Below, piece after piece: positions 1 to 64,000 of a DNA stretch of 64,000 nt (its first letter is position 1; every line of letters starts with the position of its first letter). Source of the stretch: Bryoerythrophyllum caledonicum. Its lineage: Eukaryota > Streptophyta > Bryopsida > Pottiales > Pottiaceae. A program made the translations under genes and the position numbers. The stretch is from positions 27,373,535 through 27,437,534 of the forward strand of contig OZ020520.1 in assembly GCA_963971425.1 (NCBI GenBank). Direction: 5' to 3'. The notes under the pieces are model-generated. The model was not told the DNA's origin. It searched no databases and was given only the letters and a program-made list of their open reading frames with translations.

Positions 1-3
1 ATA

Positions 4-177
4 CCCGAGGCTGGGATTCCGCCAAATATTCATCTACCTAAAAGTAGAAAATGGGAAAAATAAACATTCTCTAAAATTTTGTCTTTTGCCAAAGTAAAAG
101 CTCAATGTTTTGAGAAATAAATTTGAAAATTGACATTTATTTTTAGAATGACTTCTTTGCTGAATCAGACCCTCGGG
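4..177. mobile_element. small TA-flanked MITE (Stowaway-like), copy 1
   Basis: Short non-coding element. The left end starts CCCGAGG and the reverse complement of the right end starts CCCGAGGGTCTGATTCAGC; about 15 of the first 19 positions match. TA dinucleotides lie immediately outside both ends (2-3 and 178-179). A second copy with the same terminal consensus lies at 44165-44361. TA duplication and CCC-type ends suggest non-autonomous Tc1/mariner-superfamily elements; that assignment is inference. Confidence 0.55.
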
Positions 178-915
178 TACAGTAGTCCTTGAGAAGACAT
201 GAGACTGAGCATTCCACGGTGACAGAGTATGGCAGGCCATGGGTAATCACGCAGCCAGGAGTGGATTAGAAGCTAACTCTGAACATCAAATCATAATCTT
301 AATCCTGCATTATGGACTTACATGGTTGCCCAATGCAGTGGTGTATCCACCATTACAAGCCACCAGGTCCTGTCATGTGGTCTGTGACAGGACCTAGACC
401 TAAACCCTAATCCCAGTCACAATGTCACCACACATCTCTCCCATTAAGGTTAGATGACCTATAACCACCAACTTAAGCTGGCTGACCTATATATAGCGTT
501 TGTATATGTGGTAAGATTTTTTTGGGAATTCAAAACAGGATTTCATGAATATGGCAATTGTCGTGACCATTTATTTCTTCATATTGAAATTGCTACAAAT
601 TTTTTAAGTGGATAGTAAGTTGTGACCCATTCTCGACATACAAAACTCTCTACTTCCAGAGTAAGTTGTGCTAATGACCACTTGTGTAAGAGACTAAAAA
701 CCGAGAGCTTTGAACCAATTATAAACTGACACCCAATCATAATTGACTTTCCTAAAATTTTGGAAATGAGGTGGGGGCTAGTGGTTTTGGCCCACATAAG
801 ACTGTTGATTCTAGGGCTCGTGGTGGTGATAGGTTATCCAACCTTACATGACCTTGTGTCTATGTTTGTTGTCTGACACTTCATGTCACAACTGTTCAAA
901 TCGCCACAATTAGGA
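178..915. other. anonymous DNA without recognisable gene
   Basis: Apart from the hairpin at 366-396 I see no credible coding region. The only ORF of any length (579-797, minus, 72 codons) has no recognisable features. Confidence 0.5.
366..396. repeat. perfect 11-bp inverted repeat (hairpin)
   Basis: AGGTCCTGTCA at 366-376 is the exact reverse complement of TGACAGGACCT at 386-396, with a 9-nt loop. It lies in non-coding DNA with no gene beside it, so no role can be assigned. Confidence 0.5.
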
Positions 916-1040
916 AAGTCGTGAAGTCAACTTGATAAGAAAGTTGTGGAGTCAAATAAGATTAAGCAAGTCGTGGAGTCAACTTGATAAGAAAGTCGTG
1001 GAGTCAAATAAGATTAAGCAAGTCGTAGAGTCAAATTGAT
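916..1040. repeat. 52-bp tandem repeat, about 2.4 units
   Basis: Units start at 916, 968 and 1020. Each contains two AGTCGTGGAGTCAA-like half-units separated by TTGATAAGA or ATAAGATTAAGC. Differences between units are only a few bases, so the duplication is recent. Confidence 0.85.
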
Positions 1041-1146
1041 CAAAGTAGACCTTCTCCATTCTACTTGTCATCATACATGGTGACCTATACTTATTTGAAA
1101 GTTTTGCATATGGAAAATGCTTCTCTCCAAACCTGTGTACACTTGA

Positions 1147-1321
1147 CATCCCTTATACAATATTTTTGCAACATCTCTTATACAATATTTTTGCAACATC
1201 TCTTATACAATATTTTTGCAACATCCCTTATACAATATTTTTGCAACATCCCTTATACAATATTTTTGCAACATCCCTTATACAATATTTTTGCAACATC
1301 CCTTATACAATATTTTTGCAA
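1147..1321. repeat. 25-bp tandem repeat, seven units
   Basis: Seven head-to-tail units of exactly 25 bp, beginning CATCCCTTATAC and ending TTTTTGCAA. They differ only by C/T at the fifth base. Because 25 is not a multiple of three, the ORFs that cross it on the plus strand shift through the same peptide in different registers, which marks them as spurious. Confidence 0.95.
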
Positions 1322-1322
1322 C

Positions 1323-2344
1323 ATCTCTCACCCTAGATTCCTTCTCAAGCAAAGAAAGTATATCACTTCGTTTCCTCTTTGATAATGGTTTCATCATCTT
1401 TTCTTAAGAGCTGAGCAAACAAAAAGACTAGGTACACATGGTTTACGAATAGTGAAGCAACTCTAGCATAAATGAAGCAATCCACAATGACGTAGCACAG
1501 TCTAATGTCCATCACTTTGCACAAGAAGTGCATTCCCATGGGCCTTCACAATTGTGATAGTGAAGAAGATGAAGAAGAAAAATTAACCAAATCAAATGCT
1601 CTTATATACAAGTGGCAACACTTGTCAAAAGATTACTAAAAATAGAATGTACTTAAGTTTACTATTTGTCTATCTAAAAGACACAATGTAATGAGGTGAC
1701 TCACTAAACTTTCACATTTAAAACGCTGGAATTATTTTGAAAGTTGTTGTAGAAGTCTCTCACGTCAAGAATATAAGCGGAGAAATGAATTGAGCAATAT
1801 GATTGGCTACAAATGTGACTCGTGTCTTATGGAAGTTTAGACGTTTAGAGTCAGCTCCCTTTACAACAACCTTGTTGGTTTTTCTTGCTATATATAGAGT
1901 ATTGTAATGGTTATAATAATGGAAAAGAGGGGTTAAACGAGTGTCACACCAAGTGTTGTTATAAAAAGAGAAGATTGGTTCTCATCCAAGTTGCCTATGG
2001 TAACGAGATTGCAGTTGTATCATATGTTTGTACAAAGAGAGTTAACTATAGACTGCAGCAAAGACATTTTCTAGTGGACAATTTCATGCATAGATGGAAA
2101 AATGACAGGGCTATGAATGTGGCAAAACTCTTCACAAGGAGTTTTTTGAAGCTCAAATTAGAAACTTGGCATTTTATAAACTCAAGTTCCGGAGACATTT
2201 TTGCAAAAAAAATTCCATCTTGACCACCATTCCATCTTTTGCTTTAAATAACCATGTCTTGGTCAAAACCTTATCTACATGGTGCACTTCTTCATCACTA
2301 ATGTGAAAACATCTATTTGCATGAGCTTGAAGCACCAGGGAAAC
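1323..2344. other. anonymous DNA; one weak 112-codon ORF
   Basis: No recognised gene. An ORF at 1885-2223 (+) follows a TATATATAG sequence near 1890, but its predicted 112-aa product shows no domain, signal peptide or repeat I recognise and the codon use looks unselected. I leave it as a hypothetical at best. Confidence 0.35.
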
Positions 2345-4475
2345 CTATAGACACAAGCTCAAGAAGGACAACAGACTTAGACACAGAGATAGTAACGTCT
2401 GAGTACAAGCAGACGAAGATGCTAGAGAGATAGCAAATCCAAAAGCATAGGAGCTCATAGCATCAGGGAGAATAGCAGACATGAATACGGGAAGAACAAC
2501 AGATCCAGACGCCGGAGTATGAGCAGACGAAGACGCTGAAGAGCCAACAAATCCCAAAATAGGGGAGCTTGTAGACAAAAATGTTGGGAAGCCAAATGCC
2601 GAAAAAGTAGCAAACGCAAATATCAAAGAGCCCACAGACAAAAACACCTGGCAGCTAAACACAAGAATAGTAGCAGACTCAAACGCCGAGGTGGAGCCGT
2701 GGGAGAATGTTGAGGACGAAGGCCTAATTGATCCAATTTCAAATGCCGAGGAGGAGAAACTAATTGAGCCAAACGCAAGAGAAGTAACAGACAGAAACGA
2801 CAAGGTGCCAGCAGACGTAAACAAAGGGGAACCAATAAACACTAACGTCGTAGAGCTAGCAGACCTACTCGGCAAAGAGCTCACAACCAAAAACAAAGCA
2901 AAGCCTGGAGCCACAAATGGCAGTGGACACAAGCACACAAGGGTTGGAGATACGAAAGACACAAACAAAAGAGTGGTTATAGACACAGAAGCAAGAGGAA
3001 GTCGACAGAATCCTAAAGAGAAGTAGAAGAGTCCAAGAATCGTGACTAGAGACCTCACCTGCAACAGCCGCAACATCCAATCTAATTTGGGACATCCTCG
3101 GCTTTCATTGCCAAATTCCACAAGGCGAAGAAGAGCGCCAAGCCCAAACCCTACTCCAATCAATCCACGTCCCACCCCACCCTTCTTCAACGGTCAGGTA
3201 AGTTCCACTCTCACCATAACTGAAAATTACAAGAGGAACCTAGATACGGAGATAGAAGTGGATTCCCCAAAGAAGAGCCCATTCAAGGCCCAAAGCTCAA
3301 AAACATCAAGGAAGGGAGAGTTAACAACAAGTACCAGCAAGAAGAGCAGAGCCTCTCCCGTAGAGAAAGGTAAGTCTATTCAAATCCTAGAATTAATCAA
3401 ATTTAAATTTTAGATGGGTTTGCAAGCTATGGAGGCCTTGGCAGTGGAGGGAGGCAATGAGGAGCTTTACAGCGGCGAAATGGTGAAGGATATGATGACC
3501 AGAGGCATGCGGAGAAGCTTGGAAGGCATCAACTGCCCTGTTGAAGAAGAAATGAAGAGCTTTGGTTTTGATGACATCAACACCGCAATTGTCAACACCA
3601 TCTCAACGTTCAAACTACAGGACAAAGTTGAGACTCTCACCAAGAAAGACATGGTGGAACTTTTGGAGAAGAACAACAAGTAGATTAGGAAGGAGACTCG
3701 CAAATGCACTGACAAGATGCACAAGGAACTCAAGGGAGAAATGAAAAACCTTCAAGATGCATTGTTTGAAGTACTCAAGAGCATATCCGTTATTACGGGG
3801 AAGAAGAATTTGTCACTTGAAGACAAAGATCCATCAAACATGTAAGGCTTCAAGACCACTTGGTAACTATTAATTACCATATAAAATACCATAAGTGTAG
3901 TACTAGGTATAGTATAGCCTATCCTATATTTAATATAATACAAGTATATGAATACATACTATGTGCAATAGTGTGTATAATACTATAATTATAATACTAA
4001 ACTACAAACACTCCCAAAAAAGCTCCACATAAAAACATACTCACCCAAAATACATACACGCAATTGTAAAAAGATTAAAATACACGCACAGATGCATAAA
4101 AACAGATACACATACACACACAAATACATACACATACACAAACTTGTACATACAAAGAAACACCCACACAAACCCACATACACACATAAAAAAAATACCC
4201 AAACACATACATAAACGCATACACAAAAAAATCTACTTACACAAACATAAACACATCCATATACACATATATCAACAATATAAACATAAACACATACGTA
4301 CAATTAACATCAACCACATTTTTTTTAGCAATAACAAAACAACTTCAAACACCACCATACTAACCAACGCAAAAACAAAAAAACATGTACCAATACAAGT
4401 ACGAACATGCCAAAACTATACCCTTAAAAACACACAAGTGATCAATTCACGAACAACCGGTTGAGGACGGTGGTT
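2345..4475 (+). mobile_element. LINE copy D, 5' portion only
   Basis: A fragment of the same LINE family as the other copies in the window. It contains a CA/GA-rich 5'UTR-like stretch with degenerate repeats (about 2345-3190), an ORF1 remnant (to 3845), and the start of the low-complexity ORF2 leader (to about 4470), where CACATACA-type repeats replace coding complexity. All EN, RT and 3' sequence is missing. Both boundaries are approximate; I found no target duplication. A copy that keeps the 5' side but lacks the 3' side is unusual for a LINE and points to later deletion or disruption. Confidence 0.65.
3228..3845 (+). pseudogene. LINE ORF1 remnant with central deletion (copy D)
   Basis: The N-terminal segment aligns with ORF1 of copies B and C: a Lys/Ser-rich leader, then the FKFWLGF-type motif (here FKF then a TAG where the others have Trp, near 3411), then MEALAVE and a D/E-rich stretch ending MTRGM. 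At about 3509 it jumps directly to RRSLEG, which in copy C lies about 1 kb further on, so both RRM-like segments are missing. The C-terminal part (FGFDDINTAIVNTISTF, then the coiled coil) follows, with a second in-frame stop at 3681-3683 and the family terminus SNM plus TAA at 3843-3845. It cannot encode a normal ORF1 protein; it is either a deletion derivative or a trace of a non-autonomous lineage. Confidence 0.75.
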
Positions 4476-5658
4476 GAGTTTTTAAACCCAATCTTCCACC
4501 CCAACCAAAGTGAAAGAATCACAGCGCGGTTGGCCACCACCTACATATAGGCATTCTTCAAGGATTTCTTCCCGGACTGGGGGTTTTTGTTGGAAGAAGC
4601 AATTTTTCCTCAGCTCTAGGAAATTCAACAAGGTGGATGTTCCAAGACCTTCTTGACTCCATACCTCATGCACTTGTATGAGTATTATGATTGTCTGGAA
4701 CCGGAAGAGAAGAGAGTTTGGAGTCAAGAGATGGCTCCATAGGACCATGCTCCCAGGTCTTTCTCCAACATACGGAGCTACAGTCGGCGTTACCGGAAAT
4801 CCCACGGGAGGCACCATCATCTGAAGCACTCTCGAACGAGGGTAGGTCATCCCGGTCTCACTGGGAAAAACCACCACGACCACCCCGACCATCCAAGAAT
4901 CTCACACTAGTGGAGAACATAGCCAAGTTCTCACGGGATGTGACCCGGGATATCCATTAGATGGAGATGGAGGTTTTGGAGGCAAGGAGTCTTCAGAGGG
5001 CTCTCCGGAAGGTGTTTGGAGTAGAAAATACTGAAGAAATTTTAGTTGCAGCCTGGGAGGAGTAGGAACAGTTGACCAAGGTGTAGAAGGATCTCTAGAC
5101 ATCCCTGAAGAAGCACCTTGACACTAAGGTCAAGGCACAAGAGACTATGATGGCACAAACCAAGCTACTTGCTGGACAAACGAGTGTTGCTATACCAATG
5201 CAAGACCGGAGCCCAGCCCGGAAGAGAAGGTTTGTCTACACCAATTCTCTTTCTTCAGAAGATGATGATCCAACCACTCAATGTCCCATGAGTAGAGCGG
5301 ATTTTCCATCTTCCAAGGAGTGGGATGTGAAAGTCTATAAAAGGCAATGAGGTCTGCCGATCAAACCTCCAAGGAAGGAACTGGTTGATCTTTTTTTTCT
5401 CACAAACGGATTCATTAGTTGAGTCTCCGATAGCTATGCTTGTTGATCCGATGGAAACTTCTCATGTATAGATGGATACTCTCAATATATCGGTGGATAC
5501 TCCCAATCCACCGGTAGACCTCCTGGTTCAGACTTCCAACCTTTCGGTGGATTCTCTTTACTATGTACCCATGGATACTTCCAATCATTCAGTCAATCCT
5601 TCCATGGATCAACCGGGAGATAGTTCCACTTATCCGGATGAGTCTTCCGGTTGAGCCT
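4476..5658 (+). other. decayed coding-like sequence of unknown origin
   Basis: Between copy D and copy A lies about 1.2 kb that reads, with several frame changes and stops, like former protein-coding DNA on the plus strand: fragments such as FLNPIFHPNQSERITARL, YDCLEPEEKRVWSQEM and SLSSEDDDPTTQCP. From about 5470 to 5600 a degenerate GGTGGATACTCCCAAT-like motif recurs. I recognise no family. A decayed gag-like region is possible, but this is a guess. Confidence 0.3.
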
Positions 5659-5670
5659 AAAGAAGAAGAA

Positions 5671-5698
5671 CGCCGGTCTCCTGGAATAGAGATCGGCG
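5671..5698 (-). repeat. 3'-terminal hairpin of LINE copy A
   Basis: Read on the minus strand: CGCCGATCTC, loop, then GGAGACCGGCG, followed at once by TTCTTCTT. The stem sequence differs from the equivalent hairpins of copies B (18169-18193) and C (42220-42243), yet pairing is largely kept, which suggests selection for structure. Confidence 0.75.
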
Positions 5699-8600
5699 TG
5701 AATAAAGTGTCTGTTCGTTCCAATACTAAGACCATGCCCACCGGACAAGGAATTAGTAAGAAGGAACTACTTCCCCCTCTCGAGGGTAGACACTATCTAA
5801 CGGGTAGCCAGAGACCCGCCAAGCAAGACACCCAATCAACTAAACATCCATCTTACCAAACAAGTAGCCAAAAACACAAACAAACAAGCAGGAAGCCATG
5901 AGCCACAAGACTAATCAGTCAGGAAAATCAAAGCGGGGAAAATCAAGGGGGGTCTTGTGTGTCGGGAAGGGCTTGGTTGTTTTCAATTTTGCGTTTGTGT
6001 GGTAAAATAGACATGGCATATTGAGTAGCAGTGGTGTTAACATTTTTAAAGGTGTTTCTAATTGTATCAATGGGTATTTTGAAGGTATCTTCTAGAATCT
6101 TTATAGATGGGATAAAGGTGGTGGCACGAGCGCCGGATGTGATTACAACAAGGGGGTCTACATTCCATCCGAGGGCAATGATGTCGTCAATAAGGGGTTG
6201 GTATTTATCTATTTTATTTTGGATTGTTTCCGGGGAAAATCTATCGTTGCAATATGTGAATTCAATGAATTGAATGGTGTAGTCTTGGTTGATGTTATCG
6301 GGTGGTGGGTCATTGTATGGTAAGCCTTTAACACAAAGGATGTCTAGTTTGAGCCTAGCGTTGCAATGACATCTTTGGGTCATACACGAGCATGGGAGTA
6401 GCCAAGGGGGGACCGTATTCTCTTGTGGATTATTATTATAAGTACCGGCGTTCATTAGTATAAAACATCTCGATTTATTGTAGGAGGTGATTAGTTTTCA
6501 AACTTCCCATACCGCTTTATTATGTCTTTTAACAATTAGAGAGTGTATGTGGTGGTTTTGGCATTTGAGTAGGACATGGAGCCATGTGTCGGGGTCCGTT
6601 GAGGGGCATATGGGACATGTTATGGATGGAAATCTTTCTATTCCAAAGAAGAGTTGTTTGCGAGCGTTTCCCATATACTGACCAGTACGGAATTTGATGA
6701 GGCATGTTATTTGCGAGTCTGAGATGATGGGGTTTTTCCAAAAATTTGTAGAGAGTTCATTGTCTATGTCGTTATTGTTAGTCCATTTTTCTATGTTAGG
6801 AATATTTTCTAAGATTGTGTCAAGGTTGTTGTAGAGGTCTTGTTTTTTGAGATATTTGCCTAAAAATCTAATTGGGCCTTTGTCGGGGGTATCTTCTTCG
6901 GAAGGCCAATCTTCTTTTTGAAAGTAGTATGGGGTAGCATGGGCATGTTCGTGTGGGTCTTTGGCGTTTTTGTGTGTTTTTTCTCGCCCTTCTTTTGCTA
7001 GTTTGTCTGCTTGTTCGTTGCCATCAATGTTAGCATGGGCTCTTACTTTGTGGAGGGTTGTGATTTGTATACGGTTTTGTAACATTTGGACTATTGATGT
7101 TAATATGGTTTGGTCGGGGTGGCTATTGTGAAGGGTAGGGTGTGTTATTTGAGTGTTAAGTAGGTAGAGTGCATTTATACAATCGGTGAATATATGTGCG
7201 GGTTCATCATTGTATTTTGTTGTGATGATTTGTAGTGTTTTGTGGATGGCCATGAGATCTGCTCTGAGGATATTTTGTAGTCCATGAAGTCTTTTGCCTA
7301 GTTTAATTTCTTTGGTAGAATTATATATGCCATAGCCAGCTTTTTCTCTGCGCCAAGATCCCGGGCTAATTTGTTCTGGTGGTTTAAAGGAGCCGTCAGT
7401 GTAATAACTGTAGGTGGGGTTAAATTTTGGTGTGGTATCGGTTTGGTAGTCTGGAAGAGGGGGAGGTATGACGGAGTAGTTTAATGTATTGTTGACATAG
7501 TTTAGTTTTGACCAGTTTTTACTTTTGTTTACGGGGGTTTGTATGGGTGTTGGTGGGGCCAGTTTTGTGTATAGTCGGTGTATGCCTAGATTGTTTGTCA
7601 TGGCGGTAAGTTCCGTAAGTTGTTCTAGGGAACCAACGGTTTGATTTTGATGATGGACACATAGTATTTGTAATGTTGATGGCTCTACTCGGGGTTTTTT
7701 TAGCTCGGGTGGAATAGTAGGTTCTTCGTATGGCATTGTGTCTGCTTCAAATATTGCGACCATATGGGAATCTGGGAATGGGTTTGGATGTTGGTTGTTG
7801 TTTTGGTACCAATTGCTTTTCGGTGTGATGATGATTCTTTTTGTGTTATTTGGATCATGTTTGGCGGCAAATCTAGCCCAATGTATGGCTTGTTCCATGT
7901 CCTTCTCGTTGTGGGGGTGGGCTATGCCATTACCGATCCATTTGTAGTCAAAGGCCTTTCCTAGGGATCCAAATATTTTGTCTCTTTCATAGGGTGAGTA
8001 GAATTTTTTTAGTTTGGTAGAACATGTGACCGGGGAAGAGAAGTATGATTACTTGATATTAAAGGATGAGATCAGTGAGTCTAAAATGAGAGTGAGTATT
8101 GTGTATTGGGCATTTTTGAGGGGGTCAGTTTTTGGTATTCGATATTTATACCTTTGGTAGAGCCATACTAGTTCGGTTTCAAAGGGTTGGGTCGTTGGTT
8201 CGATGTTTGTAAGAGTTTGTAGTTTTGTATTATATTGATTCCATAGCCATTGGAGTCGGGTAACGGGGATGGTGTGTAAATGTCGGCCATTTTCTTCGAA
8301 TAGATGTGCTTGATTGTTATCTATTTGAATTGTGTTTGAGGATGTAAGGATATCATTTTCGGGGTTGCATTCTGTTGTGTAGATGTTTAAGAGTGGGATA
8401 ATTATGGGTGGCGTTACGGACCTTGAGTCTGAGGATTGTTCTTGTGGATGGTGGGCAAGGATGATATCTGAGTATATTTTGTTTTGGATCTTTTGGTAGT
8501 ATTGTTTTAATTTTTCAGTGTTATGTGTGGAGGTATTGGTGTCATGCCGTGGAAAAAGGTCTCTTTAGGGGAGCCATTTATTGTATGTATTATCATTGTG

Positions 8601-11600
8601 TTGCCATTGGCATAGATATTTTGTGTAGGTATTTTGTATGTTATTTGTGTCTGTGTGTTGGATATGTTTATGGTTTATGATATTATTAATGGGGTATGTG
8701 GTAGGGTTTTTGGGGATGTATGTTGGGGGGCGGGGGTGGTATGTATGTGGAGGGTTAGGGGGATTGGTTGGTGTGGGAATATTTCTTGGAATGATGTTAT
8801 TGTTGAGGGTGATGAATGGATCTTTAAGTGTATGAGAGTATGGGTGTATGTTGCAAGGAGTATGACATATAGTGGGGCATGTTAGGTGGCAAAATAGTTG
8901 TTTAGCAACACTTAGGGCACTCTTTATTAGTTTAGATGGGGTGAAGTGGTAGGTTTTGAAGTCCTCATTGTTCATGATGTGTGTACCGTTAGGTAAGGTA
9001 ATTTGGTTTAGTTCAAAAATATTTTTTGAGAGGAGTTTTTGTAGAAGCTTTTGGGAGAGTTGGGCATTGAGTGTGTTATGATTTAATGTTTCTTGGCGCC
9101 ATAGTATTTCTAGTGTTGTAGGATTAGTGAGGAAGTTCGGGAGCGTACTTTTAAGGTGGGCTTTAGCTATATGTTTTAATAAGAAGAATGTTCGTGTTAT
9201 TGGTGATCTTATGCAGTCACTTTTTTTAATTCTCGGTATGTTTTTGGCGCCACCATATTGGGCAAGGACATAGTGAGTTAATCCATTATATATTTTCCCA
9301 AGTCTTCCTTTATCGTTTAGAGCATTTTGCAGTTGTTCGCCTATACAACGGAGGTATGCGTTTGTGAGGGAGAAAGCTTCAAGTCCAAATAGGTTATGTG
9401 GTAGTTGGGTTATTGCATTTGACAAACATTTTGGTAATCCACATATGGTTTTTTGTATGGCTATTATTTTTTTATCAAGTTTTTTGATAGCTGGCATAGA
9501 GTATGGTACACCGTAGAAACTGTATGCCACACCTGGGCGTAGTACGGTATCAACCATTTTTATTTTTTGTTTCATGGTGGCTGGGCATGTTGTTAGTTCT
9601 TTGCATTGTTTGATGAGTTTTGTCGTTGTGGTGTGGATTTGGATTTTCCATTTTAGTGAGGGAGCAAGGTTTGTGCCTAAGTATATGTATGGTTCATTTT
9701 GGTGTAGTATAGGGATTGGTTGATTGCGGTAATTGATGTTCGAGGCTTGCAGTAGGGCTTTGAAAGTGGTAGGATTCAATTTGGATTTGTTTGGGCATCC
9801 GGTAGCGGCACATTTTGGGACACCTACGTCCATACCGGCCCATTTACAATACCTATCAATTTTGTTTAGTTGTATTTGGATTGATTTGATTTTGTTAGTT
9901 ATGGTGGCTAGGTCATCCGCGTATGCGGCAGAGTTTATTATGACCTGTGATGTGCCAAAAGTGTATCCGTAATTTCCTCTTTCTAGCCATCTAAGTAGTG
10001 GTTCTAGGAATATAATGAATAGGTTTGGGCTGAGGGTATCCCCTTGTATAGTTCCTCTTTGGATGGGTATAGGTTTTGTTTTCCCAAAGTGTTTACCGGT
10101 ATAACATGTAGATGATTTAGAATAGATGTTTCCAACAAGTGTAGTTGCATCTTTTGCGTAACCAAGGTCCATCATTATTGCTAGAAGTCGGGCATGGTCA
10201 ATTGAGCCAAAGGCATTTTTGAAGTCCACGTATAGTATGTATATATCTTGGTTAGTAAACTTTGCGTCTTCTAGTGCGGCTATTATAGTTTGTATTTGTC
10301 GTGCGGTACTTCTCTCTGCTCTAAATCCTTCTTGACTATCATGTAGGATTTTGAATTTTTCGCCGTATAAGGATAGTATGTGGGTGAGTGTACTGGTAAA
10401 AAGCTTATATATTGTGTTAGCTAGTGCAATTGGTCTATGATTGGGTAGCATGGATGGATCGCCTTTTTTGTATAGTAGAATTGTTGCACTTGTTTTCCAT
10501 GAATTTGGTATTTAGTTTTGTTTATAGCAGTGAGAAAAGAATAGGAATAGTAGTTTATGAAATCTTGGAGGCATGTTTTTTAGTATTGAGTTTGGTATGC
10601 GGTCTGGGCCTGGGGCTTTACTATTTCCAAGATTTTGAAGGCATGTGTCGTATGTGGCTCTGTTGAGGTATTTATGTAGTGGAATTTCTGGTTCGCCCCG
10701 TTTATCAAGGGTATATCCGTCCAGGTCGTGCCAAGGGTATTGGCGTATTGCACATGTGCATTCTATTGTATGTTGTGGCTGGTAATTACATGTTAGTACT
10801 GTTGGTCTATTGGTTTTTGTTTGTTGGTTAAATATTTCATTCGCAATGTCTTCGGGGCTAGTTAGAATATTATTATATTGATCTTTGATACAATCCATTG
10901 GTGGGGATTCAAGGTTTTTAAAGACTTTTTTGTTAATTTTTTTGGAGCTTAGTTCATTTAGTTGTCCGTATTTTGAGATGGTTTTTTTAATGTTTTCTTT
11001 TGTGTATTTTGTGATTATTTTCCGGGCTTGTATGATGGCATTTTTTGCAATTATCGCGATATCTTTTATCCATGTATTGTGGGGAAGGTCCGGAGGCGGC
11101 GGGGTAGGGATTTGGATGTGTTGTATATTTAGTAGTTCGTTGTGTATGGGATGGTTACGCCATTGAGGGTTGTTTTTTATAATTCTAATGGTTTTACGTA
11201 TGGTATGGTATGTGGTTAAGTGTTGTTTCCAAGTTTTAGAAAGTTTGCGGAGTAGATACCCGCCTTGTTGAGAGGTTCTGTTTGTCATTTGGGGTATTGG
11301 GTGTGCTCTACAAGTTTGTTCTAGTGTATCAGAGATTTTATTGATGAGTTTGTCTAGAGAGTGGCATGCTTCTTGCCATTGTGCTTGTGTTAATTGACTA
11401 TTGTTTTCAAGAGTGTTTATGAGGGAGTCTATTTGTACGGCGTTTTCTTCGAAGAATTTTGTGTTGAATTTTTCTATGTTGGTTTTTGGGATGGGGTTGA
11501 GTATGCATATAGTGTCTTTGTTTGGGATTGTAGGAGTTCTACTAATTAGTGTGTTATTTGGGATGTGCAGTTGTACGGATGAGTGGTCCGAATTGAGAAT

Positions 11601-12972
11601 AATATCTTTGTTTGTTGTGGAGGTATATTGTGTGTTGTTGTTTGCATATATATAGAAACCATCTATTAGACTCCAATCACTATAATTGTAGCCACCTTGT
11701 CTAGAGAATTGTGTATCGATATTGATGTAAGTAAAGTTTAAGTTTTTTGTGAAGCGGCGCCATTGGTAATCAATGTTTTGAGGGGGGGTGTGATGGTTTC
11801 CATTTTGGCGGCCAATTAGCGCTATGTCTCTATTGAGGTCTCCACATAATAGGTATGTATGATTGGGATGATTATTAATATGGGTTGTTATAGTGTTTTG
11901 TATATCTAAGAGAAATCTAGTATCTTCGGGATGGGATGGCATATACATGTGAAAGATTAACCACGGTTGTAGTGGGTGATTAGTGATTTTAATTATTTGA
12001 ATGTATGGTGATATGTGCATTGGGGTAGGGATTTTGTTGATGTTGCCGGGGAATGTATATTTTTTTGTGTATTAATGTAAGGAGGCCACCGCGGCCCGGT
12101 GTGTATGGTCTCCTTTGTTGTATGCATCTTGTAAGTGCATGTGTATTGTTAAAGATGAGTTTATAGTCTTGAAATATATTTTGTATATATTTTGTAGATT
12201 TTGTGGCGGTTAGTTTTGTTTCTTGTATAACTATAAGAGCCGGTGGTGTGTCTGTGTTTGCGACTAGAGTTTGTAAGCTAGGAAGGGCAGTGTTTAGTGA
12301 TGAGGCAGTCCATGTGATTATGTATGTATTTTCTTGGTTTGGTCTAATGTTTTGATTTTGATTTTGAGGAGGGATGTAGGGAAGAGGTGGGGGTGGGTGG
12401 GTATATTCTGGTATAGGGTCTACACATTTTAGTGATTCACTTATGAGTTTGTTAGGGAGGTAAGGGAATTTTAGTTTTATTATATCATTTGAGGGTGGTA
12501 TGTCTTGACTATGTAAGAAGTCGTATAGTCTTTTATGTATTAAGTTCTCATGGTTTATAATATTTTGGTTGTCTACTAGGAATTTAGTATAGGAGTGTGG
12601 AGTGTAAATGTGTCGTTCTGGTGGGTTTCGTAAGGTTAGTAAGTTTTGTAGGAGTGTTTTGATCCATGTAATTGTGTTCAAATTTTGTGGATTTAGAAGT
12701 TGGTTACATTCATCTATGTTTGGATGAGTAGTGATTATTAGTGCATATAAGATGTGGGGTGGTGGATGCGTATTTTTTTGTTGTATGTATTGTGCAATGT
12801 TTGGGTGGGAAGTGTTGTGTATGTGGTGTAATGTATGTGTGTTTTTTAGAAATGGTGCGAAGGGTTTTGCAATGTGTTCATATTCTGGTTGGAGTTTTAT
12901 GGTATTAGGTATAAAGTAGATTTTGGCATTTTTCTTATGTGATGTAGGATGTCTTTTTAGTATATTGGGCAT

Positions 12973-13026
12973 GGGTCCCGGGTTGGTTTCAATGTCTCCT
13001 CCTAGAAGTAGTAGAAGTTTGTGGTA
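12973..13026 (-). other. 2A-like ribosome-skipping motif (copy A, downstream copy)
   Basis: Encodes YHKLLLLLGGDIETNPGP, then Met. It matches the 2A consensus DxExNPG followed by P exactly. In characterised 2A sequences the bond between the final Gly and Pro is not formed, giving two proteins from one ORF. It lies between the low-complexity N-terminal extension and the endonuclease, so the EN-RT protein would start with Pro. Confidence 0.8.
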
Positions 13027-13474
13027 TATATGTTTAGTGGTGTATTTTAAAGGCTGTGTTGTGTTATTAATGACTTGTTGGTTTGGGGGTAGGTGGATGT
13101 TTGTATTTTGTGTGTGAGTTGTGGGTTTATTTATTTTTATAGTAGGTGTAGTTGTTTTCGTCTTTAGTTTATTTTTTGTCCATTTTTTTTTTGTGGTTGT
13201 TTTTGTTTTAGTAGTGTATGGATGTATGTATGATTGGTTGTATTTTATCTTGGTTGTTTTTGTCCGTGTACATATGTAACTATTATGTTTAAGACTATTT
13301 GTATGTGGGTTTATGTTGGTTTTTAGAGTGGCTTTGAAGTCCTTTTTTTCATATGCGGTGTTATTATATACTTTGTGGTTTGTACAATTGTTTGTTTTGG
13401 TGTTTGTATTAGTATTTGGTATGAAATATGTTTTGGCATTCTTTTTGTGCGAAGCGGGGTGTCTTTTTAATATG

Positions 13475-13486
13475 TTCGGCATGGGT
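13475..13486. repeat. left target-site duplication of LINE copy C
   Basis: TTCGGCATGGGT here and at 42268-42279. The first TTC of the right copy may belong to the TTC tail, so the true TSD is 9-12 bp. It lies inside the ORF2 of copy A. Confidence 0.85.
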
Positions 13487-14078
13487 GCGGACAACGAACA
13501 GAGACAGAAGATGGCTGAGTGAGCTCCACGAATTCCGGTGAGGGGAGGAGGGACTTAGGCTCATTTTCGAACGCCCAAGGCAACAAGAGAGGGCTGACCT
13601 TGTTGAGAGCTCCCTTGTGCATTAGATCTGAGTTGGGGGTAGGATTGGGAAGGAGAATGTGTTGGGAAGAGCTCATAGACTTTTAGATCTGGAATAGTAG
13701 TGTGTATGAAGTATCTTGTATTAAGTTGAGTGAGGTGATTAAGCTGAAAGCGACTGGGACGTGTGTTGGCTCATAGATCATAGCAAAAGCATGCTTTGTT
13801 AGCAACTACTAACACAGATCTAGAAGTCAAAGTCACTGATGGAGGGGTCACTGCCGTAGCTGCAACCTCTCCTCACTAGTCACCGCCCCCCCAAACCGGA
13901 TGCTCGAGACAAGATCGCGCACAGGGACTCGACAGAGCTGCCGCCAGGCAGCTACGCATTGCCATCAACTCCAGCTGAATCTCCCGTTTGCCTCTCTCCC
14001 TACCTATCTCATGTTTTAACCTGTTTCATTTCTGGACAAACGTTTTTCCACACACCTACTAACCAGTTAGTCAGTAGT

Positions 14079-14192
14079 AAGCACAGATTCAGATCCAGCA
14101 AAGAAACGCAGTCGAAGAAGAGGACAAGCCGTACCAAGCACAGATCCAGATCGAGCAAAGAATCGCAGTCAAAGAAGAGGACAAGCTGTACC
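14079..14192 (+). repeat. 57-bp tandem duplication in the copy C 5'UTR
   Basis: Two adjacent 57-bp units starting AAGCACAGATTCAGATCCAG and AAGCACAGATCCAGATCGAG, differing at a handful of bases. Confidence 0.9.
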
Positions 14193-14298
14193 AGCATACT
14201 CAGGATCGCGGCAGCACACGTCTGCAGTGGCAACCGCAATAGAAGCGAACACCGAACGAAAAGTTGTACCAGCGTAGTGAAGATCAAGGCTACACACG

Positions 14299-14436
14299 AC
14301 TGCAGCAGATGCAAATATCGAACAGCTGCAACGAAAAAAGAAGAAGAGATCAGCCACAAGCCGGACAACTGCAGCAGATACAAACACCAAACAACTGCAA
14401 CGACAAGAAAAGAAGAGATCAGCCACAAGCCGGACA
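14299..14436 (+). repeat. 69-bp tandem duplication in the copy C 5'UTR
   Basis: Two adjacent 69-bp units, each starting ACTGCAGCAGAT and ending ATCAGCCACAAGCCGGACA. Together with the 57-bp pair it shows that the leader expands by local duplication. Confidence 0.9.
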
Positions 14437-15773
14437 GATTCACTCAGCCGCAAGCAACAGACAAGCAACAAGCTGCTCCGAAATTGCACCAATCCAACAA
14501 GGAGGACATACACGCATTTCATGTAAGTTCTCTCTCCCCCTCCTATTGCAATAGAGTCATAGATTGTTTGCAACACATAAAAATAAAACAACCTTCCCTC
14601 ACAAATGACAACGACCTAAAAAATCCAACACACACTAACAGTATCAGCACAGATAGAAATAAAGATAATAGTAAAACCTTACCTTTAATACGAGTTGGTT
14701 CTCTCATCACGCGGAAGCTCTGCCTCTTGGAGTGCAGGACAAAGTACCATTGTCACCTGCGCAGATCAGAAGGCCAGGAACGTCAAGACACAGAAAAAAA
14801 CAACAAGACCCACGCCGACTCAACTCGACCGCAGTGGACTGACAACAATTCGAACACCGCCCCGAAACGAAGCAGCAAAGAACAACAAGACGGAGAGTAC
14901 AAAAACAAGATCAACACTCACTTAAAAGCATACGGACCCCCACCAACAAATCGACCTCCAGCTGCTCGAAGAAAATTTCAATCGGAACCAGGCCGACCTC
15001 TAACCTACATCCCGCGTTCTTATATATTCAGTCTTCTTTACGCATTCTCTTGTGCACAACTAACCCCATACATACACAGCAAGGATAGTACTAACCCAAA
15101 AAAAATCATTACTAACCATATCTATCTAGCAGACGAAGAACAGATAAACGCACCCTCATGCGCGTCAAGGTGGAACTTCACCAAACAGACCGCCTCAACA
15201 AGACGCCAACCCCGATCACCAACAAAGCAGTACCGACCGAAGTCGCCGAAAGTTTGCCCACAGGAGCCGCAGCGAACTGTCTAGACATACCACGCGAACA
15301 CACAGCGACAGCATCAGGCTCGCGAAACTGCAGAACATACGAAGCATCAACACAAGGACACACAAGAACACGGCATCGTAGCACCGGAGCTTCAGACCAG
15401 CCTGCTACAGGGACACAACAAACACACACGAAGAAAGAATGCAGACACAACCCCAAGACACAGCCCCAAGACACAGCCAACATACGAGAGCAGTAGGAAG
15501 AACGAAGGCCAAAGAACTCAAACCCCACCTCACCCAACTGCAACCACAGTTCAAGACCACCAAGCATCAGGAGGAGGAAGATGCCAACGTAGCCTACACA
15601 TAACGAGCCCCCAAGGACAACCAAGACCCTACATCGCGGAACGGCTCACTGGAGTAAAGTGGCACAGAACTATTTCTCCCGACCAACCCAACCTACGGCC
15701 AGACAGAGACGCGCCCCATTCCAAGTCGCAGCACCCTCCATCCCGAGGGCAGGAGAATCCACGTAAGGCTCCA

Positions 15774-17405
15774 GTGATGATGCACAGAAGAGACATAGAG
15801 TACTTGGACACAGACATGGAGATGGAACTTCAAGAGAGGAGCCCCGACAAGACACCCAGTTCAAAAACAACAAGGAGGGAAGGTGCACCAACCAGTAGCA
15901 GCAAGAAGAAAAGAACTTCCTCAGCTGAAAAAGGTAAGGCACTCCAAACGCCAGAACTTACAATATTCAAATTTTGGCTAGGGTTCCCTGCTATGGAGGC
16001 CTTGGCGGTAGAGGAAGGGGCTGAAGAATTATTCAGTGGAGAAACGGCGGAGGACATGGTCACGAGAGGACTCAAAGAGGAGGAAGCCATAGAGGCATCC
16101 AAAGCAAGAGTGGCATTCCCCCGCATCCCACAAGTATTCTACCCCATGGCAAGAACGGGAGTTGAAGGACAACATTACAACCTCACGCAAATACCGTTTG
16201 ACATCAAAACAAGTAAGAATTCCGGGCTATCCATTGATTTCCATGTGGCTATCTTCTTTGAAACCCCGAAAACCCCTCTCATGCATGATGATGTTAAGAA
16301 CATGATTAAGGCAAGGCTAAAGAAGATGAATATTATTCTTGGAATAGAACTCATCGATCCTATTGCAATCCAATGTCTAAACATAAAAAACGGAAAAACC
16401 AAAGGGGTATGGGCGGGATGCATTAAACTACATCTTCTTAAACCAGAAATTGATGGATTAATGCTACTTAAGGGCCTTCGGCCCTTCATTCTAACAATTG
16501 ATGGAGAATGTGTAGTGGGCAAAGTATGTAAAACCTATCATGGAATTGCCAAGGGCTCTAATTTATCCGTGAAGGTCAAAAGCGATGCCTTGGTGGGAGT
16601 CTCCGCGCAAGCACTCTTCAAAGAAGCACTTGGAAATAGTTTCCACCGGGGACATGAGTTCGAAATCACGGGGGTACAAAAGGCCACCAATGATTCACAT
16701 GCCTTCATCATTGCTACAACCCCACAACAAGTGAAGAAGATACTAGTGCATCATATCACCTTGCGGGGAGAAGTCTTGCAAGCAAGACAAGTCCTTGACA
16801 CAAAAGGACCCAAAGGTACTATCGAAACTAAAGCTAAAAAAGATGCATTGACTCTTACCCTCTCACCTCTCCCCATCTCACTTAATGTTGAAAGCACCAC
16901 CCATGAAATTTATAGAGTCATGGGTGGAGCTAATGTAAGATCAATTTGGTTCCACCGGGACAACGGCACTAACCACAATGGTAGTGCCAATGTTGTATGT
17001 TCTAATGCCATTGTTTATAGAACTTTTGTGAAGAAAACACATGTACTTGGTGGGAATTATGTGGACTTCTCACCCCACCGAAGAAGCTTGGAAGGAATCG
17101 AACCACCAACCGATGAAGAAGTGAAAGCTTTTGGCTTTGACAACATCAACACGGCAATTGTTAACACTATATCCACCTTCAACATGCAAGAGAAGAGTGA
17201 CAACATCACCAAAAGAGACATGGTGGAATTATTGGAAGAGAACAACAAGAAGATGAGGCAAGAAAATAGAGACTACACCAACAAACTACACGATGAATTG
17301 AAGATACAAATGGAAGAAATTCAAGTGTCCATGCTTGCCACACTTGAAGGTATGAGAGCCTTTGCGGGCAAAGTCAACAAACCAAGACTCGAGCCAAACA
17401 TGTGA
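15774..17405 (+). CDS. LINE ORF1 protein, RRM-like and coiled coil (copy C)
   Basis: Intact 543-codon ORF. The N-terminus (about 1-60) is charged and Ser/Lys-rich. The conserved FKFWLGF motif follows at about 64-70, then an acidic stretch. A first RRM-like segment spans roughly 190-265 (IAIQCL strand, WAGCIKLHLL strand, helix, GECVVGKVC strand). A second at about 360-450 has the pattern LTLTLSPLPI, helix, SIWFHRDNG, HNGSANVVC, helix, YVDFSPHRRSLEG. A heptad-type coiled coil occupies about 480-530 (MVELLEENNKKMRQEN). By analogy with other LINE ORF1 proteins it should bind element RNA as a multimer; the fold calls are mine from secondary-structure pattern only. It ends AAC ATG TGA and overlaps the next frame by 4 nt. 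The first of three consecutive ATGs was taken as start. No CCHC knuckle is seen, unlike many plant L1 ORF1 proteins. Confidence 0.85.
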   Translation: MMMHRRDIEYLDTDMEMELQERSPDKTPSSKTTRREGAPTSSSKKKRTSSAEKGKALQTPELTIFKFWLGFPAMEALAVEEGAEELFSGETAEDMVTRGLKEEEAIEASKARVAFPRIPQVFYPMARTGVEGQHYNLTQIPFDIKTSKNSGLSIDFHVAIFFETPKTPLMHDDVKNMIKARLKKMNIILGIELIDPIAIQCLNIKNGKTKGVWAGCIKLHLLKPEIDGLMLLKGLRPFILTIDGECVVGKVCKTYHGIAKGSNLSVKVKSDALVGVSAQALFKEALGNSFHRGHEFEITGVQKATNDSHAFIIATTPQQVKKILVHHITLRGEVLQARQVLDTKGPKGTIETKAKKDALTLTLSPLPISLNVESTTHEIYRVMGGANVRSIWFHRDNGTNHNGSANVVCSNAIVYRTFVKKTHVLGGNYVDFSPHRRSLEGIEPPTDEEVKAFGFDNINTAIVNTISTFNMQEKSDNITKRDMVELLEENNKKMRQENRDYTNKLHDELKIQMEEIQVSMLATLEGMRAFAGKVNKPRLEPNM

Positions 17406-18157
17406 CCTTCAAAGACCACATAGTAATACATACATACCCTCTAGTATATTATACTACTCAATATAGTCTAGACTCTTCATACAATACTAGAATAGACTAC
17501 ATAGGTGAATTTCCTTACACATATTGTATTTCCCTCATGACTAAATACAAAAAAACATACGTATATACATATTGGAACATACGTACGTATACGATCAAGT
17601 ATACAAATACAGCTATATATACATGTACGGAGACAGATACATATATGGATACATATACAAATACAGATCAGAATACGGACACGAATACATCTACAAGTAC
17701 AGATACGAATACAGGCATAAACACACGTACGGGAAAAATTACTAATGTAATTACAAATACAAGAAACACATGTACGGGAAAAAATGGAATAAATAATAGA
17801 AGGAAGAAGAAAATAAGTATCATAACTACAATGAACAGTAATACGTATACTGATACGTACACCAGGGAATATACTAATACGTATACCAGCAAGTACACTG
17901 ATATATATACTCGTACGATTAAAGACAAATACACTATAACATATACTGATACCGATATAAATACAGATACATATACGGATATACATACAAATACAGATAA
18001 GAATACAGAGACGAATACATCTACAAGTATAGATACGAATACAAGCATAAACACATATACGGAAAAAAATACTAATGTAAATACAAATACGAGTAAGGAT
18101 ATGGACACGGATACAGATATAGGTATACATACTCAAACAACAACTTATCAACCACCG
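17402..18157 (+). pseudogene. LINE ORF2 N-terminal leader, Thr-X repeats (copy C, first part)
   Basis: Open frame in -1 relative to ORF1, overlapping its stop. It encodes FKDHI and LVYY motifs shared with copy B, then long stretches of Thr alternating with Asn, Asp or Tyr, built from a degenerate ACNNAY hexanucleotide. It is cut at 18157 by copy B after exactly 252 codons. The frame resumes without shift at 32609 and continues to a stop at 32996-32998. No ATG lies at its upstream limit; the first in-frame ATG is some 45 codons in, so initiation could use that ATG or depend on frameshifting from ORF1. Function unknown. Confidence 0.65.
18146..18157. repeat. left target-site duplication of LINE copy B
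   Basis: TATCAACCACCG, repeated exactly at 32597-32608. The two copies bracket copy B. Confidence 0.95.
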
Positions 18158-18405
18158 AAGAAGAAGAACGCCGGTACCCAAAGGGAACCGGCGTGAATAA
18201 AGTGTCTGTTCGTTCCATTGCTAAGACCATGCCCACCGGACAAGGAATTAGCGAACTGGAACTACTTCCCCCTTTCGAGGGTAGACACTATGTAACGAGT
18301 AGCCAGAAACCAACCAACAACGATCAACCACGACCAAACTAACTAATCAACAAAAAGCAAAACCAAACAGGCAGTCAATCAGGAAGAGACAGAGTGGCGA
18401 AGTTC
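18158..18405 (-). other. 3'UTR, terminal hairpin and TTC tail of LINE copy B
   Basis: Read on the minus strand, the 3'UTR ends with hairpin CGCCGGTTCCC / GGGTACCGGCG (18169-18193, one T-T mismatch, TTT loop) followed by TTCTTCTT to the TSD. Further upstream AGTGTCT and AGACACT are inverted, enclosing a block conserved in copies A and C. Such 3' structures are known recognition sites for RT in stringent LINEs; here the role is inferred. Confidence 0.75.
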
Positions 18406-21400
18406 CTAAGGGGGGTCTTGCCTATCAGGGAGGACTTGGTTGTTTTCGATTTTGCGTTTATGCAGTAAAATAGACATGGCATGTTGAATAGCGATGGTGT
18501 TGATATTTTTAAAGGTAGTTTTAATTGTATCAATGGGTATCTTGAAGGTATCTTCGAGAGTTTTCATAGATGGGATAAAGGTGGTGGCACGAGCGCCGGA
18601 TGTGATAACAATAAGGGGGTCCACATTCCAGCCGAGGGCAATGATGTCGTCTATGAGGGGTTGGTATTTATCTATTTTGTTTTGTATTGTTTCCGGGGAG
18701 AATCTATCGTTGCAATATGTAAATTCGATGAATTGAATGGTGTAGTCTTGGTTGATGTTCTCGGGTGGTGGGTCGTTGTATGGTAAACCTTTGACACAAA
18801 GAATGTCCGGTTTGAGCCTAGCGTTGCAATGACATCTTTGGGTCATACATGAGCATGGAAGTAGCCATGGGGGGACCGTGTTTTCTTGTGGATTGCTATT
18901 AAAAGTGCCGGCGTTCATAAGTATGAAACATCTCGATTTATTGTAGGAGGTGATTAGTTTTCGGACTTCCCATACCGCTTTGTTATGTCTTTTAACAATT
19001 AGGGAGTGTATGTGGTGGTTTTGGCATTTGAGTAGCACATGAAGCCATGTGTCGGGGTCCGTTGAGGGGCATATGGGGCATGTTATGGATGGGAACCTTT
19101 CTATTCCAAAGAAGAGTTGTTTGCGAGCGTTTCCCATGTACTGACCCGTACGGAATTTGATGAGGCACGTTATTTGTGAGTCCGAGATGATGGGGTTTTT
19201 CCAAAAGTTTGTAGAGAGTTCATTGTCTATGTCGTTATTGTTAGTCCATTTTTCTATGTTAGGAATATTTTCTGAGATTGTATCCAGGTTGTTGTAGAGG
19301 TCTTGTTTTTTGAGATATTTGCCTAAAAATCTAATTGGGCCTTTGTCGGGGGTATCTTCTTTGGAAGGCCAATCTTCTTTTTGAAAGTAGTATGGGGTGG
19401 CATGAGCATGTTCGTGAGGGTCTTTGGCGTTTTTGTGTGTTTTTTCTCGGCCTTCTTTTGCAAGTTTGTCTGCTTGTTCGTTGCCATCAATGTTGGCATG
19501 GGCTCTGACTTTGTGAAGGGTTGTGATTTGTGTACGTTTTTGTAACATTTGTACCATTGATGTTAGTATGGTTTGGTCGGGATGACTGTTGTGAAGGGTT
19601 GGGTGTGTTATTTGAGTGTTTAGTAGGTAGAGTGCATTTATACAATCGGTGAATATATGTGCAGGTTCATTTTTGTATTTTGTTGTGATGATTTGTAGTG
19701 TTTTGTGAATGGCCATGAGTTCTGCTCTAAGGATATTTTGTAGTCCATGGAGTCTTTTGGCTAGTTTAATTTCTTTGGTAGAATTATATATGCCATAGCC
19801 AGCTTTTTCTCTTCGCCAAGAGCCCGGGCTAATTTGTTCCGGTGGTTTAAAGGAGCCGTCGGTGTAATAACTGTATGCGGGGTTAAATTTTGGTGTGGTA
19901 TGAGTTGGGTAGTCAGGGAGAGGGGGAGGTATGACGGAGTAGTTTAATGTGTTGTTGTCATAGTTTAATTTTGACCAATTTTTACTTTTGTTTACGGGGG
20001 TTTGTATGGGTGTTGGTGGGGCCGGTTTTGTGTATGGTTGTTGTATGTCTAGATTGTCTGTTATGGAGGTAAGTTCCGCAAGTTGTTCTAGGGAGCCCAG
20101 GTTTTGATTTTGATGATGGACGCATAGTATTTGTAATGTAGATGGCTCTATTCGGGGTCTTTTTAGCTCGGGTGGGATATTAGGTTCTTCGTATGGTATT
20201 GTGTCTGCTTCGAATAATGCAATGATGTGGGAATCTCGGAATGGGTTTGAATGTTGGTTGTTGTTTTGGTACCAATTACTGTTCGGTGTGACGATGATTG
20301 TTTTTGTGTTATTTGGATCGTGTTTGGCGGCAAGTCTAGCCCAATGTATGGCTTGTTCTATGTCTTCCTCGTTGTGGGGGTGGGCTATTCCATTTCCGAT
20401 CCATTTGTGTTCAAAGGCCTTGCCTAGGGATCCAAATATTTTGTCTCTTTCGTACGGTGAGTAGAATTTATTTAGTTTGGTAGGACATGTGATCGGGGAG
20501 GAAAAGTATGAGTGTTCGATGTTAAAGGATGATATTGGTGAGTCTAAAATGGGGGTGGATATTGTGTATTGCGCATTTTTGAGGGGGTCAGTTTTTGGTA
20601 TTCGATATTTATACCTTTGGTAGAGCCATATTAGTTCGGTTTCAAAGGGTTGGGTTGTTGGTTCAATGTTTGTAGGGGTTTGTAATTTTGTATGATATTG
20701 GTTCCATAACCATTGGAGCCAGGTAATGGGTATGGTGTGTAAATGTCGGCCGTTTTCTTCGTATAGATGTGCTTGATTGTTATCTATTTGAATTGTGTTT
20801 GAGGATGTAAGGATATCATTTTCGGGGTTGCATTCTGTTGTGTAGATGTTTAAGAGTGGGATAATTATGGGTGGCGTTACGGACCTTGAGTCTGAGGATT
20901 GTTCTTGTGGATGGTGGGCAAGGATGATATCTGAGTATATTTTGTTTTGGATCTTTTGGTAGTATTGTTTTAATTTTTCAGTGTTATGTGTGGAGGTATT
21001 GGTGTCATGCCGTGGAAAAAGGTCTCTTTGGGGGAGCCATTTATTGTATGTATTATCATTGTGTTGCCATTGGCATAGATATTTTGTGTAGGTATTTTGT
21101 ATGTTATTTGTGTCTGTGTGTTGGATATGTTTATGGTTTATGATATTATTAATGGGGTATGTGGTAGGGTTTTTGGGGATGTATGTTGGGGGGCGGGGGT
21201 GGTATGTATGTGGAGGGTTAGGGGGATTGGTTGGTGTGGGAATATTTCTTGGGATGATGTTATTGTTGAGGGTGATGAATGGATCTTTAAGTGTATGAGA
21301 GTATGGGTGTATGTTGCAAGGAGTATGACATATAGTGGGGCATGTTAGGTGGCAAAATAGTTGTTTAGCAACACTTAGGGCACTCTTTATTAGTTTAGAT

Positions 21401-24400
21401 GGGGTGAAGTGGTAGGTTTTGAAGTCCTCATTGTTCATGATGTGTGTACCGTTAGGTAAGGTAATTTGGTTTAGTTCAAAAATATTTTTTGAGAGGAGTT
21501 TTTGTAGAAGCTTTTGGGAGAGTTGGGCATTTAGTGTGTTATGATTTAATGTTTCTTGGCGCCATAGTATTTCTAGTGTTGTGGGATTAGTGAGGAAGTT
21601 CGGGAGCGTACTTTTAAGGTGGGCTTTAGCTGTATGTTTTAATAAGAAGAATGTTCGTGTTATTGGTGATCTTATGCAGTCACTTTTTTTAATTCTCGGT
21701 ATGTTTTCAGCGCCACCATATTGGGCAAGGACATAGTGAGTTAATCCATTATATATTTTCCCAAGTCTTCCTTTATCGTTTAGAGCATTTTGCAGTTGTT
21801 CGCCTATACATCGGAGGTATGCGTTTTTGAGGGAGAAAGCTTCAAGTCCAAATAGGTTATGTGGTAGTTGGGTTATTGCGTTTGACATACATTTTGGTAA
21901 TCCGCATATGGTTTTTTGTATGGCTATTATTTTTTTATCAAGTTTTTTGATAGCTGGCATAGAGTATGGTACACCGTAGAAATTGTATGCCACACCTGGG
22001 CGTAGTACGGTATCAACCATTTTTATTTTTTGTTTCATGGTGGCTGGGCATGTTGTTAGTTCTTTGCATTGTTTGATGAGTTTTGTCGTTGTGGTGTGGA
22101 TTTGGATTTTCCATTTTAGTGAGGGAACAAGGTTTGTGCCTAAGTATATGTATGGTTCATTTTGGTGTAGTATGGGGATTGGTTGATTGCGGTAATTGAT
22201 GTTCGAGGCTTGTATTAGGGCTTTGAAAGTGGTAGGATTCAATTTGGATTTGTTTGGGCATCCGGTAGCGGCACATTTTGGGACACCTACGTCCATACCG
22301 GCCCATTTACAATACCTATCAATTTTGTTTAGTTGTATTTGGATTGATTTGATTTTGTTAGTTATGGTGGCTAGGTCATCCGCGTATGCGGCAGAGTTTA
22401 TTATGACCTGTGATGTGCCAAAAGTGTATCCGTAATTTCCTCTTTCTAGCCATCTAAGTAGTGGTTCTAGGAATATAATGAATAGGTTTGGGCTGAGGGT
22501 ATCCCCTTGTATAGTTCCTCTTTGGATGGGTATAGGTTTTGTTTTCCCAAAGTGTTTACCGGTATAACATGTAGATGATTTAGAATAGATGTTTCCAACA
22601 AGTGTAGTTGCATCTTTTGCGTAACCAAGGTCCATCATTATTGCTAGAAGTCGGGCATGGTCAATTGAGCCAAAGGCATTTTTGAAGTCCACGTATAGTA
22701 TGTATATATCTTGGTTAGTAAACTTTGCGTCTTCTAGTGCGGCTATTATAGTTTGTATTTGTCGTGCGGTACTTCTCTCTGCTCTAAATCCTTCTTGACT
22801 ATCATGTAGGATTTTGAATTTTTCACCGTATGAGGATAGTATGGAGGTCAGTGTCCTGGCAAAGAGTTTGTATATGGTGTTAGCTAGTGCAATTGGTCTA
22901 TGGTTGGGTAGTATGGACGGGTCGCCTTTTTTGTATAGTAGAATTGTTGTACTTAATTTCCATGAGTTTGGTATCTGTTTTTGTTTATAGCAGTGGGAGA
23001 AGAACAGAAATAATAGCTTGTGAAATCTTGGAGGCATGTTTTTTAGTATTGAGTTTGGTATACGGTCTGGGCCTGGGGCTTTATTATTTCCAAGATTTTG
23101 AAGGCATGTGTCGTATGTGGCTTTGTTGAGGTATTTATGAAGTGGAATTTCTGGTTCGCCCCGTTTGTCAAGGGTATATCCGTCTAGGTCGTGCCAAGGG
23201 TATTGGCGTATTGCACATGTGCATTCTATTGTATGTTGTGGCTGGTAATTACATGTTAGTACTGTTGGTCTATTGGTTTTTGTTTGTTGGTTAAATATTT
23301 CATTCGCAATGTCTTCGGGGCTAGTTAGAATATTATTATATTGATCTTTGATACAATCCATTGGTGGGGATTCGAGGTTTTTAAAGATTTTTTTGTTAAT
23401 ATTTTTGGGGCTGATTTCGTGTAGTTGTCTATATTTTGAGATGGTTTTTTTAATGTTTTCTTTTGTGTATTTTGTGATTATTTTCCGGGCTTGTATGTTG
23501 GCATTTTTTGCAATTATCGCGATATCTTTTATCCATGTATCGTGGGGAAGGTCCGGAGGCGGCGGGGTAGGGATTTGGATGTGTTGTATAGTTAGTAGTT
23601 CGTTGTTTATGGGGTGGTTACGCCATTGAGGGTTGATTTTTATAATTCTAATGGTTTTACGTATGGTATGGTATGTGGTTAAGTGTTGTTTCCAAGTTTT
23701 AGAAAGTTTGCGGGGTAGATACCCGCCTTGTTGAGAGGTTCTGTTTGTCATTTGGGGTATTGGGTGTGCTCTACAAGTTTGTTCTAGTGTATCAGAGATT
23801 TTATTGATGAGTTTGTCTAGAGAGTGGCATGCTTCTTGCCATTGAGTTTGTGTTAATTGGCTACTGTTTTCAAGAATGTTTATGAGGTAGTCTATTTGTA
23901 CGGAGTTTTCTTCGAAGAATTTTGTGTTGAATTTTTCTATATTGGTTTTTGGGATGGGGTTGAGTATGCGTATAGTGTCTTTGTTTGGGATTGTAGGAGT
24001 TCTACTAATTAGTGTGTTATTTGGGATGTGCAGTTGTATGGGTGAGTGGTCCGAATTGAGAATAATATCTTTGTTTGTTGTAGAGGTGTATTGTGTGTTG
24101 TTGTTTGTATTTATATAGAAACCATCTATTAGACTCCAATCACTATAATTGTAGCCACCTTGTCTAGAGAATTGAGTATCGGTATTGATGTAGGTGAAGT
24201 TTAAGTTTTCTGTGAAGCGACGCCATTGGTAATCAATGTTTTGAGGGGGAGTGTGATGGTTTCCATTTTGGCGGCCAATTAGCGCTATGTCTCTATTGAA
24301 GTCTCCACATAATAGGTATGTATGATTGGGATGATTATTAATATGGGTTGTTATAGTGTTTTGTATATCTAAGAGAAATCTAGTATCTTCGGGATGGGAT

Positions 24401-24527
24401 GGCATATACATGTGAAAGATTAACCACGGTTGTAGTGGGTGATTAGTGATTTTAATTATTTGAATGTATGGTGATATGTGCATTGGGGTAGGGATTTTGT
24501 TGATGTTGCCGGGGAATGTATATTTTT
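18406..24527 (-). pseudogene. LINE ORF2 main block: APE (rear part), RT, RNase H, CCHC, RLE-like (copy B)
   Basis: An uninterrupted 2,025-codon frame begins at an internal ATG (24483). Domains in order: rear of the APE endonuclease (CGDFNRDIALIG, DWSLIDGF, NSDHSP); RT fingers/palm ([44 protein letters not shown] at 22375-22386, YIYLGTN); a long linker; RNase H (YTDGSF near 19860, AELMAI, FTDCINAL, DGNEQADKLAK); CCHC finger CPIC-x9-H-x4-C; then a C-terminal PD-type domain (KPD at 18804-18812, IEF with Glu at 18724-18726, NKIDKYQPL). All expected catalytic residues for RT and RNase H are present. It is only disconnected from its N-terminus by a frameshift at a run of seven A (near 24527) and a TGA at 24773-24775. 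I call the whole ORF2 a pseudogene on those breaks, though this block itself looks functional. Confidence 0.92.
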
Positions 24528-25429
24528 TTGTGTATTAATGTAAGGAGGCCACCGCGGCCCGGTGTGTATGGTCTCCTTTGTTGTATGCATCTTGTAAGTG
24601 CATGTGTGTTGTTAAAGATGAGTTTATAGTTCTGAAATATATTTTGTATATATTTTGTAGATTTTGTGGCGGATAGTTTTGTTTCTTGTATAACTATAAG
24701 AGCCGGTGGTGTGTCTGTGTTTGCGACTAGAGTTTGTAAGCTAGGGAGGGCAGTGTTTAGTGAGGAGGCAGTTCATGTGATTATGTATGTATTTTCTTGG
24801 TTTGGTCTAATGTTTTGATTTTGAGGAGGGATGTAGGGAAGAGGTGGGGGTGGGTGGGTGTATTCTGGTATAGGGTCTAGGCATTTTAGTGATTCATTTA
24901 TGAGGTTGTTAGGGAGGTAAGAGAATTTTAGTTTTATTATATCATTTGAGGGTGGTATGACTTGACTATGTAAGAAGTCGTATAGTCTTTTATGTATTGA
25001 GTTTTCATGATTTATAATATTTTGGCTGTCTACTAGGAATTGAGTATAGGGGTGTGGAGTGTAAATGTGTCGTTCTGGTGGGTTTTGTAAGGTTAATAAG
25101 GTTTGTAGGAGTGAATTAGTCCATGTAATTGTGTTCCAATTTTGTGGATTTAGAAGTTGGTTACATTCATCTATGCTTGGATGAGTGGTGATTATTAGTG
25201 CATGTAAGATGTGGGGTGGTGGATGCGTATTTTTTTGTTGTATGTATTGGGCAATGTTTGGGTGGGAAGTGTTGTGTATGTGGTGTAATGTGTGTGTGTT
25301 TTTTAGAAATGGTGCGAAGGGTTTTGCAATGTGTTCATATTCTGGTTGGAGTTTTATGGTATTAGGTATAAAGTAGATTTTGGCATTTTTCTTATGTGAT
25401 GTAGGATGTCTTTTTAGTATATTGGGCAT

Positions 25430-25483
25430 GGGTCCCGGGTTGGTTTCAATGTCTCCTCCTAGAAGTAGTAGAAGTTTGTGGTA
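25430..25483 (-). other. 2A-like motif, canonical (copy B)
   Basis: Encodes YHKLLLLLGGDIETNPGP, identical in sequence to copy A. Expected to uncouple the ORF2 N-terminal extension from EN-RT during translation. Confidence 0.8.
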
Positions 25484-25939
25484 TATATGTTTAGTGGTGT
25501 ATTTTATAGGCTTTGTTGTGTTATTAATGGCTTGTTGGTTTGGGGGTAGGTGGATGTTTGTATTTTGTCTGTGAGTTGTGGGTTTATTTATTTTTATAGT
25601 AGGTGTAGTTGTTTTCGTCTTTAGTTTATTATTTGTCCATGTGTTTTTTGTGGTTGTTTTTGTTTTAGTAGTGTATGGATGTATGTATGATTGGTTGTAT
25701 TTTATCTTGGTTGTTTTTGTCCGTGTGTATATGTAACTGTTATGTTTAAGACTATTTGTATGTGGGTTTATGTTGGTTTTTAAAGTGGTTTTAAAGTCCT
25801 TTTTTTCATATGCGGTGTTATTATATACTTTGTGGTTTGTACAATTGTTTGTTTTGGTGTTTGTATTAGTATTTGGTATGAAATATGTTTTGGCATTCTT
25901 TTTGTGCGAAGTGGGGTGTCTTTTTAATATGTTCGGCAT

Positions 25940-25993
25940 GGGTCTTGGGTAAGTCTTCATGTCTCCTCCAATTAATATTAGAAGTTTGTAGTA
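25940..25993 (-). other. 2A-like motif, degenerate (copy B, upstream duplicate)
   Basis: Encodes YYKLLILIGGDMKTYPRP followed by the same MPNILKRHPTSHKKNAK context as the canonical motif 510 bp downstream, so the two are duplicates. NPGP has become YPRP; Gly-to-Arg at the skipping site should abolish activity. Confidence 0.8.
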
Positions 25994-26102
25994 GATGGGT
26001 TTTTTGTTTTGTTTTAGTATTTTTTGTTTTTGAATGTGACTTTGGTGGTTTTTTGATTGTATGTATTTGTTTTTGTGTGTGTGTATGTCTATGTATGTGT
26101 TA

Positions 26103-26142
26103 TGATTCCCGCCGACCTTCTTTGGAGACCGGCGTTCTTCTT
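26103..26142 (+). mobile_element. 40-bp micro-insertion: LINE 3' hairpin plus TTC tail
   Basis: TGTATGTGTTA occurs at 26092-26102 and 26143-26153 and brackets 40 bp absent at the same place in copies A and C. The insert is a GCCGACC...GGAGACCGGCG hairpin (26111-26134) followed by TTCTTCTT, the terminal sequence of this LINE family but in plus orientation, opposite to copy B. It looks like an extremely 5'-truncated retrotransposition event. It keeps the ORF2 frame open (40 + 11 = 51 bp). Confidence 0.85.
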
Positions 26143-26779
26143 TGTATGTGTTACGTTGATGGTGTGTTGTTGTCTTTGTGTGTGTATATGTATTTTTATT
26201 TGTTTTTATATTAGTATTTATTCGTATGTTCGTATTAGTATATGCCTCGGTTTTTGTCTCGGTGTTTGTATCAGTATCCTTGTTAGTATTCGTGTTATAA
26301 TTTGTACTAGTATACGGGCCAATATTGATATTAGTATTTGTATTAGTGTAAGTATCAGTATCAGTATTTGTATTAGTATACGTAACAGTATATGTATCTG
26401 TATACGTACCATTATATAGATATTTATACAGATACGTACTAGTATACGGAAAAAATATATTGATATTTATTTCAATCAGATTCGTATATATTCTTACTAT
26501 CATTAGAATTTCTATTTTTAGTAATTCTATTTTTGGCATCTTCGGCGCCCCCTCGGCCGGCGAGACAGAAATCTCCCCTTCTATTTTTAATATTCTACAT
26601 ATTCTCAACAAATTCCTACTCTTCAATCGCAAACTCTTCTCATCTTTATATATATAAATTTTAATATTACTATTAACTTTCCTTTTATCCCTGTAATTCA
26701 TATTCCACTTTGTATTTTTGGTTTGTACTATTTTATTATTACTACCTTTTCTATTTATTTTTACTCTAAATTTTTTTTT

Positions 26780-27517
26780 TCTCATTACAAGTTTGGTTAA
26801 TTTCCCATCTTTGATTTTTGAATTTCTTAGGATGCATATTCTATTTTTAGTACATCTGTTTATAGCTATGTTCTTCATATTTGTATTCTTATTATAATTA
26901 ATTCCCATTACTATTTTGGTGAATTTTCCATCCCTTATATTTGAATTTCTTATGATACATATTCTATTTTTAGTACTGCTGTTTATAGCTACGTTCTTCA
27001 TACTTGTATTCGTATTATAATTAATTCTCATTACTAATTTTGTTAATTTTCCATTCCCTATTTTGGATTTTCTTAGGAAGCATATTCTATTTTTAGTTAT
27101 ATTGTTTGTTGCTATATTCCTATTATTTGAATTCTTATGATAATTATTTCTCGTTACTATTTTGGTTAATTTTCCATCCCTTATTTTGTAATTTCTTAGG
27201 AAGCATATTCTATTTTTAGTACTATTGTTTGTTGCTATGTTCTTATTATATGTATTCTTCTGATAATTATTTCTCATTACTAATTTGGTTAATTTTGCAT
27301 CCCTCATTTTTGAATTTCTTAGGAAACATAATCTATTTTTAATGTTGTTTTTTGTTCCTACGTTCTTATTATTTGTATTCTTATGATAATTATTTCTCGT
27401 TACTATTTTGGTTAATTTTCCTTCCTTTATTTTTGGTTTTCTTAGGAAGCATATTCTATTTTTAGTACTGCTATTCGTTGCTATGTTCTTATTATTTGTA
27501 TTCTTATGATAATGGTT
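26780..27517 (-). repeat. six tandem 41-aa (123-bp) coding repeats (copy B)
   Basis: Each unit follows the pattern NNYHKNTNNKNIATNSSTKN, then R-I-C-F-L-R-N-S-K-I-R-D-G-K-L-T-K, ending VMR or VTR. Six units of exactly 123 bp fill 738 bp. Units differ by 20-40 percent at the protein level but keep frame, Cys, and basic residues. Copy C has four units (33077-33568) and copy E none. Confidence 0.9.
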
Positions 27518-27976
27518 TTTTACCTTTATTTTCTTCTTACATATCCTCTCCGATTTTCTTCTTTTCTTTTTAGTATTGCTTGCTCTATTTGAAATTTTTG
27601 AAAATTTAAAAATATCTATCTTTTTCCTATTTAATTTATTATATCTCTTTCTACTCTCCTTGCTTTTCCTATCTTTAGCCATTTTCATATTCCTTGCCTT
27701 TTGATGATATGTAGTTATAAATGTGTGGGTTGTCTTTGTATATGTGTGTGTATGTGTAGTTTTATTTGGTTTTGTATGTCCCTTAGAATTTGTTTTGGTA
27801 TTTGTATCTATATTCGTATCAATATTTATGACAATACTTTTATTAGTATTTGAACCATTATTCGTATTAGTGTTTGTATTGGTTTTTTTATTTGTACTAG
27901 TATAGGTATTAGTATTCATTTCAATGTACGTATCAGTATACATACCAATATATGTACAAGTATCAGTATACGCGCC

Positions 27977-28570
27977 CTAATGCATATCAGTATACGTACG
28001 CGTATACATATCAGTATACGTATCCATATATATATTTGTATACGTATCAATATAGGTGCCAGTATATATGCCATTGTACGTATCAGTATATGTATTAGTT
28101 TTTATGTTAGTATTTGAACCAGTAGGTGTATTAGTATATGTGGCAGCGTATGTACCAGTATTTGTACCAGTATTTGTGTTATATATCATATGGTGTGGTA
28201 ATAATTCAAGTTTTGTGAGTAATTTACGATGTATTCTTTTGGTATAGGTGATTATTTTGTGTAGAATACAATTTTTTTTGGTATAGTATTGAGTATGGTC
28301 TTTGAGGTATTTCGTATAGCATTTGTATTGAGAATAGCATTGAATACAGTATTTTGTATAGTCCCATATGGAGTATGGTCTATATATTCTAGTAAGGTGT
28401 ATGTATTGTGTATGATTTTTTATCCGGTGTACTAGTTTTGTATTTGTATTTATATACTTGTATACTATTATGTAATTGACTATATTTCTATATGAACACT
28501 CTACTCCGTGTTGTATTTTGTAGTAAACTAAGGAATGTATATGTTTTGCTATGTGGTCTTTGAAGCTCAC
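27977..28570 (-). pseudogene. LINE ORF2 leader, 5'-most part (copy B)
   Basis: 197-codon open stretch overlapping the ORF1 stop by 4 nt in the -1 frame, as in copy C. The start encodes SFKDHI and SLVYY, matching TFKDHI and PLVYY of copy C; later it turns into Thr-Tyr-Thr-Asp repeats. It ends in a stop just before the next open block (27943), which I read as one damaged leader rather than a separate gene. Confidence 0.6.
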
Positions 28571-30186
28571 ATGTTTGGCCGGTTCTCTTCAATTCTTGCA
28601 TTGTTGACTCTTCCCGTGAATGCTCTCATATTTTGGAGGGTGGCTAGCATTGATTCTTGGATGCACTCCATTTGTGTCTTCAATTCGTCATGTAATTTGT
28701 CGGTGTACTCCTTGTTTTCTTGCCTTAGTTTCTTGTTGTTCTCCTCCAATAACTCCACAATGTCCTTCTTGGTGATGGCTTCATTCTTCTCTTGCATGTT
28801 GAACGTGGTAATGGTATTGACGATTGCGGTGTTGATGTCTTCAAACCCAAACTCCTTGATTTGTTCGGCGGTAGGAGGCTCCTCCCCCTCTAAGCTTCTT
28901 CTATGCGGTGCAAAGTCCACATAGTTTCCCCCTAGTTCGTGAGTCTTCTTCACAAAAGTCCTATACACTATGGGGTTAGCACAAAGGACGTTGGCACTAC
29001 CGTTGTGGTGGGTGCCATTGTCCCGGTGGAACCATATAGAGCGCACATTAGTACCTCCCATGATTTTGTATATTTCATGGGTAGTGTTTGCAAGGTCCAA
29101 GCGGATAGGGAGGGGAGATAAGGTGAGGGTTAGAGCATCCTTTCTAGACTTGGTTTCGAAAATACCTTTTGGTCCTTTGGTGTCAAGGACTTGTCTTGCT
29201 TGCAAAATTTCACTTTGCATGGTGATGTGATGTGCTAGTATCTTCTTCACTTGTTGAGGGGTAGTGGCAATGATGAAGGCGTGTGAGTCTTCTCTTATTT
29301 TTTGGACGCCCAAAATCTCAAACTTGTGGCCCCGGTGAAAGCTATTGCCAAGTATCTCCTTAAAGAGTACTTGAGCGGAAACCCCTATCAAAGTGTCACA
29401 CTTGATCTTCACGGAGAGGTTAGATCCTTTGGCAATGCCATGATAGGACTTGCACACTTTCCCAACTACACACTCATCGTCAATAGTTAGAATAAAGGGC
29501 CTAAGGCCCTTGAGTAGCATTAGTCCATCAATCTCCGGTTTGAGGAGATGCAATTTAATGTTCCCGGCCCACACTCCTTTAGTTTTCCCATTTTTAATGC
29601 TTAGGCATTGGATGGCAATTGGATCAATAAGGTCCTTTCCTAAAGCAATGTTCATTTTTTTTAGTCTTTCTTCCACCATTTTTTTTACTACATCATGCAT
29701 GAGTGGATTTTTAGGTGTTTCAAAGAAGATGGCAATATGAAAGTCAAGGGAGAGGCCAGAATTCTCACAAGTTTTGATGTCACATGGCACTTGGGTGATG
29801 TTGAAATGTTGGCTCATCCCATCGCTTGTTGCCATGGGGTAAAGCATTTGTGGGATTCGGGGGAAGGCCACCCTTGCGTTGCATACTTCCGTAGCCTCAT
29901 CCGCCTTCATTCCCCTTGTGACCATGTCCTCTATGGATTCACCGCTATACAATTCTTCGGCACCATCTTCCAACGCCAAGGTCTCCATGTCTTGGAAACC
30001 TAGCCAAAATTTAAACTTTGAAAATTCTGGGTCTTGGAGGGGCTTACCTTTTTCTGAAGTCGAAACTTTACTCTTCTTGTGGCTGCTAGATACTGTTGTG
30101 CCCTTCTGTAGTGCTCTGATGGGGCTTTCTTCCAAGCCCTCCATGTCGTCGTTGCTGTATTCAGACCTCCTGGAATTCCCTGCCAT
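28567..30186 (-). CDS. LINE ORF1 protein, RRM-like and coiled coil (copy B)
   Basis: Intact 539-codon ORF starting MAGNSRRSEYSND. Same order as copy C: Ser/Lys leader, FKFWLGFQ, acidic region, first RRM-like segment (IAIQCLSIKNG, WAGNIKLHLL, DECVVGKVC), second RRM-like segment (LTLTLSPLPI, SIWFHRDNG, HNGSANVLC, YVDFAPHRRSLEG), C-terminal coiled coil (IVELLEENNKKLRQEN), ending PNM then TGA. About 80 percent identical to copy C by eye, with no stops or frameshifts in either, whereas their ORF2s are broken. Probably the RNA-binding partner of ORF2 in the retrotransposition particle. Confidence 0.87.
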   Translation of the reverse strand: MAGNSRRSEYSNDDMEGLEESPIRALQKGTTVSSSHKKSKVSTSEKGKPLQDPEFSKFKFWLGFQDMETLALEDGAEELYSGESIEDMVTRGMKADEATEVCNARVAFPRIPQMLYPMATSDGMSQHFNITQVPCDIKTCENSGLSLDFHIAIFFETPKNPLMHDVVKKMVEERLKKMNIALGKDLIDPIAIQCLSIKNGKTKGVWAGNIKLHLLKPEIDGLMLLKGLRPFILTIDDECVVGKVCKSYHGIAKGSNLSVKIKCDTLIGVSAQVLFKEILGNSFHRGHKFEILGVQKIREDSHAFIIATTPQQVKKILAHHITMQSEILQARQVLDTKGPKGIFETKSRKDALTLTLSPLPIRLDLANTTHEIYKIMGGTNVRSIWFHRDNGTHHNGSANVLCANPIVYRTFVKKTHELGGNYVDFAPHRRSLEGEEPPTAEQIKEFGFEDINTAIVNTITTFNMQEKNEAITKKDIVELLEENNKKLRQENKEYTDKLHDELKTQMECIQESMLATLQNMRAFTGRVNNARIEENRPNM

Positions 30187-32596
30187 GCCTCTAGGACAAG
30201 TTGGGAGGTCGCTCGGGCTTATTGGGAGGTCGTAGTGAAAAGTAGGGAGGTCGTGAAAGGTAGGGAGGTTGTTGGGGAGGTGTTGATAGGTCGCAAGTGT
30301 GTTTTGGTGGGTCGCAGTGTGGGTTTTAGTGGCCGTTAGGAGGGTCGAGGGTACTGGGAGGGGGGTCGCAGTTGGTTGTCTACGGGGAGGAGTGTGGTAA
30401 GAGAGAGTTGTTGGTGTTGGGTTATCTAGCTTGTTTTCTGTGGGGAGAAGGTGGGGGAGGGTTCTGTGGTGGGAGGGACTGGGTTTGTAGTGTGCGGGGA
30501 GAGAGAGGGGGGAGGTTATGGATAGGAGAGGTTTTGCTACGTTCCCTGTCTGTGTGTATTCTGGATCAGAGGGGAGGGGGGAGACTATACTTCTGCAGAA
30601 GTGGGCTCGGGAGAGGTTTTCAGGTATGGGGGGTCTGCTTGGGTTTGGGTGTAGGGGGATTTATCTGGGTTCGGGATCTGGGGAGAGGAGGTGGAGTGTT
30701 TGGCTACGGGGGTGGGCGGGGAAGGATCTGCTATGGAAGGGGAAGATGGGGAAGAGCGAGGGAGATTGTGCGGTGGGAGGGTTGGGGGGGGCCGAGGTGG
30801 GCAGGAGGGTGGAGAAGGGAGTTGATGCGAGGGAAATACGGAGGGAAATTGAGGTGGGGGACGGAGGGAAGCTGAGGTAGAGAGGATGGGGTGTGTGGAT
30901 GGGCTGTGGGTGAGGAGTGAGAGAGAGGGCGATAGAAATCAAATGAGGGCGAGTGTAGGAGAGAACCTGCAGGGTCTCGCTCACGTCCTCGCGCGTCGCC
31001 TTCTATTTGTTGCTGGTCTTCGTGGCTTTTCCTTCATACCTTGTGTTCGCTGTTGTGTCCGCCTTTTGATGGTCTTCTCTTGTATTTGTGCTGCCTTGTC
31101 TTGTGTTGTTCTGGTTCGTTTCTTTTGTTTTGGGCTGGCTGTGAAGTTTGTTGATTCTCTCCACTGTCCTTGCAGGTTGGCTGCGGCGTTTCTGTTCCTA
31201 CCTTTTTTGAGTCGAATCTCCTCGGATCTGGCTGCAGCTTTGGATCCAAACAAAGTTCTTTCGATGTACAAGTATATACTGCTTCTTTTTGTCTATTAGC
31301 TGTGTTCGTTTTTTATTTTGTTTTTCTAGGGTTTTGTTAGGGTTTTTTTGTTTCGTGCGAAAGTGGCAGCTACGTTTTGTGTTTATGTTTTTATGGGCTA
31401 CTGCTATTGATTTTACTAGTAATTCTGTTCTGTTATACACCTGATTATGGTACGTTTTATGTTTTTTATACTGAATATGCGAGCTGTAATAATTAAAGGG
31501 GTTAGAAAACTTACCTGGATTTTCTGTCGTGGAGTGTTGATGGTGATTGTTGTTTCGGTTGGGCCTGCTAGGCTGTTGTAGTTGAATTCGGTTGCCTCTG
31601 CAGCTGGGTCTTTCGATCCTAGAGTTGAATTTGTTTGTGGTTCTACAGCAGCTTGGCCTAACGTGTCTCGTTTCTATGCAGATTTTTGTCCTGTTCGCAG
31701 TCTTCAGCGGTTGCACTCCAGCCTGGGACTTCCAGCTTGGCGCTTTCGGATTTCTGCTGTATCGTATCAGTTCGGCGTTGGATCCTGTGTCACTTCTGCA
31801 CAATATATTTGTATCCAGTTGGTCTGGTTCGCTGGTTAGCAATCTAGGAGGAGTATCTGTACTGATGTATGCTAGGGTAATATTAAGATTGTACGTCTCC
31901 TGCTCTACGGATTCGTTTGTGTCCAAGCGGTATTTTGTTACTTGCGAATTGTCATTGCGGTTATCAGAAAGTTCTATGTCTGTGAGAGTGTTGTGTCTAT
32001 CATTGCTAGGTGTGTGTACTAGGGGGCATTCTATTGGTACTACTGTGAGTTTAAGGTGTACTAGAAAAAAACAAGCAAAATACACTAAATCTAGGATAAG
32101 CAACAATGAAAGTAAGGTGTATGGGTAAGAAATAGCCTGGTATAGTGCGCAGTAGCTCTTGAGCTCGGATTTGCTAGTCCGTCCTCCAATGTTGTATGTT
32201 GTGGCGCTGGTTCGGAGGGTGTGGGACTTGTGGGCGGCTTGCAGATCTGGGAACTCTCTCAGATTGCGGTAGTCAAGTATGTTGGTACTTTGAAGAGTAG
32301 ATCTGTATCCAACACGAGTCCCAAGCTTTCAGATCTAAAACTCTCCACAGATCCTCCTTCAAATCACCTCGATTTCCTCACTAAAACCTCAGATCTGGAG
32401 CTTGTGAGCCCTTCCAACACTGCCTGCTTCCCAGGCCTAACCCTAGAACCAAATCAGATGCAAAATAGGGGCTCCCAACAAGGTCCAGCACTCCTTGTAT
32501 CCTATAATGTTTGATTTGAGGCTAAGTCCCACACTCCCCCTCACCAGAGATTACGGAGCTCACTCAGCCATCCCCTCTATTTGTGGCTTCACATGC
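30187..32596 (-). promoter_or_regulatory. 5'UTR / internal promoter region of LINE copy B
   Basis: 2.4-kb leader. On the plus strand it shows several GGGAGGTCG motifs at 30200-30300 (GCGACCTCCC-type in sense, also frequent in the copy E leader) and a G-rich, sense C-rich tract to about 30950. ORFs on either strand here (for example 31198-32106 minus, 30372-30875 plus) are not conserved in other copies and are not annotated as genes. Confidence 0.55.
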
Positions 32597-32608
32597 TATC
32601 AACCACCG
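32597..32608. repeat. right target-site duplication of LINE copy B
   Basis: TATCAACCACCG, second copy, identical to 18146-18157. Confidence 0.95.
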
Positions 32609-33076
32609 CAAAAACCAATACACAAAATAGAAAAAATGATAATAATAATATACTACTTCTCACACAAACTAAGTAAAAATTCCAAAAAGAAAAGTATCAA
32701 AACCAAAATAAAAAATAAAAGGAATAAGAAAAAAGATGGGATTAAAATAAATAATAGAAGGAAGAAGAAAATAAGTATCATCACTACATATAACAAAATA
32801 GGAAACAATATAAATGAAAACAATCATAATTTTTTTGTAATAAAGATACATAAGAGTAGAAGGGATTCTAAACCCAAAAATCATCAAAAGGCAAGGAATA
32901 CTAAAATGGCTAAAAATAGAAAAATGAAGGAGAGTAAAAAGAGATATAATAAATTAAATAGGAAGAAGATAGATATTTATAAAATTTCAAAAGTTTAAAT
33001 TAGAGCAAGTAATATTAAAAATAAAATAACAAAAATGAAGAGGATATGTAAGAAGAAAATAAAGGGTAAAGTAGAA

Positions 33077-33568
33077 AACCATTATCATAAGAAAAGAAAT
33101 AATAAGAACATAACAATAAACAGTAGTACTAAAAACAAAATATGCTCCCTAAGAAATTCAAAAATAAGGGATGGAAAAGTCACCAAATTAGTAATGGGAA
33201 TTATTTATAATAAGAATACAAATATGAAAAACATAGCTATAAACAGCCGTACTAAAAATAGAAAATGCTTCCTAAGAAATCCAGAAATAAGGGATGGAAA
33301 ATGCACCAAATTAGTAATGGGAATAAAAAATAATAAGAATACAAATAGGAAGACTATAGCTATAAACAGAAGTACTAAAAATAGAAAACGCTTGTTAAGA
33401 AATTCAAAAATAAGGAATGGAAAATGCACCAAATTAGTAATGGGAATAAAAAATAATAAGAATACAAATAGGAAGACTATAGCTATAAACAGCAGTACTA
33501 AAAATAGATTATGCTTCCTAAGAAATTCAAAAATAACGGATGGAAAATTAACCAAACTTGTAATGAGA
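33077..33568 (+). repeat. four tandem 41-aa (123-bp) coding repeats (copy C)
   Basis: Four units of exactly 123 bp. The last two units are nearly identical to each other (KNNKNTNRKTIAIN start), suggesting recent unit duplication. Confidence 0.88.
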
Positions 33569-34414
33569 AACAAAAATGTTTGAGTAAAAATAAAAAGAGA
33601 AGATAGTAATAATAAAAGAGTACAGACAAAAATAGAAATTGGAATATAAACTACAGGGATAAATGGAAAAATAATAGTAATATTAAAAAATTTATATATA
33701 AAGTTGGGGAGAGATTGCGATTAAATAGTAGAAATTTGTTGAGAGTATGTAGAATTTTAAAATAGGAGGTGGGATTCATGTCTCGCCGGCCGGAGGGGCG
33801 CCGGGGGCGCCAAAAATAGATTTACTAAAAATAGAAATTCTAATAAAAGTAAGAATATATACGAATCTGATTGAAATAAATATCAATCTGTTTTTAGAAA
33901 TCATAGTTTTAGACAAAATATGTTTAAGAAAGAAATCTTTTAGAAAACTCATTTTTTCAATATACGGGTACATAAGTGATACGTATACTGATACTTATAC
34001 TAATACATACACCGATAGTATACTTATACATATATTGATACAAATACAGGTATGTATTTTGATACACATACTGATATGTATATAAATACAAATACTTATA
34101 CTTGTACAAATGCAAATACCAATACAAATAGTGGTACGTGTACTCATACGAATACTAACACAAATACTAACAAAGATACTGATACAAATACCAAGACAAA
34201 AACCGTGACATATACTAATAAAAACATACAAAAGAATACTAATATAATACCACATAAAACTACATACACACACACAAAGACAACCACACACCATCAACGA
34301 AACACATACATATACATACACACATACAAAGACAAACACACACAATCAAAAAAACACAAATACCAAAGCCACATTCAAAAACAAAAAATTCTAAAACAAA
34401 ACAAAAAACCCATC

Positions 34415-34468
34415 TACTACAAACTACTAATATTAATTGGAGGAAACATGGAGACTAACCCAAGACCC
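34415..34468 (+). other. 2A-like motif, degenerate (copy C, upstream duplicate)
   Basis: Encodes YYKLLILIGGNMETNPRP. Both the leading Asp (now Asn) and the Gly of NPGP (now Arg) are lost; predicted inactive. Confidence 0.8.
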
Positions 34469-34924
34469 ATGTCGAACATATTAAAAAGACACCCCGCTTC
34501 GCACAAAATGTATACCAAAACATATTTCATACCAAATACTAATACAAACACCAAAACAAACAATTGTACAAACCACAAAGTATATAATAACACCGCATAT
34601 GAAAAAAAGGACTTCAAAGCCACTCTAAAAACCAACATAAACCCACATACAAATAGTCTTAAACATAATAGTTACATATGCACACGGACAAAAACAACCA
34701 AGATAAAATACAACCAATCATACATACATCCATACTCTACTAAAACAAAAACAACCACAAAAAACACATAGACAAAAAATAAACTAAAGACGAAAACAAC
34801 TACACCTACTATAAAAATAAATAAACCCACAACTCACACACAAAATACAAACATCCACCTACCCCCAAACCAACAAGTCATTAATAACACAACACAGCCT
34901 TTAAAATACACCACTAAACATATA

Positions 34925-34978
34925 TACCACAAACTTCTACTACTTCTAGGAGGAGACATTGAAATCAACCCAGGACCC
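34925..34978 (+). other. 2A-like motif, canonical (copy C)
   Basis: Encodes YHKLLLLLGGDIEINPGP. The Thr-to-Ile change is at the variable position of DxExNPGP, so the motif still fits the consensus. Confidence 0.78.
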
Positions 34979-37900
34979 ATGCCCAATATACTAAAAAGAC
35001 ATCCTACATCACATAAGAAAAATGCCAAAATCTACTTTATACCTAATACCATAAAACTCCAACCAGAATATGAACACATTGCAAAACCCTTCGCACCATT
35101 TCTAAAAAACACACATACATTACACCACATACAAAACACTTCCCACCCAAACATTGCCCAATACATACAACAAAAAAATACGCATCCACCACCCCACATC
35201 TTATATGCACTAATAATCACTACTCATCCAAACATAGATGAATGTAACCAACTTCTAAATCCACAAAATTGGAACACAATTACATGGACTAATACACTCC
35301 TACAAACCTTACTAACCTTACAAAACCCACCACAACGACACATTTACACTCCACACCCCTATACTGAATTCCTAGTAGACAACCAAAATATTATAAACCA
35401 TGAGAACTCAATACATAAAAGACTATACGACTTCTTACATAGTCAAGTCATACCACCCTCAAATGATATAATAAAACTAAAATTCCCTTACCTCCCTAAC
35501 AACCTCATAAATGAATCACTAAAATGTGTAGACCCTATACCAGAATATACCCACCCACCCCCACCTTGTCCCTACATCCCTCCTCAAAATCAAAATCAAA
35601 ACATTAGACCAAACCAAGAAAATACATACATAATCACATGGACTGCCTCCTCACTAAACACTGCCTTCCTAGCTTACAAACTCTAGTCGCAAACACAGAC
35701 ACACCACCGGCTCTTATAGGTATACAAGAAACAAAACTAACCGCCACAAAATCTACAAAATATATACAAAATATATTTCAAGACTATAAACTCATCTTTA
35801 ACAATACACATGCACTTACAAGATGCATGCAACAAAGGAGAATATACACACCGGGCCGCGGTGGCCTCCTTACATTAATACACAAAAAATATACATTCCC
35901 CGGCAACATCAACAAAATCCCTACCCCAATGCACATATCACCATACATTCAAATAATTAAAATCACTAATCACCCACTACAACCGTGGTTAATCTTTCAC
36001 ATGTATATGCCATCCCATCCCGAAGATACTAGATTTCTCTTAGATATACAAAACACTATAACAACCCATATTAATAATCATCCCAATCATACATACCTAT
36101 TATGTGGAGACCTCAATAGAGACATAGCGCTAATTGGCCGCCAAAATGGAAACCATCACACCCCCCCTCAAAACATTGATTACCAATGGCGCCGCTTCAC
36201 AAAAAACTTAAACTTTACTTACATCAATATCGATACACAATTCTCTAGACAAGGTGGCTACAATTATAGTGATTGGAGTCTAATAGATGGTTTCTATATA
36301 TATGCAAACAACAACACACAATATACCTCCACAACAAACAAAGATATTATTCTCAATTCGGACCACTCATCCGTACAACTGCACATCCCAAATAACACAC
36401 TAATTAGTAGAACTCCTACAATCCCAAACAAAGACACTATACGCATACTCAACCCCATCCCAAAAACCAACATAGAAAAATTCAACACAAAATTCTTCGA
36501 AGAAAACGCCGTACAAATAGACTCCCTCATAAACACTCTTGAAAACAATAGTCAATTAACACAAGCACAATGGCAAGAAGCATGCCACTCTCTAGACAAA
36601 CTCATCAATAAAATCTCTGATACACTAGAACAAACTTGTAGAGCACATCCAATACCCCAAATGACAAACAGAACCTCTCAACAAGGCGGGTATCTACCCC
36701 GCAAACTTTCTAAAACTTGGAAACAACACTTAACCACATACCATACCATACGTAAAACCATTAGAATTGTAAAAAACAACCCTCAATGGCGTAACCATCC
36801 CATACACAACGAACTACTAAATATACAACACATCCAAATCCCTACCCCGCCGCCTCCGGACCTTCCCCACAATACATGGATAAAAGATATCGCGATAATT
36901 GCAAAAAATGCCATCATACAAGCCCGGAAAATAATCACAAAATACACAAAAGAAAACATTAAAAAAACCATCTCAAAATACGGACAACTAAATGAACTAA
37001 GCTCCAAAAAAATTAACAAAAAAGTCTTTAAAAACCTTGAATCCCCACCAATGGATTGTATCAAAGATCAATATAATAATATTCTAACTAGCCCCGAAGA
37101 CATTGCGAATGAAATATTTAACCAACAAACAAAAACCAATAGACCAACAGTACCAACATGTAATTACCAGCCACAACATACAATAGAATGCACATGTGCA
37201 ATACGCCAATACCCTTGGCACGACCTGGACGGATATACCCTTGACAAACGGGGCGAACCAGAAATTCCACTACATAAATACCTCAATAGAGCCACATACG
37301 ACACATGCCTTCAAAATCTTGGAAATAATAAAGCCCCAGGCCCAGACCGCATACCAAACTCAATACTAAAAAACATGCCTCCAAGATTTCATAAACTACT
37401 ATTCCTATTCTTTTCTCACTGCTATAAACAAAACTAAATACCAAATTCATGGAAAACAAGTGCAACAATTCTACTATACAAAAAAGGCGATCCATCCATG
37501 CTACCCAATCATAGACCAATTGCACTAGCTAACACAATATATAAGCTTTTTACCAGTACACTCACCCACATACTATCCTTATACGGCGAAAAATTCAAAA
37601 TCCTACATGATAGTCAAGAAGGATTTAGAGCGTAGAGAAGTACCGCACGGCAAATACAAACTATAATAGCCGCATTAGAAGACGCAAAATTTACTAACCA
37701 AGATATATACATACTATACGTGGACTTCAAAAATGCCTTTGGCTCAATTGATCATGCCAGACTTCTAGCAATAATGTTAGACCTTGACTACCCAAATGAG
37801 GCAACTGCACTTGTTGGAAACATCTATTCCCAATCATCTACTTGCTATATCGGCGAACACTTTGGGAAAACAAAACCTATACCCATCCAAAGAGGAACTA

Positions 37901-40900
37901 TACAAGGGGACACTCTTAGTTCATACCTATTTATTACACTTTTAGAACCACTACTTAGATGGCTAGAAAGAGGCAATAATGGATATACTTTCGGCACATC
38001 ACAAGTCACCATAAACTCTGCCGCATATGCAGATGACCTAGCCACCATAACTAACAAAATCAAATCAATCCAAATACAACTCCATAAAATTGATACATAT
38101 TGTAAATGGGCTGGCATGGATGTGGGAGTTCCAAAATGTGCCGCTACCGGATGCCCAAACAAATCCAAATTGAATCCTACCACTTTCAAAGCCCTAATGC
38201 AAGCCTCTAACATCAACTACCGCAACCAACCAATCCCTATACTACACCAAAACGACCCATACATATACCTAGGTACAAATCTTGCTCCCTCACTAAAATG
38301 GAAAATCCAAATCCACACTACAACCACAAAGCTCATCAAACAATGCAAAGAACTAACAACATGCCCAGCCACCATGAAACAAAAAATAAAAATGGTTGAT
38401 ACCGTACTACGCCCAGGTGTGGCATACAGTTTCTACGGTGTACCATACTCTATGCCAGCTATCAAAAAACTTGATAAAAAAATAATAGCCATACAAAAAA
38501 CCATATGTGGATTACCAAAATGTATGTCAAACGCAATAACCCAACTACCACATAACCTATTTGGACTTGAAGCTTTCTCCCTCAAAAACGCATACCTCCG
38601 ATGTATAGGCGAACAACTGCAAAATGCTCTAAACGATAAAGGAAGACTTGGGAAAATATATAATGGATTAACTCACTATGTCCTTGCCCAATATGGTGGC
38701 GCTGAAAACATACCGAGAATTAAAAAAAGTGACTGCATAAGATCACCAATAACACGCACATTCTTCTTATTAAAACATACAGCTAAAGCCCACCTTAAAA
38801 GTACGCTCCCGAACTTCCTCACTAATCCTACAACACTAGAAATACTATGGCGCCAAGAAACATTAAATCATAACACACTCAATGCCCAACTCTCCCAAAA
38901 GCTTCTACAAAAACTCCTCTCAAAAAATATTTTTGAATTAAACCAAATTACCTTACCTAACGGTACACACATCATGAACAATGAGGACTTCAAAACCTAC
39001 CACTTCACCCCATCTAAACTAATAAAGAGTGCCCTAAGTGTTGCTAAACAACTATTTTGCCACCTAACATGCCCCACTATATGTCATACTCCTTGCAACA
39101 TACACCCATACTCTCATACACTTAAAGATCCATTCATCACCCTCAACAATAACATCATCCCAAGAAATATTCCCACACCAACCAATCCCCCTAACCCTCC
39201 ACATACATACCACCCCCGCCCCCCAACATACATCCCCAAAAACCCTACCACATACCCCATTAATAATATCATAAACCATAAACATATCCAACACACAGAC
39301 ACAAATAACATACAAAATACCTACACAAAATATCTATGCCAATGGCAACACAATGATAATACATACAATAAATGGCTCCCCCAAAGAGACCTTTTTCCAC
39401 GGCATGACACCAATACCTCCACACATAACACTGAAAAATTAAAACAATACTACCAAAAGATCCAAAACAAAATATACTCAGATATCATCCTTGCCCACCA
39501 TCCACAAGAACAATCCTCAGACTCAAGGTCCGTAACGCCACCCATAATTATCCCACTCTTAAACATCTACACAACAGAATGCAACCCCGAAAATGATATC
39601 CTTACATCCTCAAACACAATTCAAATAGATAACAATCAAGCACATCTATACGAAGAAAACGGCCGACATTTACACACCATACCCATTACCTGGCTCCAAT
39701 GGTTATGGAACCAATATCATACAAAATTACAAACCCCTACAAACATTGAACCAACAACCCAACCCTTTGAAACCGAACTAATATGGCTCTACCAAAGGTA
39801 TAAATATCGAATACCAAAAACTGACCCCCTCAAAAATGCGCAATACACAATATCCACCCCCATTTTAGACTCACCAATATCATCCTTTAACATCGAACAC
39901 TCATACTTTTCCTCCCCGATCACATGTCCTACCAAACTAAATAAATTCTACTCACCGTACGAAAGAGACAAAATATTTGGATCCCTAGGCAAGGCCTTTG
40001 AACACAAATGGATCGGAAATGGAATAGCCCACCCCCACAACGAGGAAGACATAGAACAAGCCATACATTGGGCTAGACTTGCCGCCAAACACGATCCAAA
40101 TAACACAAAAACAATCATCGTCACACCGAACAATAATTGGTACAAAAACAACAACCAACTTTCAAACCCATTCCCAGATTCCCACATCATTGCATTATTC
40201 GAAGCAGACACAATACCATTCGAAGAACCTAATATCCCACCCGAGCTAAAAAAACCCCGAATAGAGCCATCTACATTACAAATACTATGCGTCCATCATC
40301 AAAATCAAATCCTGGGCTCCCTAGAACAACTTGCGGAACTTACCTCCATAACAGACAATCTAGACATACACCGACCATACACAAAACCGGCCCCACCAAC
40401 ACCCATACAAACCCCCGTAAACAAAAGTAAAAATTGGTCAAAATTAAACTATGACAACAACACATTAAACTACTCCGTCATACCTCCCCCTCTCCCTGAC
40501 TACCCAACTCATACCACACCAAAATTTAACCCCGCATACAGTTATTACACCGACGGCTCCTTTAAACCACCGGAACAAATTAGCCCGGGCTCTTGGCGAA
40601 GAGAAAAAGCTGGCTATGGCATATATAATTCTACCAAAGAAATTAAACTAGCCAAAAGACTCTAGGGACTACAAAATATCCTCAAAGCAGAACTCACGGC
40701 CATTCACAAAACACTACAAATCATCACAACAAAATACAAAAATGAACCTGCACATATATTCACCGATTGTATAAATGCACTCTACCTACTAAACACTCAA
40801 ATAACACACCCAACCCTTCACAACAGTCACCCCAACCAAACCATACTAACATCAATGGTACAAATGTTACAAAAACGTTCACAAATCACAACCCTTCACA

Positions 40901-42006
40901 AAGTCAGAGCCCATGCCAACATTGATGGCAACGAACAAGCAGACAAACTTGCAAAAGAAGGCCGAGAAAAAACACACAAAAACGCCAAAGACCCTCACGA
41001 ACATGCTCATGCCACCCCATACTACTTTCAAAAAGAAGATTGGCCTTCCAAAGAAGATACCCCCGACAAAGGCCCAATTAGATTTTTAGGCAAATATCTC
41101 AAAAAACAAGACCTCTACAACAACCTGGATACAATCTCAGAAAATATTCCTAACATAGAAAAATGGACTAACAATAACGACATAGACAATGAACTCTCTA
41201 CAAACTTTTGGAAAAACCCCATCATCTCGGACTCACAAATAACGTGCCTCATCAAATTCCGTACGGGTCAGTACATGGGAAACGCTCGCAAACAACTCTT
41301 CTTTGGAATAGAAAGATTCCCATCCATAACATGCCCCATAGGCCCCTCAACGGACCCCGACACATGGCTTCATGTGCTACTCAAATGCCAAAACCACCAC
41401 ATACACTCTCTAATTGTTAAAAGACATAACAAAGCGGTATGGGAAGTTTGAAAACTAATCACCTCCTACAGTAAATCGAGATGTTTCATACTTATGAACG
41501 CCGGCACTTTTAATAGCAATCCACAAGAAAACACGGTCCCCCCATGGCTACTTCCATGCTCATGTATGACCCAAAGATGTCATTGCAACGCTAGGCTCAA
41601 ACCGGACATTCTTTGTGTCAAAGGTTTACCATACAACGACCCACCACCCGAGAACATCAACCAAGACTACACCATTCAATTCATCGAATTTACATATTGC
41701 AACGATAGATTCTCCCCGGAAACAATACAAAACAAAATAGATAAATACCAACCCCTCATAGACGACATCATTGCCCTCGGCTGGAATGTGGACCCCCTTA
41801 TTGTTATCACATCCGGCGCTCGTGCCACCACCTTTATCCCATCTATGAAAACTCTCGAAGATACCTTCAAGATACCCATTGATACAATTAAAACTACCTT
41901 TAAAAATATCAACACCATCGCTATTCAACATGCCATGTCTATTTTACTGCATAAACGCAAAATCGAAAACAACCAAGTCCTCCCTGATAGGCAAGACCCC
42001 CCTTAG

Positions 42007-42267
42007 GAACTTCGCCACCCTGTCTCTTCCTGATTGGTTGCCTGTTTGGTTTTGTTTTTTGTTGTTTAGTTAGTTTGGTCGTGGTTGGTCGTTGTTGGTT
42101 GGTTTCTGGCTACCCGTTACATAGTGTCTACCCTCGAAAGGGGGAAGTAGTTCCAGTTCGCTAATTCCTTGTCCGGTGGGCATGGTCTTAGCAATGGAAC
42201 GAACAGACACTTTATTCATGCCGGTTCCCTTCGGAAACCGGCGTTCTTCTTCTTCTTCTTCTTCTTC
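42007..42267 (+). other. 3'UTR, terminal hairpin and TTC tail of LINE copy C
   Basis: AGTGTCT (42123-42129) and AGACACT (42205-42211) form a 7-bp closing stem around a block conserved in copies A and B. Then comes hairpin GCCGGTTCCC / GGAAACCGGC (42220-42242), then about nine TTC repeats to the TSD. Confidence 0.78.
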
Positions 42268-42279
42268 TTCGGCATGGGT
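42268..42279. repeat. right target-site duplication of LINE copy C
   Basis: TTCGGCATGGGT, matching 13475-13486; the leading TTC is ambiguous with the TTC tail. Confidence 0.85.
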
Positions 42280-42329
42280 CTTGGGTTAGTCTCCATGTCT
42301 CCTCCAATTAATATTAGTAGTTTGTAGTA
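42276..42329 (-). other. 2A-like motif, degenerate (copy A, upstream duplicate)
   Basis: DMETNPRP: consensus except Gly-to-Arg at the skipping site, the same substitution as in copies B and C. Confidence 0.8.
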
Positions 42330-42933
42330 GATGGGTTTTTTGTTTTGTTTTAGAATTTTTTGTTTTTGAATGTGGCTTTGGTATTTGTGTTTTTTTGATT
42401 GTATGTATTTGTCTTTGTATGTGTGTATGTATATGTATGTGTTTCGTTGATGGTGTGTGGTTGTCTTTGTGTGTGTGTATGTAGTTTTATATGGTATTAT
42501 ATTAGTATTCTTTTGTATGTTTGTATTAGTGTATGTCACGGTTTTTGTCTTGGTATTTGTATCAGTATCTTTGTTAGTATTTGTGTTAGTATTCGTATGA
42601 GTACACATACCAATATTTGTATTGGTATTTGCATTTATATAAGTATAAGTATTTGTATTTATATACATACCAGTATGTGTATCAGTATACGTATCAATAT
42701 TTGTATCAGTATATTTATAAGTATACTCATCGGAGTATGTATCAATATAAGTATCAGTATACGTATCAGTACATGTATCCGTATATTGAAATAATGAGTT
42801 TTCTAAAAGATTTCTTTCTAAACATATTTTGTCTAAAACTATGATTTCTAAAAACAGATTGATATTTATTTCAATCAGATTCGTATATATTCTTACTGTC
42901 ATTAGAATTTCTATTTTTAGTAATTCTATTTTT

Positions 42934-43479
42934 AGAAATTGTATTTTTTAGATTTTAGATCCACTAATCCTCTACCTTAGTGCAAATTCAAATTGCTATG
43001 CTTAGGAAATGGTTGTGTTTCATATTGCAAGACCAATCCCTTTATCCTTAGCCCCTCCATTACTTGTGAATTTGGCATGGAAAGTCCCAAGATTAGCTGA
43101 AACATAACCTCTAACAAGTAGTATGCAATATATAGTAAAAGTCATAAATCTCTTCTGAGTGAAATTACGTTCACTTTATTTGCAAAAAGAAGAAGAAAAC
43201 ATAGTAATTTGCACCCTTCCAAGTGATGTACCTTACAATCCAAACGGTTGAAGTTTACTAAGATTATTGCAAAGTAGATCTTGAATCCTTATGTTCCTCT
43301 CTTTGTTCCACATGCTTTGAATTTGTACTTCTACCACTATTCTAGAACCATGTCACTTTATCACGACAATTTGTCACTCCCTTCTCCGAGAGGTGGCAAA
43401 GAGCAACCGTTGATTTTCCAATCTTCTCGTATGTTCCCCTTTCTCTAGAGGATCCATAGGTCCAACTACAAAACAATTC
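42934..43479. other. anonymous AT-rich DNA
   Basis: Flank of the LINE nest. No coding region, RNA gene or repeat recognised. Confidence 0.5.
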
Positions 43480-43483
43480 TTAA

Positions 43484-44037
43484 TCCCTAAAGGACCACGG
43501 CCAATTTTGCTCTAAAATTGCCACTGTTAAAAAGAGGCTTGAAATTTACATTTTAACGTAGAACTTTGGACTTTTAACCGTAATATCTTAAAACATACTT
43601 CTATATAAAATGCCATATTTTTTTGATTGCATCCACCATACGGATATGAAGATTATAAGATTTGAAGTGTAAATCCCCCCCGTTGCCTGACAATGTGAAA
43701 ATATTTGACTTGGGTTAAAATGTTATTTTACACTAAAGACAAGGATTTTTTTTGACATTTTCGAAGAAGGTAATATTCTCTATGTGTATGAAAAATCTCA
43801 ATGTCAATTGAAACTTCTAGTAATAAATTTGGAGCTGCCCGGTGTCCTCATTTTTTACTTTGAAGAGTATTAACTTTTACACCATGAATTGAAAAAATAA
43901 AATAAAAAATTCTCCACAACCTCTTATCGGGGACAATCTAGTATAAAAACTTGAGTTGAAAAAGGATATTTTTTTGAGTTTTAGGAACTTGTTCAAAATT
44001 CAAAAACGCCTTCCAAGGAGAAATGGTCCTTTAGGGG
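43484..44037. mobile_element. TTAA-flanked MITE, copy 1
   Basis: 554 bp with TTAA on each side (43480-43483 and 44038-44041). The left end begins TCCCTAAAGGACCA and the reverse complement of the right end begins CCCCTAAAGGACCA. No coding capacity. TTAA duplication with short inverted ends resembles piggyBac-type non-autonomous elements; the superfamily is inferred. Confidence 0.7.
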
Positions 44038-44164
44038 TTAATGTATGAGCACATCTCCCAAGGTAGTCAAGTGACATTCATAGTCATGGAATTGAAGAGG
44101 GACTAAAAAGTACTTTCCTTCTAACCAGCTCCATCCATATGAAGTCGATCAGAGGCATGCCGTA

Positions 44165-44361
44165 CCCCAGGGTCAGATTCGGCTATGAATTATTCTAGAA
44201 ATAGCTGCCGGATTTTTTGGGAAATTTACTTTACATACATCAAAATTATAACACAGTGAAAAAATTATTTTGAAGAATATACTATTTTAGAACTATATCC
44301 AACATCTATTTTTAGAAGTAAATAATTATTCGACACAAGAGTGCAGAATTTGACCCTAGGG
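44165..44361. mobile_element. small TA-flanked MITE (Stowaway-like), copy 2
   Basis: Left end CCCCAGGGTCAGATTCGGC against right-end reverse complement CCCTAGGGTCAAATTCTGC, 16 of 19 matching, with TA on both sides. Same family as 4-177. Confidence 0.65.
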
Positions 44362-44363
44362 TA

Positions 44364-46129
44364 CAATATGAGCTGTCAGTGATATCATACTCCAAGGTAA
44401 GAGGCCCTTAATGAGCGGATTGCACCACACATAGGTGGTGAAAAGAGAAGCTCTTAAGAATCAAATGAAAACAAACTCCGATCAAATTTTGCACTCAAAC
44501 AATATGTGAGAAGAATCTACCTCCCACAGTCTGACATCTAAGGTGGAAGTACCCAATTCTGATCACTTAAGCTAGTTGGGGTCTCAAATGATATGGTATG
44601 TAAAAAAAATTATGTAGAAAGATGCGGAATTAGGAATGAAACTCAACAAACATTTTTTCAAATTTAATCTCGAAGGTGGCAAATTGATATGGAATTTAGA
44701 AGCTCAAAATCCACTAGAGCCCATAATTGTATTGTTTAGTAGGTGTGATATGGTGCCCTCCTTTGCCAATGCCAATAAGTGGCAGTGAGTACAAGAGAGA
44801 AGACATGCCATGGATAATCAACACATGCATGACCCAAAACTAACCGGCCCTAGTTTGACTTTCGAGGCAAGACCACCAATGAGAAATTGACACCAAAGTA
44901 ACCTGACCAAACCTTCAATTTGCCATTTTGTGACACTTGGTCCTTTAGGGATTAAGCCCAAATTTTCCCCGAACTATTTTTCCCACTCTTTATAAAAGAA
45001 ACGCTCTCTTATCCAGTAGGAACATGGGTCATAACAATTTTTGGCTTCCCATCATACCATGAGTTGTGTTGTGATGACTCTCGGATGGTTCTCGGCTGAC
45101 TCACATTCTTTACAAACCATGCAACTTCTCAACATGTTCCTTTATCATTTCTATTTGCCCTTTACCTTGCCACGAAAAATAAATGATTCCATTTCACACA
45201 CCCACTTACACATTCTGTTACAATAAATTGCCTCCATGTTCCAATGGGAAACAAAACTTGGATTTTCTCGCCTTGGGATCTTCAAGTTGACTGCTACAAG
45301 ATGACATTGAAAATACATAAAAATACAGTTTTTTTCTTCCGTGCAAAGACAATGTCAGAATACTTTGTCTCAAGATAATGGCATATTTTATGACACATTG
45401 CATGAGTTTTATGGATCTAGGTTCAAACTTGTGTTAGGTCATTGCATGCCATAATTTACAAGAAATGGAAGTGTTTGGTAAAAGAAAAATGGACTTTGCA
45501 AAGACTAGGAATAAAGAAAGAAGTCATTAACTTCGAAACCTATTTCAATTTCTAAAATAAAAAATGATCATTAGATATTAAATTCGAATGGTGGATGACA
45601 TCGATATGCCCTCTACTATTAGAAAAAAAAAAATTAATGAATTAAGGACATTATTTTCTACACGTTTTCCAATAAGACAATGAGGCTTGCTATTTACTTA
45701 TAATTTCGCATGCCCACCTAAAAAAATAATGCCTTGTTGAACTTCAAAGTAGAAATATTCACCACTTTATAGAACCACAACAATCGTAATTACCCTTTCC
45801 AAAAACTGCTCTAGATGGCAAATTATTTTCCTTCAAAGCCAAATTTGAAAGAAAAATAGCGTACTTCCACCAAGCATCTACTAATGCAAATCTACATCCA
45901 AAAATCCAAAGCGAACTGTTATATAATGACACCATCCAAACTTGAATAAACCCTTATAGAGCCCACTGCACGACACGTCATTGTGTCAAACAAAACCCCC
46001 AAATACCCTTGCAAATTTCACACCAATAGCACTTCAAAACTGCTGACTCTATTGCAATGAGTAACTAAGGAAACAAAAACGTTTATCTCTAGTTCAAAAC
46101 TGTAGGTTCTCAATTAAGATCCATTGAGT
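44364..46129. other. anonymous DNA with one orphan MITE end
   Basis: No gene recognised. GGTCCTTTAGGGATTAA at 44939-44955 is the right end of the TTAA MITE family without an obvious left partner nearby, so probably a relic. Confidence 0.45.
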
Positions 46130-46800
46130 AACATACTCACAAGATTCCATCAACTTTGACCATACTAATTGAAAGATTATGGTGTTTCAAGTTGAGAAAA
46201 TGGTTTATTTTCATCCTTGCATTGAGTGGATTGGCAAACTTTGACTTCACTTGGTGTCATGTTTTTGCACTACTCATGGCCTAAATTCATTACCATCATG
46301 TTAAGCATGATATTAATTCCTTGTACACCAATTTTTAGAGATAGAAAAAGGATGTAGCATATTTTGTAAAAATTGTACAAGGAGAGGAGGTTCAAAAAGT
46401 GCCAATTCACGTTTTGTTTTCTTGAGAATCTAATATGTGTTAGAATGATAATCCAAATGGTTAATAAGAAGGTAGCCACCATAAGTTGTTTTGGAAAAAA
46501 TGAGAAGTTGAAAAAATGAAGATCTCTAAATTTAATGTGGACAAGAAGAAGTTTCTTTGGTCCCTTGCCCAACAAAATGTGACGATGTGTGAAAATGTTT
46601 GACTTGGGTTGATATGCTATTTTTCACCACAGACAAGAATTTTTTTGACAATATGAAAGGAAATTATATCACTTTCTAGTATTGAAAACCTCACATTGAA
46701 TACAATGTCCTAGTGAAAGTTTTTGGAGTTGCCCGACTTGCCTGCACTTGGGAAGTTTTTATTTGAGATGGCACGACTTTTTTTTCATAGCTCCAATGAG
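46130..46800 (+). repeat. dispersed repeat, partial copy of the 48443-49333 family
   Basis: Collinear similarity to 48570-49165 over several hundred bases, for example CAAGGAG..GGAGGTTCAAAAA and TTTGGAGTTGCCCGAC against TTTGGAGTTGTCCGAC. Clear TTAA-flanked ends are not visible, so it is an eroded copy. Confidence 0.6.
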
Positions 46801-47622
46801 AATAAAAATTAGATTCCCATGCACCTCTTGTCTTCTTGCATCTTTGTAAAAAAATTCAAGAATCTTTTATATAAGCTGCAACTATGGGAACGTGCCCGAG
46901 ATTTGCAGAAACCCACCTTAAGACTTTTTTCATTTAGGGATGGAGGACCATGAAGTTTGTCCCAAAGAAAATCAAATTTTCTATGTGCTCTCACATTAGT
47001 AAAATTAAATTCAGTCATTTTGTTATCGACTTGATATCAAAAAGACCAACAATCTCATAACGCACGCATTATTCATACATTTAACTGCAATAAATTAATG
47101 TTATTTGTGCACTTATTATTATGATATTAGGTGGACAAAATGTCTAGTCAACATTGATTTGATGCTATCTTGATACTTTGTTATTATTTGGAGCATGTTA
47201 TGTTGATGTAATTATAATATAATTTTCATGTCATTCTCACTACTATCTATGTCATGTCATATTTGTTTTATGTTAATGTCATTCTAACTCATGTCGATTT
47301 ATGTCATTTTGATGAAATTTTATGCCATTGCAACGTGAATGTTACATCATTAGAATATGTGTTTTGTCACATGTTATGGTGATGCCATTTTGACGTCAAT
47401 TCAACTTGAAATTCACTTTTTTCAACCATTTCTTATTGTAAACTAATTGTCATTAAAACATGTAATAGTTTCATGACAAACAGATACTTAACTACTATAC
47501 TGTAACAAAAGATTGAAAAGAAGAGTTTTCAGTTAAAAAAGAGGAATGAGATAGGATCTGACTTGAAAATATAAACTGTCATCTTAAGGAAAAAAAGAAA
47601 AAAAAGATTACATAATGACATC
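46801..47622. other. anonymous AT-rich DNA
   Basis: No gene. Between about 47150 and 47420 a TGTCATTNT-like motif recurs in irregular spacing, probably an eroded simple repeat. Confidence 0.4.
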
Positions 47623-48033
47623 TTGAGTCATCTGGATACAAGGACCAAGGTGAGATCCACCAAATCACAACTACAAGCACGGACTCATATATTCAATAAG
47701 AAAGATAACTCAAGATATTGTAATAAATGTGTACGGTGGGTCCCACGTGGGCCCCACCTACTATTTATATCCGGTAGATCTTCACACACCAATGATCATA
47801 TTTGCATTGTTGGAATTTTGATCCACAAAGCATCCATGTGGTGGGATCCACCGTACCATACTTCACCTTTGCTCCAAAGTCATCGAATATTCCATTCGGG
47901 TATAAGTTATGATGATACGAAGTTATGGGAAAAAGTAGTTAATATGAACTTCGTATGGGCCCCACATGTTGTCGTGATGAAATATCTTGATTCTATTTTT
48001 ATCGTCCAATTCGACCTTCTAAAAGCGAATTAG
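47623..48033 (+). other. unassigned 136-codon ORF over an inverted repeat with G-box
   Basis: The ORF has no recognised domain. It overlaps inverted arms TACGGTGGGTCCCAC (47732-47746) and GTGGGATCCACCGTA (47841-47855); the first arm runs into a CACGTG G-box core (47744-47749). The structure is better explained as regulatory or transposon-terminal DNA than as a protein gene. Function unknown. Confidence 0.3.
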
Positions 48034-48077
48034 ATAAGTCTAATATTCAAATAATGGATTATAGGATTTTGTAAAGT

Positions 48078-48175
48078 GAACAATATTAAATATGGATTCA
48101 ATTTGGATTATTGTAATATTATTCTATTATTGAACAATATTATTAAATATGGATTCAATTTGGAAGTATATAAGG
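48078..48175 (+). promoter_or_regulatory. duplicated 30-bp block followed by TATA-like box
   Basis: GAACAATATTA...GGATTCAATTTGGA occurs at 48078-48107 and, with a 3-bp insert, at 48132-48164. The second copy runs straight into GTATATAAGG (48166-48175). This could be a promoter, for example of an old LTR or a non-coding transcript; no transcript is evident. Confidence 0.3.
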
Positions 48176-48393
48176 ATCCAAGCTAACCTCGAGGATTCAT
48201 TTGGTAGAAGAGTGTTTTGCTTCATAGGATTTCCGCATAGACTTGAAGGTCGTTTTGTTTTTTTTTTGAAGCGGTGGACGAAACGATGCGGTGGTTGATT
48301 GGCGTCCCGCGATCTTTGGGTTTTTTCTATCAAGACATGTGCAAGGTATGTGAGCTTTCAAAGTTGTTGCGTAATTCCTTTGCGTGGAGGAAG

Positions 48394-48415
48394 AGGGGTC
48401 GAGGCCTCGACCCCT
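48394..48415. repeat. 22-bp perfect palindrome
   Basis: AGGGGTCGAGG followed by its exact reverse complement with no spacer. GC-rich within AT-rich surroundings. No gene adjoins it. Confidence 0.75.
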
Positions 48416-48442
48416 CCCTTTGTTGCATTGATTTTTCTTAAC

Positions 48443-49333
48443 ACCTAGAGTTTCTTGACAAAACCCGCCTTAAAAATGTAGATTCTGTTGTAGGGTGTAA
48501 AGGAGAAACTCCGGGTCTTTTTTTCAAGTTTTTACCGTAGGATCTTGAACACGACTGAGTCATTAACATGCCTGCAAAATTTCACATTTTTTGACCGTAC
48601 GGATCGGAAGATTATAGCGTTTGAAATGTAGGAAGATGTCATTTTCTTTAATGCTTTGAGAGGATCAGCTGACTTTGACATCACTTGTTGTGAATTTTTT
48701 GCACTACACAATATGTTAATCTATTACAACCATGTTGAACATGCAATCAACTCCTTGTTCACAAAATTTTAGAGGTTGGGGATAGTTGTAGCATTTTCAA
48801 AAAAATTGTGCAAGGAGTGGAGGTTCAAAAACTATCAATTCACGTTTTATTTTTTTGTGAACCTAATATGTTCTAGAATGAGAATCCGAATGGTCAATGG
48901 AAAGGTTTACACCACACAATGCCGTGGGGAAAATAAAAAAGTAAAAATATGAAGATCACTAAGTTTTATTCGGAAAAGAAGAAGATATTTTGGTACTTAG
49001 CCCGACAATGTGTGAAAATGTATGACTTGGATTCATATGCTATTTCTCACTAAAGACAAGAGATTTTTCTTGACAACATGAAAGGAAATAATATTATTTG
49101 TCGTTGTTGAAAATATCACCTTCAATAGAGTGTTTTAGCAAAAGTTTTTGGAGTTGTCCGACGGGCCTGCTCTCCCCATTTGAACTTCAAAACCGGATAA
49201 CTTTTTCATTAAATGTCGGATTGGGGAAAAACTTGGACTCACACAAAGCTTTTAGTAATGTCCGTCTTCAATATTTTCTTTTGAAAACGAATGCTAAAGA
49301 TTGACACAAGAGGAACCTGCCCGGTCCTTCAAG
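48443..49333. mobile_element. probable TTAA-flanked MITE family member, eroded
   Basis: TTAA at 48439-48442 on the left and TTAA after CGGTCCTTCAAGG on the right (49334-49337). The right end matches the family end CCTWAAGGACC in reverse complement; the left end is weak. The interior is repeated at 46130-46800 and partly at 43690-43860 (AATGTGAAAAT..TTGACTTGGGTT). Confidence 0.5.
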
Positions 49334-49686
49334 GTTAATCTTGGTAATTTAGGGGTCATGGGTAGTCCCTCATCAAATTTGCCAAGTTGTGTGCGAGGTA
49401 GGACATTGGGAGAAGGCCATTCCTTCTTAATTGCAGAGTGTGTTCTTTGAGCTGGAAGGGCTGTATGAACTTAACGGTTCTAAGCGTCATTATCGTCTGA
49501 AGTGGATGCGGAGCATGCGGTGATGCTATTTGGGGAGACCAAGGAGTATGTGGGTGGTGGCATTATAATGGCAGAAATATAGCCAGGTGTGATATTGGAG
49601 GGTGAGACATAGAAAAATAGAGAAGAGAATAGTATTTAGAAGGATATAGAAAATGGTATGTAGACTAGAATTTATGCATATTATTC

Positions 49687-49689
<3 letters not shown>

Positions 49690-49724
<35 letters not shown>
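49690..49724. repeat. (TA)n microsatellite
   Basis: Uninterrupted run of 17 AT dinucleotides. Confidence 0.98.
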
Positions 49725-49727
<3 letters not shown>

Positions 49728-50089
49728 AAATAGAAATCTACGTATCTTATATAAGACAGAATCTAGCGATGTTTAGTTCCTGATTGTCGATTTATTTTAG
49801 TTTTAGGAAGAGTAGATCAAAGTTGTAATATTTTTAGTATGCAATGATATAATATAAAAATGTTATGAAAGTGGTTGCATAAGTTGCAAGATGTATGGAG
49901 AACAATTGAAAAAAGTGATGTTGTGTCTTACCTTAAATTAAACAATGGCTTTTATGTATGTGGTTACCAATGTCCAATATCTCCGCACTCCCAAAAAAAT
50001 TCATGGTTACATTGATTTGGATGAGTGAACTATATGCAGCAAAGGAGTGAAGTAAAATTGACCAAGTGCATATTTAGTGAATTCCATGT
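49725..50089. other. anonymous DNA upstream of LINE copy F
   Basis: No gene or structural RNA recognised. Confidence 0.4.
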
Positions 50090-51388
50090 TAACATCCAAC
50101 CGAGAAATAGCCTCCCGCCAACTCACCGCCTCCTACCCACCGCATCCACTCCTCCCTTCCCCCCCAATATGCATCGTCAAAAACTCATCCACATATCCCA
50201 TAAATCTAATTCTTGACCATAAACATAGAAAACATATCGACTCAAATAAAATTATAAAGAATGACACCAAATATGTATGCCAATGGCAACACAATAATAA
50301 TACCTACAATAAATGGTTACCCCAATGGAACGTCTCTAAATGGCATGACCAAAACACCTCTACACAGAACTCCGTACAATTAACACAATATTATTGAAAC
50401 ACTCAAAACAAATTCTATTTAGAAATCATTCAAACACATTATCTTCAAGAGAAATTTTGTGACTTAAGATCAGTCACCCCACCCATAATCATTCCCCTCA
50501 ACATACACACAACCGAATGCAACCCCAAAAAAGACATTCACACATCAAACTATACAATCAAAATAAATGAACACCACGCACATATATCCCAAGAAAATGG
50601 AAGGCATCTAATCACTATTCTTGTTACTAGACTCCAATGGCTATGGAATCAGTACCAAAACAAACTACAAACTCCCACAAAAATAGAGCCAAAAATCCAA
50701 CGATTCGAAATTGAAATATTTTGGCTATACCAAAGATATAAATATCGCATCCCAAAAAATGACCCCCTTAAACTTGCACAATATACAATACCCACGTCCA
50801 TTTTAGACTCACTAATCTCATCCTTCAACATCCAACACTCGTACTTTTCATCCCTCGTCATATGCTCCATCCAACTTACTAAGTTCTATTCACCTTTCGA
50901 AAGAGACAATTTTTTTAGCTCACTAGGAATCGCCTTTGACTACAAATGGATTGACAATGGTAATGTACACCCCCACAATATAGAAGAAACACAACAAGCA
51001 ATACATTGGATAAGACGTGCAGACAAAAATGACCCAAACTCTATTTCCACTCTTATTATCACACCAGGCAATAACTTGTACCAAAACTTTAATCCTCACT
51101 TAGGCCCATTTCCAGAGTCTCACATCATAGCCCTATTCGAGGTAGACTTGGTACCATATGAAGAACCCACCTTCCCACCAAAATAACTAAAAAAACCTAG
51201 ATTTGAACCATCCACCATTCAAATACTATGCATATACCATCAAAATAATAATATTGGCACCTTAGAACAACTTGCCATACTCACCTTCAAAAAAAATGAT
51301 CTCAACTTAAGCAGAATTATACAAAAATAGCTCTACCTACACCCCTCCTAACCCTAGTGAATTGTAACAAAAAATGGTCCCATCTTAA
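50090..51388 (+). mobile_element. LINE copy F, old 5'-truncated copy, part 1
   Basis: Decayed relative of copies A-C, starting within the linker between RT and RNase H (PTTYPIN-like segment) and reading CQWQHNNNTYNKWLPQ, SVTPPIIIPLNIHTTECNP, LYQRYKYRIPKNDPLK in collinear order with copy C 39190-40440. Several stops (for example 51184-51186). The left boundary is approximate and no TSD was found. Confidence 0.85.
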
Positions 51389-52181
51389 CCCCCAAAGGAC
51401 CAAAGTCCCCTCGGAGGACATTTTGAGTTTGGATAAGGTACCACATTCTCAATTCTAGGCATTATTTTCTGAGATTTTTTATTGAATGGACAACTTTTGA
51501 TTAGCTTTGCGTAAACACAAATTTTGTAGAATTCCAACTTACGGTTCAAAAGTTACAATTTATTTTCACTTACATATACAAATAGTGCAGCAATTTAGTG
51601 TGACATATCACAGATACTGTCACCAAACTTTAATAACTTCTAGATTCAATAGAAATTCGATTTTTGTCCATTTAAAAGAAAGAAATTGTTCTCTTGGAAA
51701 GGAAATTGAGATCTTTGCATCCACCGTACTGATTTGTGAATTTCAAAAATTTGAGAAGGATATGATATATGCAAAATATAAAGTGTATTGTTGATTCTCA
51801 GCACATAGTTGCATTGCATATTCTTCTATACCTCTTCTACTTCTAAAATTTGGTGCACATGCGCCTAACATGATCCTTTCAAAGTTAACATAATAAATTC
51901 ACGGCCTGTAGTGCAAAAAGTTGCCATAGAAGGTGGTCGAAGTTTGTTGAAGGTGTTTAGTATGACCTCAAAAAGAGATTATGTCTCACTTCAAAGGCTG
52001 GTATCTTTCAATCCGTGCGGTCAAACTTACCAAAATTTTCACCACACACTCTCATACAACTCTAGTACAAGATCCTATGGATGAATTTTCAAAAAAAAAT
52101 TGGTATCATTTTGTGTTGAATCTGCTGAAAATGGCAATTTTTGAGTGATTTTGAGGGAAAAATGTCTTGGTCTTTTAGGGG
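51389..52181. mobile_element. TTAA-flanked MITE, copy inside LINE F
   Basis: 793 bp with TTAA at 51385-51388 and 52182-52185. Ends: CCCCCAAAGGACCAA and, in reverse complement from the right, CCCCTAAAAGACCAA. LINE sequence on the two sides is contiguous in copies B and C (AAATTGGTC, AAAATTAAAC, TATGACAACAAC), so copy C supplies the empty site and confirms the TTAA duplication. Non-coding. Confidence 0.85.
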
Positions 52182-52185
52182 TTAA

Positions 52186-52989
52186 ATATGCAAATACAAC
52201 ACAAACTCACTCCGTTTCACCACACCCCTCCCCACATATGGTGACTATATCCCCTTAAAGTTTCCCCCCCACTTAGAGTTACTACACAAATGGTTCCTTC
52301 AAAGAACCAACAAAAGTCAGTCCAGGACATTGGCATAGAGAGAAAGCCGTTTACGGCATGTACAATTCAACCAACGAAATAAAAATATCCAAAAGACTCC
52401 ATGGACTTCAAAATATCCTTAGACCAAAAATGATGGCCCTCCATAAAACCCTCCAAATTATCACTACACAATACGCGAATGAACTTACACACACCTTTAT
52501 AGATTGTATAAACGTCTTATATCTATTAAACACATAAATAACACACCCTACCTTCCACAATAGCTACCCCCACCAAGCCATCCTATCATCCATGGTTCAA
52601 ATGCTACAAAATTGCACACAAATCACAACTCTCAGAAAGTTAGAGCACATATCATCAGAGAAGGAAACAAACAAGCGGATAAACTAGCTAAATAAGGACT
52701 AAGTATATCCCATAGAAATGCCAAACACCCACATGAACACGTCCACCCTATGCCATACTACCTCCAAAGAGAAAGTTGGTCTTTTATGGAAGACACCACG
52801 GAGATTTTTTGATAAATACCTCAAAAAACAAGATCTAATTAACAACCTCGATCTAAACTCAAAAATTTTCCCTAACATAGATAAATGGACCGACAATAAC
52901 GACCTTGATAATAAACTCTCAACAATTTTTTGGAAAAATCCTACAATTATAGATCCACAAAAACATGCATTATCAAACTTCGCATTGTA
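52186..52989 (+). mobile_element. LINE copy F, part 2 (RNase H region)
   Basis: Continues from part 1 with RNase H remnants (GMYNSTNEIKISKRLHGLQN, ALHKTLQIITTQYA, FIDCINVLYLLNT) and the KWTDNNDLDNKLST segment. Multiple stops and frameshifts. Interrupted at 52989 by the Tc1-like element in the sequence corresponding to CLIKFRTGQYMGN. Confidence 0.85.
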
Positions 52990-53570
52990 CAATAGGGTGA
53001 CATTCAAATTGGCCGTTTAGTAGTTCCAGGGATAGTGTCCTACACTGCTCCCAACTTTGACACCCTCCCCAAAGCTCAGAAATTGTTATTTTACCATGAA
53101 AATTTGGGGACAACATCATCTTTATGATGAAAACATGCATACCAAATTTCAAGTCCAGGAGACTTATACAAAAAAACTTATGCAAGATCTACCAACATGG
53201 GATAGCTGTGAGAAAAGTGTCACAGCTGCCAACTTTGACACCCTCCCAAGAATTGAGGAAATTTTTTTTGCCCATGAAATTTTTGGAGCAAAAACATTTT
53301 TATGTTGTTTGCATGTGTGGAAAATTTCAAGTCCAAAAGACCCATACAAAAAATAATATTCCAAATCTACCAACATGTGTAGTTTTGAGAAACAAAGGGG
53401 AAAACCATTTTACTACTTCCAACTTTGACGCCCTCCTTAGGATTGAGTTTTTGTTGATACATAGTGAAATTTTTGGCACAAGATCATCTCTACGCTGGTA
53501 ACATGTGGGATAAATTTCAAAGCCAAAAGATGTACATAAAAAAGTTATGCCATATCTACCAACGTGTATG
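52990..53570. repeat. left long terminal inverted repeat of the Tc1-like element
   Basis: Complementary to 55171-55751 with only scattered differences (for example TGCTCCC against TGCTGCC). It comprises three ~178-bp tandem subrepeats starting near 53040, 53220 and 53400. The end of the transposase frame (stop at 53556) falls inside it. Confidence 0.93.
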
Positions 53571-54565
53571 TCCTCCATTAGCGTCAATCACTGCTATCAA
53601 CCTAGAGGGCATGGAATGACATAGTTGAAGGAGCTTTGTACCATTGACTAACTTCCACTCTCTTTCAAGAACTACCTTCAACACATCTAAGCTTCTAGGG
53701 CATTGTTTTCCATGTTGCACAACATCTTTTAACATCCTCCAAACGTTCTCGATTGGATTGAGATCGGGAGAGTTTACAGGCCAGTTGAGCTTTTCGAGAA
53801 GGTGGCTTTGTCTCCATTCTTCACATATTTTGCTCCTATGGACGGGTGCCCCATCTTCCATAAGCACTCCTTGTGGAATTTGACCCATGAAATGAACCAA
53901 TTTGGCATCGTAAACCACTTCTATAAAATCCTTAGCAGAACGTTGACCTTTAGCATAAAGACAAGTTCTGACTTTTGTCCTCCGGCAAATGCGCCCCAAA
54001 TCATTAAAGAAGTCCTTCCACTTTTAAAAGTAGGAGCTAGACAACTTGATGAATAACGCTCGTATGCACTTCTCCAAACATGAATTTGCCGAGAATTTTT
54101 TCCAATTTCAAAAGTAGATTCATCTGTCCAAACAACACGCTCCCACTCTTTTGCACTCCATCCACGGTACTTTTGAGCAAAAGCTAATCGTTGAGACATG
54201 TGACGAGGTGTCAAAAAAGATTTTTTGACTGCAATTCGACTAAAAATGCCATTTTTATGTAAGACCCTTTGAATAGTACGTCTACACACTTGAGTAGGAC
54301 ATGCATTGGTAATCTCTGAGGGTGAAGAGCAACGATGAATTTTTGAGTAATGCACAATACTACGAACATCTCTATCGCTAAGCTTTTTAGCGTGACTTCC
54401 ACCGCAAGGTTTGCTCTTGTAGGTTCCATCTTCTCTAAATGTTTTTACTAACCTTGTAACTGTTCTAATAAGAACTCCAATAGTAGCTGCAATTTGAACT
54501 CCTGTAAATCCTCCCTCACTCAAACCTATGATGCGAGCACGAATTTCATCTGAAATTGCCATCAT
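53556..54565 (-). pseudogene. Tc1-family transposase, DD34E, single frameshift
   Basis: Reads from an ATG at 54565 with an N-terminal helix-turn-helix region (SDEIRARIIGLSEGGFTG, then TRLVKTFREDGTYK) and a second DNA-binding segment. Catalytic motifs: first Asp in VVWTDES; second Asp in LMEDGAPVH; Glu in SPDLNPIENVW. Exactly 34 residues separate the second Asp from the Glu, giving DD34E, typical of Tc1 rather than plant mariner (DD39D). A single-base change near 53950 shifts the frame between the first and second Asp; the remaining part is open to 53556. Total about 335 residues, usual for Tc1. All catalytic residues are intact, so the copy is recently inactivated. Confidence 0.92.
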
Positions 54566-54612
54566 AAACTTATAGAGTGCGTGATGCTAGCTACACCAGT
54601 AGAGTAGAGGTT

Positions 54613-54744
54613 AGAGCAGAGCAAGGGGGAGAGAAGGGGGCCAAGGCTCTAGAGCAGAGCAAAGGGGGTTGCAGGATTGACACGTGACAATTGGCAGAAG
54701 AGCAGAGCAAGGGGGAGAGAAGGGAGCCAAGGCGCTGGAGCAGA
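54613..54744. repeat. 86-bp-spaced direct repeat upstream of the transposase
   Basis: AGAGCAGAGCAAGGGGGAGA and the following purine-rich 25 bases occur at 54613 and 54699. They lie between the transposase start and the right inverted repeat, so possibly promoter-related; no direct evidence. Confidence 0.7.
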
Positions 54745-55170
54745 GAGGAGAGAGAAGGGTCGCCAAAACACAAGCCCATATGCATACATGAAAAATCGTT
54801 TTGCTCTTAATCACTCATCATGTATGCCCAATGTGAATCAACACTCATGCATCCCACAATACAACACTCTCTGTTTTGAGGATTGTCTCAACATTTAGTC
54901 TATCACAAATCACACACACCATTCCCTTTACATAGTGTTCAATAGATATTTAGAAGAAAAAATTTGTCATGTATCTAATGCACACTTTATGGCCAAGTGG
55001 ATTCTTCTGCATGGAACACCTCTTCACTTCTTCATTTAGATGTTATTGATCTTTTTGAGAAGCATTTATGTTTGGTGGCTTACTCACATGATTGAGTTCA
55101 ATGAAAAAGCATGAGGTGTCAAAGATATTTTGACATTTTCAATATGACCTTCAAATTGTTTATCATAGTT

Positions 55171-55751
55171 ACACATGTTGATAGATACGGAATAACTTTT
55201 TTTATGTATGTCTTTTGGCTTTGAAATTTATCCCACATGTTACCAGCGTAGAGATGATCTTGTGCCAAAAATTTCACTATGTATCAACAAAAACTCAATC
55301 CTAAGGAGGGCGTCAAAGTTGGAAGTAGTAAAATGGTTTTCCCCTTTGTTTCTCAAAACTACACATGTTGGTAGATTTGGAATATTATTTTTTGTATGGG
55401 TCTTTTGGACTTGAAATTTTCCACACATGCAAAAAACATAAAAATGTTTTTGCTCCAAAAATTTCATGGGCAAAAAAAATTTCCTCAATTCTTGGGAGGG
55501 TGTCAAAGTTGGCAGCTGTGACACTTTTCTCACAGCTATCCCATGTTGGCAGATCTTGCATAAGTTTTTTTGTATAAGTCTCCTGGACTTGAAATTTGGT
55601 ATGCATGTTTTCAACATAAAGATGATGTTGTCCCCAAATTTTCATGGTAAAATAACAATTTCTGAGCTTTGGGGAGGGTGTCAAAGTTGGCAGCAGTGTA
55701 GGACACTATCCCTGGAACTACTAAACGGCCAATTTGAATGTCACCCTATTG
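55171..55751. repeat. right long terminal inverted repeat of the Tc1-like element
   Basis: Inverse of 52990-53570, with the same three internal tandem units. Confidence 0.93.
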
Positions 55752-55753
55752 TA

Positions 55754-55771
55754 CAATACATGGGAAATAAT
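55754..55771 (+). mobile_element. LINE copy F, part 3 (short remnant)
   Basis: CAATACATGGGAAAT corresponds to CAGTACATGGGAAAC of copy C (QYMGN codons). Similarity then stops where copy E begins, so the rest of F should lie beyond the 3' end of E, outside the window. Confidence 0.65.
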
Positions 55772-58273
55772 TAAGGTCTTGTTTGTTTGGAGGGAGGTGG
55801 GTGTTTATATTTTGTTGATGTTGAACTAAAGGAGCTACGTGTTTTCTGGTGAGGGTTGTTCTTGGAAGTTAGTCGCAGATTGAGAGTAGAGGGCAATAAG
55901 AGGTGTTGGGCTTGTTGACGAGCCCACCTTTACTCCATATCTAGAAGTGTATGAGCTTGGGGAGGAAAGTGTAGTGTTGGATTGGGGCTGTGCTAGCGAG
56001 ATCTACTCGTTCAAAACTTTCTGGAAGTAAGAGTGTGCCTAGCGGCAAGACCTTGTTGAAAGTCATCTGTGAGAGCTGGCATTTATGTGTTGGGCGATTA
56101 GGTTAGAACTTCACTCCAGATCGTATGAGCAAGTTGCAGATCTGCTAGAACAGATGGGTACACGTACATAGCTCATACTTAGACTTCCAAGGCAGCCCGG
56201 ATCCAGAAAATCAACATCACAACGCTGGAGCAAGGAGATCAACGCACGCTGCCACCAACGTCCACGCCGCCCATCATTGAGCTACGCACTTCCGTCAACC
56301 CTCTCTATTATCTCTGCATAGTTTTGTTTTCTCTTATTGTTGTCATTATTAATCTTCCCACTAGATACTCCACGTTATGCACACAGCTCCACTTGGGAGC
56401 CACAACTAGATCAATACCACATAATAGTCACAAATCTCATAGATCCAATAGCACACAAACTAATCACTACCACCAAAAAATTAGATCCAGAATCATGATA
56501 GAAAGATACCAACAACACTACCACATTGTTAGACACCATATTAGTAAACTTTGATCCACAAAAACCACGCGGAAGCGCTGCCAAAAAATATACAAACATC
56601 ACCAAGATACACAACTCCACAATACTCACCACATTTTCTCTCTCACCATCATATGTAAAAGTTATGTGTTAGAAACAGTTAGAAAACACTCAAACAGGGA
56701 GCAACAACGACCACATAGGAGAAGATCGAGATCAAAAGATTGTGACCAGAAGACCAACAGTCCCTACGACAACCTAACAAACAGACGAGTACAGACAAGA
56801 ACAAGGAACAACGTCAAGAGCACTTCCACGACCAGCAACAGAATTGCAAGCAAGAGCAGACGCGTACTGATAAGAACAAAGAACAACGACAAAGACACTC
56901 TCACGACCAAGAGCAAGGACATAAACAAGAACGACGTCAAGAGTACCCCCACGACCAACAGCAGAGACGCAAACAAGAACGACGTCAACTGGAGTAGACT
57001 CGACAAACAGTCCAAGCGGCCACCAAACATCGTATACAGGTCATATTCCTCTAAACTCGCTACAAAATTACACTGGTGCTATCCCTGTTTCTTCTCATGG
57101 TACACTCAGAGCTTACGCAAACTAAATCATAAATACAATCATGAACTAACACAAAAAGCTACTAAACATCACAAGAAAAGTAAAAACATACAAGCTAACG
57201 ATACTAATACTCAACGTTTCTCTAGAACTAAAGTTGCATGTGCCGTGCAAAAGTATTGTCCACCTCTCCACAGATTTGAAGAAACAGCTTCGAGGCTTGC
57301 ACCTAGGCTAACATCCTGCAGGTCAACACAACCGCACCATCAACATGCAACGTCTACATTAAATGAAGGCTACTGGACTAAAGCAAAGTACTCAACTACG
57401 ATCATCATCAGGTACGACACTAGGCTCATTTTTTATGCAGGGCAGGTAGAAGAGTGCCAGCACCTGCGAACAGATCTTCCCAACGCCACAACACGAGTGA
57501 AACGCATTTCAACAACAATAGAAGCCCTGCCACACAACATATCACACGTCAGCACAAGAAAAAGACTAGGAAACCACTATAGCCCAACTCAACACACACG
57601 AGATGCCGAAGGACGTACGCATGCAACACAACCAGTGCAAGTCTACAACAAGAATCGGGAGGCCCAGTCAAAAAACAGATCAAGTATCAGTCAGTCTGCG
57701 ACATACGATAACGAACCTACACACCCGAACTCAAGCGACATGACACCGCAGTGCCTGCAAGCCCGAACTCAAGTGACAACAACAGTCTACAAGCTCGAAC
57801 TCAAGTACCTAGACGCAACAACGCACCCGACGAGAGACACACCAAAGACAAGAGACCTGAGAACAAGATCAAGCACTGCTAGTACCAGATTGAATCCCCT
57901 GAACCCAAGCACCTCGGCACTGCAGCGCCAGGATGAGGGAAAACAAATACATGAAGAACCAACACAAGGAAGTCTGAAGACGAGGAGCCAGCCGGCCCTC
58001 CTCAACGGTGAGAAGCCAACCGACCCGCCTTCCCTAAACCAACAATACACCAACTCTTACCTGCGACCTACCTCACAGCGCCAACGACCCACTGCTTCAC
58101 ACCTGCGACCTGCCTCCCTGCGCCAGCGACCTGCCACTCATCGCCAACAACCTACCGAACCTCCCCAGCGACCTTCCACCTCCCCACTACTACCAACCTC
58201 TCTCAACCATCGACCCTGTAAGCCCCATCAAGCCCCGAGCAACCTACTCAAGGTAAGTTACTCCAACCTTCCC
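55772..58273 (+). promoter_or_regulatory. 5'UTR / internal promoter region of LINE copy E
   Basis: 2.5-kb leader with degenerate repeats (for example CCACGACCA and AACAAGAACGACGTCAA at 56800-57000; TGCGACCTRCCTC at 58060-58150). An open frame from 56666 runs without a stop for 536 codons into ORF1. The sequence is strongly T-poor there, so chance openness is plausible; a fused N-terminal extension is the alternative. Confidence 0.5.
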
Positions 58274-59996
58274 ATGTCTAACACTTGCTCAATGGCAGTA
58301 GTAGTAAAGTGGGGTGGGGCAGGTATGGACAAACGAGGTGCGAAGAAAGCCCTCAGTTATGTAGACAACATGGAGATCGAGTCCCCAAGTGAAGGACTCA
58401 AGAGGCCTCAAGGGAAACAAGTGGAGAAGCAACAACATGAGGAAGCATATGCCAACAAAAAACAAAAGCCCATCCGTGAAGAAAACAAAGGGAAAGAAGG
58501 TATGACTCTCATCACCATCCTTGAAATTAGTTGCTTCAAATTTTGGCTAGGTTTTCAAGTAATGGAGGACCTAGCGGTGGAGGAGGGATTGGACGAACTC
58601 CTCAACGAGGAAACAATTGAAGATATGGTGACAAGAGGCCTCAAAGAAACCGAAGCCCGTGAAGTCAAACAAGCAAGGATAGCCTTCCCACGCATCCCAC
58701 AATTCTACTACCCACAATCGAGAGGGGCTGGAGGGTTAAGAGGACAACACTATAACCTTACGCAAGTGCCCACCAACATCCCCGTTGACAAAGGTACGGA
58801 TTTGGCTCTAGATTTTCAAGTTGCTATCCATTTTGAACCACCCACTAACCCCATTTTTCATGATGAAGTCAAAAAGATGGTTACTAACCGCCTCAAAGAC
58901 ATGGACATCCTCCTTGGTAAGAAACTCATCGAACCTATCTCCATACATTGTTTGAGTGTCAAAAATGGAGGTGGGAAAAAAGGTGTATGGTCTGGACTTA
59001 TCAAATTGCATCTTGCTAACCCGGCAATTGATGGCCTTCTCCTCCTGAAGGGGATTAGACCATTCATTCTCAAACTCGATGAGATGAATGTGGTGGGAAA
59101 GGTATGTAAAACTTACCATAGCATTGCTCACCACTCTAGTCTATCAATTAAAATTCAAAGCTCATCTTTGCATAACATTGATGCTAACCACCTCTTCAAA
59201 GAGGTTCTTGAAACTAGCTTTAAACGTGGGCATGATTTTGAAGTAACTAACGTGCAGAAGGCTAAAGGTGATGAATTTGCTTTTATTTTGACCACCACCC
59301 TGCAACAAGCCAAGAAAATCCAAGAGCTACAAGTAACCGCACGACAAGAAGTCTTTCAAACAAAGAAGCCTCTTGGAAGAACTCCCATCACCAAGGAAAT
59401 GAAGGCCAAGAAAGATGCCCTCACCCTAACACTTTCTCACCTTCCTATTCTAATGAATGTGATTGACACCACTAGTGCTATCTACATGATTATGGGTGAT
59501 ACTAACATTGGCTCTATTTGATTTCATAAGGATAATGGAGTTTGCCACAATGGTAGTGCTAATGTGGTATGCACTAATCCAATTGTGTATAGAGCATTTG
59601 TAGGGAAAACCCATTCCCATAGGAGGCCACTTCGTGGAGTTCGCTCCTCATAGAAGGAACATTGACGGAATCCAGCCTCGTACCCAAGCTCAACTCATAG
59701 AGTTTGGATTTGGAGATATCAACAAAGCTATCATCAACACGGTAGAGGCCTTCAAACTCAACACCCCGACCCAAGCCATCACCAAGAAGGACCTAGTAGA
59801 AGCGTTTGAAGCAAACAACAAAATATTGAGGCAAGAAGTCAAAGAACAAGCGGATGCAAAAGCCAAGGAACTCCAAGAAATCAAAGACCAAATGTTGAAG
59901 ATCCAAGAATGTGTTGGTACCACCTTTGCAATGTTGCAAAATATCACGGGGTCCAAACCACCTACCTTGATTGAAGAGGACTCGTCAAAAATGTGA
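58274..59996 (+). pseudogene. LINE ORF1 (copy E), one stop and one frameshift
   Basis: Starts MSNTCSMAVVVKW and reads through FKFWLGFQ, the first RRM-like segment (ISIHCLSVKNG, WSGLIKLHL, MNVVGKVC) and LTLTLSHLPI. A TGA at 59519-59521 replaces the Trp of SIWFH. An extra base near 59615 then shifts the frame, and the C-terminal part (VEFAPHRRN, then the coiled coil) is open from 59634 to TGA at 59994-59996. More divergent from B and C than those are from each other. Confidence 0.85.
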
Positions 59997-60357
59997 AGAA
60001 CAACAACCTCAAGGCCATTGATTCTGCACCCCACCCGTATTGTTTAAAATACGACCATAGTAGAATACACCTAGTCAAAACCATAGCAATACTAACTAAC
60101 ATATACTTATACTATACAATACTACTAATCCTCTGCAAAATAATACTTATATTTTGTAGTATTTACATAGTATTATCCACCGTATGTATAGCTACACACA
60201 AAATAGAATACATGGTAGAATACATGATAGTATACATAGACATGTATTCCACAGTGTATAAAAAAATAGAGACTACATACGCTATACCCATATTGTACTA
60301 GAACAAAAAATAAATACAAATACTATACCAAAAAATGTGTACACAACACAAATACAA

Positions 60358-60404
<47 letters not shown>

Positions 60405-60411
60405 CATACTA
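60358..60411. repeat. (ACATAT)n microsatellite
   Basis: About eight perfect hexanucleotide units within the ORF2 leader of copy E, the same unit type from which the Thr-X leader repeats of B and C appear to have grown. Confidence 0.9.
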
Positions 60412-60872
60412 TATTGGACAAGAATATTGACCCTTATACAAATACGAACACAAATACAAACACCAGTATAAATACTGAAATACATACTAATACAAACACC
60501 AAAACATACAATTGTATAAATCCCAAAACATATAATAACGCCACATATAAAAAGGACTCAAACACCACCTTAAAAACCAACATAAACCCTCATACACATA
60601 TTCTCAAAAATAACAACCACATATACACATAGACAAAAACAACCGAGTTAAAATACAACCAAACATACATACATCTACACAACACAAAAACAAAAACAAC
60701 CACGAAAAAAAACACAAGGACACAAAATAAGCAAAAAAGTAAAACAATCACATCTACCATAAAAATAAATAAACCCACAACTCACACACAAAATACAAAC
60801 ATCCACCTACCCCCAAATTAACAAGACACTAATAACACAACAAAACCTTTTAAAAACAATACTAAATATACA

Positions 60873-60926
60873 TACCACAAACTCCTAATACTTCTAGGAG
60901 GAGACATAGAAACAAACCCCGGACCC
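60873..60926 (+). other. 2A-like motif, canonical (copy E)
   Basis: Encodes YHKLLILLGGDIETNPGP then Met. It is the only 2A in this copy; conservation in a divergent copy argues that the motif is functional in the family. Confidence 0.82.
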
Positions 60927-63900
60927 ATGCCAAATATACTAAAAAGACACCCTACATCACATAAAAAAAAATGCCAAAACAAACTTCATACCTAATACCA
61001 TAAAACTCCAACCAGAATATGAACACATTGCAAAATCCTTTGCACCTTTTCTAAAAAACACACATACACTACACCACATACACAACACTTCCCACCCAAA
61101 CATTGCACAATACATACAACAAAAAAATACGCATCCACCACCTCACATCCTATATGCACTAATAATCACTACTCATCCAAACATAGATGAATGTAACCAT
61201 CTTTTAAATCCACAAAATCTGAACACAATTACATGGACCAATACACTTCTACAAACTTTACTAAACTTACAAAACCCACCAGAACGACATATTTACACTC
61301 CACACCCTTATACTAAATTCCTCGTAGACAACCAAAATATTATAAATTATGAAAACTCAATACATAGAAGACTATACGACTTCTTACATAGTCAAGACAT
61401 ACCACCCTCAAATGATACAATAAAATTAAAATTCCCTTACCTCCCTAACAACCTCATAAATGAATCACTAAAATGTCTAGACCCTATACCAGAGTACACC
61501 CACCCACCCCCACCTCTTCCCTACATCCCTCCTCTAAATCAACACATTAGTTCAAACCAAGAAAATACATACATAATCACATGGAATGCCTCCTCATTAA
61601 ACGCTGCCCTTCCTAGCTTACAGAGTTTATTCACAAACACAGACACACCATCGGCCCTCATACTCATACAAGAAACGAAACTAACCGCCACAAAATCTAC
61701 AAAATATATACAAAATATATTTCAAAACTATAAACTCATTTTTAACAACACACATGCACTTACAAGATGCATACAACAAAGGAGACCATACACACCGGGC
61801 CGAGGTGGCCTCCTTACATTAATACACAAAAAATATACATTCCCAGGCAACATCAACAAAATCCCTACCCCAATGCACATATCACCATACATTCAAATAA
61901 TTAAAATCACTAATCATCCACTACAACCGTGGTTAATCTTTCACATGTATATGCCATCTCATCCAGAAGATACTAGATTTCTCTTAGATATACAAAACAC
62001 TATCACATCTCAAATTAATAATAATCCCAATCATACATACCTATTATGTGGAGACTTCAACAGAGACATAGCGCTAATTGGCCATCAAAATGGAAACCAT
62101 CACACCCCCCCCTCAAAACACCGATTACCAATGGCGCCGCTTCACAAAAAACTTAAACTTCACTTACATCAATACCGATACACAATTCTCTAGACAAGGT
62201 GGTTATAATTATAGTGATTGGAGTCTAATAGATGGATTCTATATAAATACAAACAACAATACACAATGCACCTCCACAACAAACAAAGATGTTATTCTCA
62301 ACTCGGACCATTCACCCGTACAATTGCACATCCCAAATAACACACTAGTTAGTAGAACTCCTATAATCCTGAAAAAAGACACTATATGCATACTTAATCC
62401 CATCCCAAAAACCAACATAGAAAAATTCAACACAAAATTCTTCAAAGAAAACTCCACACAAATAGACTCCCTCATAAACACTCTTGAAAATAATAGTCAA
62501 TTAACACAAACACAATGGCAAGAAGCATGCCACACCCTAGACAAACTCATCAATAAAATCTCTGATACACTAGAACAAACTTGTAGAGCACACCCAATAC
62601 CCCAAATGACAAACAGAACCTCTCAACAAGGCGGGTATCTACCCCGCAAACTTTCTAAAACTTGGAAACAACACTTAACCACATACCATACAACACATCC
62701 ATTAGAATTGTAAAAAACAACCCTCAATGGCGTAACCACCTCATATACAATGAACTACTAATCATACAACACATCCAAATCCCTACCCCGCCGCCTCCGG
62801 ACCTTTCCCACGATACATGGATAAAAGATATCGCGCTAATTGCAAAAAATGCCAACATACAAGCCCGGAAAGTAATCACAAAATACACCAAAGAAAACAT
62901 TAACAAAGCCATTTCAAAATATAGACAAATATACAAACTCAGCCCAAAAAAAATTAACAAAAAAGTCTTTAAAAACCTTGAATCTCCGCCAATATATTGT
63001 ATCACAGATCAATATAATAATATTCTAACTAGCCCCGAAGACATTGTGAATGAAATATTTAACCAACAAACAAAAACCAATAGACCAACAATACCAACAT
63101 GTAACTACCAACCACAACATACAATAGAATGTACATGTGCAGTACGCCAATACCCATGGCATGACCTGGACGGATATACCCTTGACAAACGGGGCGAACC
63201 AGAAATTCCACTACATAAATACCTCAACAGAGCCACATACGACACATGCCTTCAAAATCTTGGAAATAATAAAGCCCCAGGCCCAGACCGCATACCAAAC
63301 CCAATACTCAAAAACATGCCTCCAAGATTTCATAAACTATTATTCCTATTCTTCTCTTATTGCTATAAACAGAAACAAATACCAAACTCATGGAAATCAA
63401 ATACAACAATTTTACTATACAAAAAAGGCGACCCGTCCATGCTACCCAACCATCGGCCAATTGCACTAGCTAACACAATATACAAACTCTTTATCAGTAC
63501 ACTCACCTCCATACTATCCTCATACGGCGAAAAATTCAAAATTTACTATGTAATTTACATAGATTCAGATTGAATTTACATAGATTCAGATCAGAGAGAA
63601 GTACTGCACAACAAATACAAACTATAATAGCCGCATTAGAAGACGCAAAATTTACTAACCAAGATATATACATACTATACGTAGACTTCAAAAATGCCTT
63701 CGGTTCAATTGACCATGCCCGACTTCTAGCAATAATGATGGACCTTGGTTACCCAAAAGAGGTAACTACACTTGTTGGAAACATCTATTCTCAATCATCT
63801 ACTTGTTATACCGGTGAACACTTTGGGAAAACAAAACCCATACCCATCCAAAGAAGAACTATACAAGGGGATACCCTCAGCCCATACCTGTTCATTATAT

Positions 63901-64000
63901 TTTTAGAGCCACTACTCAGATGGCAAGAAAGAGGCAATTACGGATCCACTTTTGGCACATCACAGGTCATAATAAACTCTGCGGCATATGCGGATGACCT

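What the first reader, a model, noticed from the sequence alone, without database searches (positions are those of the whole stretch)
18158..32596. A complete 14.4-kb non-LTR retrotransposon with a perfect 12-bp TSD
Seen: TATCAACCACCG at both ends, and a 5' block (GATGGCTGAGTGAGCTCC) shared with the independent full-length copy C (14.3 kb joined). LINEs are usually 4-8 kb, so this family is near the upper size limit, mostly through a 3-kb ORF2 extension and a 2.4-kb leader. Two insertions with the same 5' and 3' ends make the boundaries firm.
Basis: partly seen in the sequence, partly recalled or inferred. Interest (0 to 1): 0.75.

Follow-up and report, generated by a model that had tools for sequence, protein, structure and literature searches.

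The report
Giant LINE with PCIF1-like domain
This is a real, unusually long jumping gene of the LINE type, about 14.4 kb, and its main protein carries a part related to the human enzyme that marks the first letter of messenger RNA, apparently changed so that the usual reaction should no longer work.

Summary
Confirmed. A minus-strand non-LTR retrotransposon fills 18158-32596 (14,439 bp) between perfect 12-bp repeats. It lies inside a second full-length copy (C, 14,330 bp, own 12-bp repeat), which lies inside a third, A. Three more copies measured in the 437-Mb genome are about 12.98, 14.58 and 15.85 kb with 12-15-bp duplications.

The coding content is the news. ORF2 holds an endonuclease, R2-like RT, PCIF1-family (cap m6Am methyltransferase) domain, RNase H and a CCHC/RHN motif. 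23 of 23 domain copies scanned match PF12237, but catalytic NPPF aligns to HPHN and 28 of 30 loci read HPH: normal activity is probably lost. ORF2 starts with a 3.8-kb open, repeat-rich leader with a 2A core near its end and overlaps ORF1 in the -1 frame. ORF1 is only 29-71% alike in most pairs of copies whose ORF2 cores are mostly 96-98% alike. A Dualen-like second endonuclease is suspected, not shown. Structure prediction failed once and did not finish once.

The parts
18158..32596 (-). element B, full-length non-LTR retrotransposon (5' end at 32596)
   Evidence: 12-bp target duplication on both sides; ORFs and domains
18146..18157 (.). target-site duplication, 3' side of B
32597..32608 (.). 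target-site duplication, 5' side of B
30187..32596 (-). 5' leader of B, 2,410 bp
   Evidence: first ORF1 methionine at 30186
28567..30186 (-). ORF1 of B, 539 aa; no Pfam family above cut-off
   Evidence: third-position bias between B and C
24776..28588 (-). N-terminal extension of ORF2, -1 frame to ORF1, Thr/Asn/Tyr/Lys-rich
   Evidence: 1 stop in frame against 114 and 131 in the other frames; shuffles mean 102.7, min 80
26778..27513 (-). six 123-bp (41-aa) repeats inside the extension
   Evidence: 0 stops in frame against 49 and 50 over 26651-27640
25940..25963 (-). degenerate 2A-like core (DMKTYPRP)
25430..25453 (-). canonical 2A/StopGo core (DIETNPGP) preceded by KLLLLLGG
18406..24534 (-). 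ORF2 core, 2042 aa open frame
24037..24423 (-). C-terminal part of the APE-type endonuclease
   Evidence: Exo_endo_phos_2 3.7e-4, below cut-off in B; whole domain above cut-off in copy D
22138..22923 (-). reverse transcriptase (RVT_1)
   Evidence: 2e-24; best solved relatives are R2 proteins
21016..21147 (-). chromodomain-like stretch (weak)
   Evidence: below the Pfam cut-off
20275..20679 (-). PCIF1-like methyltransferase-family domain, NPPF replaced by HPHN
   Evidence: PF12237 2.1e-8, above cut-off
19447..19875 (-). RNase H
   Evidence: 1.4e-12
18973..19080 (-). CCHC zinc motif followed by RHN
   Evidence: read from translation; similar in loci at about 65% identity, with RHD in some
18655..18813 (-). 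possible restriction-like endonuclease core (KPD...E), motif only
   Evidence: no match to a solved nuclease
18158..18280 (-). 3' end: predicted hairpins, then (TTC)n tail
   Evidence: 3 sequences only
13487..18157 (+). copy C, 5' part (ORF1 15777-17405)
32609..42267 (+). copy C, 3' part
5660..13486 (-). copy A, 3' part, interrupted by C
42268..42933 (-). copy A, 5' remnant
   Evidence: no convincing target duplication of A found
56555..64000 (+). copy D, seen from its ORF1 frame to the window end, with a more distant ORF1; its 5' end was not located
50090..52977 (+). E, fragment of a related family with the PCIF1-like domain

Best explanation
B is a structurally full-length copy of a large family of non-LTR retrotransposons (LINEs). 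Shown: ends, target duplications, size class, two ORFs, the 2A core motif, EN, RT, PCIF1-family domain and RNase H, and the pairing of very different ORF1 modules with nearly identical ORF2 modules. Inferred: the element RNA is translated into ORF1 protein and, by -1 frameshifting or non-AUG reinitiation near the ORF1 stop, into a giant ORF2 polyprotein. The 2A sequence releases the repeat-rich leader from the EN-RT-RNase H enzyme, which inserts the RNA by target-primed reverse transcription, recognising the 3' hairpin and TTC tail. The PCIF1-like domain has probably lost normal N6-adenine methyltransferase chemistry. My best guess is that it was kept as an RNA- or cap-binding module of the insertion complex; that last step is inference, about 0.3 likely.
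For: Duplications and nesting. Domains. PCIF1 family: 23 of 23 members of alignment A6 match PF12237, best 7.8e-15; the A6 profile lists the two PCIF1 sequences 6irx (0.015) and 6irv (0.69) as the top 2 of 3 hits; in the genome 150 matches were scored of 2,614 candidates, every row over the cut-off, and 0 of 14 control genomes rang. Catalytic change: NPPF aligns to HPHN; HPH in 28 of 30 loci and in 4 of 4 window copies. 2A: canonical core in 18 of 20 distinct copies with the region read. Open leader. Coupling: from where the ORF2 frame opens inside the ORF1 end there is no stop before its first AUG over 133 codons in B and 63 in C (other frames 11 and 5, 7 and 4), nor over 88 in L009. Purifying selection: third-position excess in ORF2 core and ORF1. 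Recent activity: 42 of the 150 PF12237 rows share E-value, score and range, 33 of them with a 3,087-aa open frame (counted by eye).
Against: The comparison with solved PCIF1 is weak by itself; a single sequence and a 4-row profile found only designed TPR proteins, at E 0.091 and 0.0012. The finished structure model is useless (mean pLDDT 32.8) and the second job had not finished at my last look. In the repeat-bearing part of the leader B and C differ evenly over codon positions (33, 44, 43; single changes 14 synonymous, 59 not), so its amino-acid sequence looks unconstrained. I saw no classical slippery heptamer at the ORF1/ORF2 overlap (by eye). Nothing here tests 2A activity or any enzyme.
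Confidence: 0.8

Rival explanations
1. The PCIF1-like domain is still a methyltransferase with an altered active site and methylates the element's RNA cap, other RNA or DNA.
For: The domain is recognised in 23 of 23 members and HPH is nearly invariant (28 of 30), as expected of a working motif rather than decay.
Against: N553A and F556G in PCIF1 reduce activity (PMC11550742, passages); here both ends of the NPPF motif differ in the alignment.
Confidence: 0.2
2. The element is a Dualen/RandI-type LINE with both an APE endonuclease and a restriction-like endonuclease (RLE), plus new domains.
For: APE-type EN, RT closest to R2 among solved structures, RNase H, and a CCHC-RHN-KPD...E tail laid out as I recall it for R2-like RLE elements.
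Against: No match of the tail to a solved nuclease at E up to 10; no Pfam hit above cut-off; no tree against named LINE clades was possible.
Confidence: 0.5
3. The long open leader of ORF2 is not translated; it is open only because of its repeat composition.
For: Codon positions change evenly in the repeat-bearing part; simple ATACAN repeats lack stops in any frame (by reasoning).
Against: 1 stop in frame against 114 and 131 in the other frames and a shuffle mean of 102.7; the same frame is open in L009 and over long stretches in C, though C has several stops further on, and it carries the 2A sequences.
Confidence: 0.12
4. The differing ORF1 modules reflect old lineages whose ORF2 was homogenised by gene conversion rather than by template switching during reverse transcription.
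For: A 600-bp stretch is 99-100% identical in A, B and C while other parts differ by several percent; nested inverted copies invite conversion.
Against: Copies on several chromosomes are affected, and 5'/ORF1 switching is something I recall for mammalian L1.
Confidence: 0.35

Closest known systems
Dualen/RandI LINEs (PMC3636483 and PMC4640811, passages; Kojima and Fujiwara 2005 recalled, not read)
   Same: APE-type endonuclease, RT and RNase H; CCHC-like tail
   Different: RLE not demonstrated here; PCIF1-like domain, 2A peptides and giant ORF2 leader are not mentioned in the passages I saw
2A-bearing non-LTR retrotransposons (trypanosome and sea urchin elements; PMC4981915 passages)
   Same: D(V/I)ExNPGP core, with a leucine-rich upstream context like the LLLLSG type in PMC12846837 (passages)
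   Different: two or three 2A-like copies in one ORF, one of them ending PRP in the 17 copies where the pattern found it; no activity test
R2 retrotransposon proteins (PDB 9nl2, 9nl3, 9dou)
   Same: closest solved RT, E 1.3e-31
   Different: as I recall, R2 has one ORF, no APE endonuclease and no RNase H, and inserts in rDNA; the five target duplications seen here differ
PCIF1/CAPAM (PF12237; PDB 6irx, 6irv)
   Same: about 135 aa of the family domain
   Different: NPPF replaced by HPH in 28 of 30 loci; embedded between RT and RNase H
Retrotransposons with captured cytosine methyltransferases (PMC5890265, search listing and start of abstract)
   Same: methyltransferase-family domain captured by a retrotransposon
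   Different: a different methyltransferase family; details of those elements recalled only

Membership tests
non-LTR retrotransposon (LINE) | RT of RVT_1 type, target-site duplication, 3' tail, no LTRs seen | tested here: met
non-LTR retrotransposon (LINE) | other copies with shared ends | tested here: met
   B, C and three further copies; 3' end in 40 scored places; 5'-end search unanswered
Dualen/RandI | APE endonuclease | tested here: met
   Exo_endo_phos 3.3e-6 in copy D, above cut-off
Dualen/RandI | restriction-like endonuclease | tested here: inconclusive
   motif only; no profile match; structure of the tail not predicted
Dualen/RandI | RT between early and late LINE clades in a tree | not tested
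   no named LINE sequences at hand; only PDB comparison
Dualen/RandI | RNase H | tested here: met
2A/StopGo | D(V/I)ExNPGP core | tested here: met
   18 of 20 distinct copies; L006 broken, L007 NPGS
2A/StopGo | ribosome skipping activity | not testable with these tools
   needs a translation assay
PCIF1 methyltransferase family | PF12237 above cut-off | tested here: met
   23 of 23 match at E up to 0.01
PCIF1 methyltransferase family | catalytic NPPF | tested here: not met
   HPH in 28 of 30 loci, the other two DPHN and PPHN
chromodomain | PF00385 above cut-off | tested here: not met
   best 0.0041, below cut-off; listed for 5 of 8 stretches

The most novel reading that the evidence does not exclude
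A LINE family has captured a PCIF1-type cap-methyltransferase fold, disarmed its catalytic motif, and uses it as a reader of the RNA's capped 5' end in the insertion complex, helping 13-16-kb RNAs to be copied to full length, while its ORF1 half is exchanged between lineages.
Probability: 0.2. Interest if true: 0.88.

Novelty: new variant of a known kind. Interest (0 to 1): 0.62.

Why it matters
I saw no report of a PCIF1-family domain in a LINE in the listings of my searches of the held library (two searches listed only 15 of 9,162 and 8 of 87 papers; Repbase and most subscription papers could not be searched). If the domain binds cap or RNA, it would be a new way for a LINE to handle its own RNA and secure full-length insertion, which bears on why LINE copies are so often 5' truncated. 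The family also offers a natural experiment: one nearly constant ORF2 beside ORF1 proteins as little as about 30% alike. The many like-scoring copies with a 3,087-aa open frame suggest recent activity.

Tried and rejected
Chance concatenation of two families: rejected, the order is shared by copies elsewhere. Target duplication of copy A: one short search, none convincing. Relatives in viral contigs and in prokaryote genome contigs: none confirmed. Rfam at gathering threshold and tRNA: nothing. Restriction-like endonuclease by profile against solved structures: no match. Alignment A1 misplaced fragments and was not used. The host organism was not identified.

Limits of counts: of 30 PF12237 loci, 4 (L022, L030, L031, L042) gave under 180 aa free of stops; of the other 26, 21 went into A6 with two window rows, 23 rows in all; L024, L033, L041, L043 and L047 were left out by choice. 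Some ORF1 rows are partial (D, L016, L017, L018, L021), and the ORF1 of L014 was assigned to the split neighbouring copy by position. The upstream 2A-like core was looked for by pattern, so forms outside the pattern would be missed; D, L014 and L020 showed none.
Full report
Observation. The 12-bp sequence TATCAACCACCG flanks 18158-32596 exactly and occurs nowhere else in the window; the 5' block occurs only in B and C. Self-comparison shows three nested copies: A (minus) is split by C (plus), and C by B (minus). C has its own perfect 12-bp duplication TTCGGCATGGGT. B is 14,439 bp and C, counted from its two parts, 14,330 bp. D (plus) runs off the window and E is a fragment of a related family.

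Genome context. The window lies in an unnamed 437-Mb genome of 894 contigs. With the 2,042-aa ORF2 core of B, 23 places were scored of 14,501 first-look candidates: B itself at 100% and 22 others at 97-98%; 16 of 23 had no stop inside, and 3 of 23 had an open frame of 3,192-3,757 aa with no stop inside the match. Three further copies were measured end to end, at about 14.58, 12.98 and 15.85 kb, with 15-, 13- and 12-bp duplications. Their 5' ends carry a related AGCTCCG stretch within about 20-50 bases of the duplication. With B and C, five of five measured copies lie between 12.98 and 15.85 kb; these were not drawn at random. The 3'-terminal 200 bp matched 40 scored places of 1,650 candidates. 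The tail is a predicted hairpin followed by TTC repeats; among three sequences three pairs are kept through change on both sides, but some are broken and the covariation term is 0, so support for the fold is modest.

Coding content. ORF1 of B is 539 aa with no Pfam family above cut-off. The ORF2 core holds RVT_1 (2e-24), RNase H (1.4e-12) and PF12237 PCIF1_WW (2.1e-8, above cut-off), and part of an EN below cut-off; copy D shows the EN above cut-off. Among solved structures the RT is closest to R2 proteins (1.3e-31), and no chain named as an L1 protein is listed up to E 10. The tail has CCHC (C-x2-C-x9-H-x4-C), RHN and KPD...E, like the tail I recall for RLE-bearing elements, but no profile confirmed it. 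The chromodomain match stays below cut-off: listed for 5 of 8 stretches, best 0.0041.

PCIF1-like domain. B, C and the distant fragment E each match PF12237 on their own at 9.7e-10, 1.5e-9 and 3e-9. In the genome 150 matches were scored of 2,614 candidates, every row above the cut-off, best 59.2 bits, and 0 of 14 control genomes ring. In alignment A6 23 of 23 members match, and its profile lists PCIF1 chains 6irx (0.015) and 6irv (0.69) as its top two of three hits; poorer queries missed PCIF1. In the 6irv alignment PCIF1's NPPF lies against HPHN. HPH is present in 28 of 30 loci, including loci 43-57% identical to B; the other two read DPHN and PPHN, and none reads NPPF. A review passage says that N553A and F556G reduce PCIF1's activity (PMC11550742). 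I infer that normal catalysis is lost and that something else keeps the domain conserved. The model from four close sequences failed; the job on A6 had not finished.

ORF2 leader and 2A. Upstream of the EN the ORF2 frame of B is open for about 3.8 kb, with 1 stop against 114 and 131 in the other frames and a shuffle mean of 102.7, minimum 80. It holds Thr/Asn/Tyr-rich repeats and six basic 41-aa repeats. Between B and C, changes in the repeat-bearing part fall evenly on codon positions (33, 44, 43), unlike the ORF2 core (44, 29, 99) and ORF1 (95, 71, 251): the leader stays open, but its sequence seems free. C has several stops further along this frame. A canonical 2A core lies near the end of the leader in 18 of 20 distinct copies whose region was read; L006 is broken there and L007 reads NPGS. 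An upstream 2A-like copy ends in PRP in the 17 distinct copies where the pattern found it (repeats of one copy removed by eye). L009 and L015 have a further variant core (GGELEINPGP) upstream. The ORF2 frame overlaps the ORF1 end in the -1 frame in B, C, D, L009 and L011 and, from where it opens, has no stop before its first AUG in B (133 codons), C (63) and L009 (88). Translation is therefore probably coupled to ORF1, by a means not established.

ORF1 exchange. Core ORF1 identities among 13 rows, some partial, run from 29% to 100%; most pairs lie at 29-71%, and a few (B with L021, L009 with L015, L014 with L019) at 85-100%. The ORF2 cores of the genome copies involved are 97-98% identical to B's, C's is 96.4%, and two stretches of D measured are 88.8 and 90.3%. 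Sliding identity shows mosaics within ORF2 as well. Recombination between lineages, by template switching or gene conversion, is the best reading.

Verdict. The new content is the domain make-up. It is a new variant of a known kind: a LINE, possibly of the Dualen type, with a PCIF1-family domain that I did not see reported in the listings of my searches.

Noticed in passing
52984-55757: A Tc1/mariner-type DNA transposon (HTH_Tnp_Tc3_2 and DDE_3) on the minus strand with inverted ends of about 560-585 bp, 98-99% alike.
   Followed up: partly
about 20897-21496 (B) and the matching parts of A and C: A 600-bp stretch of ORF2 is 99-100% identical in A, B and C although other parts differ by several percent.
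   Followed up: partly
genome-wide, PF12237 matches: 42 of 150 rows share E-value, score and profile range and 33 of them a 3,087-aa open frame, pointing to a recent burst (counted by eye).
   Followed up: no
L009 2272-3270: The start of ORF2 in L009 encodes a stretch rich in hydrophobic residues before an extra 2A-like core, unlike B and C.
   Followed up: no
3225-3842: Fragment of a distantly related ORF1 (45-50% aa identity).
   Followed up: no
1146-1325: A nearly perfect 25-bp tandem repeat, 7.2 copies.
   Followed up: no
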